Assembly: GCA_963402885.1 (NCBI GenBank)
Contig: OY727095.1
Coordinates: 31,005,001-31,069,000, forward strand
Reading direction: 5' to 3'
Length of the DNA stretch: 64,000 bases
DNA from: Antedon bifida
Lineage: Eukaryota; Echinodermata; Crinoidea; Comatulida; Antedonidae
Part shown: positions 1 to 64,000 of the stretch, piece by piece
Layout: the number at the start of each line of letters is the position of its first letter
Position numbering within the stretch: the stretch's first letter is position 1
The notes under the pieces: model-generated
What the model was told of the DNA's origin: nothing
The model's database searches: none
Seen by the model: the letters and a program-made list of their open reading frames with translations, nothing else
Translations under genes and position numbers: made by a program

Positions 1-44
1 TTTTTATCTACTGTACTCCAAAAGAGCGACTACCTCACCCTATT

Positions 45-152
45 TAAAGCTCTGTTTACACTATACGATACTGATATGACATCATCATGTCCATATATGG
101 GCACATCAAATTTTTTTTTGTAACAAAGTTTGATAGTGTAGACAGAGCTTAA
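45..152. mobile_element. MITE-A copy (downstream of GNE)
   Basis: A short non-autonomous inverted-repeat element. The left end reads AAGCTCTGTTTACACTAT and the right end TTTGATAGTGTAGACAGAGCTT. The interior carries the family signature: a GATATGACATCATCATGTCC block followed by CATATATGGGCACATC. No coding capacity. It belongs to the most abundant repeat family in this window (about 21 copies). Confidence 0.85.
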
Positions 153-1901
153 GTTATAGTCATAACATTAAATGTTTAATAATAAATATTCAATAATATA
201 TTTATGTATGGTGATAATAAATTAAAAAAAAATTATTAAATAACATTTTGAATTTTTTATTTATCGAAAAAGAAAATCAAAATATATATTAACCACTAGA
301 AGCTGATCTAATAATACGTATAACTTAAAAATAATAAAGATATTTGTTTTTAAAATTTGAAATATGGAATGTCATCAGAGTTATAAAGGCAATTTGCTAC
401 TCAAAGAAGGATAGCTAGGATCCATCTCAATACAAATGCAGCATCATTAAATTTAAGCCGTTATCTAGGAGTATTTTTGTTAATACTGCCACTGTAAAGT
501 AATACGTATACAGTACAGTACCAAAATATACTTTGGTAGAATAGAATATATCATTAACAGCGTTTTTTGTACACAGAAAGCAACAAAATAAAACAAACAA
601 TATATATATATTTATAAATTCATAATTTTCATACAGGAAAATACCCATCACCTCTACTTTATGATTTAAAGAGGATCATACAAATACTTAATTTATTTAC
701 AAATTCGAAGATTACATAATCAAACTTTGTCTCAATTATTATTCATCTGAAATCCACAAATATGTCAGCTGAATTTGATTAATTTAGTAAAAAATAAAAT
801 CTTATAATATCCACTGTATATTGTATAAATAATATTTTTCAATTCTGTATGCAATTATTAGAATGATTGAATACAGTGAATTATAATTGCAAAAACATAA
901 TCATGACAAACTAAACACAATTTTATCTACAAATTAAATTGAAGAATTCTTGAGAATAGTATTGAAATTCTTGTCTGATATTTTGTTACTGTATAGTGGT
1001 TCTATAAACATGTAATACTGAGCTTGAAAAACATCACAAACAATGTTATTTCGCGTTTAATTGAGTGAAATTTTCGGCAGTATAATTAATTAAATTTTCT
1101 TAAACTTAAATAATAAATTTGTAAATTAAATCAAGCGTCTTTCATTTTAAATCAACTTTAATAAGTGTCATATTTTATCAGCTGCTAACTACTATATGCA
1201 AATTAAAATCTACTTTCAGGTATTCTTTAAAAATTCTTTTAAAAATAAAAAATAATTTTAGGTAAATTATTATAAAGCATAATATATATTAAGTAATTCT
1301 ATAAAAAAGTTTTTTTGATAAACGTTGACAAATAAAAATTCTTATTTGGTCATAAAGGAAAGCAAGGCGAATCCTTATACCTGATAATAAATGTAATTAA
1401 TACTATTTCTAATAATACTTATCCATATTTAGCAATAATATAATAAGAATTGAAAAATCCAGATTCTGCACACACTAAATATATATATATATAATTTTTT
1501 GAGAAATAATAATAAATTTTCTTTATTCTCTTTTTTCAGAATGTGTTTGTTACTTGATTTAAATAATAAAAAAAAAAACAACAAATAAATTGAACAATTT
1601 AAAAGCATGTGTTATGTATATAAATATTCATTTTCATATAGACGTTTTTCCATATACATTAGAACCTTAACTCAATTTGGTGTGTGTATATACACATCAA
1701 ATTTACCATTTTTTGGTCCCATGCTATACTGTGTGTAACTGCGAGGTTCCACTGTATAGCAACAATTTTACTTGAATCGTACAATGAACGGACTCAAGCA
1801 TAAGCCCATTTAACTTGCGGTGGGCTAATATGGAAACCCAAAATTCATTGGGTTATTAAGATTACTTCAAATTTGAGGGTGGCCTTATACCAAAGACAGA
1901 C
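153..1901. other. Downstream flank of GNE, AT-rich, no gene seen
   Basis: This is very AT-rich sequence with simple runs, for example (TA)n near 1480. I see no exon with coding character on either strand. On the minus strand a possible polyadenylation signal for GNE (AATAAA, read as TTTATT on the plus strand) lies at about 1522-1527, some 525 bases past the GNE stop codon. It is only a hexamer match in AT-rich DNA, so it is weak evidence. Confidence 0.4.
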
Positions 1902-2023
1902 TTCAACTCTGTCTACACTATCAAACTTGATGTGACAAATATGGTAGCGATATGACATCATGTCCATATATGTGCACATCAAATTTTTTTGTCACAAAGT
2001 TTGATAGTGTAGACAGAGCTTTA
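1902..2023. mobile_element. MITE-A copy in the GNE 3' UTR region
   Basis: The left terminus is degenerate (AACTCTGTCTACACTATC) and the right terminus is GATAGTGTAGACAGAGCT followed by TTA. It starts only 30 bases beyond the GNE stop codon, so it should be part of the GNE 3' UTR if the transcript extends past it. Confidence 0.85.
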
Positions 2024-2052
2024 TAACGGTCAGTATTGTAATACATTTCTAT

Positions 2053-5000
2053 CTAATATGTTCGTCTTGTTGCATATTCTAATACAATACTGGCAGCTCC
2101 AAGCAAGGCAGGTTCAACAAGTTCCGACGCCCTAATTTGAACATTTCTAGCTGACCGCAGGGCATCTTCATCCACCATCCTACGCACTTCATTGACGTAT
2201 AATGGGGCAAATATTCCACAAAGAATGACAAGAGACGGATTGAGGACGTGTAACATACTGGTGACAGCATAGCCCATTGCCTTGGCAGCTAAAGAACAGA
2301 ACATAATAATTATTAAAATAATAACTAATGGGTGGATAATAGATTCCGCTTAAGCTCTGTCTCCACTATCAAACTTTATGTGACAAAAATTGTGATGAGC
2401 CCATATATGGACACGATGATGTCACATCACTACCATATTTGGGCACATCACACTTTTTTGTCAAACTTGTTTGATAGTGTAGACAGAGCTTAATGTTGAA
2501 ACAGCTATAATACAGTAGCTGACTTAGCATTGTATTTTATTACTGCAGTTTCCAAAGCTTGCTGATGGATCCCAGAGAAGTGGACAGGTGTTGGAAGTGA
2601 GTGGTACAAAGGCTGTAGTTCACACACTTTTGTCAAACTAGTTTCATAGTGTAGACAGGGCTTTATGGTAACCAAAGCACAGTGGACCAGACATTGCACA
2701 TACAACAACTTTCATCCATTTCACCCAGTACCAAAATGCTAGTTTACAAGGGTGAATATCGAGCTGTCAGGTGCAATACATTGGCATCTATATAAATATG
2801 TTGTGTTACTCTCTTTGCTATGGTGTATAATACCCCTTTCACACCAAAAGCAAAAGTCCGGAGACACTCCGGAGTTGACGCCCGGTGTTTTGGTGTGAAA
2901 GGTAAAATCAAGCAACTCCGGAGATTAAAACTGCGGGGTTGAACATCTGAACATTCTCCGGAGAGCGAACTGCGGGGACACCCCTGTGTTTTGGTGTGAA
3001 AGGTACCAACATCAAACTCTGGAGTTTTTAGGTCAAAAGGTCATCCTCACACGATCACTCATTGCTTTCGTATTATTTCAAAATACTTTAAATACTTGTA
3101 AAAAATATATAGCGGGTCTAGAAAATAATAAGTAGTATCAATAAAACATTATATGACTTTTGAAAATAATTATTAGATTAAAAATATTATCAATTAAAAT
3201 GATTCTAATGATCGTCGTTGTAAACAAAATAGAGGGCGACATTTACAATTTTATTTTATAAACCCCGGTGTTGCTAAGTTGGTGTGAAAGGGGTATCTCC
3301 GGAGTTTCTCGATGTTTTGAATGGTCATAAACCCCGGAGTGATCTCCGGAGTTTTGGTGTGAAAGGGGTATAAGAAGAACAGCTAATACTTTACCTAGAT
3401 CTATGACAGCCTGTGCTTTTTGATTACCATGTTCTGCAGCCTCCATAAGATGTTTCGCACTGATTTGTTGGTCGCCTTCATTCTTGTAACCATTAATAAA
3501 TAGCTCACCAGCTGCAAAAGATAAGATTACTTTAGCATAAAAAAAATGGACACAAAAAAGGAAGGGAGAATATTTTCATTAATTGACAGTCTGATTAATT
3601 AATCTGACTGTTCTATTTCAACTTCAAAAAATTTGTATACTATATGCTAGTGAAATTTTGAAGTATAATTATAACTACTCACCTTCATTAAGTTTGACAG
3701 CCTCCCTCTGGAGGGCAGCACCAGACGAATACGCCTCTGCACAACCAGTACTACCACACAGACATTTAGGACCATCCAGAGACACCTTGATATGTCCAAG
3801 TTCAGCCGCACAGAAATTGTTTCCGTGTATGAGTTTGTTATCAAGTATAATACCGCCACCAATTCCTGCAAAAGGTGACAAATATAAATTAAAAAGTTCT
3901 TCCTCACCACCTCTTATTTATGCATAGATATTTATGCAAAATTAATATTAGCGCCAAATCTTTTTGTCTGTAAAATCTAGGGTCATTTCCTGCTAAGAAC
4001 CACTTATATACCAAAGTGCTCAATTCAAATGATTTTAAGGAATACCAGCATACCTGTTCCAGTGGCAATTGTAATAAAATCTTCGATGTTTACTCCACAT
4101 CCAAACTTTCTCTCTCCCAGAGCGGCGCAGTTTCCATCATTGTCAACCCAAACTGGAAGATGCATCTTAGCTGAAATTGGTGACCTCAGGTCAATCTCAT
4201 TCCAACCTGCAAATGGATTTGATATTATCAGAAATTTAAAAACCACATGCAAGGAATTGCCAGCCACGTTAAAATATGAGAATACAATTAAATTTATTGC
4301 ACATAACAAAATATGATTAACATGAACGATTTGCTGATTCCAAATTTCCCTCCTCTCTTTTACATTAAAAAAACATTATCTCAACCTTTTTCTAGGCCTG
4401 TTTAAGCAATTAACCCAATTCAGGGAACTGGTATTGGTATTATATTACTTATTCAAATCTAAGGGCCTGTTTCTGCTGAACAGAAATAATCGATTATTAA
4501 CCGTTTATTTTTTTAATCGATTATTTTTGGGCAGCAGAAACGGCGCAAAATAAAATAACCGATTAAAAATAACCTATTAAAAACACTCAATCCATTGCGT
4601 GTTTTAATCGATTATTTCTTGTTTTAACCGATTATTGCAGAGCAGTTTTGAGCTGCAACACAAATAGCGATTATTGACCCCACTTTGACCTCTAGAGTAT
4701 GGCAAACTCATTCACGTCACACAAAGCATGCTGTTTATTTGCGCGATATCGACGATGATCAGCAAAACAAAGATCGCGATGTAGACCGAATAACAATCAA
4801 ATGTTAAACATTTGATTTTTATTATTTTGTGGGGGAGAATTATACCGAGAGACTCCAGGATTCTGTGTTACATCCCACCAGTCCAGGCTAACGATGTTTT
4901 ACATGTCCTTTTTTAGGCCTGTTGTCTGTTGACTTGTTTCGGTAGAAATATATAGCCACGCCTATAGGCCTAGCAGGCCGAAGGTAGAACCAACGAACGG

Positions 5001-8000
5001 CGAAACGAACTTTTCTCGTCGACGTGTCTTTATTAATATAATATCATTATTCTGTTGTATGTGGTACGGTAGTAGGCCTAGATGTTTATTTTACAAATAA
5101 TATAGCTTTACGTAAGAGTAATTTTTAATCCTACATGTGAGAGTTTTAGGCAGCGATAGGATGTAAACAAACCAACTCTCATCGGCCTTTCATAACTTGA
5201 ATGCGCTGTGGGGGAATGATGACGTGATTTTAAAAACCGATTACCTGAATAACCGATTAAAGTCGTAGCAATTTTCAATTGCAACGCGATTATTTTTGTG
5301 GTTTGCGGTGACTGGAAAAAATCAATTATTTTGATTTTTTCAGCAGAAACAGACCCTAAGAGCTATAACAAAACAAACAACCACATATAAACCACACAAT
5401 TCAAATGGCAATCTTCTTAACCACAGAATGATGCATATAATTACCATCAAGTGCTTTAGTTGAGTGCATAACTATTCCTGCTCTAGGATTCACTCTTCCA
5501 CCTGTACTAATTCCTACAAAAATAAAGTAAAAAATGAATTTAGAGAGCGAATTACAGTACACTCAGATGTATAATGAGCACCTGGTTGAAAAATACTAAG
5601 AAGGGGAATATCATCAAAAGGAAATTATATTATCAGTGAAAAAAAAGTGTTTGTATCAATTGTTTTAATATAATTATTGATAATGAACATTGTTTCAATG
5701 GAAGAACTTTTTTACTTTCTCTATAGTAGGTCCTTTTTGTAGTAAAAAGTCTCGAAAAGAAATGATGATGGTGGTTTGTTGGGAGGCTCCCACCTGGGGA
5801 CATAGTTCATGGTCTATAGCATTTGTGGAGAGTGGTGTTCAATGAAAATGTTTTGAGTTACATCTCGCCCCTCGAGGAGAAAGGGCTATTGTAGGTTTAT
5901 CAAGGTAAGCTAGGCACAAAATAGACTGATAAATCACTTACCAACTCCTAAAATTCTACAATTTAAGTCGACCGCTTTACAACATGCTTCTTGCAACATA
6001 TTCAATAATTCTCTTAGTTTTTCATCATTGCCATCTGGTGTAGGCTTTGATGTCTTATAAACAATCTTTCCCTGTAAATGAAAACAAGCAATAGGTAACG
6101 CTCTGTCTACTTCAAACTAGTTTGAAAAAAAAAGTGTGATGTGCCCAAATATGGTAGTAATATGATCAAATATGGTAGTGATATGACATCATCATGTCTA
6201 TATATGGGCAAATCACATGTCACATAAAGTTTGATAGTGTAGACATACGCTAATTATAATTGCGTTATAAATACACGACTGTTGTTAGGCCTCTTTTGTT
6301 TTTGTTGTGATTTTTTTTGTTTTTATTAATTTCAACATTCAAGTTTATACCACCATATGGATAAAAGGATTATTTAAGAGAAATTCACATACATTGTATT
6401 AGCACAAAGAAAATGGTTATTATTGTTATTAAATTATATTTTGTTGATCTTTATTATTGTTTTGATTTATAACACCTACGTAGAATATTAAGTTTATAAT
6501 AAACAATACAGTCTAAAGCTTAAATAATTAAGCACCATATTGAGTCATACGACTACTTTAAATCTTTAAATTAAAATTCTAGGCCTACTACATTTATGGA
6601 TTCTCATAAAGACTTAGCTCTAGCTAGTAATAATGTATAAAGTTGTCGTAATAATATACGACATGTCTCTGTACGTCATGTATAAAATAGCCTACAGCAT
6701 AATATATTATTATTACATATTAAAACGATTATTAATAATAATTACAAATAAGATTATATATTAATCTACCTCTATATTTTTGTATGTAGCAAACTATGTA
6801 ACTTTTATTGCATGTTAAATAATATGTTTTCAACAAAAAGATACGCCAATAAAGGTGGGTAATTCAACTTTTTTTTTTAAACTAGGTAGTTTGACAAAAA
6901 CAAGTTTCCAAATATGGTAGTGATATGCTTAAATATGGTAGTGATATGACATCGTCATGTCCATATATTTTTTGTCACATAAAGTTTGATAGTGTAGACA
7001 TAGCTTATTAAAGTATTTAATCATTGGTCATTCATTCCTAGCATTTATTCATAGCATTTACGTCATATCAGATATTCAACTGGTATATTGTTGTGTTTGA
7101 ATTTGAACAAGTTCAACCGCAAGATCGACTGTATTTAAGTTTGATAGAGAAAAGAAGTTGTGCACACACAGCTAAATTTTATTATCCCTCTATGGCGTAA
7201 GCAGATAAAAACAATGAAAATAAAGCAAATAATTATGGTTGTGTACAAACACTCAGAGGACAGGTAGAGATAAAGAAATACAAAAACCACAATAGGATAC
7301 AAAGGTAGAGATATGATAGAAGGCAAACATATTTAACCTATTTGTCCTGTTTAAACACTACAGAACAGAAAAATGCCACATGCATACATTGTTCAGGTGG
7401 CTTATGATATTACCCATGTTCATTACATTTCATTCAATTTAATTAACATTTATTTACACCACAGAAGAAATATCTATATATTTTCTCCATGTTTACACTT
7501 ACTGAATTTGTAACTATGGCAACCCTGAGATGCGTGCCACCCAGGTCAACAGCGAGGGCGCTTTGGATCTCCAGGATGTGATCGATATCCATGCTCTTGC
7601 TATCTGGCATCGGTGGAAAGACAAAAGACTTCTGGATCACGCTCTTTAAACTGAGAGACTTTAAAAACTTTATGATACGGGGAACAGCATGGCCATCTCC
7701 ATAAATATAAGACCTGGAAAATTTCAAATGAAACATTTTTTTTCTTTGCCTAATACTATTCCTGGTAGGAGATATTCCAAGGGACTAAGATTTAGAATGC
7801 TGGCAAAAGATATGTCATGGGTGGTGGTGTTTCTTTCTATGCATTATAATATTTTTTTCTAGGGACTAACACAACAAGATGTTCTATCATTCTAGATGTT
7901 CCATTTCAATATGTATTTTTCATCGATATTTTTTGCATTGATAATAAATTTCATAGAGTAAAGAAATATTTTCCTATGTTTTATGTGCAAAAGTTATATA

Positions 8001-11000
8001 CAGTACTGGGACATTTTAGGGAACAGTCTTGCACTGAAGTGGTCACCCAGGATAAAGAAGAAAAACTAAAATAAATGGTGTATTTTACGGTTGCTAATGA
8101 GAGGTCTATCTTTTTACAGTACCAATATCAGGTTATCACAGTACTCAAAGTGGGTGTGGGGTCAAATCTAATCTAATGACCTGATAACCACTGTCAAGAG
8201 TATGCATGTCATTTCGATATCTGTAACAGTAATTTGGATCTGGAAATTGAGATTCGTGGGTCGTTGACAAATAAATCATTTCAAAGCTAACATTGTAATT
8301 ATCACTTACGGTGGGAATCGTTTTTGATACTGGATGTCTAATGCGTGCTTTATCTTGTTTGTAGTGTCGGCATCTCGGCAATGAAGAACATTCTCGCCTA
8401 CAATAGGATAAAAATGTCAAAAGGTTAATCTCTTTCAGGAAGCGTTTATATAGGCTGAATGTGAAATGTTAATGCAATCTATTCCTCTTAATTTAAATTT
8501 ATTATTATTTAGGCAAATAGGATGCAAACAATTAAGAAGGTAAAACCAGTAAAGTAGAAAATTTGCATAAGCACCAGTCAGAAAATGAATAGGTGTATAC
8601 CTCCAACCAATGACTACCATAGGCAGATCCAAGGAAAACTGGGGTCCAGTCCCCTCAATTATTTAGGCAAATAGGATACAAAAAAGAAGGCAAAAAATAA
8701 TCATAATCACTAATCAGGGAAGTGCAAAAGCAGCATAAGCCACAGTCAAATACCGGTGTTTTTTTTGTGTCTGCCTTTTTTATTTATTATTTTTATTATT
8801 ACTTATTTATGCAATTGATTTTGTAACTATGAATGTCCGTTTCCGAAATAAAAGTAAAATAAAATTAATCTGCGTGTACCTCCAACCAAGAGAGAAGCTG
8901 GGGCTCAGTCCCCTCAATTCTTCAGGCCTTAGCGCACTCACACTCCCAAAAAAAATTAAATCATAAAGGCATGACCTTTTGCCTACGTACCTGTCTCACG
9001 TCCCGTCTGTCTGGAACCAAGGTTGACAACAGGTGTTCCAAATGCTCCTGCTTCTCGGACACCTGCGCTACTGTTGCCAATCATACAGCCTGCATGCGCG
9101 ATGAGAATTAGGAACTCTTCAAATGGAATGTGCTTCACTGGCTTAAATTTTGGGTGATGCTCTATACCCTTTAACCTCATAACTCGAATAATTTCCTTAC
9201 TACCTGAAATATTAATAAATAAAAAATATTATAGAAAAGTTCATAATGATTTTATTCATTTCAATTATTCCCATAGTGTGCAATTATCCATGGACAATTA
9301 TTCCACCGGAAAACTACTGTACCCTCTTAAAGACAACTCAGACAGAGTCGTATGACAAGTATCAACGAGTTGTCTCGCCGAGAGAAAATGTTTAAAGTTC
9401 TTGCGATGACCTAAAGACTTGCTCGATGCTATCGCAAGACGACTCGTTTGGGATTTAACAGCAAGTTGGGCCAAACAGAAACCAAAACTATTCCAGTTTA
9501 GAAAGCAGTAATTATAGCAAAAGAAATACAGTAGTTTCACCAAAAAGTACAAAAGTTGTAAAATCACTCAGTAATCGCAACTGGTTTTGCATTTAAAAAG
9601 ATTAACTATATATATAGCATAGTATTGGTCATAAAATGTAAAATTGTGATTGATTGAAACTGCTAAACAGATTACCAAAAAGTAGTTATTAGTTCATGTG
9701 AACCTGAAGAATATAAATGGGTCACCTTGGATGTTGTACTAAAATGTATGTTTGCATACAAGAATATTAATTACCCGTTGATAATGTTAAACTACCTATT
9801 GTTTCATGTCTATAACAACAGATGTTCTTAGAAGTACTATTGATTATGAAGCAACGATGCTCTTCAACGGAGGTTGTTTTATTGATTCTGCCTACGCTAT
9901 TCAATAAGCAATTTAAACGATAGTGTTCTGTATTTTTAAAAATTGACCCGATCATATAGTGCAATTTTATCAAGTCGCGTTTTAACATTTTATAGTTTAA
10001 AATTTTTACTGTTTTTACAATCATATTTTAAAATTGTATTATGTTTTTTTGTATGTTTTTGCGTGCAACTATTTTAATTGTGTTTCTGAACCTTGGAATA
10101 CAAATTTCAATTTAATTCTGTATTTGACAATAAATTTAATTTGCATAGAAATAAAATAACACAATATTCATACTGTATTTTCAGACTTGTCGAAAAACAG
10201 ATAAATTTCATGAAATTATTTATTTGGTTGGCTCTGTTCTCTCCAATTTTTTTTTTCATTGAATTAAAGTATTTTAAGGTAAATTAGCAATAAGTAAATG
10301 ATAATTTAAAGTGATGTTAGAAAATAATTTAAGGTTTATTTGAATAGGGTTTTGCACGAATTTCAATGATCAAAACTATTTTTAAAGAATTAAAGTGTTG
10401 TTGTACAATTTACAGGTGGTTTCACAAATAATATATTGTTTAATAATACTTTAATACAATAAATGAAGTGTAACGGTTAAGATGGACAATAGAGTGTGTT
10501 TATTGAATGAAAGCCACACATTGTTTGTACTAAGGAATTGGTATTCACTATATTATGGGTGTGTTCATAAAAATGTGTTATTTCAACCATGGAGGAAAAT
10601 ATTCCATCATGAAAATACTTGACTTTCATAAAAATGTTTCATATACAAAGTCATATGATTAAATATTTAAAATGAATGTGTATGTACAGTAAGATTACAT
10701 GTAGGAAATAAATTATAAATTATATGAAATGTGTATAATATTAATTGAAAAACTATGTAATGTAATAGTTAAATGACTACTACTACCAACTCCCCTCACT
10801 ACCAACTCCTTAAAGTTTGGTTCCCACTAGCGACGCAACACAAGGACGTAACGCAAAGTAAGTGATTTGACCAATCACAAGCGATGGATTATTCAAATTA
10901 TTGGTCAACTCGCTTGCGTTGTGAGTACGTCCTTGCGTTGCGTCTCTAGTGGGAACCACGCTTTACTATAGTATATTGATTAGCCTTGATCAGTGGAATC

Positions 11001-14000
11001 AATACAATTGAATAATGAGGAGTCAAAATAAACACTAACAACAATAAGATGGTATACTGTACAACTAAGAACACTGATAAGAAGCACTAATGACAATAAT
11101 GGATTTTAATGACAATGTCATTTCTTTCGAATGCTGTACTTAATATAAACAATATAACAAGGACTAACTCGCATCATTAGCAAATAGTCTTTTACTGCAA
11201 TGCTTTTTAAACATGTACAATGTTTGTTGACTCCGCCCCTTTTGTAAAGAAACTGAAATGTGGTTGTATTGGTTTAAAATGCATTGGTTTAGTTGTAGAA
11301 ATTATCTCTGGTTTAGATATTGAGTTTAAAGTTAAATCCATCAAACCTCAATGTACGGATTAGTGGTTTAGCGTTAAATCTGTCTAATTTTTATCTATAT
11401 TTTGAATACTGTAGACAGGTGGTGAAGTTTTTTTTTATTACACACAATCATACTATTTATATATTTTTTTTTTTACATCTGTTGATTTAAAATGTTTGTA
11501 TTACGGTGTACATAATATATAACATAATTTAAAGATTTGTGCGAAAATATTATATTTTTTAACAATGCGTGGGACAATTTTAGAAAAAACAATATTTGAG
11601 ACAAACAAAACCAATGGTGTATTACATACGAATACGTCATCATTTGAGATAGGATCACCCACATTACTGATGACAGTATGCTTGGATGATGTTTTAGGGA
11701 CAATAAAGTATATCAAAGGTCAGTGTGGGTGTTGATTGAAGGATAATAAAGAGGCTTTGTGTTAGGGTGATGGATGATTGAAGTGGGTGTTACACTCTAT
11801 GGTCTGGTGATCCCATAAGGACTACATGACGTGGCAAGGACTAAGAAATAACAGAGCATTACATCTGGGAGTTTTAAAATTTGGTATAATGCTGTTAAAG
11901 TGTTAGTCATGTTTTTTTATAAGAACATGCTGGTTAGATGGTACTGTGTAGTACACTCTATCGCTTACTGTAATAGTTATTGTACACTACAACAATTCAA
12001 TAACAGGGTAGGGCAAAACGTCTGACCAATTACTCAACTCCCTGACGCAAAGCTACTCCACAGTAGTTTAATACAATTACAATTCAATAACAATTTTCTA
12101 GAAATAAATTATTTTTAAAAGTATGCCAATTAACTGTTGTAAATACCATATTGGTTGACGGCTTGGTGAGATTATTGTCAAATTAGTTATACACATTTTA
12201 CATGTTTGTTAACATCTTCATCATGAACGACAGGGGTTGATGGCCTAGTACATCGGGATAACCCCCTATTATTTTCTGGGTTGTAACACTGGACCTCCTT
12301 TTCCAAGACTTGTTCTATCACCAGAACAATGGTTGAAGGGAGTTCAGTGCCGATTGTATGGTGGCGCCCCTGTTTTAACCATTCAACTTAAATTTGAGGT
12401 GAGCATGTTAGTACTGTAGTTAGTTGAAAACAAAAAATATATTATACATTCTTACCAGCATCAATATTTGGAAATAGTATAAGTGTCATGGCACCTAATT
12501 GGTCTAATGCTTCAAGCATAAAGCCAAACATCTTGAGAGATTCTTGGATGTTCGTCGTTACTGGATGTTGCAATGCTATCACATATTCCTTTGATTTAGT
12601 TCCCGGAGCAATCCACTTGGCTATTATATCATCTGGAGTGTTCAAATCAGCGCTTAAAAGTTTATCGTAAGATGGACAGCCAGTTAATAAAATACGTTCA
12701 TTGTCTTCGCACATTGTGAGGAGTCGACTCTGAGCACGCTCCGTGCAGCAGGCATGATAGTGAGCAAGTTTAGAAACGGCATGTCGAATACTGTCGTCGA
12801 TTGTTCCACTCACTTCGCCGCCCTCTATGTGCATGATACGTATATTCATTAGCGCTGCAGCGGTTGATAGGGATAGGGCATCGAATCGGTCACCGTGAAC
12901 GATCAGTACATCCGGCTTGACACGTAGTAGAACGTCGGGAAGTTTGACGAGTGCTAAGCCTACAGATTCTACCATAGCTGCCTCATCTTCTCCTCTCACG
13001 ATTGTATGTAACTTTGCATCTACTGGGAAGCCATCTTGTTCTATAAGCCTATAGGTGGAACTGTTAAAAGAAATAAATACTGATGGTAACGAAGATGAAA
13101 ATGATGATGATAATGATTATGCTAATGGTGTATTTATGTTAGTGGTACAATATTTACACTTTGGTTGGACATGACCATTTATTAAAATTTTAATGGTGTT
13201 TCCATTAGCTGCGCCGAAGTATGAATAGTAAATACAGCACAGAAATATAAAGAGTACATTAAATGTGTCTTGTCATCTAACTAGCATATTATAATGCATG
13301 CTTCAGTGTGTGTCTAAGCCACTTTTATTATTTTAATGCAGTAATTGTAGTAATAACAAACAAGTATACTGCAACTGTTCTTGCAAAATAGCCTATGTTT
13401 ATAGCTCATCATAAAAATCAAAATATGTGAATAGTAATTAATGCGTGCACTGAAGATGAAATGTGCGTAATAGATAATGGATTTTCTGTATAAAGGTAGA
13501 AGAAGAAAGCATCGTAGTAGATTTAGAGTGCTTGTCATTTATGTATCAATTTACAGTAATCAAAGAAAGGTTGTCAACGGTAAATAAACATCCTATCTAT
13601 ACTGTATTGCCACATATACAGTAATGCCAGTAGCACAGGCAAATCTGTATAACAGTGTCACATGTTTCACCTATTATGTAAAGGCTTTGGCCTATGATAC
13701 AGGCATCATATGTTATACCTGTATCACAGGATCTGCCTGTGATATTGCACAAATTATAGATACAGTACTGAGATTCGGCTAACATACTTAAATACACGAA
13801 GAACAGCAAATCAAAGACACAGTATCTATTTATCGTAAACAGTAATAACACACTAAAAAAAGTAATAAAATAAATTATACCCATAATCATCAATGAGATG
13901 GCATCCTAGGACAATGACACTAAGTACAAGCTCAGGGTCTTTCTGTACGGCGCTCATTATTGGAGCAAGCTTGGAGTAGTCAGCACGGTTGCATGTTGCT

Positions 14001-17000
14001 ATACACACCCTTCTCTTGCGATTTGAATTATCTTCAGCCATGTTTACGTGGTTGTTGACAGCAAGGTTGTTGTTGTTTATAAGATTGTTAAAAGTTAGAA
14101 AGGCAGCCTGAAATAAAAGATTTAAACGGCTGTTATTAAAAACTATATTTATCATGACTTTTATGTGCGAGAGTACCATTTCCAATCATATAGGGATATG
14201 ATTTAATTCAATTGAAGGTCTCACCATGAGGAGTTGGGGGTGGGGGCCTGCCCAGTGTTTCATCTTTATGTTTCATCTTTATGCCATGGGCCCCCACAAG
14301 CTACAGTACCTACAGTATTTATTAATTATATGACATTAATTAAATAAATGATTACTTGATACTTATTTTTCCACTATGACCACCACAATATTTTGTTTGT
14401 ACAAACTGACAGTAAATGAATCGGTACTTGATACCATATTAATTATTAGATGAATGACATGACGACAAATATTAATTCTTCATTTACTAACAGTATAGCG
14501 TTTTAATTATTATTTCTTAAATAAAACAATTTTTTATTTACAATTATTATTTCACAAACGAATTTGCAACTGGTTCATTCATTAATGTCATTTATTTTCC
14601 ATAAATAATATAAAAAATAAAACAAGTACACCAGTGATACACAAGGCATTTGAATGGCTATTAATAAAAAATACAATGTAATTGAAAGTAGAAAAGTAAA
14701 GATAAATGTCAGGATCAATGATTGTGTAAACAATCAAGGTTTGCAAGTAACACACAAAACCAGACAGAATGCAAGCAATCAATAAAACATCAAGAGATCA
14801 GTCGCCATAAACCGAGACAAGAGTAGCTTTGAGATTATGTTTAAAACTAGAAATGGTAAAAATCGAATGGTTCAAAAACTGGATGATTCATTTATTTTTT
14901 AAATTATAATCATCATATACTATTAATACTATCAATTTTACACACCAATTTTTCAACTCTATTCACACCATCCAACTCATTATTGTATACTGTATTGTAT
15001 ATTACACATTTAATTAATAGTCAGGGTAACTTGATACTATACTAAATTCACAAGTGAATGACATTATGACAAGGGATATTTATTATCTGTATTGGTACAG
15101 TTTTATCATAATTTTAAATAAATTAAATAGCATGGAATAATTATTTCACATAATATAATGAGAATTGGCAATATCCATGATTAAAAATGGTTCAAAAACT
15201 GGATGAATATTATTTAAAAAATTATAACTATTATACATTATTATTGAACACATATAAAGATACATATTTTTGTTCGAAATTCAATTTTAATGTCACATAA
15301 TATAATAGAAATAATTCAATTTAACAAAAAATTGGATGAAAATCATTTTTACCTGAAAAATATAATGTAATTTAAGCAAAAAATAGTCAGATTGCCAGCC
15401 ACTGGGCTTTTGATTGAGTTTATGTTGTCTTTTATTTATTTTTTCCTACTTTATTCAATCTACAAAATGGCCAATTTAAAGTCTGATTTTTTAAATCTTA
15501 ATTTTACATGTTTTGGGAGGACTATAGATCTTTAATAATCAACGAAATTAAATGTAAAGATGTCTTTCTAACCTACTTCTTTGATTTCTGAATTTATTAG
15601 TGGTTTTGAAAATATAGAAGGTGGAAGATTAAACCAATTTTACAGTAAATTAAGTAACATTCAAACAGGACACAAAACATATTCCGATTGAACAGGTTCA
15701 ATGTTTGTATGTTTATCTTCCTATCAACATGCACAATGTCAGGCCTACATGATGATTCACAAAGTCCAAGTAACCACGCAGTGTGTGCATGCTTCTTGAT
15801 AATACAGTAGTTCAAAGGTCATAATGTACAATGCATGCAGATTGACAGACAATAACATGCTTTTATTTTATTTTGGAATAGAATACTGTATTGTCAAATT
15901 TTCTTAAGAGTTGTTCTAAAAGAATCAGTATAATGGGGAATGGGCCTGCTGTGTTACAATACTACATACTTGCATTTGCATGCAGGTCTTGTCTTTTTAA
16001 AATTGTAGGTGTGCTACAAATTGCAGTCCTCAATACATTCAGGGGTGCTGTAGGTGTGCTACAAATTGCACTCCTCAATACATTCAGGGATGCTGTAGTT
16101 GTGCTGTTTGTATTTTGGTGTGTAGAAGTTTACCAAATTTAAGTGTGTTGTAAATCACACTCCTCAAGGGCAGTTTAGGAGTGCGTTAGGTGAGTTATCG
16201 CACTCGCTCGCCTTAAAAGACAAGGCCTGCATTTGAAATAACTGTAATAAATACTGTACATTCTTTTAGCAAAAGGAGATCCAAAAAAAATATCATGGGG
16301 TTCTTCAATAGTACTAATAACATACTGTCAAATGTTTATTATGTTGACATGAAGGAATGTCAAATGGCAACAGAAATAAACAATACAAATGGTTAAGATT
16401 TAATGCCAGGTTGTGCTTCGAAATCCTGTATAGTTTAATTTTACAACTTTTTCCAAATGGTGCTTTGATCGCAATGTATATTTTTTTGGCAATGTTTAAT
16501 TAATTTTAATACTTAATTTAACTTGTAGCCGCAATAAAAAAAATGTTACACCTCAGTAGCATTCATTTCGAAAAAGAATGCTCCCTCTTTAGTTTGCAAA
16601 AGTAATCTCGAAATAGTTTTTTTTTTATGGAATTTGGTTTTACATATCAATCACACATTTTGTTGCCCTGTAAATAGATTATTCAGACTACGGCAAGATT
16701 TCAACTTTGTGGCATGACACTTCCTGCGACCAACTCGGCAAGATTGGATATGTGCATTTACAGGAACCGAAATTCCTTGACAGCGCTTTTTTAAATTGGC
16801 AATAATTTTTTTAATTCAATTCAAGTTGTGATGTCTATCTTTATTATTTAATTCATAAATAAACATTTTCAATAATAAATATCTGTGGCCATCAAACTTG
16901 TAACACAACAGGCCAACCTATTCAAGAGTCAAACTACATAGGCCTAGAAAGGAAGGGCCAACACGTCAATACGTCCTTGACCTTATCAGCCCACACCCAC

Positions 17001-17197
17001 ACAGGGGTGTCGTCTCTAGGCCTAGTTAGAGTAGCCATGCATGGGATGATAGCTAATTTTAGGCCGGCCGGCTAAGCTCAGCCGGCCTCACACGTACACA
17101 CAGAGAGAGATGATCAAATAAATTGAAAATTGCTTACATCGTGAGGATCTGGTTGAACAGAGTTGCGTTTACTGTCCGTTATAGTAAATGATGGCAT
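2053..17197 (-). CDS. GNE: Bifunctional UDP-GlcNAc 2-epimerase / ManNAc kinase, complete, 12 exons
   Basis: Catalyses the first two committed steps of sialic acid synthesis in the cytosol: UDP-GlcNAc to ManNAc, then ManNAc to ManNAc-6-phosphate. Coding exons in transcript order: 17138-17197, 13881-14107, 12456-13060, 8991-9203, 8310-8397, 7503-7713, 5942-6071, 5445-5513, 4054-4206, 3683-3865, 3395-3511, 2053-2288. All junctions are GT/AG and keep one frame for 763 aa (human isoforms 722 and 753). The epimerase domain is about residues 50-420, with [11 protein letters not shown] near 57-67. Arg304 and Arg307 match the human CMP-sialic acid feedback site (the sialuria arginines 263/266), so feedback control is expected. 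The ROK kinase domain starts at DLGGT (454-458), with putative catalytic Asp558 in DNDGN and a zinc site of His610, Cys620, Cys622 and Cys627. The start lies on a separate exon and adds about 42 residues before an internal Met43 that fits the human short-form start. The family call is very secure. Confidence 0.97.
2350..2493. mobile_element. MITE-A copy in the last GNE intron
   Basis: Full-length copy: left TIR TAAGCTCTGTCTCCACTATC, right TIR GATAGTGTAGACAGAGCTTA. The near-palindromic interior has CCCATATATGG and CTACCATATTTGGGCACATC blocks. It sits 62 bases from the acceptor of the last GNE exon and directly precedes the captured ATP6V1B fragment. Confidence 0.9.
2502..2622 (+). pseudogene. 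Captured fragment of ATP6V1B (end of intron 2 plus exon 3), inverted
   Basis: On the plus strand this stretch reproduces the end of ATP6V1B intron 2 (shared CAGCTATAATACAGTAGCT) and most of exon 3 (shared GATGGATCCCAGAGAAGTGG). The parent is the minus-strand segment at about 27263-27406. The copy lacks 24 bases of exon 3 (8 codons, from after TTTCCAAAG to before CTTGCTG), has point changes, and stops at GTAGTTCA just before the exon end. Intron sequence is present, so it was copied from DNA rather than from mRNA. MITE-A sequence flanks it on both sides. It lies in the last GNE intron and is antisense to GNE. No function is implied. Confidence 0.92.
2624..2665. mobile_element. MITE-A right-end fragment
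   Basis: Only the right terminus is present: CACTTTTGTCAAACTAG, then CATAGTGTAGACAGGGCT and TTA. It is joined directly to the end of the captured ATP6V1B exon fragment and marks the distal boundary of that insertion. Confidence 0.85.
2831..3370. mobile_element. TIR element (family C), 540 bp, TAA target duplication
   Basis: The ends are inverted copies: TACCCCTTTCACACCAAAA on the left and TTTTGGTGTGAAAGGGGTA on the right. Both sides are flanked by TAA (2828-2830 and 3371-3373), the 3-bp duplication typical of PIF/Harbinger-type elements. Several CTCCGGAGTT / TTTTGGTGTGAAAGG segments repeat internally near both ends. No transposase frame, so it is non-autonomous. It lies in the last GNE intron, 24 bases from the donor of the penultimate exon. 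Confidence 0.85.
4463..5356. mobile_element. TIR element (family E), 894 bp, in a GNE intron
   Basis: The termini are inverted: GGGCCTGTTTCTGCTGAA on the left and TTCAGCAGAAACAGACCC on the right, both flanked by TAA. The subterminal regions are full of AATCGATTATT / ACCGATTA motifs in both orientations. The middle is less AT-rich and carries AGGCCTA words. I see no transposase open frame, so it is a non-autonomous DNA transposon, perhaps PIF/Harbinger by its target site. Confidence 0.8.
6096..6251. mobile_element. MITE-A copy, 25 bases upstream of a GNE acceptor
   Basis: The left end is CGCTCTGTCTACTTCAAAC and the right end GATAGTGTAGACATACGC, with TAA on both sides. The internal AAATATGGTAGTGATATG unit is partly duplicated. 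On the GNE strand it lies just upstream of the acceptor of exon 5942-6071, overlapping the expected branch-point region. Confidence 0.85.
6864..7007. mobile_element. MITE-A copy, degenerate left end
   Basis: The recognisable blocks are CAAATATGGTAGTGATATG (twice), GACATCGTCATGTCCATATA and the right terminus TTTGATAGTGTAGACATAGCTTA. The left terminus has decayed into a T-rich run. It lies in the GNE intron between exons 7503-7713 and 5942-6071. Confidence 0.8.
8505..8925. repeat. Locally duplicated sequence in a GNE intron
   Basis: Two kinds of segment recur. TTTAGGCAAATAGGAT followed by an AGAAGG block occurs near 8509 and again near 8662. ACCTCCAACCAA followed by CAGTCCCCTCAATT occurs near 8600-8660 and again near 8878-8920. 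This looks like old tandem duplication, or two related insertions side by side. No termini or coding content recognised. Confidence 0.65.
10811..10965. mobile_element. TIR element (family D), 155 bp
   Basis: Strong terminal inverted repeats of about 40 bases: GGTTCCCACTAGCGACGCAA on the left and TTGCGTCTCTAGTGGGAACC (with a one-base shift) on the right, each followed inwards by ACGTCCTTGCGTT-type sequence. The outer bases are TAAAG...CTTTA. It could fold into a long hairpin. Located in the GNE intron between exons 12456-13060 and 8991-9203. Confidence 0.85.
12225..12365 (-). repeat. SINE fragment (same family as 23163 and 25318)
   Basis: Read on the minus strand it contains GATAGAACAAGTCTTGGAAA and then GGTCCAGTGT, matching GATGGAACAAGTCTTCTC and GGTCCAGTGT in the better-preserved copy at 25318-25560. 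The tRNA-like head is not clear here. It lies just downstream of the donor of GNE exon 12456-13060. Confidence 0.55.
14855..15540. repeat. Diverged dispersed repeats, related to TIR family B
   Basis: The segment GGTTCAAAAACTGGATGA occurs near 14871 and again near 15188, each followed by a similar AT-rich stretch. From about 15280 the sequence parallels the 23715-24036 element: AATTTTAATGTCACATAAT, AAAAATTGGATGAA, TTTTTACCTGA, the CACTGGGCTTTTGATTGA block, and a right end resembling GGACTATAGATCTTTAATA. It is more degraded than the other family B copies. It lies in GNE intron 1. Confidence 0.55.
16005..16170. repeat. Short tandem duplication, 45-bp unit
   Basis: The unit GTAGGTGTGCTACAAATTGC followed by CCTCAATACATTCAGGG begins at 16005 and again at 16050, nearly identical. 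A third, degraded unit begins near 16095, and AATCACACTCCTCAAGGGC follows at about 16155. A small plus-strand open frame here (15891-16142) results from this repetition and shows no protein similarity that I recognise. Confidence 0.75.
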
Positions 17198-17204
17198 AGT
17201 TTAT

Positions 17205-17420
17205 CTAACCTTGAATCCAATGTTGGTCCTAACTATCCCCTTCTTTAATATTTTGTGAAATGGGATCACTTACCTCAAGAAATATTTTATGTACCGCCCC
17301 ACACAACGCTATCTCTCAGCCTTTGGAAATGAAATAATAGTTATCAAATACGCATGCGTCTAATGTTTTCTCCACCATCTATCCAATAGAAACACGTGTT
17401 ATATTTAAGTATTATAACTA
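17205..17420 (-). promoter_or_regulatory. GNE 5' region: non-coding first exon and promoter candidate
   Basis: Upstream of the GNE ATG there is an acceptor TTAG ending at 17205, only 7 bases before the start codon. A good donor (CTTGAG then GTAAGTGATC) has its GT at 17273-17272, so a non-coding exon should end at 17274. Beyond it lie an NRF1-like CGCATGCG (17351-17358), a CCAAT motif (17383-17387) and a CACGTG E-box (17393-17398). These are motif matches only; the transcription start is not determined. Confidence 0.5.
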
Positions 17421-17760
17421 ATTATTAATACTTGATCTCTCATTGGTGGTTCTTTAGATAAATTAATTGCATAGAAAGCTGCCACACAGGGTGATCGATA
17501 CTCATAACTACTACATACAAATAATGTCTAGATGCTTTTATGCACATATTTAATACGTGGCATAAATAAAACAGAATAATAGAATAGAAGTCATCTATTT
17601 AAATAAATCTTGAGAAGATACAATAAAATAAAATCAAACACAAAGGTTTTAATCTCTCCTACTAATTAATAGTTTTATCATAGAGCTAATTTTTTTACCT
17701 CCATGGCTTTATTATAATTTTATATGATAAAAACAATTAATAATTATTGATCTGATAGTT
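17420..17760. other. Intergenic, nothing recognised
   Basis: AT-rich sequence upstream of the GNE promoter. I see no exon, repeat termini or RNA gene in it. Confidence 0.5.
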
Positions 17761-17761
17761 A

Positions 17762-18205
17762 GGTGACAAAACCTCTATATATGTTAACACCACCGGTCAC
17801 AAGTTCAAAACTCAAATAAAAACAAGTTTTTTGGTCCCACAATCGGTCCTTGGCTGGTTTAGAGCACTGGTCTTGTAAAACAGGGGTTGCAAGTTCAAAT
17901 CTCAATAGAGACTAACTTTTTAAGTGTCAATTCAATGGAGTTTTATCTTTGGCTGCGCACTCAGCCATTTGTTGGTGACAAGCCTCTATATTTCAAGAGT
18001 TTAGAGCACTGGTCTTGTAAAGCAGGAGTTGCGAGTTCAAATCTCACTAGACGCTAACTTAAATTAGGTGCCTGTTAATTTTTAAACAAGTTACTTTATC
18101 TTTGGTTGCAAACTTAGTCATTGGTTGATGACCTTTGTCTCCAATTCAGAGGTTGAAATCACTGGTCTTGTAAACTAGCGGTCGTGAGTTTATATCGACA
18201 AAACG
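17762..18205 (+). repeat. Tandem tRNA-Thr(TGT)-derived repeat units
   Basis: Three units carry a tRNA-Thr-like core: GAGCACTGGTCTTGTAAAAC near 17862, GAGCACTGGTCTTGTAAAGC near 18003, and ATCACTGGTCTTGTAAACTA near 18158. In each, the anticodon loop CTTGTAA holds TGT. The first two are followed by a B-box-like AGTTCAAATCTC. A more decayed unit begins near 17764 (CACAAGTTCAAAACTC). Units are about 140-150 bp apart and share spacer sequence such as TTTATCTTTGG and CCTCTATAT. Complete acceptor stems are not evident, so these look like tRNA pseudogenes or a tandem tRNA-derived SINE, not working tRNA genes. Confidence 0.75.
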
Positions 18206-19250
18206 ATACAATAGACAACTTCCATACGAATTAATATTTAATAATATATTCTACAATCTAATCCCATATAATATATTGCTTCTATTTAATTTCTTTTTAA
18301 CATTGAAAAACATTTTCTAATGTTCTAGAAGAATGTATTTTCCTTCTCTGAAAACTGATTTTTTAGTATATACCGTACCATATATATTTCAAAAATATAT
18401 TTCCAAGTCAGTGTGTGTTATTGGTACATGTGCACAATTCGATCTCAAACCAAACATTCTATATTCAGTGTCAACTAAGTCACGAAACTTCACGCACATT
18501 TAATGATTTTTGTCTAAAATCAGCCATTTACATAATACTGTATTTACTATTAAACATTTCATTAGCACAATTGTACAGCTGTCTTGGGTTTTAAAATAGT
18601 TTGTCTGCAAAATCTTACATTTGAGATGACATAACATAGTACAGTAATACATTAGAACATTTATAGTATCTAAACAAACCGCTGCTGTTAGTGTTCAGTG
18701 TTGATCAAATGAAGTTATTATATTTGACCCTGCAGCAGATATTTATTGTGAACTTGGTATATAACTAGATAGGTTCACATTTAGAGTTGATCATGATGTA
18801 CTTAAGATGTTTACTTGAATTGCAGCAGAATTGATCAGTCTTCTCAAATGCATTACTCTGAGTTGAGGATTGAATCAAACAAACCAGGTGTTCAGTTTAT
18901 CAGATATTTCCGTAAAGCACACTTTTTTTTAATTGATTTTTTTCACATATCATTAAAACAAAGTGAGTTAAAATTTTATTTTGAATAATTGAACATGAAT
19001 TTTGTATGTGAATGTGCCTGTCTGTAGCACTGAATGTTGAGTTAATGAATATTTAATAAACATTAATATTTCTCAATCTTTAATTAAATACACCATCAGT
19101 GGAATGCAACCCCATAATATCCATAAATTTATATTTTTCACCTTTTTTCTATACTAATCTATGTTGTAACAGTATAAAAACACAAGTTTAATGTTTACTT
19201 TACCAAACAATATACCACTCATATATTAATTACATCTTTGAAGGAACATA
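18206..19250. other. Intergenic between ATP6V1B 3' end and GNE 5' end
   Basis: AT-rich; no exon or transposon termini recognised. It lies between two genes transcribed in the same (minus) direction. Confidence 0.5.
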
Positions 19251-19316
19251 GAATTACATTATTAGTACCATACCTTTGTTACGATACACAATTTATTAAT
19301 TATTAATATTATAATT

Positions 19317-29436
<10,120 letters not shown>

Positions 29437-29560
29437 CTTTTTCTATTAATTTTCTATTAATACAGTCACATGATTCGCGTGACGGATTTTTAAGGACGAA
29501 TCCAGTCGTCACGAGGCGATTGTATTCGACAACACATTTTGCTCTAAATGTATGTGGTTT
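29437..29560 (-). promoter_or_regulatory. ATP6V1B promoter candidate with CLEAR-like motifs
   Basis: Within 50 bases upstream of the ATG are GTCACATGAT (29465-29474) and CGCGTGAC (29476-29483). Both resemble the CLEAR element GTCACGTGAC, through which TFEB-family factors control V-ATPase and lysosomal genes in vertebrates. Neither is a perfect match. The transcription start is unknown, so part of this may be 5' UTR. Confidence 0.35.
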
Positions 29561-31171
29561 TAACCGAATTTATTTTAACAAATTGAAGAAAAACAACAAA
29601 CATTATATAACTTGTTATACATTTTAATCAACAGTCAATAATAACTAAACAGGTCTATTTATTACTTTTTTTGTGAAATATGCTGCATTGAGAGATGACG
29701 ATAAGGAAAAGTCTAGTAGAACTTTTATGCATATTTGAGGGCGACAAACTAGGAGACACTTCTTCTTTTGGAGACAGACTTTTTTTCCAACAACAAGCTG
29801 CACACAACCATGCCATCTTCACAATAAAACAGGTGCTCGACTTTCGAACTTTTGCATGTGGTCAACAATAAGGTAATTTTTAAATAATATTCTAAGCATA
29901 TCAACAAGTGTCTGTCATTATCATCATCATCTTCATGTGTTTCACTGTTATGCATTTATAATAATGTACTGTAGTTTTTAAAAGTCATATTTTTCTGGCC
30001 CTCAGTTTGACATTGTTTTGGTGAGCCTATCCACCACCATCGCATCGGCATTTCCAAGCCGCCGAGGTGGCATGCCATGGGAATTTGGTTGCCAACATGA
30101 TTGTGGTGTATTCGGTGTAGTGTGATTTATTTCCCACACGTATATTCGCCGATTCTGGGTGCCCTGACATGGGATTCCAATAGAATCTCCAGTTCAATAA
30201 GTACTTTGAAATAAGTCAAATTTATAATCAGATAATTTATTTGGTGTTTTAAATTCCTATTGTTAGGCCCTATGCCGATTTTTTAACTGTTATCATTTTA
30301 TCATTATCTCACTCAGGGCAGTGAACTCATCACTTTGTTGGCAGCCTGGCCTACTTCTCACATACTTACTAATACTGTAACTATGCCTATTCAAGTCACA
30401 ACTGTTTTCTTTTATTTTGAATAACTGTACAACTGATATATGAAAGATTATGTCCTCTACAATCAATTGAAGATGAATATCACTTTACTTCAGTTTGTCC
30501 CTTTTATTCAAATATTAATTAGAACTACAGTAAATAATGTTTTCCTTTTATACAAATAACACATCTATTATTAAAATTTATTTATGTTATGTCTAAATAC
30601 TGATCTCATTACTAAGAAAATATTTATTTTTTAAATTTAAACGTAGAATAGAAGAACAGAATTTTTAAACGCACTCTAATGTTATTTATTTAACTGTTAT
30701 ATTGTAAATTATTTGGGCCAAAGGCCATATATAATTAAGTGTTTTTTGGATCATTCCAAGGAAAGAAAGAAATATATATTATTTACTATATCATCTATTT
30801 TACTACAGATTGATACAGGCCTATGTTTTTATCTTGATAATTTTGATTGACTTTAAAAAAATACTTGAATAAAAAGTTAAAAAGAAAGGAAGTCTAGGGC
30901 CTTCCTATTAATATTATGAATTAAACTTTTTCTTTCTGATCCCAGAAAAAATTTATTATATAGGGCCAGTAAACAGTGTGAGTGTGTCAAGTTTACTAAT
31001 TTAAATAAAGCTTGTTATATTATCAAAGCCAATTGTCAGTGCACATTTAATTGCTGTATTGGTCAATGTATATTTCCTGTCATCCACCCATTTGTATGTT
31101 GCTTTGTTTTATTGTTCCATGCTGCAGCCCAGTATAGACATTTATCTTGCATCTTATGGGTATTTTTTTAG
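29561..31171. other. Divergent spacer between ATP6V1B and the PC-esterase gene
   Basis: The two genes point away from each other here. The esterase start codon is preceded by a strong acceptor (TATTTTTTTAG, ending at 31171). At least one non-coding 5' exon must therefore lie upstream in this spacer; a possible donor is AATAAGGTAATTT near 29870. A slightly G+C-richer patch with GCCGCCGAGGTGGCATGCC lies near 30060. No coding exon seen. Confidence 0.5.
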
Positions 31172-31183
31172 TGAATTTCAAAG

Positions 31184-33590
31184 ATGGCAGCCCTATTTTT
31201 CACAGAAGATGTGCAAAAGCTTTTGATGAATTCATTCGTTGTCCTTGTTGGTGATTCTAGTAAGTATATACAGTTGTGACCTTAAGAGTAAGTTACCCTG
31301 TCCAAACTTTCCTTGCATAAAATAAATTATATTAGTGAAAGAGGCACGAGGGATTAATACCAACATGGAGGTAAAGATACCAGTAAGATAGCCCCTGTAG
31401 TAGAAATTATCTCTGTATTTTTGTTTTTCAAATTTAAGTATTAAAGTATCATTTTGTTTGATTGTTATTGTTAAATGATGAATTTTTTTTTTGTGATGAT
31501 TATTATATGTTTAGTACACTTAAAAGATATATTGTCCCCCTAAAAAAATGTTGTTGTTGTTGAATGCCATTTTATTGTCTAACTTATTTCTCCATGTTGT
31601 CACATAATAGTTCACTTTGACCAAAAACTGGATCTATTCAAAGTCCGATTTTATTAATCTTTATTTTTCAGGGTTTTTTTGGGGACAATACATCTTTAAT
31701 TAATTTGTGTTTCTTCTATTTTATAGATCAACGTGGTATTTATAAGGATCTTATTCTTTTATTGCAATCTGATCGTAACCTCACAGCTGCAGAACTCAAA
31801 AGCAAGGTGACGTGTTTATAAACAAGCTGACTTAGTTTGACTATAATGCTCTACAATGTCATAATATAAAGTTATCCAATCATTTCGAAATGTCTATTGT
31901 TTGTACATTACTGTATATTATAAATTACTGTATTCTAAACCTTTATTTATAAATTTACTATAGGGTTCAGAGAGTTGCCTTAATGATGTCCAGATTGAAC
32001 AGAGTCCAAAGTCAAATGGTATCGACTATAGGGAGGTACGAGAATATAAGACGGACTTCCATTGGGTCAGGTAGGTTTTTAAATTTATAATATATAGCAG
32101 AACCCCTATTATGGGGACACCTTCAGGACCAAACAAAGTGTGAATTATGATTGCCCGTACTGTATATATTACAGTTTTACACCTTAATCCATTCAACAAC
32201 AACCCGTTCATTTTGAGAAAGTGTCCCTTTAAAAGGGGTGTCCTAATAGAGTGGTTCTATTAAAATCGGTACCACTACCTACAATTACACTACCTACAGA
32301 TTGTCCTAAACAGAAATAAAAAAGGGGGTGGAAATAAATAAATTTTGATTTAAGATTGGATTTTTGAATGAACACTCTTGTATAGCATTAGATTGTGTCA
32401 CAGTTTTGCAAATGTTACTGAATAATGGATATTGTTTTTGCTTTTACAGGTACTATTTTGTGACACGAGTTAACAGTAAATACATGAAGTCCATCTTTAA
32501 CAATCTATTAAATCTTATGCCTGATATCCTGATAATAAATTCATGTGTCTGGGATATCTCTCGTTACGGGCCTCACTCCATGACTGCGTACAAGAAGAAC
32601 CTAGAGAAAACCTTCTTGGCTCTAAAGAATCAGTTTTGGGAAAGGTGTAGGATTATTTGGAACACTGCCCTGCCTGTAGCTAGTAAAGTAAAAGGTGGGT
32701 TTTTACTACCAGAGTTGAGCTATTTATCAAACTCTTTGAATCGGGATGTAATTGAAGGCAATTACTATGCGTGCCAACTTGCCGAGCTTCACGATTTTGA
32801 TGTCGTTGACCTGCACTATTTGTTCAAAGAGCTGCTGCATTGGCGTGCCAGTGACGGTATTCATTGGAAAGCGATGGCTCATCGACGAATCTCAAACATT
32901 TTGCTGACCCACATCTGTGACTCTTGGCAAATTGAACTGCCTCGTCACAAGATGAAAATGTTTGATGCTGTATCGTCGGATGTAGACCCAATGAAAAAGA
33001 TCATTAACAGCGCCCCGCGACCGATGGTCGACAAACGTTCCAATTTCACCGAGTTAGATAATTTGCCGCAGTATCTCGACTTTGACAATATCGGGGCGAA
33101 TCCAAATCCAGCGAAAAGAATGCGACCAAATCCAATTGAGGAAAACACAGCAAAACGGACAAAAATAAACAGTGAGCGCATCCCACCACTGTTAATGCCT
33201 GTTAATCGCCAACATTTGCCAGGGCCATATTTACCACCTTATCCACGCTGTCTACCACCACAACCATATCTGCCACCTCTACAACAACAAAGAATAATCC
33301 CTCCTCCCCTTCCACCTCAACAAAAAGTATTCCACCCAGGCGTCCTGCATTCCATGCAGCAGTTTTGGCACTTGTATGTTAACGAAAGTTACAACTACAA
33401 TCGCCGTTATGCCAAACCATATGAACCTCGCATGTATCGTGATTATCCGGAACACCCGTCGGCGCGCCATGTGCCATATAATTATCGCGATATCATGACC
33501 AATTCTAGAATGGAGTACATGCATCGCCAGCAGCAGCGTATTGAACATGAACGCATATCAAGCTTTCGATATGTTAGAGTTTTGCCTTAG
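31184..33590 (+). CDS. PCED1: PC-esterase domain protein (FAM113/PCED1 type), complete, 4 coding exons
   Basis: A member of the GDSL/SGNH-hydrolase-like PC-esterase family. The substrate of animal PCED1 proteins is not known to me. Exons: 31184-31259, 31727-31806, 31964-32070, 32450-33590. They join in one frame to 467 aa (human PCED1A 454). The start is chosen at the ATG 13 bases after a strong acceptor. Motifs: VVLVGDS at 19-25 with Ser25 as predicted nucleophile, INSCVWDISRYG at 117-128, GGFLLPEL near 170, and DGIHW at 223-227 giving the Asp-His pair. Residues from about 290 form a Pro/Gln/Tyr-rich tail rich in PP, Arg and Tyr, as in the vertebrate proteins. No signal peptide or membrane segment, so probably intracellular. 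Whether it corresponds to vertebrate PCED1A or PCED1B cannot be told. Confidence 0.95.
31520..31699. mobile_element. TIR element (family B), short copy in PCED1 intron
   Basis: Ends TTAAAAGATATATTGTCCCC and GGGGACAATACATCTTTAA. The interior includes GTCACATAATAGTTCACTTT and GACCAAAAACTGGATC, shared with 23715-24036. It ends 27 bases before exon 31727-31806, so it supplies sequence very near that acceptor. Confidence 0.82.
32094..32261. mobile_element. TIR element (family L) in PCED1 intron
   Basis: The left end GCAGAACCCCTATTATGGGG leads into ACACC; the right end reads GGGGTGTCCTAATAGAGTGG and then TTCTAT. The ends are imperfect inverted copies. Similar sequence occurs at 58913-59052 and, more degraded, around 60145-60475. 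Confidence 0.65.
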
Positions 33591-34602
33591 TATTTTGATA
33601 TTACATAGAGCAGAGGAACTGAATGATGTCTCAGGAACGGAAACCCAAAAACCTATTTGTCTAATACTGTTTATTATAAAAAAAAAAATTTAAAAAGGAC
33701 TTTAGTTCACTTTTGTCTTTACAACTAAAAAAAAAAACATTGTATATATAAAGCTGATGCCAAATTAAGCCCAGATATTGCTGCATATTATATTTACTAT
33801 AGTTTGACATATATTCATTAAATCATTTTGTTATTAAATTCAAAAACATTGCCAGGAAGTTATAAAAAAAAAAGATTACTTAGATTGCACAGAAGTACCT
33901 GGTATTGATTTCTAGGGAGTTTTTGATTTTGTAAAAAGTGGTAGAGTGTAAATGTTCAGGCTAAACAGATAGCATATTGAATCCCATTGTTATTTTTTAT
34001 TATCATTACTTTGACACATTTTTCATAAAGTGGGTGTGGTTTTTAATGTAACTTAACAAACACATAATTTCTCAGGGTAATTGCAATAATTTTTTTTTAT
34101 GATTTTCATAAAACTTCACCTTAAAAACGTAACGCCTTGATAAGTCTTACTACCTCTTGCTTTGTAGTCTATAGAGAACACAACTCTAATATAAAATGAA
34201 CCAAAAACAGGGTAATTGCAATAATTTTATACACAGGCTTTCACAACTCAACATAGTTAGATTTTACGTAAGATCATGAACATTATGGCAGTTTTTATTA
34301 TTCAGATGATTTAGATTTTAAGTTTTTATTTCTTGTTCTAGTCGTTAGTGTAGTTGTTTGGAAACACTGTAAATAGAATACCAAAGAAAAAGTGAAAAGG
34401 TATTTCATGATTATAGTTGTCTTATGGAAGAGTGCTATAAAGATTCTCATTTTTTTATACTGTAGGAGTGAACATTGTTTTGTAAAATATCATTAAATTA
34501 TATTTTTGTTGTTTAAAATTGTCTGAATATGGATATATTTTATTGTTTACTGTGTTCATAGTTACCGACCGTCTCGCATCATGTATAGTTTTGAATAAAT
34601 TT
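33591..34602 (+). other. PCED1 3' UTR and polyadenylation signal
   Basis: Non-coding continuation after the stop codon with several A-runs. The best polyadenylation hexamer is AATAAA at 34594-34599, about 1 kb after the stop. It is followed four bases later by a family B element, so the transcript would end at or just inside that element. Two similar GGGTAATTGCAATAATTTT segments (near 34076 and 34210) suggest a small duplication. Confidence 0.5.
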
Positions 34603-35146
34603 CTTAAAGATGTATTGTCCCTTGAAACACAAAAAAATGAAGGTCAGAATATTCTAAATTTAAATTGGCCATATCAAAGTAATATTAAAGTTATTCACTT
34701 TAAGTCGAAAATTCGAGCCAAAAACAACAATTTTACGTAATTAACAGCTAAATTAATTTGATTACATTTCGTCTGGAAAATCGTCGCGAGCGAAAGTAAA
34801 CAAAGATTTCAAACCATGATTATACATTATGCATGATGCTAATTAGGATTGTTTACAACTCGTCACGGTTGAGAAGGTGTTTTCACACAGATCGCGAGGA
34901 AGTTTTATGATTATGCATACAGAGTAGTCAAATAAGCGCGTTGCATTATGAGATAGAGTTTTCGACTGGAAGTCAAAGTTATTTTTTGAACCAAAAACGT
35001 CTGTATTTCAGTTAAATGATTTTTTTTTCGACTAATTTTTGGTGAAAGTTAATAACTATTATGATACTTCAAAATCACCCACTTTTTTTCGAAATTTTTT
35101 ATTTTTTATTTTTTTGGAATTTGACAAAGGGACAATACATCTTTAA
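34603..35146. mobile_element. TIR element (family B), long copy, 544 bp
   Basis: Near-perfect ends TTAAAGATGTATTGTCCC and GGGACAATACATCTTTAA. The interior is longer than and different from the other copies, with GTCTGGAAAATCGTCGCGAG and GATCGCGAGGAAGTTTTATG, so the family has variable cores between conserved ends. Located between the convergent PCED1 and DCTN1 genes. Confidence 0.88.
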
Positions 35147-35258
35147 AGCACACATTCTGCATATTACACCTAGGTCAACTAAAGGTTGGCGACATGGCTT
35201 TAAAATAGTTTGAAATGCCATACAGTATCTATAAAATAACCAAGGCAATTAACAATAG

Positions 35259-35430
35259 GATGCTGAACTCTGGAGATCAAAGGGTTTATCTGTGGCTGCA
35301 TCACAATCCGTTCCATGCCCCTTAACAGACACCGACACCGCGGAGAATACATACATAGTAAAGTACTGTTGGTATTTGTCGCAGCCAGACATAAGATCAA
35401 AGGACTGTTATGAGTTCGTATCTTGGAATA
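35259..35430. repeat. Dispersed repeat (family I), copy 2
   Basis: Contains GGAGATCAAAGGGTTTATCT, GTGGCTGC, AAAGTACTGTTGGTATTTG and AGATCAAAGGACTGTTATGA, clearly related to 19505-19682 and in the same orientation. It gives rise to a spurious minus-strand frame of 100 codons. Class unknown. Confidence 0.7.
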
Positions 35431-35812
35431 ATTAACAAAATGAACACGAATAGTATGTAGGCATGCTTTATTTTTGCAATAGTATATGACCATACATAAC
35501 ATTTAATTTAAGTGTCTATCCCATTTCTGTCAACAATGAAAAAGACAAGTGGGGCTACTAGAGTCACACAGGACCTCTACATATAAGTGGTGCACAATAT
35601 GTAATATAATAAAAAAAATAATGACTGCTTTATCACCAGTTAATATTGATATAATGAAACCCTTCAAATTAAGAAGGTATAAAAACAAAAAAATGATAAA
35701 TATAATATCCTAAAAACCAAGTAATTTTTTAAAAATTGGTTAAATAAAATTGAACATAAATAAACATGCAATCTTGCATTTTTAAATCTTAAAATACAGT
35801 ACCTCTACTACA
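35431..35812. other. Intergenic, downstream of DCTN1
   Basis: AT-rich; no exon or repeat recognised. Confidence 0.4.
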
Positions 35813-35818
35813 TTTATT
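35813..35818 (-). terminator. DCTN1 polyadenylation signal candidate
   Basis: TTTATT on the plus strand reads AATAAA on the transcript strand, about 100 bases after the DCTN1 stop codon. This is a plausible spacing for a short 3' UTR, but the evidence is only the hexamer. Confidence 0.5.
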
Positions 35819-35916
35819 TGGAGAATATATTAGCACGATCACATTTTGATTTAATATTACATCACATCAACATGTTTGGATATTTAAGGAAGTCACATGA
35901 TTAGCTAAAGGGAAAG

Positions 35917-38900
35917 TCACATGATCAGTCTAGAATGCAATTGTTGAAGCTGATGCGGTTGGAGGTTAATCGCCAAAGATTCCGCCTGTTGACCTTTAGT
36001 AACAGGAATAGAAATCTTGCCAATGCATGGGATATTGCTTTTCTCCATCTGAGCCTGTTGATGCAATACAATAATTACAAATTTTGTTTAAAAGTTAGCA
36101 TGGGGAATCACTAGTAAAGTAGGGTTTCTGGTACACAATCTATCTTGGTGTATACAACTTTATCGAGAACCACATTTTTGACAACATATTTAGATTTCCC
36201 TCTGTCAAGCTCGCCGTACAGGTCAAATTAGCAATTGAAATGAATGGGTATGTTAACAGAGAAAACTCATGAGGTAGATTTTGCTAAGCACACTTAAAGT
36301 CCCAGCAATTTGCGGCGGAATCATAACTCTCGCAATTTACATTATGTACATCATAAATACGTTATCAAAATATGGTCTCGATAAAGTTGTCCTTTAAATA
36401 CAATATTATTACTATTACGTGTACCAGCAGTTATTCATCTTTATACCACCAGAGGTCTAGACAAAGTATTTAGCCATCTCTACTGTATACTAAAATTTGT
36501 CTTCAAATGTGCAGCAATACAGTACCCGATTGACACACACAACACAAATGCAAGAAATTGTTACATGGATATCTCCCAGGATAATTTACAATAACCGTTC
36601 TATATTGTCACACACTAGTTTATGATAGTGTAATATAAACGTCTCAATAGAAATGTATGTGCAAATAATACTGTGTAAAATTGTTGTGTGAATTGGGTAC
36701 AAGACAAACAAAGAAAAATTGAATCCTTACCTTGGTGTATTGGGGTATTGTAAAGGCGCAAAAATCGGTTTGAACTTTAGCACCTGGCTTCAACTTTGTT
36801 ATAGTCTTCTGCATCTCTCCTTGGAGCTAAACATAATGCATAACATACACATTTATTTTATCAATATCCTCCCTATGTTAAGCTATGTCTACACTATCAA
36901 AGTTTGACAAAAAAAAAGTGCCCAAATATGGTAGTGTTATGCTTAAATATCATCGTGTCCATATATGGGCACATCACAAAGTTCAAAGTATATTGATTAA
37001 AACGTTGAGAAACTCAACAGTTCTTTTCAAAACTATGTGGTGTACCGCAAACTTGATAATATAATTACTCCGGTCATTTTTGGATCAAACATGTACGGAA
37101 AAATACTCCCAATGCAGCTAGTAATCAGCGCAAAGTTATGTGTTTCATTAAGAAAGACATTTAAGATAATTTAAGTGCAATTTTTTTCTTTAGCTGAAAA
37201 AGCCATTTAAACTTATGCCAGTTAGAACAGTAGTATTTGAAAACAATAATTATAAAATATATTTTATTTACAAACCTTGATCAAATTATCATTCAGCTCA
37301 TTGAGTCTGATGGCGTTAGCAGCCAACTGGTTGACAGGCCTTGCCTTGGCAACAACAGGTACAACTCCTGGCTTTCTATGGGTGATGTCGATTACTTTTG
37401 GGCAAACACTCAATACCTGTACTTCCTATATGAATGGTAAAATATACGAAAGATGATTAAAATATTGTACTAACTTAGTAGTTATTAATGATAAAAGCAT
37501 GCAGTAAACGTCAACACTTTTATTATTATTTTATTACATTGCGTGATCTAGAGTGTCCAGTCAGCAGCGGTAATACAATCTATATGTATACTACATCCAG
37601 GGTATGGTTATCATGGCAACCAGTAGCAGTAAACAATAATATGAATATTTTTAGTAAGTTTCTCACTTTCAAGAGCAATAGGCCTAGGTCTAGTCCTGAG
37701 TAGGTAGGCCTTGGCTTAGCTTTTTTTTTACAAATCTGCAAATTGAAGTTTGCATAATTCAAACTATTTATGCCAGTCTCATTAGATTTGACTTAGGTGG
37801 AGTGAACTGTATACACACGATTATTAGATATCTGTACAGGTAAAGCACTGTTTATGTAATGAACACCCATGTTAATAATACTATTTGCATCATCATGGGA
37901 CTGCTGACTCTTGTAGTTACAGTAATCGTACTACTTTAGCAGTCCCTGACCAATTCATCTTTGTACATGGTATATTATGTTTTGTTGGTCAAATAAATAA
38001 ATGAAATGAAATCAGTGGGACATGTTACACAGTATTTAGCAGTGCATCACAAGTTTATTTATTTGATATGTTTCAGTAGCACTCACAAAAACTGAGGTGA
38101 GGTCAAATATAAACATCAAAAACAAAACAACAAAAAGTACATAATATAGTGATCATGATTTCTAATATCACCATGTGGTCCTATCCCTCTGGCACGGCAG
38201 GGTGTGTTTCTTTCTTTGATGTATACAGGTGCAATCATTTGTTTTTATTACCTTTGTTTTAATCCTTTAGTAATCCACTTAAAATTTAGTTATCTATCAT
38301 AATCATTAATTCACAGGTCTTTTAATCTGCCTGGTAACAGGATTGACCAATAAGTGCTAGCCTAAAGCTGGCCAGCAACAAACTGTCCATTTGCCTGCCA
38401 AGCTTTGAGTTTAAATCAATTGTTTTTTTTTTATATTCTCTGAACTACACAAGTTTATCACTGTATTTTTGTTTTATTTTTATGTATTTGCATATATTTA
38501 GTATGCAAGTATTTAGTTAAAGAAAGAATGTTCCCTTTTTTTAATGAATGCGCCAACTGTTAGTTATAAAGTTCAAATAAATAATTTTATGGATATTTGC
38601 TCTTTGTTTAAGAATTCAGAATTGAATTCTGCCAAGTTGGAAACCTTGAAAGAACACTTAAGCTCTGCCTACACCATCAATTTTTATGTGACAAAAAAAT
38701 GTGATGTGCCCATATATGGACATGATGATGTCATGTTACTACAATATTTAAGCATACCACTACCATTGGGACATCACACTAGTTTGATAGTGTAGACAGA
38801 AATTTAAACATGTTGCAAAAAGTTTAAACCATTCTTACCGATAGTAGAGTTCTAGTCTTTCTATTGAGCTGCATCAAATCGGCATCAGGTTTAGCAGTAA

Positions 38901-41900
38901 TATCTTGCTCTTTTGCAGTTGGTGAACCTGTTTGTGGGTCAAAGGTTACAAATCCTGTCGGGCTAGCAAGACCTATTGGCTTCTTGGGTACGTTCAGTGG
39001 TTCAAGACCGTCCATTATTACCTAATAATAAATAATGAAACTTTTTTATATACATTTTATTTGGCTTTCATTAGTGTAATAAAATAGCTGATGCAGACTA
39101 TAGCTTTATGACATAAATGTATTATAGAACAAACTTACTCGTAACTTTTCTCCTTTCATTGTTCGGTTCTCTGCTCGTACATATCTGAGGGCTTCACGTA
39201 AACTGTCAATCTGTAGTATATATGATGATTATAGAAGCAAATTTAATCATACAAAATTACGCTTTATAGTTACTGTGAATTGAGAAACAACTAATACTAC
39301 CTTAGGCAATATAATTTTTTTAATGATTTGAACCTACCTTCTGTAGAAGTAGAGGCGAGTCCTTAACCGCAGCGCCACCAACAAAGCCAGCGGATCCGCC
39401 AGTAGTTCCTATTTAAAAAAATGTCAACAAATGTATTCATATTGTCGAGACAGGAATTTAAAGAATTGGCGACATTTTTGTCAGATCAAAAACTTCTTGC
39501 TTCAGAACTACACACTTTTGCATACCATATATAATCCTAAAAATGTAATTTCTTTTGACGAATTATGAAATGAAATATTAAAATTAGTTTAATCTAAGTT
39601 AAAACACACTTCAATGCTGTTATACTAATGCTTAAGCTCTGTCTACACTATCAATGTGACACTAAAAATGTGATGTAACCATATATGGACATGATGATGT
39701 CATATCACTACCATATTTGGGCACATCACTCTTTTTTCGTCAACTAGTTTGATAGTGTAGACAGAGCTTTACTCTTGGATTCAATGATGAAACATGTTGA
39801 TTAAATCAGATGATGATAATGATAGCTGTGACAACGAGTGACGAAACCTGTTGATTAAATCAGATGATGATGATGATGATGATAGTGACAATGTGTGACG
39901 AAAACCTGTTTAGTTGATTAAATCAGGATTCTGTAATTATTCAAGGAAACTAAAATCACTCCATGCCAATTAATTGATTCCTTAAAAAGCCTCTGAAACA
40001 GTTAACTAAAAACAACACAACAATCAAATCTACTAATCTTTCAAAATATTGTAAAGCCAATATTTTCTACTTTTGCTGACTACGGAGGCTTTACTTACAT
40101 AGTAGCATTTTATTAGAAGAAAGAAAAAATCCTATGATTGAAATCTGTATCCCTAAGTTGAGAAAGCAAGCAACAAAGCTATGTTTTGTTAATGCCATGC
40201 AAGCTTATCACACTTATACCTTCCATATATAATTTTGCCTCAGCTAGCAATTTTTCCATTGTATCTATAGAAATTGTTCATCAAATAAAATACATAATTA
40301 TGCAATCGTACTGTATTGTATGTTGCCTGTGGTTTAAGCATTAAACCCATTTATGTCACCATAAATATCTACATATATACAACATCTACACCTCTACATC
40401 AACAAGTATATCTGAAAGCTGTCTGCACTATCAAATTTTTTGTGACAACAAAATGTGATGTGTCATATCACTACCATATTTAAGCATATCACTACCATAT
40501 TTGAGAATATCAGTACCATATTTGGGCACATCACACTTTTTTTTGTCAAACTAGTTTGATAGTGTAGACAGAACTTAAGTCGCTTCCTAATTGTCTCACC
40601 TGAACCAATGCCTCCTGACATCATGGCAGCAACAGATGAGGACGATGTTCTGGTTATGCCTTCAAACAATGTTTTCTTTGAGAGTGTTGTAAGCCGTTGC
40701 TTCAACTCTCCTTTCTCTTTCTCCAGAGCGTCAATATCAACCTGCATGTGGTCCAGAGTTTCTTCAAACTCTCTGTAAAAGAGCATAACAGTTTGATGGG
40801 CAATGCTTTTATATAAGTAAGTCAAGGTGGTGATAACCGTTACTTTTATTTCAACAAACATTTCTACTGTAATACAAATAAACTAGTATTTTTATAAATT
40901 AACCATCAGGATTTTGAAATAGGGGGCAGGGGGAGGGGCCAGGGTGAAATGAAAGGCTGAGCTTAATATGATGTCGTATCTTTTGCATTACAATTTGCAA
41001 ATTTTAGGGGGGCACCCTTGGATCCGCCCCTGGCTATCACTTAACGTGTAGTTGGTGGTTATGATACTGATCCCAGAGTGTACAAATCCTATCTAGACTC
41101 AATTATCTAGAGCATCTTGTGTGTGTGTGTTAGTGTTGAATGGGCTGTTACCTTTTGTGAGCTTGACTAAATTTGCAATAATTTGAATATGGTCAAATAG
41201 TTGATAAAATAAAAATGAAATTGAATAAAGAAATAATACATACTTTTCTTTTTTCTTTATAAGGTCATCCTTATCCTTTATTTTAGATTCGATCTTTCTC
41301 ACTCTTTCATCACTTTCTTTATTGGCATTCTCCAGTTTCTTCTCAATTAATCCGAGACGTACAGCCGAGGCACTAACCTCTTCTTGCTAAAAGAATTTTT
41401 TTAATGGAAATGTATACAATACTACAGTTACATTCTTAATTTTACAATTAAACTTTTATTTATCAAGTCAAAATCTTACAATATTGAGATATGTTTTGTA
41501 CCTTAGTAGAATCATTAAATAATACAAAGTGATAAATATTTAAATAAATGATAATACAAGTCTTTTTAAGTTTTGATTAAATAAATTGCATGCCATATAC
41601 AGTGTTCTGAAATGGTTTGTGGAAATTGTTTTCTGTGTCGGTCTAGCCCTTCCTGATCTGCTAACAATAATGTCCGAGCTTAATGGGTGGGATGAGTCTC
41701 ATATAATTGAGTTAATTTTCTTAATCAAGCCTTGATTTCTCTATATTTTCAGTGATAAAACTCACCTTCAGTTTTAACAGTCGTTTCAGATCTTTCATTT
41801 CCGATTCTCTTGTTTCGAGTTTGTGTCCAAGGCCATCAGAGTCGCATATCTCGTTCTTGACCTTGATAGCACGACGGGAAATCGGCGGTTGGATGTTGTC

Positions 41901-44900
41901 ACGCGGGATATTGGAATCGTACAAACCCTCCTGCATCGCTTTACTTACTTGACTCATCACCACCATTGCTTTCATCGCAGAATCTCTAAAAGTTGAAATT
42001 GGAAACGTTCATTTCTGTACTAACTACTATTGAAGAAAACTAAACAAAATTCTTGGTACCCAACAGAACATATAACACAAGAATCTCCTGTTCGTCGAAG
42101 CGCGTAACATTTTTGAAAGGTAATGACTGAATTTTACTATATTTTTCATTACTATAATGTATATTCCTGTACAGAGACCTGAGCCCTCTATAGTAAGTAA
42201 TAGTTTTGCCTTTCTAGTTTGGAGAGGGCGCTGTGAAAATGGCTCTGTGAAATGGCGGCGAACAGTGTGACCTTACGACCCTATACTTCTGATACAGTGT
42301 TTTGAACGCAAATTGACGAACAGGAGATTCTTTATATGTATTTATATGTTATATGTTCTTTGCCTAAACTAGCAAAAACCAGAAAGACGATTTTTGAAAT
42401 ATTGCAATTAGAATAATATGAAGATTGGTATAAGATAGGTCGGAAAACCAATCAAAACCAGAAGAAGAGTGCTGTTTGAAATAGCAGCAGACCCAGAAGT
42501 AAGAGAACAAGCTGTCCAATCTCTTTTGTGCATTTCAATTCTTTTTCTGTTGGTTCACAGATTTTTAATTTCCTCAAACTATCAACTCAATTAAAATTAC
42601 AGGTATATATCTATCTCACCTGAAACTCTGGTAGGGTCCTTTGTCTATTTTACCATATGCTACATCAGAAGATTTTTCAGCTAGTTTCTCAAGTTTCTTA
42701 ACTGGTATTCCCTCCGCATCTAAAACAATAAAACAAATACTTTTAATATTCAAAGAATACATCAGTTTATGGTCATGGGGATATGTTGTTTAATACTTAC
42801 TGCTTGTAAACTACAAATCAAATATCACGTAATTACTTACAAAAGATTAAAATATTTTTCACATTTTTTTTTTAAAATATTACACATTTTCTGCTAAATG
42901 TCACAGAATAATTATTTTCCCTATTACCTTTGATCACAAACTATTTAATTACTGTATTTTCTAAGTTAGTTGTCTTTACTCCATGGTTGCTAGTTATTAT
43001 ATTGTTAAGTGCTTTGGTATACTGTATAATATGATATAAATTTTGTTAATTAACTGAGCTAAATATTTACATAACTAAATAGTAAAGTGCACTGTCATCC
43101 GAGCTTTATTATTTTCCTTTAGCTATAATGTTTAAGCTGATGTGAGTGTGAGAGTCCCTTACACATTGGTATCATTCAAGTGTACAAAACAGTCAGTGAT
43201 TACGATGACAACTTAATTCTATAAATCTTTGCCTGCTGCCCTCTACAGTTTTATACAATTTTAACCATTATGCACAAAGTTATAAATTTCTCATTTCACA
43301 CATAAATATTAAGATATCAAACTGGTATTAATTTCTGTCTACACTATCAACCTAGTTTGACAAAAAAAAGTGTGATGTGTCCAAATATAGTAGTGATATA
43401 CTCAAATATAGTAGTGATATGACATCATCATGTCCATATATGGGCACATCACATTTTTTTGTTACAAAAGGTTTTACAGAGTACTTGTTTACAAGCTCTA
43501 AGCATCTAGTAACGTATGCATACTAATATAAATTTCAATTTGTGAATCTCTACCATAGTCAGGCATAAAAAACAAAATGGAACGTTCGATAGTTGAACAA
43601 TTCAAGGGGTGTTGATAAACATAATAACATAATGCATTTTTTATTTCTAGCAATAATTAAATAAACATTACGAAGGCGATAGTATTCTACCTTTGAGTCA
43701 AAGGCTTTAGAAAGGTCGTAGAAAGCAGGCTAGGTGATTCTACAGTAAATCCCCAAATGATGAACTAGCTAAAGTCCATAAGTCAGAAACATAACAACAT
43801 GGATTGAACCTGCTTATTAAGGACAATCAATAGGCAGTAAAATTGTGTTCAAGTCATTAAAGACGAACTAGATTTCCTCAAGTGCTTTACGGATGAGAAA
43901 TCCAGATCGGAGGTTAAATACACTGGAGGATTTCTCTTATATAAAAGTCAAATACATCTAGGTTAGAAGTTAATGTATAATTCAAGGCACTAATGAACTT
44001 TGTAAATCCGGACAGATTCACAAGTGATCACCAATTTAAGAGGTAAATTGCTTAAAGTAGTTGAGCAATTAACAGCATGTACTAATGGGACTTGTTTGAG
44101 TGCAAAGGAATGTAGTAACATTGTACACAGTATAATTGGAAGTTGGGGCACTCTCCAATTGGGTACGACATCAAATAAAATGCCACCCTTCTGAGGCGTA
44201 TTTGATATAATAATAATAATAATAAATTATAGTAGATTTATATTATTATTAATTATATTAATATATCTATACATTTTGTAATACTCACAACCGTCCATGG
44301 TTAAATCATCAACACACAAAAAAGTGCTCATTCAATTTGCAATATACCATGAGTGAAAACAATAGAGTACATTGATGGTCAATATTCCATTTTGTATAAT
44401 TAAGTAAATAATAAGTCAATTAAAATAATATGTAACAAATATAAAGCATTTGTAAAAATCATTTTAATTGTACAGAATCTACAAATAAGTTTGAATAAAG
44501 AAACATTGTAGTGATGTATGTATGTTTCTGTCTGCCTGACTACAATACAGTACCTGTATATTTACCAATTTGTCATTGTCCTCTGCAGACAAGCTTATTA
44601 AATTTTCATCTAGTCTATGTGTGCTAAGTTTATTTATATTTGATTATTCTAATCGGTGCCTCTACATATAAATTTTTTAATAACAAAACTAAACATTAAC
44701 AAGAATCGAATACATAATATAGTCGTTTCAGCGAAAAGCGGGGTCTTTGAATAAGCACTGTTAAAGTAACTGTTTACAGCGGTATTCTAATTTCAATACA
44801 AAAATTACTGATAAAAAAAAGATTGTATTAAAAACTAAAACATATATTTCCAGATGACATGTAAATGTACTTTAAATGACAACTTTGTAAAGAGTGCCCT

Positions 44901-47900
44901 CGCTCTAAATTGTGTGTAAACAAGTGTTTTGTTCCGGTCAAATCTGAAACCTTTGCTCCGCAGTTAATTTTAATTAAAGCCTGCAACACTATTCTTGGTT
45001 TATTGACCTGGTTATTAGTTCATAGGTGAAACATTAGGATACCAGTGATGTTAACTCAGTTTACATCCTTAGCAATTGATACATCAGAGCACGCTCAGAC
45101 ACGGCAGACGTAAACAATCATCTGTGTGCACTTTGAAGCTCACTTTAACCCGCATTTGCACTTTGTTTCAACTTTTGACCTGACCGAAGCCAAAGGCACT
45201 AAGGATGGCTGGTGTTTCTTTACACGTTAATGAGTAGCCAGCTTATTATAGTTGGAGTGAACCCGGGGGTCAGAGTACTTTCCGCTTCTCGTACCCCCGA
45301 CTGACAGTAATACAGGTCTCTCAAGCAGAATTTAATTGCAATTTTTCTCACCACATTAATTTTGACTAATTAAACTCAATCTGATGGTGGATGAAATATG
45401 AGCCAATTTTATGCATGAGTACACATCTTTACAAATGGCATAGGCTTATTATTAAGTAAGAGCTCTTGTCAAAATCTAAGCTGTTTGTCAATACCTTAAA
45501 ACTGGAAGAATGGATTACAATTGCACTGTTTTCGCTTGTCACGCAATCCTTATAACAAAGCAGTTATTGTTATCAAATATGAGATGCAAAGAAACAGAAA
45601 AACAGTCATATATTAATCAAATATTCAGTGATACAATATTTAAAATTATGGAAATATTAATTCATTATCATTATATAATTGTTTATTAATGCTTATTCAT
45701 ATAAAGTTCATGAAATGTATGCCATACCTTGCAACATATCACAGTATTTTATAATTCAGTTATTCACTACCTAATTCAATTATCGAATTCCATAAATTAT
45801 AGTCTCACGCAAACTAAAGTCATTAATATGATCATAAATTTTCAACAACAAAAAACAAAATTGGGCTGCTACACTGAACTTTTAAATTTTCTAATAAGTT
45901 GATATTAAACATATATTAAACTCAGTTATTGAACTGTAATAGAATAGAAGCCTATAAATGCGGTTTGTCATATAACATAAAATGTCTTGGTTTAAAACTA
46001 ATCAAACAATGTACTCCGTGGTTTATGGCTTGATAATCAAATTAGAAACTATTCTGAGAAAAACCACAACTGAAACTTAATTTCTAGATCATACCATTTT
46101 CCACATGGGTTAAACCTTAAAAAGCATTTCCTTATTTTCAACTAATTTGAAGTGCAAATCCCTTTTAGAAAAATGGACTTGACTCAAAATTGTTCTCCAC
46201 TACTACTATATTTTTAGAATATCATTTCAGACTATACCATTATTTTTAAGGTATTTCTTTGTGAATAATTACATAATATATCTTTACAGATTCAAAGTTA
46301 CCCTATCAAAAAATGAGCATGACTCAATTTATTTATCTTTATCATAAATTGTATTTATTGTATTTTGGCCGACGTCTGGCGCCAACGACAATGCCAATTA
46401 ATTTTTTATTTATTTTTTGAATAATGGATGAAACTAAGCCAGATATATATATCTGTTTATAAAGCCTATCATTGATCAAGGGCTTCTCTCGTCCAGTGTA
46501 CCTTAAGCAGAGGAGGCATAAGCAGAGGAAAGGCATGAGTTAATACATCTGAGGCAGATACTAGATGCAAGGGCTGCCATAAGAGTCAGCAGTGCTGGTT
46601 TCAAATGCCTAATGGGACCAGTGGAAATATTAATTTATATGGACAAAAACATTACCAACATTACAATTCAATTATGTAGTTTAAATTACGTCAGAGTAGC
46701 GCAAAACATCTGACCAATAGTTTAAATCTGTTAGTTGGAAATAAAGAAGTATCTTATAATAATCTTCAGCAGCATTTGTATTCAAAGTCGCAATATTTTT
46801 TAATTGTAAATAAAATGATACTTGACTGGTCACTGAACTTTATATTACTTCATATTTTTATTATTGTAGTTGAAAAGCAGGTCGTTAGATAACCTTATGT
46901 AAAAAATTGAAGCTAAAAAACATTTAAAAGTGCATTTCTCAGGTCATACCATTTATGGGTAGGGTCGTTTAAATATTTTAAAATGAAATGGAATAGGCTA
47001 AAAAATATCTACTGTGATTAAATATCTAACTCAGGTCTATGTCTTTTTAACTTGTTATGATTAGGGGCAGGGATAGATGATACCTAATTGAGAAAAACAG
47101 GGTGAACCTATATCCACATTAGATAGGGCTTCTCTTTTGATCCATGATTTTTTTAATTTTCTGCTCTTTTTTTGTAATAAAAATTAAATAAAATTAATTA
47201 TAAACATTTGCAGTAATACATTTATGGAAATCATAACACAGTTGTTTAAAAAATATATATAAAGAAAAAAAATATTACAAATTCTAAAAATAGAATTAGC
47301 AAGAGCCTATAGTACAATTTTAGGGTCTATATTACAGAAGATGAATAAAATTTTGAATCAAAATGGCTCGCTTCCATGTGTTTTTATATTATCCAGTAAA
47401 AACAAAGAATAATACGTTTATTTGCAGTCATTGTAGTACATTGCAGCCATTCTACATTGAATGTATGCCTAAACTAACAACTTACAAAATATTAATTACT
47501 TTTTTAATTAACGAGAATTATGAATGCCACATTGTAAACATATTCAATGTATTTAATGAATACAAATTATAATAATGTAAAGCTGAGAAAAGTGTATACG
47601 GTTCATTCTACTTATTCGGTGCAACAAGTCTACGACGACGCCAGGTTAAACATGGCATAGGCCTTTACATGACCTTGGTGTGTACTCTAAAAGGCCACGA
47701 GCCGCTGTTAAATAATATTGACATTAGAACAGTACATTTACTGGACTAGGCTTGTCTTTCCCTGACAGATATGGTTATACCTTTGTCAATGAACTGAATG
47801 CCCTCCGGTTATAAATTAACTACTAAACCAAAGAGAAAAAAAAGAAGAAAATGGAACAATCTAAGTATGAAAATTTAGAATCTTTACAAATAAATTTAAT

Positions 47901-50900
47901 AAAAAATAAATAAAAGTAGAAATATTTATCACATAATAATGATAAAATCATTATTAAGATAAAATGCTTGATATAAACTACACCTTCTTATTAATGGACC
48001 CTTCCAAACTTCCTTATTTTGCGCCAACAAAGAGAAAATAGACTATACCATTTAAAAATAGGCAAGACTAATACACATTATTCTTTCTATGTAAATAAAA
48101 ACCAAAGAGTTAAATAATCTAAACTTGATACAAAGTACATATTGATAGATTTATATATAAAAGATGAATTCTAACTGATAAGATTGAATATTGTTAAAAA
48201 TGGAACATTCCAAATATAGGTAGTGTAGTATAGTACAAATTTAGTTTAATCCAAAACCAACATAACACTGGGGTTATTGTTGTGATTACATTGAACTAGG
48301 AAGTGTCTTGTTAACTTCATAAGCTTCATTAGGTATACCGTGAGAATAGTCTGCCCTTGCCAATGGCAACAAAATATATCTTACTTGTTTAGAGTTGACA
48401 TTTTCGGTAATGTATGGATAAACACAAATATAAAACCCCTACGTAGCAAATGGTATTTTCCAATAAGGACATGAGAACTGGGTTAGGGTTATTGAAACCA
48501 TAACAGTCAACAGAAAAAATATTGAAACTGAAAGCAGGTTTTCAGTTTGCTCGGAGCAAGTTATTAGAAAAGGGTGAAGGGCAGTATAGAAATTGAATTT
48601 GAAATAAGATATATGGCAAACCTGAGCCGAGTGACCTGTCAACCTACTGAGAACCAATTAACGGTGCGCGACCATTAAAACAGTAGTTGTTTGATATAGC
48701 GTTTCTTAACAGATCAATGTATTGAACGCTGTCGTTGGATTTCAATATGGTCTAATAGGCAATGAAATCTAAACCTTAGCTATATTTAGATTTATAACTT
48801 CTCTGGCATTTAAAGGGGAAAAAATGTCTTTAAATTGTCGGGATATATATAATAATATTAGTATTTCAAAAAAATGTAGGAGTTTTAGCTTAATGTAAAT
48901 TTAATGTATCAGCGAAATTTTTAAAAGAAAAATGTTTTGAATTAAAAGGACTTTTACTATATAACTTTAATAAAAAAAAAAATTTGATACCAGTTCTGAA
49001 ACAACAACTACTTTTAAATGTTATAAATGAATTAAGATGCTATAGAATGTAGAGACAATGATGATATGCATCACACTGATACACAGTGTAAATGATCTCA
49101 ACTAAAACTAAATTGGAATCTTCCATTATAATTTGATCAAATATATTATGACTGTCTCTTTCACAAGGCAAAAGGCAAATTGGAATCCTCCATTTTCGAA
49201 TTGTTGAAAAATTTGAAATCTAATTATCTCCATTTAACACCAAAACATTTATAAAAGTATTAGAACTAATAGACATTGTTACTACAGAACATTTTAACCT
49301 GTCTATAAATAAAATATTACAGAAACAACATTAAAACTGGAATATTCCATTAATGAATATAAAGTTTGATTGACAGCAGGCCGAGCTTTAATACTAACCA
49401 GACAGAATTAAATTGGAATCTTCCATTATAATCAAATTTCATCTTGAAAAATAATTCATTAAGACTTTAAGACAGAATGGAACAGTCCAAAAGTGTATTA
49501 CACTTTTAATTGACTTTCAAAATGTTAACAAGTTGTACTAAATTCACACATCCTAATTTAAACATTTATGATGCCCTGTGGATTGGTAATAATATACTGC
49601 ACTATTTTTTAATAGATAACTCTAAAAAAAAGTACTAATGAAGCAATTACAAAAGAGATTGTACTGTATTGTATATATGTCAATGGAGTAACTCTATGGT
49701 ATTTCAAAATATTGCAGTCAGTATAAAGCTCTGTCCACACTACACTATCAAACTAGTTTGACAAAAAAAATGCCCAAATATGGTAGTGATATGCTCAAAT
49801 ATGGCAGTAATAATGATACTACATGGAAGACGCACAGTACTGGGAATTGAGCATTTAAAGAATCAAGAGCCTAGAAGAGGTTAATTCTAGTCTCATTTTT
49901 AAGCTCTGTCTACACTATCAAACTTTATGAGACAAAACAATTTGATGTGCCCATATATGGACATGATGATGTTATATCACTACCATATTTAAGCATATCA
50001 CTACCATATTTTTTGTCAAATTAGTTTTGTAGACAGAGCTTTACAATAAGGAAGTATCTTGTATTTGGCGGTATTAATTTTTTAATGATGCCAATACAGG
50101 AACAATAAATATTAAGAATATTAACCTTTTCATCTTTCTTATGTACTTTTTGATATACCATAGGAAGAACTATTCTTAATATGAGAGTTCACAATTTGAA
50201 TTATGATAGCCTTCTAATAATGATGTTATTGTATAATATATACAAGGGAAACGCACTTTATAAAAAGGTAAATTGAACTAAAAAATATAACAAACAGAAT
50301 CCAAGGTTTTTTAGTAATTTACAAAAGTACCAATTATTGATTTTTCTCTATATTAATCAATTCAAAAAATGTAATTTTAAAACTATGGTAAGTGCATATA
50401 TACATTTAATTGTATGGAATATTTATTATTAGTGCAAAAGCTTTATGTCATCAACCTTCTGTAATAAAAATGAGTATTTGTATTCTACAGGTGAAGATGA
50501 AAGTGCTGTGGCTGAACTAAATGACCTATAAATGAACTGAATTGATCTAAACGAACTCAGATGAAGAAAGGTTAGAGGAGTAGTCACTGAAACAAAAGGT
50601 TAAAGATGCAGTGACTGAGGGCAGTCTGACCTCACTCCACCACGGTTGAGGAGGAGCAACGCAGCCAGCGACTAAGACCCTAAAGCTGAACTGCATGACC
50701 TAAAAGCCGCATCAACGACCTTAAACCTACTTCGTTGACCTAAAGTCTGCCTTAAAACCTCTCAAGCTTTGTAACAATAATAAGACTTTAATTAATCAGA
50801 TCAATTCTAATGCCACTGGCTGCACTTTTAAACTCAATTTGCATTAATCATTAGGCCTGAATGCGGCAACTAATATTAATTATTGTTTTACTCCTTGCTA

Positions 50901-53900
50901 ATAGCTTTTTGAACTTGGATTACCCTGCTTCGAACTCAACCGTGATGTATAAATGAATAAATTTTATACAAGGATAAAATTTCCATAATAATTATATCCA
51001 TTATTATTATTTTCCATTATAATGCTAATGACAGGGTAAAAAACAACACAAACATGTGTCTAAATAAGAATACTCTCCAATGAAATACCATGTTCCTTTT
51101 TTCAATGACAAGAAAAATGCCATAATAGGAAAATATCTATACCGTACAACTTCTAATTGTAACCCTGAGTTACTATTTTTATGATGGGTTACTATAGAAG
51201 GGGGGGGGGGGAGTTACTATTAGAGTGTGATTACTATTAAAAGAGTTACGGTAAATGGAATATACATTTAACAATTAATATATTAATTCATTTAATAAAA
51301 TATATCACTGTTGGTTCTATGTAAATAGCGCTTGATATAAGAAAAATAAATGAATTAAATTTTAATAAAGATACCACAAATCATAAAGCAGTCAAAGGAT
51401 AGATGAGGGTCCAGAAAGAGGGTCAACAATATACTAAAAATATTTTATGCCAAGGAAAAAATTAAGTCTGTAATACCATTGAATGAACATTGACATTACT
51501 GTATATTAATTCCAATATACATAAATAAATGTTTATTATATTACATAACCAGATGTTCTGTATTTATTGTGTTGTTTGTAGTCAATGCGGCATGTAACTA
51601 TATATATCCTGAAACTATAAACATGACCACAACAAAGTTTATTTCCTTTATAAATATTGTTTTAAACTTTTTGATTGCAAGACATTTCCTGATTGCAACC
51701 TACTTGTTCACACTTCAAAACGATAATCAAATAAACACAACCACAACTGTCTGCATAGACTATTCTCAAAAAGGTAAGTTTTCCACATTCAATTTATAAA
51801 TAAATCTACCATAATGATATCATACACCCCTTTAATAAAAATGGAACAGTCCAATTTGTATCAGCTTGATATCATTTCGGCTTGTTCTATTATGCAAAAC
51901 AGGTAATGTGTAATTATACACAGACTTGTGTTGATTGAGAAGAATGAGTTAGCTCCCCTAGGATAAAGTGAGTAAGTCTAGCATCAAAGTGCCATGTCTG
52001 GGTTACCCATTGCCTAGAGATAGTCTACTGTAGGGAGTGTATTTCAAGTGGTGATCACGGACAACCTGATGGGCGGCCGCTTCCCTACTGCCAATGTCTT
52101 TATCCTATATGCTTGCATAGTTCATGTAGTTTCAATGACCGCCAAAGAGTGAACAACCATTAGAATTCATTGTAATAGGTTGTTAACCTCTACAATAATA
52201 AACGAAAGAGTTGAATACTCTCATCAATGTATTCACGTAGTCCTATAATTATCACTGTCATTGTAAAAACCTCCATAATTGAGCTAATTCGATTCTATAG
52301 AGTAAAATACGAATAAATTACATATTTATGATGATTGTGTAGTGACCTTTTAAAAGACTAAATTGCTTGAGGATATGTTCACGATGGTCATTAAAAAAAA
52401 AAGAAGAGTTTATGGTTCTGTTGAAATATCGTTTTTTAAATTTAAATCCCTCAAAAAATCTAATAAATGTTTTCAACTGATACAGTCCTACATACTATGC
52501 ATTTGTATTTAACACTTTTGTCCAAATTATTTGTCTTATACATAACATGCAGTGTACATTATATATAACAACATTGTGTAAATGGTCCAAATCCCCCACA
52601 CGATTATTATGTAACAATGGATTTAAAAGAATTAATTTTTGGTCTCTTTTTATACTTGAATAGGTATCACCCTAATGTAAGTTTGGTTGTTCTTGGCAAA
52701 AAATAAGGTGGTTGTTGAGGTGGTTGAACCGTGGCTAGACTTAGATAGTACATTTTAGCATTGTAACCTGTTGCTGCAATGCGTTGGCGTTCATTTCAAA
52801 GCATTTAAAACACATATGGTATCAAGTCTTTAAATCAATCAACATTATAATTTGATAATTCATCAACAGACCTAAAAGTACAAAAGCCCAGTTTTCTATG
52901 AAAATATTATGTTAATCTCATTAAATTAAATTTTTTTAAATTTATGAATAATCTACAGAAGGCTTGATTTAAATAATAGAAACTAAAATATAACTATTGT
53001 CAGTTAAGACCAACATTGAAGACAACATACATTGTCATAGAGGAGGGATAGTATTTGATTTCAGATATATTATGTAGAGCATAACAATATTTAAAAATTA
53101 TTTTCATTGTTTATAAACTCCAGAAGACTCTTAACTTTTAACGACCGAAACCTTGAGATTTTCTGAACTTCACTTTATTTGTAAGGGTATGTGGCGCAGT
53201 ATGTTAGATCAAGAGTTTGAGACTAACGCTTGTCGCATTGCTTGTGTCCTTAGGCAACACTGTGTTTGTCTCTCTTCACCCAGGTGTACAAGGTAGCTGG
53301 TATAGGTCAAAACACCACTGCGCTGAATACTAGCTGCAACATTACAGGAGCTGTTCTATACTGTACATCAAATGTTTGATCAAATGACTGGGGTAATAAT
53401 ATGAAGCGCTTAGAGACCTTGGACTGATTGACATTATTACATTATCACCATAAAGCTTACTTTACAAGTACATCATTGTATGAGCAGTGATGTAAGAAAA
53501 CATAACATATGTTACAGAAAGCCAATATTTGATAGCCGTGAAGGTCACAGAAGGCAGAGATCAAACCAGGAGGAGAAATAAAATACTATAATTGCTGAAC
53601 AGTAGGAGAAATCATATTTTCATATGACTGAATGAACTCGAAGTGTTAATGAGGTCAAACCTGGTAATCAAAAGACAAAATCGAAGGTCACAAACCAATA
53701 ACCTCTCTTCATTCTTATGCTATGTCTGCATTTCCAGTTAATAGTTCATATAATTATTTTGCAAGCCTATTTTATCAAGGTCACGTTCTATTTCCAAACA
53801 ACAGTAGGTTATTGCTATTTAATATAATACCATAACAGGGCCCTGGGAAATCGTGAACGTATATACGGGTTCTGCTCCATCATTATTTTTCTAAATACAT

Positions 53901-56900
53901 ACTTTTATGTTGCCTATAATAATATATTGTATGGTATAATAAATCAGAATTTTATATTTATTATGGTTTCAATGCCATTTTGTGATGCTATAAAAATACT
54001 ATTAAATCTGAGATTGGGGTGATTGTACTGACATAAAGTTAAGAACATTAATATTTATGTATGTAATTATTGGGTGTAGACTAGGAGGGAGGGATAGCCA
54101 CCTTCTAAACCTTCCAGTCATCCTATAGCTTATGACAAGGCCTTCCACCCAGCCCAATTTCAATAAAGCGCAACCACCTAACGAAACCTCTTGGTACCTA
54201 AATAAACGCTGTTTTATTTTACATTTTACTTTTTATCATATTAGATTTTAACACTAATCTCCTAAAAAAATGTTAATAATATTAATGAATTAATCATACT
54301 GACATAAGTATAAACATATAATAGGTTAAAATCCCGCCAGAGAAATTGTTCATACAACTAAAAATACGGAACTTCGCCGATGAGCTATGCTCGACGCGAT
54401 TATGAGATCATGTTCCGAATATGAGCACTGTTTCGACAACTTGACAGTATGATTTATATATAAAGATAAAACATATTTATGGTATAACTAATAAGCCCAC
54501 CCTGGGATATGAGTGGCATTTCTTTACTGACAAATAGACACTGAAATAGATTTACAAATTACATTCAGGAATAAGCCCATCCTCGACTTGAACCAGTAGA
54601 ATAATCATATTTACTTAATATTTAAGATACATATCTGTTATAAAAATTCAATTTTTCTACAATGAATGACTACTGTACAGTTCAAACAGTCAATTCAATA
54701 TACTAAATTGCTAAATTAATATTGTAGCTATTATGTCATTCTTTTCTTATGAAATCAATGTTGTCTGAAATGGTTGCTCTACTTCAGGATTATACCACTA
54801 ATCTCACAGGGAACTTGAACTTCAATATAAATTAAAAACCCACAAACATTAACAATACTTGGAATGTACCATTATGTGTATATACCTATGATATGAATAA
54901 GTGGCTTGGTACAAGTCACTGCCAATCGGAGGCCACAGGCGGTATCCTGGGGTCACCGAGAGGTGAATAAGCCAGAGAAAGTGCATATTTGATAGACTTA
55001 AGGGAAATCCACTTTACTTTAACACTATTACCATGACTACATCACTGCATGCACCTAATCAAGGCTTTACGGAGCATAAACAATCAGGTAAAGGTGTTTT
55101 GAAATCATACCCTAAGGGCCGTTTTGATCTAGAGCAAAAATTATTGGTTATATCACGTTTCAGTGCCCATTATATAACGCATTATTAACCTTAAAATTAA
55201 TTATTGTTTGTATAATAATTAAATATAATTTGAATGCACTTAATGCATTATTTTAATTTTTTATGAAATAATTGTTGACTTTTTAATATATTATTATCGT
55301 AGTTTTCCAAAATCATAAGTTTCTAATAATTTTTCCCTATTCTCATCTAAAATAAAGAACACATTTCCCTTGCTATATTCTTAAAAATACAGTTAGTATC
55401 AACAATGTTATCAACACTACCAAATCTCTACAATATCTAATATATAATGGTACGAATTTGTTTACGAATTACGAATACGAATTCGTATGATCCATTCAAT
55501 AGAATAAACCATTCCAATGAATCAGATGAATGTTTCAACAAAAATAAATCATTGTTTCCACTATTAACAGCTTTTTAGGACAGAAAATAATAACTATCGC
55601 TGTAATTTCCAATTCATATCCTCTTCTGGTTGGTTAATTATACAATGAATTCATTATACATGAACAAAACCCCTATATTCTAATAGAATAACCTATCAGA
55701 CTAAATGTTTAACCCTAAACTCAGTATTTACATTAGAAGCTTCCATTATTTTTAGGGGTGTCATTAATAAAATTCATTTTTTCAATAGTACAGTATAGAT
55801 ACAAGTGTCATAGCATTGTGACAGAGTTCAATAATCTTTTAAACTGTTTTGCATATCAAAATTGTCATATTAAAATTCTTTCATATCAAAATGAAACATG
55901 CATCATTCAAAATATCACCATGCAAGTCAGCGCACTTTACATCGCACTTTTTACGATCACGCACACTCGTTGACAAGGACACTCATGCAAGAACATACTG
56001 TACTAAGTAGTAGTACCATGATGTGTAATATTACGACATGGTATTACGCATTCAATTCAATATTATTTATATTGTATATTAATACTAATTGCATATTACT
56101 ATTGCATATTATAATTGCATGATGATTGTTCTTATAGGTTAGTGAAAATACACAATCTTATTGCAAAAAAAAACTTCAATATTTTGATTCAATATTTTAA
56201 ACAAGTAGAAGAAGGGTAATTATTGCATTGCATGTTCTTATAGGTTAGTGAAAATACACAACCTTATTCCAAAAAAAAATTTCAATATTTTGAAATATTA
56301 GAAACAGTAAAAAGAAGGGTAATTAATATTATGTAACCAAATTAGTTTACTACATAGTGCATCTCATATTATATTCTAACTTCTGTTAATTTAGCATTGA
56401 TACAAGAATATTTTTCATATTTTTTATAGCACAAATTAGAACTGCCGGTAATGTATTTTGATTTTAAAAACAAAAATTTGCAAAAAAAAATATTTGATAC
56501 AATTACAACTAAATCAGTTTTTACATTTAATTTTTAAATGTTTTATATTTTGCATTCTTCTAATAATGCTTTTTAAAAAATTATTAAAATCATGAATTCA
56601 TATTAAATTGATAATTTTTGCAGTATGAAAGTAAGGATAGTATATTATATATTAGAATATTACATAGCCTATGTAAATACGTGAACGTGATTGGTTGAAA
56701 CTGCGTCACATGACTACCGCTGCGAGGATCGTAAATCGTATATATCCTCGAGAACGATGATATTGACCGATTAATTTTCGCGTAATTATCGTGTCCCCTG
56801 TCATTAAACATATACATTCTCGAGTTCGATGATATTGACTGTGTAATTTTCGTGTGGCAACACTCGCGTTTGCCGATAAATAAACAAAAGTCATCTACTG

Positions 56901-59900
56901 GATTTGAACTCGGGTGGAATTGTCACTCCACCATCGCAAGACAACGCTTCCACCGTTGCGCCACGCAGCTTGCTTGAAGAAATTATTCATCTAAACTATT
57001 TAAACTATGCATACATAGCGCCCTCATTTGTTATTAGTCCTCCCTAAATGTGATGAAACACCGTTTGTGATTGGTCAATACTCACGGTAGTAACCTAGTA
57101 ACTACGCGCTGAACATCCGGTGATTCGGCTAGCTCCTCGAAGAGAAGACGATGAATTGTTTATTCGGCCTACCTGATTATAATATTATTATTAATAGGCT
57201 TATTGATGGAAATTCTTCTGTTAATTTAAACGACCTAGGCCTAAGTGAATATTTTATTGCCAAGGAATCATTAATTAGTAATTATCTGTATATTATTCTT
57301 CGCAAGGTAAGGTGTCTAGGCAGGAGGCTTGTTTACATACAATACAAATACTATCTATAGAATAGGAGGCCTAGCCTAGCTTCACCAGCAGACTTGTTCT
57401 TGGCTATATAATATAACAGATATTGCCTTTTATATCGGTTAAATATAAGATTTGACATCCCCTTGGGAATGATATTATGTTCTCGGGGAATATATATTTC
57501 CCTCAGCTGGCGCTTCGGGAAATATATATTCCCTCGAACATAATATCATTCCCTCGGGGATGTCAAATCTTATATTTAACCTCTAAGCAGTCAATATCTG
57601 TATAATAGTAGATTTAGTATTAATAACAAACCATGCACCATGCATGTATAACTTATATAATATTTGAATCACAAACAACTGAAAATAAATAATAATAATA
57701 ATAATAGGGCATTCTCATTCTCACTTCAAACAATACCACAGACAGATCCAGTCGGCCATTCCCCACACTTAAAAATTAAAATGGGATAAGAAATTAAGTT
57801 TAGTTTCGCTTTAGTTAATTAATTTTTAGGCCTTGTCTTCCCCCTCCTCATATTTCAAAATTTTGGATTCACCACTGACAACATATTCCGCAAACTCATC
57901 ATATACTCATTTCTTCATCTCTCAACAGCCCTGTCATGGCAATATTATAAAATATATATGATCTTGCTTGCATATGAATCTTAAGCACTGCAAATAAAGT
58001 ATATATAACAAAAGTAAAGAATGTTATTGTTAGAAATAGCTTCCACAGATTAATAATGTGATCATCACAGCAAGGCTATGTGGTATTTTTAACAAACCTT
58101 CATCCTCCTCTACTGGTTTTGTGTCCTTTTTCTTCTTCTCTGGAGTTCTTCCTGTACAAATATTGTCAGGGTATTTGCATAAAAAAACATAATATAATCC
58201 TAACACCCGTTAAAGAATTAAAATATTAGCAGTGACGTAACGGCTATGAGCACTCACTGACTAAACCAGAGCAGTGCCCAGTGGAAAAAACAGGTAGTCA
58301 ACTCTTCCCAATACCGGACTCTCTGAAAAACAGAAACTATCCCAATACTAGATTTTTCTTGAAGTCCAAACAGTCCCAAATTCATTTTTACCATTAAAAA
58401 AACATTCCGAAAACCAGACATATTTGGCCAGCCCAAAGGTGTCCGATATTGGAAGAGTTGACTGTATTAAAATATGTCGAAAAAGGCTAAAAACGCCTGA
58501 GGCCTTCAACGTTAAAGGGCCACTTAGGGTTCCTAAACCAGGGGGCTACATGCCTCTACGTTACGCCACTGAATATTAGGTCGAAAATTGTTATTACATT
58601 GTAATATTTTTAACCTGAAATACATAATCTAAATACAAATAGAATTGAAAAGTGTATTTTAAAAAGTATTACAATATCTACAATACCTAAAATCCTAAGA
58701 AATACATTACAGTAAAGAAAGACGGATCGTACCTGTAAGAGAGCCAGCAATGGTCATGGCTTCTTTTCCAAGACTTCTCAACGCATTCACTAGAGTACAA
58801 AGACCATCTGAACTTTCAGATAAGTTATTCTGAACCTGAAGATAAATAAACAAAACCCTGCTTTAATATAAAGATTAGAATAAATGTATAATATGGCTTC
58901 ATAAGTTGAAATACAGTAGAACCCTTTGGGACACTCTATTAAGGGGACACTTTCCAGAATAAGGGGAAATATTCAAAAAACTACTGTTAGGACTGAGGGA
59001 ACACCTCTCAATGATTTTTTGGGTCATGAAGGTGTGCTCTTAAAAAGGGTACAGTCGCTACATTTTTAACATAAACTGTGTTTGTAGCTTTGAAACTTTT
59101 TTGACTAAAGGATTTCTCAAAGCTCATAATTCAGATAATTCAGGTAATTTAATACAATATATGTACTACTTTTGTTACTCGTAAAATGTTCTATCACAAT
59201 GGTAATATTCTGTTATTCTGTCCATCATATTCTTTGGCATGAGAATAATGACAATAACAATGATAGGAGAATGATAATATAGAATGTTCTTTATAATTAC
59301 GCATAACCACCTCACCTCTGGTCCATACATCAGAGCTGCAGGTCCAGGTCCATCTTCACCTGATCCTATCTCTCCTTGCTTAGGTAATCTGCGCCGTATC
59401 TAAAATTAACATAATCATATTATACACAATTTATATTAATTATTGTATTTTTTTAATAGTGAAAAGCAATATATTTTCAACAATCACTGACATCATGACT
59501 TTCATGAGTTATTGAATTTCGAGATTAAAACATTTTTTTTCTAAGTAGTAAAACAGCAAATGCAAACTCACCTGTCTAGAAAATGTTTTTATGTCATCTG
59601 CTGTGGAATCCAGATCTTTCATTAAAATGGCAAGATCAGTCGTCTCTTGCTTGGCCTGAAAAAAAAAAGAAGATAAATTGAATAGAAGTCTGAATAAAAT
59701 TATTAGAACTATCATCAAATTGATGGAGTGAATTAATCAACTTTAAGCTCTGACTACACTATCAAACTAGTTTGACCAAAAAAAGTGTGATGTGCCCATA
59801 TATGGTAGTGATATGCCCAAATATGGTGGTGACATCATTAACAGTGTAACCCAAGCTTTACCTGCATAAGCACTTTAACCTTCTTAGTTTCCAAAGTAAT

Positions 59901-62798
59901 ACATTCACTAGCAGATGTGATCATCTTGACACTGTCTTCCATCGCTATGGTAAGGTCAGTCTCCTCCTGAACCAGGTGTACATTATACAGGTGTCTGAAA
60001 TAGGTGATGGCTTTCTTTAATGCCTCAAGAGAAGTTGTCTCATCCAGCTACAGAAAAAAAATTAGATTAGATGCTTAAGTTACATTACTACCAATAATTG
60101 AAATAATTTGTTAAAATTTGTTAATTTATTCATATTTATTAATAATAAAACCCCTTTTTTAGAACACCACTATTCAGTGGACACCACATTGGAGAGCCAC
60201 TAGACATTGTTTTATTTATGCTTTTGGTAATCCTGCCGGCCTTTGTGGGGAGGCGACGAGTAAAATATTTTTTTTTATTTTACTTTTATTGATCTGTTTT
60301 CTTGTAATTGTATTTTTATATATTTTAATATTGCAAAATTAAATTTAAAGGACACCAGAATAAGGGCACACTTTTATGTGAAATGAATGAAGGGAAATAT
60401 ATGTATGTATGTACAGTATGGCCATCAAATTTTTGTGTCCCAAAGGTGTCGGTGGATCTTACCTGGTCTTTTCTAAGTTGTTCAATGTAGAAATCCAGTG
60501 AACTTTCATATGGTGCCATCTCAGGGAACAGGGTACCAATCTTGCAGAACAAGTCAACGCTACAGTTGGACAAAGAACTGAAAACAAATAAACACAAGCT
60601 TTATAAATTAAGATCAAACATCATGTAAATTGATATAAATTCCTCAACTACAATATAATATGCTTGCACAATTAGCTTCCACCAGTGTGTATTGCATGCA
60701 TTAACATCAGATGATGAAAAGCATCCTTCAATTACTTACTATTGATATTTGTGTAGAATAGCTTGAAACTGATGTAGGGTAAAGATGAGGGTGTTGGTAA
60801 ATGATAGCTGTTCTCCCTTGTTATTTTGAAGCATTCCCTCTCTATCAAAGCTTTGTGGCAACTCAGCCTAAAGAATTGAGAAAGAAATAGCAGTTAGTTT
60901 ACACAAACCAACATGAGTGAGATACTGTATAGGAATAGGAGGGTCGGGCATGTCATGTATTGGAGACATCTACAGTATACGACACCTGAACTGCTGCATT
61001 TTCCTTTCAAGCATATTCTGGGAATGACAATTTTAGCGTCTATGCAGGTATGGATCTCATGAAATACATATCATCATCTCTAAATACAAGGTTAAGCAGT
61101 ACAGTATTCATTTAAAAGTCATGCATACAATGTTGTCGATTTGTATATTTTCCTTACTTTTTCTTTGATTTGATTAATAATCATCTCAGCCTTGGAATTG
61201 AGTCGAGACAAGAGCAGAAGAACTTGAACACAGTCATGATCACCTTAAAAAATTAAAAAATAATCAATCTATTTTGATACCTTCTGAAATCAAAACAATC
61301 ATGAATGACTTAAGCTGTCTATCAAACTAGTGTGACAATAAAAGTGTGATGAGCCCGAATATGGTAGTGGTATGCTTAAATATGGACACATCACATTTTT
61401 TTGTCACATAAAGTTAGATAGTGTAGAGAGAGCTTAATGGATTTTCTACCATCAATGGTACAACATTTACATATAGTATAATATAGCTGCTTTATTTTGA
61501 GAATATTATGCACATATGAATATTACCTTTCTTATTCTCTGTCTACACTATCAAACAAGTTTGAAAACAAAAAGTGTGATTATGTGACATCATGTCCATA
61601 TATGGGCACATCACAGACAGAGCTTTGAGATTATATTCTTTAAGTTCAAATAAGATTAGAAAAAAGAAAAAACATATGAGTACCTCCTCTTCGAAGGAAG
61701 CTGTCCGCCATGAAAGAGCAAAGCAACTCAATGTGGCGCTTTGACTGCTCTACCTCAAGCTTGCGTATGTCCAGTTCGATCATCTACAAAGTCAATAAAT
61801 ATTCATAACATAAAAAATACTTTAAAGTTCATGTTTATACAAACATTGAAGCAAAATGTCAATTACAGTTTAGGAAAAGGAAAATAAATGTGTTGAAAGT
61901 AGTCACCTTAGCCTGTGCTTTGGCTTCGGCAAATTTCTGCTTGAAGTCAAAGGCTGGTTGATCTGGCGTCGAATCCTGGCTGTTGTCGGCTCTCTCTGCC
62001 TTCAAGAGAAGTTGACGATTCTCCTCCTAATAAAAGAAATAGAATAAATTAGGATTAGGTGTTTGTTTATATTTTTTCTGTAAAATCACTAAATAGCTAA
62101 CTGAAATTCTAAATACTATTGAATCATTTACCTGAAGAGAAGAAGTAAGTTCTCTAAACTTGGCGATCGTTTGTTGGTAATCAGCAACGCTGTCATTCAT
62201 AGATTCCATTTTACGCTGAGAATCGAGTACTCTGGAGTTAGCCATGTCACGTTCCTCTCGCAATTCCAACTCGGTTTCTCTTGCATTTTCCTGGATCTCT
62301 TCGTTCATGTCGGCAAGTGTGTCCTAAATAAAGTCATACAAAATCTTTAGCTTTAAGGATTTAAGGCGGACATTCTTAAGACAATTTTTTTCAATATCTT
62401 ATTATACCTACTTCCAACAAGGTTCTAAAGAAATTAACAACACATGTTTCTCACCAAATCATTAATGTTGTCCTGTAGCTCTTGGACCTTTTCTTCAAGT
62501 TCAAGGTTAGCCTCTGTCAGAGACTCTACCATCTCCTCTGCCCCCAGAGCAGCATCCACTTGTTCCTTAAGCTCAATCACCTGGTTTTCTGATTCCTTCA
62601 AAGCTTTGGAAACGCTTTCTTTCTGTATTCTTGCTTCTTTACATTCGTTCACAACCTTTTCTTTCTCTTTTACCAATCCTTGATACTCTTGCTTCTCATG
62701 GTTGGAGAGGTCACGCAACCTCACAAGAGCTTCCTTCAGTCTGGTGTTCTGTTGTTCCATCTGCTTGATTTGGTAGTTGGTAGCAGCTCCTTCAGTAC
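35917..62798 (-). CDS. DCTN1: Dynactin subunit 1 (p150Glued), 3' portion; 5' exons beyond window
   Basis: Largest dynactin subunit, cofactor of cytoplasmic dynein. Exons in transcript order: 62455-62798, 62132-62323, 61907-62026, 61684-61783, 61158-61243, 60740-60867, 60463-60577, 59862-60047, 59572-59655, 59316-59399, 58733-58835, 58098-58151, 42620-42719, 41766-41985, 41244-41386, 40600-40772, 39338-39408, 39139-39210, 38839-39021, 37276-37425, 36731-36826, 35917-36054. A microexon at 40220-40264 is listed separately. All junctions keep frame, giving about 979 residues. The first exons encode the end of coiled coil 1 (ELKEQVDAALGAEEMVE, ENARETELELRE). Next comes the intercoil domain (HDCVQVLLLLSRL, GTLFPEMAPYESSLDF, RRRLP), then coiled coil 2 (EFEETLDHMQVDIDALEKEK), KDSPLLLQ, and the terminal LQQLHSRLIM. 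The CAP-Gly and basic regions are not in the window. The 3' end is complete. Confidence 0.97.
36150..36393. mobile_element. TIR element (family H) in DCTN1 intron
   Basis: Inverted ends ACAACTTTATCGAGAACCAC on the left and the complement TCTCGATAAAGTTGT on the right, with a further imperfect match (TTTTTGACAACATATTT against AAATACGTTATCAAAATA). About 245 bp, non-coding. In the last DCTN1 intron. Confidence 0.7.
36878..37055. mobile_element. MITE-A copy (truncated) joined to half of a family G element
   Basis: The left end TTAAGCTATGTCTACACTAT and internal CATATATGGGCACATCACA are MITE-A; the right TIR is missing. From about 36985 the sequence (TATTGATTAAAACG, then AAAACTATGTGGTGTACCGCAAAC) matches the right half of the element at 20690-20818. 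One has probably inserted in or recombined with the other. It starts 52 bases upstream (gene sense) of exon 36731-36826. Confidence 0.7.
37763..38540. other. DCTN1 intron, nothing recognised
   Basis: AT-rich intron between exons 38839-39021 and 37276-37425. No exon with coding character and no clear element termini seen. Confidence 0.4.
38657..38805. mobile_element. MITE-A copy, 34 bases from a DCTN1 donor
   Basis: Left end TTAAGCTCTGCCTACACCAT, right end GTTTGATAGTGTAGACAGAA (last bases altered). Interior has GTGATGTGCCCATATATGG and GATGATGTCAT. It lies downstream (gene sense) of exon 38839-39021. Confidence 0.88.
39632..39771. mobile_element. MITE-A copy with TTA target duplication
   Basis: Element ends AGCTCTGTCTACACTATC and GATAGTGTAGACAGAGCT, each flanked outwardly by TTA as a direct repeat. 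This is one of the copies that best defines the target site. In the DCTN1 intron between exons 40600-40772 and 39338-39408. Confidence 0.9.
39780..39932. repeat. Minisatellite-like tandem repeat with GAT expansions
   Basis: Three units of about 50-70 bp share GTTGATTAAATCAG, then (GAT)n, then GTGACAA and a CGA-AACCTGTT block. The GATGAT run differs in length between units. It directly follows the MITE-A copy at 39632-39771. Confidence 0.75.
40220..40264 (-). CDS. Candidate 45-bp cassette microexon of DCTN1
   Basis: On the minus strand an acceptor (TTTCTATAG) and a donor (GTATAAG) bracket exactly 45 bases in phase 1-1. They encode TMEKLLAEAKLYME after a split Asp codon, with no stop. It lies between exons 40600-40772 (ending in phase 1) and 39338-39408 (starting in phase 1), so inclusion or skipping both preserve the frame. 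The peptide is helix-like and hydrophilic, fitting a coiled-coil edge. I know of no equivalent in the human protein, so it could be a chance pair of splice sites. Confidence 0.45.
40415..40578. mobile_element. MITE-A copy, 22 bases from a DCTN1 donor, internal triplication
   Basis: Left end AAAGCTGTCTGCACTATCAA, right end GATAGTGTAGACAGAACTTA. The internal CATATCACTACCATATTT unit is present three times in series, lengthening the element. It lies just downstream (gene sense) of exon 40600-40772. Confidence 0.88.
43333..43476. mobile_element. MITE-A copy, damaged ends
   Basis: The left end is reduced to TTCTGTCTACACTATCAACC; the interior AAATATAGTAGTGATA(T) is duplicated; then GACATCATCATGTCCATATA and GGGCACATCACATTTTTTTG. 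The right TIR is decayed (AAAGGTTTTACAGAG). In the large DCTN1 intron. Confidence 0.82.
49114..49489. repeat. Recurring TGGAANNTTCCA palindromes
   Basis: The 12-mer TGGAATCTTCCA occurs at 49114-49125 and 49414-49425 (both within AAATTGGAATCTTCCATTAT). Close variants are at 49181-49192, 49338-49349 and 49478-49489, and outside this block at 48201-48212 and 51842-51853. The motif resembles a heat-shock-factor dimer site (GAANNTTC), but it could also be the remnant of a diverged repeat. In the large DCTN1 intron. Confidence 0.5.
49723..49812. mobile_element. MITE-A copy, left half only
   Basis: The left end TAAAGCTCTGTCCACACT is followed by a short duplication (ACACTAC, ACTATCAAAC), TTTGACAAAAAAAATGCCC and two AAATATGG(T/C)AGT units. 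The right half is absent. Confidence 0.78.
49902..50040. mobile_element. MITE-A copy with TTA target duplication
   Basis: AGCTCTGTCTACACTATCAA at the left, TTTTGTAGACAGAGCT at the right, TTA directly repeated on both sides (49899-49901 and 50041-50043). The interior has CCCATATATGG and two ATATCACTACCATATTT units. Confidence 0.9.
53195..53440 (+). repeat. SINE-like repeat
   Basis: A tRNA-like start (TGTGGCGCAGTATGTTAGAT, A-box-like; AAGAGTTTGAGACTA, weak B box) is followed by a body with CAACACTGTGTTTGTCTCTC and AGGTGTACAAGGTAGCTGGTAT. It ends GAAGCGCTTAGAGACCT, a tail type common in invertebrate SINEs. Single copy in this window, so the family is inferred from structure. Confidence 0.55.
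56113..56325. repeat. Direct tandem duplication, about 106-bp unit
   Basis: GTTCTTATAGGTTAGTGAAA begins at 56128 and again at 56234. In both units it is followed by ATACACAA-CTTATT-CAAAAAAAAA, TTCAATATTTTGA and AGAAGGGTAATTA. The units are about 90 percent alike by eye. Confidence 0.8.
56898..56975 (-). pseudogene. tRNA-like sequence, minus strand
   Basis: On the minus strand GCGTGGCGCAACGGTGGAAG resembles a tRNA A box and GAGTTCAAATCC a B box about 45 bases later. The intervening anticodon arm does not pair well and acceptor stems do not match. It may be a SINE head or a decayed tRNA. Confidence 0.4.
57151..57306 (+). CDS. Possible first coding exon of an unidentified gene
   Basis: An ATG opens a 52-codon frame (MNCLFGLPDYNIII..., ending YIILRK) that finishes at a good donor, CGCAAG then GTAAGG, in phase 0. 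Upstream is a G+C-richer stretch with a CCAAT motif (ATTGGTCA, near 57070) and CATCCGGTGATTCGG, like a promoter and 5' UTR. I do not recognise the peptide and found no second exon that I could support on the plus strand. It lies inside the large DCTN1 intron, in antisense orientation. It may be a real nested gene, a gene fragment or chance. Confidence 0.3.
57416..57601. mobile_element. Long-hairpin element, 186 bp
   Basis: Almost the whole segment is an inverted repeat: ACAGATATTG ... GGTTAAATATAAGATTTGAC on the left answers GTCAAATCTTATATTTAACC ... CAATATCTGT on the right. The internal arms GGGGAATATATATTTCCC and GGGAAATATATATTCCC sit around a short CAGCTGGCGCTTC loop. This is a foldback MITE-like structure with no coding capacity. 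Confidence 0.85.
58098..58151 (-). CDS. DCTN1 54-bp Lys/Glu-rich exon, probable cassette
   Basis: An exon with acceptor TTTGTACAG and donor GTTTGTT, phase 1-1, encoding RTPEKKKKDTKPVEEDE. It inserts 18 residues between SLT(G) and DAEGIPVKKLEKL. The human protein has no matching insert here, and skipping it would restore a human-like junction in frame. It is isolated, with a 15.4 kb intron on one side. The codon pattern and splice sites make it credible, but whether it is constitutive cannot be seen. Confidence 0.75.
58230..58571. mobile_element. hAT-type non-autonomous element, 342 bp, perfect 8-bp TSD
   Basis: The ends are CAGTGACGTAACG and CGTTACGCCACTG. The element is flanked on both sides by the identical octamer AATATTAG (58222-58229 and 58572-58579). 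CAGTG-type ends plus an 8-bp duplication are hallmarks of hAT transposons. No transposase. It lies in the short DCTN1 intron between exons 58733-58835 and 58098-58151. Confidence 0.9.
58295..58464. mobile_element. Second TIR element nested in the hAT element
   Basis: The left end TAGTCAACTCTTCCCAATAC, then CGGACTCTCTG; the right end CCGATATTGGAAGAGTTGAC, an inverted copy with few changes. The arms are about 25 bases. It lies wholly within the 58230-58571 element, so it is either a later insertion or the core around which the outer ends were acquired. Confidence 0.75.
58913..59052. mobile_element. TIR element (family L) copy in DCTN1 intron
   Basis: Left ACAGTAGAACCCTTTGGGAC; internal CTATTAAGGGGACACTTTCC; right GAAGGTGTGCTCTTAAAAAG, then GGGTACAGT. 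The imperfect inverted ends resemble 32094-32261. Degraded. Confidence 0.55.
59746..59857. mobile_element. MITE-A copy abutting a DCTN1 splice donor
   Basis: Left end AGCTCTGACTACACTATCAA preceded by TTA; right end AGTGTAACCCAAGCT followed by TTA (59858-59860). On the gene strand exon 59862-60047 ends CAG and its donor is GTAAAG: G at 59861, then T, A, A from the target duplication, then A, G from the element. The insertion thus lies exactly at the exon/intron boundary without destroying the donor. Confidence 0.88.
60145..60475. repeat. Degraded family L-like repeat
   Basis: AGAACACCACTATTCAGTGGACACC near 60160 and AAAGGACACCAGAATAAGGG near 60350 recall the ends of family L elements in broken form. 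Between them is GCCTTTGTGGGGAGGCGACG and an AT-rich run. It reaches close to the donor of exon 60463-60577. Confidence 0.4.
61313..61434. mobile_element. MITE-A copy
   Basis: Left end AAGCTGTCTATCAAACTAG (with a small deletion), right end TTAGATAGTGTAGAGAGAGCT. The interior has GTGTGATGAGCCCGAATATGG. In the DCTN1 intron between exons 61684-61783 and 61158-61243. Confidence 0.85.
61532..61625. mobile_element. MITE-A copy, right end shortened
   Basis: Left TTCTCTGTCTACACTATCAA, interior GTGTGATTATGTGACATCAT and CCATATATGGGCACATCAC, ending ACAGACAGAGCTTTG with most of the right TIR deleted. It lies 58 bases downstream (gene sense) of exon 61684-61783. Confidence 0.85.
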
Positions 62799-64000
62799 CT
62801 AAACGCACCAACAATTACAAATTAGTATTGTCCAGTACACACATAAAATAAATTTAGTCACATACAAAAAATATACATTATTATGTACTGTGCACTCAAC
62901 ATGTAAAAACCTGTGTGATTTTTTTTCTAGGACTTCAAACTAATTGTATTTTTGAAAATGACAATGAGGCAGTTCCAAGTATGATTTTTAATGTAAATGA
63001 AGTAGCCGATTCTACCCGGGTATACTATCTAGGCATATGTCATAATTCGTGTAGTATCATATAAAAATTTCTAAATACAGTATCACATGTGACATTTTTG
63101 TTTACTTTAACCAAACTGTAAAAATAATTCCTATATATAAAAAAAAATGACGCCGTTTTACATTGTGACAAACATGTGACACTGTATTGTGGAACATTGA
63201 CAAGATACTGAACAAATTAAGATACAGTACAGAGAATCGTGTGAAGGTAAATTGTGCTGTAACACCCACACATACCCCCATAAACATTGTGTTTGTTTTA
63301 CCAGCTTAGTGTCATGACACAATTTTAGACTAACAACAAAAATCCTTTTTTATGCTTAAAACCACACAATATTGTCAGCAAAATGAATAATGAAGGAAAA
63401 ACTATTCATGATACTTAAGTTACTTACATCATAACAAGTGTAGTTTTATGTTTTTTAACATAACATTTTTGTACTGTACTTTCTTAATATCCATAGAATA
63501 GCCTAGCACTAGACTCTAAGTCGCTACTTAAAACATGCTGAGTTTGGGAATAAAAAATATGTAATAATCAATAAATAGTTGTATTGTGCATAATAGAATT
63601 AAATAGACAAGTGCATAAATATTTTATAACACCTTCCACCTTAAAAAAGTCAACTCATAAGGTATTAATTAAATCAAATACCTCCACCGTGTAAGTATGG
63701 GGAAAAGGAAGTTTGATGGGTTTGTAAATAATACTGATGTGAACAAAATCTTAAATCTTGAAAATGTCACCTAAAGCTCTGTCTACACTATAAAAACTAG
63801 TGTGACGTGCCGTAATATGGTAGTGATATGATGTCATTATGTCCAAATATGATGTCATTGTGTCCATAAATGATGTCATTGTGTCCATATATGGGCACAT
63901 GTTTTTTTCCACAAAAGTTTGATAATGTAGACAGAGCTTAAGAAACTATTCCAACTAAAATTATTTTCATGCAAAAAGAACCATTCTAGTTTTAGAATCG
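62799..64000 (-). other. DCTN1 intron running off the window
   Basis: Exon 62455-62798 begins in phase 1 at an acceptor (CGTTTAG), so its preceding exon should end with one base of a split codon. I find no further DCTN1 exon before base 64000. Apart from the MITE-A copy near the end, the stretch is AT-rich and unremarkable. Confidence 0.7.
63772..63941. mobile_element. MITE-A copy with internal tandem amplification
   Basis: Left end TAAAGCTCTGTCTACACTAT, right end TTTGATAATGTAGACAGAGC, then TTAA. The inner ATGATGTCATTGTGTCCATA unit (about 20 bp) is repeated in series three times, where other copies have one, making this the longest copy in the window. Confidence 0.9.

Follow-up and report, generated by a model that had tools for sequence, protein, structure and literature searches.

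A fragment of ATP6V1B exon 3 flanked by MITE parts in a GNE intron of Antedon bifida

Results

An ATP6V1B piece lies inverted in the last intron of GNE

The window analysed here, a 64-kb stretch of Antedon bifida DNA, carries GNE and ATP6V1B, both on the minus strand. The segment 2053-2292 (minus strand) matches the C-terminus of the bifunctional UDP-GlcNAc 2-epimerase/ManNAc kinase GNE (E 4.5e-18), and a Pfam scan places an Epimerase_2 exon at 12445-13116. For ATP6V1B, the peptide of the exon at 27261-27359 matches V-ATPase subunit B (E 9e-11), and the frame around this exon resembles the ATP synthase beta-barrel domain with a Pfam score of 20.7 bits, just below the curated cut-off of 20.9. 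Within the last GNE intron, a piece of ATP6V1B that lies ∼25 kb from its parent is found between parts of the repeat family MITE-A, whose two arms were given the names L and R in this analysis. The features are as follows.

2289 to about 3394, minus strand: last GNE intron, host of the unit; splice sites read by eye
2350-2352: left outer target duplication, TTA
2353-2490, plus strand: complete MITE-A of 138 bp, L arm on the left, R arm on the right
2491-2501, plus strand: junction block TAATGTTGAAA, 7/11 alike to parent 27417-27407
2502-2622, plus strand: ATP6V1B copy in the GNE intron, aligned to parent 27406-27262 (minus strand)
2502-2548, plus strand: copy of the intron end upstream of exon 3, AG acceptor included, with 4 substitutions in 47 bases
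2549-2622, plus strand: copy of exon 3, 74 of 99 nt, last base missing
2623-2662 (start approximate), plus strand: MITE-A right arm only, R type
2663-2665: right outer target duplication, TTA, the same as at 2350-2352
27127-27237 (27124-27240 with duplications), plus strand: MITE-A in the next ATP6V1B intron; its arm away from the exon is L-type, the opposite one degenerate
27261-27359, minus strand: ATP6V1B exon 3 (numbered as in the original prediction), 99 nt, 33 whole codons
27262-27406, minus strand: parent segment, the ATP6V1B intron end plus exon 3 minus its last base

Aligning 2502-2622 with 27406-27262 gave 121 aligned bases with six substitutions and one 24-bp gap in the copy. Outside the intron part, two of these substitutions fall in the last 65 exon bases and none in the first exon block of 9. 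With the left border included (2494-2622), the alignment scores 103.4, compared with 27 as the highest score among 491 window stretches drawn at random, and a BLAST search of the same segment against the whole window (cut-off E 1e-3) returned a single non-self match, 27414-27262 on the minus strand (E 2.9e-31). The match to ATP6V1B on which the original prediction was built is therefore real, and the alignment of the GNE unit to the ATP6V1B region holds far above what random stretches of the window give. The copy diverges from its parent by 5%. Its deletion, between 2557 and 2558, is in frame and removes eight codons; this loss of 24 bases, the loss of the last exon base and the inversion all agree with what had been predicted. 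Since the AG and the preceding intron bases are kept in the copy, with 47 bp of intron carried along with 74 of the 99 exon bases, the source of the captured piece is DNA and not spliced mRNA, as was also proposed.

The unit (2350-2665) begins 61 bp from the GNE 3′ splice site (2288/2289). Both genes are read from the minus strand and the copy runs the other way, so that GNE pre-mRNA contains the complement of the ATP6V1B piece; the predicted antisense sequence thus follows from the strands, and nothing points to a function for it. The captured piece is most likely an inert passenger that is removed by splicing together with the GNE intron. That the captured strand would instead act as a functional antisense element against ATP6V1B is, judged from the sequence, very improbable: the complement is there, and the longest perfect run with the parent inside the exon reaches 41 nt, but the piece is intronic, lacks 24 bp and has diverged by 5%. 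The same intron holds segments with ACACCAAAAG / TTTTGGTGTGAAAGG and CTCCGGAG palindromes at 2830-3030 and 3243-3400, which share short matches on both strands and apparently represent another inverted-repeat element.

MITE-A is a dense family with TWA flanks

We listed 20 pieces of MITE-A in the window. Its terminal 22-mer, with ends like AGCTCTGTCTACACTATCAAAC, has 23 matches with at most three mismatches, compared with none in 100 shuffles. Copies are short, have terminal inverted repeats and no coding capacity, and span 102-164 bp among those tabulated, with arm ends and copy borders partly set by eye. Identical 3-bp flanks were found in 6 of 12 tabulated two-ended copies, and every one of them is TAA or TTA. 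Eight tabulated copies have TWA on both sides, of which six have identical flanks, and the complete MITE-A in GNE, taken alone (TTA/TAA), is one of the two with unequal ones. The flank table covers neither of two degenerate copies with both ends, 43331-43492 and 61535 to about 61620; the second of these has flanks TTA/TTG as read by eye.

These duplications bear on the superfamily. The original prediction spoke of a Pack-MULE-like capture, which is the right idea as to capture and the wrong superfamily, as the duplications are 3-bp TWA. Pack-MULE target duplications are long, about 8-11 bp, and the outer flanks of the unit, tccgcTTA and TTAtggta, have only TTA in common. A piggyBac reading was likewise rejected: piggyBac MITEs duplicate TTAA, which stands on both sides of only 1 of 12 tabulated copies, namely 2353-2490. 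A TWA target duplication is given for PIF/Harbinger in PMC4482050, and the 3-bp TWA duplications of MITE-A fit a PIF/Harbinger-derived (Tourist-like) MITE, an assignment drawn from flanks and ends only. Of the 17 window ORFs of at least 100 aa, six were scanned against Pfam, as were two short exons, and none showed a PIF/Harbinger transposase. The 23-base MITE-A end has no exact match in the virus collection or in the bacterial and archaeal contig collections, and a 16-base end or its reverse complement was not found in the open-licence literature searched.

Some further features of the window were seen alongside. An open frame at 40463-40882 continues into the MITE-A at 40415-40575; we take this frame to resemble dynactin p150, and a Pfam scan of it gave no match. 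A dispersed repeat family of the form TTTTTGGTCAAAGT..TTATGTGACA has copies, partly inverted, at 15245-15535, 23706-24036, 31520-31707 and 35004-35156. Finally, a near-palindrome of about 200 bp at 57409-57607 is 83% identical to its own reverse complement.

The unit joins two MITE-A elements in direct orientation

Reading inward from the end, the L arm continues AAACTTTATGTGAC and the R arm continues AAACTAGTTTGAC. By score, one L and one R arm are present in 9 of 13 two-ended copies, the remaining four being 48-149, 1905-2020, 25913-26026 and 27127-27237. Because these four lack one arm of each type, arm typing is useful but not clean over the family. The complete MITE-A in GNE is typed L at 2353 (88.0 versus R 73.5) and R at 2490 (93.5 versus L 82.5), and the lone arm that ends at 2662 is of type R (69.5 versus L 59.0). 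In a tree of 26 arms, with 7 of the 33 scored arms omitted as hard to type, this lone arm clusters weakly with the R arm belonging to the complete GNE copy (support 0.77).

The order of the unit is hence TTA, complete MITE-A from L to R, TAATGTTGAAA, intron end plus exon 3, R arm, TTA, with a length of 310 bp. In other words, it consists of two directly oriented MITE-A elements, of which the second lacks its left end and middle, and host coding DNA lies between compatible ends, an outer L and an outer R around the ATP6V1B piece. This bears out the prediction that the piece is bounded by a full MITE-A (2353-2490) and a MITE-A right arm (about 2623-2662). A single target duplication, TTA, encloses the whole unit; this is weak evidence, as TTA and TAA are the usual flanks and, given TWA on both sides, a TTA/TTA match is about as likely as not. 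BLAST finds one copy of the unit in the window.

At the right inner border, TCA at 2620-2622 fits the exon end and the right arm alike. At the left one, the block TAATGTTGAAA agrees with parent TTATGATGGAG at 7 of 11 positions, a level that 3247 of 127978 window 11-mers (2.5%) match as well. This junction is more diverged (4/11) than the remainder of the copy (6/121; Fisher p 0.004; p 0.035 against the intron part alone), and the inner flank reads TAA in the copy versus TTA in the parent. On sequence grounds, TAATGTTGAAA may be a diverged target duplication followed by intron 2 homology that reaches the MITE-A end, or it may be about nine bases of filler.

Beyond the unit, four comparisons of GNE flanks with the ATP6V1B minus strand gave scores that 246, 67, 500 and 453 of 500 shuffles reached, the 500 of 500 being for the right flanks past TTATGG. 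When the left flanks are compared plus strand against plus strand (2300-2349 versus 27074-27123), only 8 of 500 shuffles reach the score; as the lowest of five flank comparisons, this result was given little weight. It is here that, in the self-comparison of the window, one alignment of the GNE copy with the parent's MITE-A extends 46 bp into the AT-rich left flanks (2304-2349 versus 27077-27123). A likeness on the plus strand does not fit an inverted capture; it leaves a slight chance that the two sites, in GNE and in ATP6V1B, are related over a wider stretch.

The right end of the copy probably did not come from the MITE-A now beside the parent exon

In the parent gene a MITE-A (27124-27240) lies 20 bp from exon 3, and this position is as the original prediction had it. 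A role for this element as source of the right end of the copy found no support. We had considered it on account of a first gapped alignment, which ran from the exon through the MITE-A to TTATGG and so mimicked an inner deletion. It was set aside on account of the outer arms: in the sense of the exon, the far arm is R in the copy (with the scores given above) and L in the parent, where the arm at 27127 scores 94.0 versus R 79.5. The other parent arm, at 27237, is degenerate (L 53.0 versus R 49.5), so that the orientation of this element is read from one arm. Unless gene conversion has intervened, the difference in arm type makes the MITE-A now beside the parent exon an improbable source for the right end. 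The TTATGG common to both sites we take as the TTA duplication plus three bases that agree by chance.

Discussion

How the piece may have reached GNE

We consider it somewhat probable that a pair of non-autonomous, PIF/Harbinger-like MITEs carried exon 3 into GNE as one unit. In an ancestral ATP6V1B allele, a first MITE-A would have inserted at the TTA of TTATGATGG in intron 2. Another, in the same orientation, would have inserted beyond exon 3 and lost its left end there along with the exon-intron border. Transposase acting in trans would then have taken the outer L end of the first element together with the outer R end of the second, such that everything between the outer ends moved as one unit and inserted at a TTA of the last GNE intron. 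What this account starts from is observed: the homology that includes intron, the layout of a complete L to R element, the captured piece and an R arm, the direct orientation and the identical outer TTA. The two parent insertions, both absent today, a deletion that preceded the move and a transposase supplied in trans would have to be added.

Several features count in favour of such a move. The outer ends are an L and an R in direct orientation, and TTA stands at either edge of the unit; the complete copy alone has TTA/TAA. The captured piece fills the gap between the MITE-A parts, and its homology may reach the MITE-A end at a TWA site. In addition, the second MITE-A has lost its inner end, as in a published model: in PMC8903248 and PMC13317346, neighbouring insertions in the same orientation are described as fusing through loss or mutation of their inner ends. 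The GNE layout corresponds to what this model of tandem insertion and remobilisation, as set out for Pack-TYPE transposons in PMC8903248, predicts.

Other features count against it. The aligned site in ATP6V1B intron 2 carries no MITE-A in the window sequence today, and the MITE-A in the next intron has L as its far arm. The inner TAA versus parental TTA and the excess divergence of the junction mean that the homology may stop short of the MITE-A end, and the exceptions to arm typing (4/13) also weigh on this side. The plus-strand likeness of the left flanks is left without explanation by a composite move.

The main rival dispenses with a moved composite. Here a break in a MITE-A in GNE was mended by copying from ATP6V1B with a template switch, which we regard as possible without being the probable course. 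A single GNE MITE-A with TTA on both sides would have been broken; with a MITE-A then present in intron 2 as donor, copying would have run through the intron end and exon 3, and the strand would have rejoined the right break at TCA. One MITE-A in ATP6V1B rather than two suffices for this, the outer TTA/TTA would belong to the older single element, and the right part, an arm only, is well explained by a join within the element to the exon end, at a TCA common to the two. The weak clustering of the right arm with the R arm of the complete copy (0.77) also counts on this side. However, such a repair likewise needs an intron 2 MITE-A that is absent today, or else a switch exactly at the MITE-A end; an overlap of three bases is hardly more than chance would give, and the two additional bases (CA) call for an explanation. 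In a different sequence of events, the GNE intron would first have received a dispersed duplicate of the ATP6V1B piece, with two MITE-A copies inserting to its left and right afterwards. The density of the family, with 20 pieces in 64 kb, speaks for this, but homology to the parent ends at MITE-A parts on both sides, which would need chance landings at both borders. A duplicate also finds no trace in the flanks, where the four comparisons in the sense of the capture do no better than shuffles (246, 67, 500 and 453 of 500) and the marginal fifth (8/500, plus versus plus) has the wrong sense; we therefore judge this order of events improbable.

The occurrence of nearby pairs also counts in favour of the composite move. 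In maize, local PIF pairs have the same orientation in 12 of 13 cases, a figure cited with PMC8903248 and PMC13317346. Among the 20 listed MITE-A pieces, 3 of 19 neighbour gaps are at most 150 bp (129, 108 and 100 bp), the GNE unit included. Random placement of 19 loci gives 1.36 such gaps on average, and at least two in 40% of 5000 trials; close MITE-A pairs therefore need no special cause. A second pair in direct orientation, 61306-61434 and 61535 to about 61620, lies 100 bp apart, and its spacer gives only one loose alignment in a self-comparison of the window (65%, to 95-282). It is possible that this pair represents a present-day stage before capture. A wider proposal, that dense MITE pairs in the Antedon bifida genome form composite transposons which routinely shuffle exons, with the GNE unit as a preserved tandem-insertion intermediate, seems doubtful to us. 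In that case the intermediate, with one partner complete and the other cut to its outer end, would belong to a route inferred in plants.

Comparison with known systems

Movement of two linked elements as one is known from the Ac/Ds macrotransposons of maize, in which two elements in direct orientation move together from their outer ends; these belong to the hAT superfamily and span far longer stretches than the GNE unit. Two miniature elements also bound and move intervening DNA in the TIME-COMP composites, which belong to the Tn3 family and to bacteria (PMC13367494).

Capture by PIF/Harbinger elements is already described in maize (PMC8903248) and for Turmoil-1 of C. elegans (PMC2572040). According to the latter, Turmoil-1 is an animal Harbinger element that took up a stretch resembling two exons with an intron, also from DNA; unlike the MITE pair around a piece in GNE, it is a 5-kb element with its own transposase and carries its pieces inside its inverted repeats. 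The original prediction held such a capture to be unusual for a MITE of roughly 150 bp. This holds in part only: a gene piece of 163 bp was gained by a group of maize Pack-PIF elements about 400 bp long (PMC8903248), and a coral MITE paper cites uptake of host sequence by MITEs and weighs it for its own families (PMC2872659). Among the matches listed from the open-licence literature, judged by their listings and the starts of their abstracts, none plainly describes an exon between two animal MITEs. The route by which short cut-and-paste elements gain host DNA is unsettled (PMC8616336). With parent and copy in one window, mostly typable arms and one complete partner, the GNE locus would let tandem insertion be distinguished from repair, given suitable relatives or haplotypes.

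A close likeness is to the maize Pack-PIF elements, which are short non-autonomous PIF elements with gene pieces (163 and 58 bp in one cluster), and for which neighbouring insertions in the same orientation are proposed as the route of acquisition (PMC8903248). In contrast to these plant families of many copies, the GNE unit is known from a single copy whose source, to judge by intron-bearing GNE and ATP6V1B, is probably an animal, and it still has one complete partner. It would thereby extend to a probable animal a phenomenon that has mostly been described from plants.
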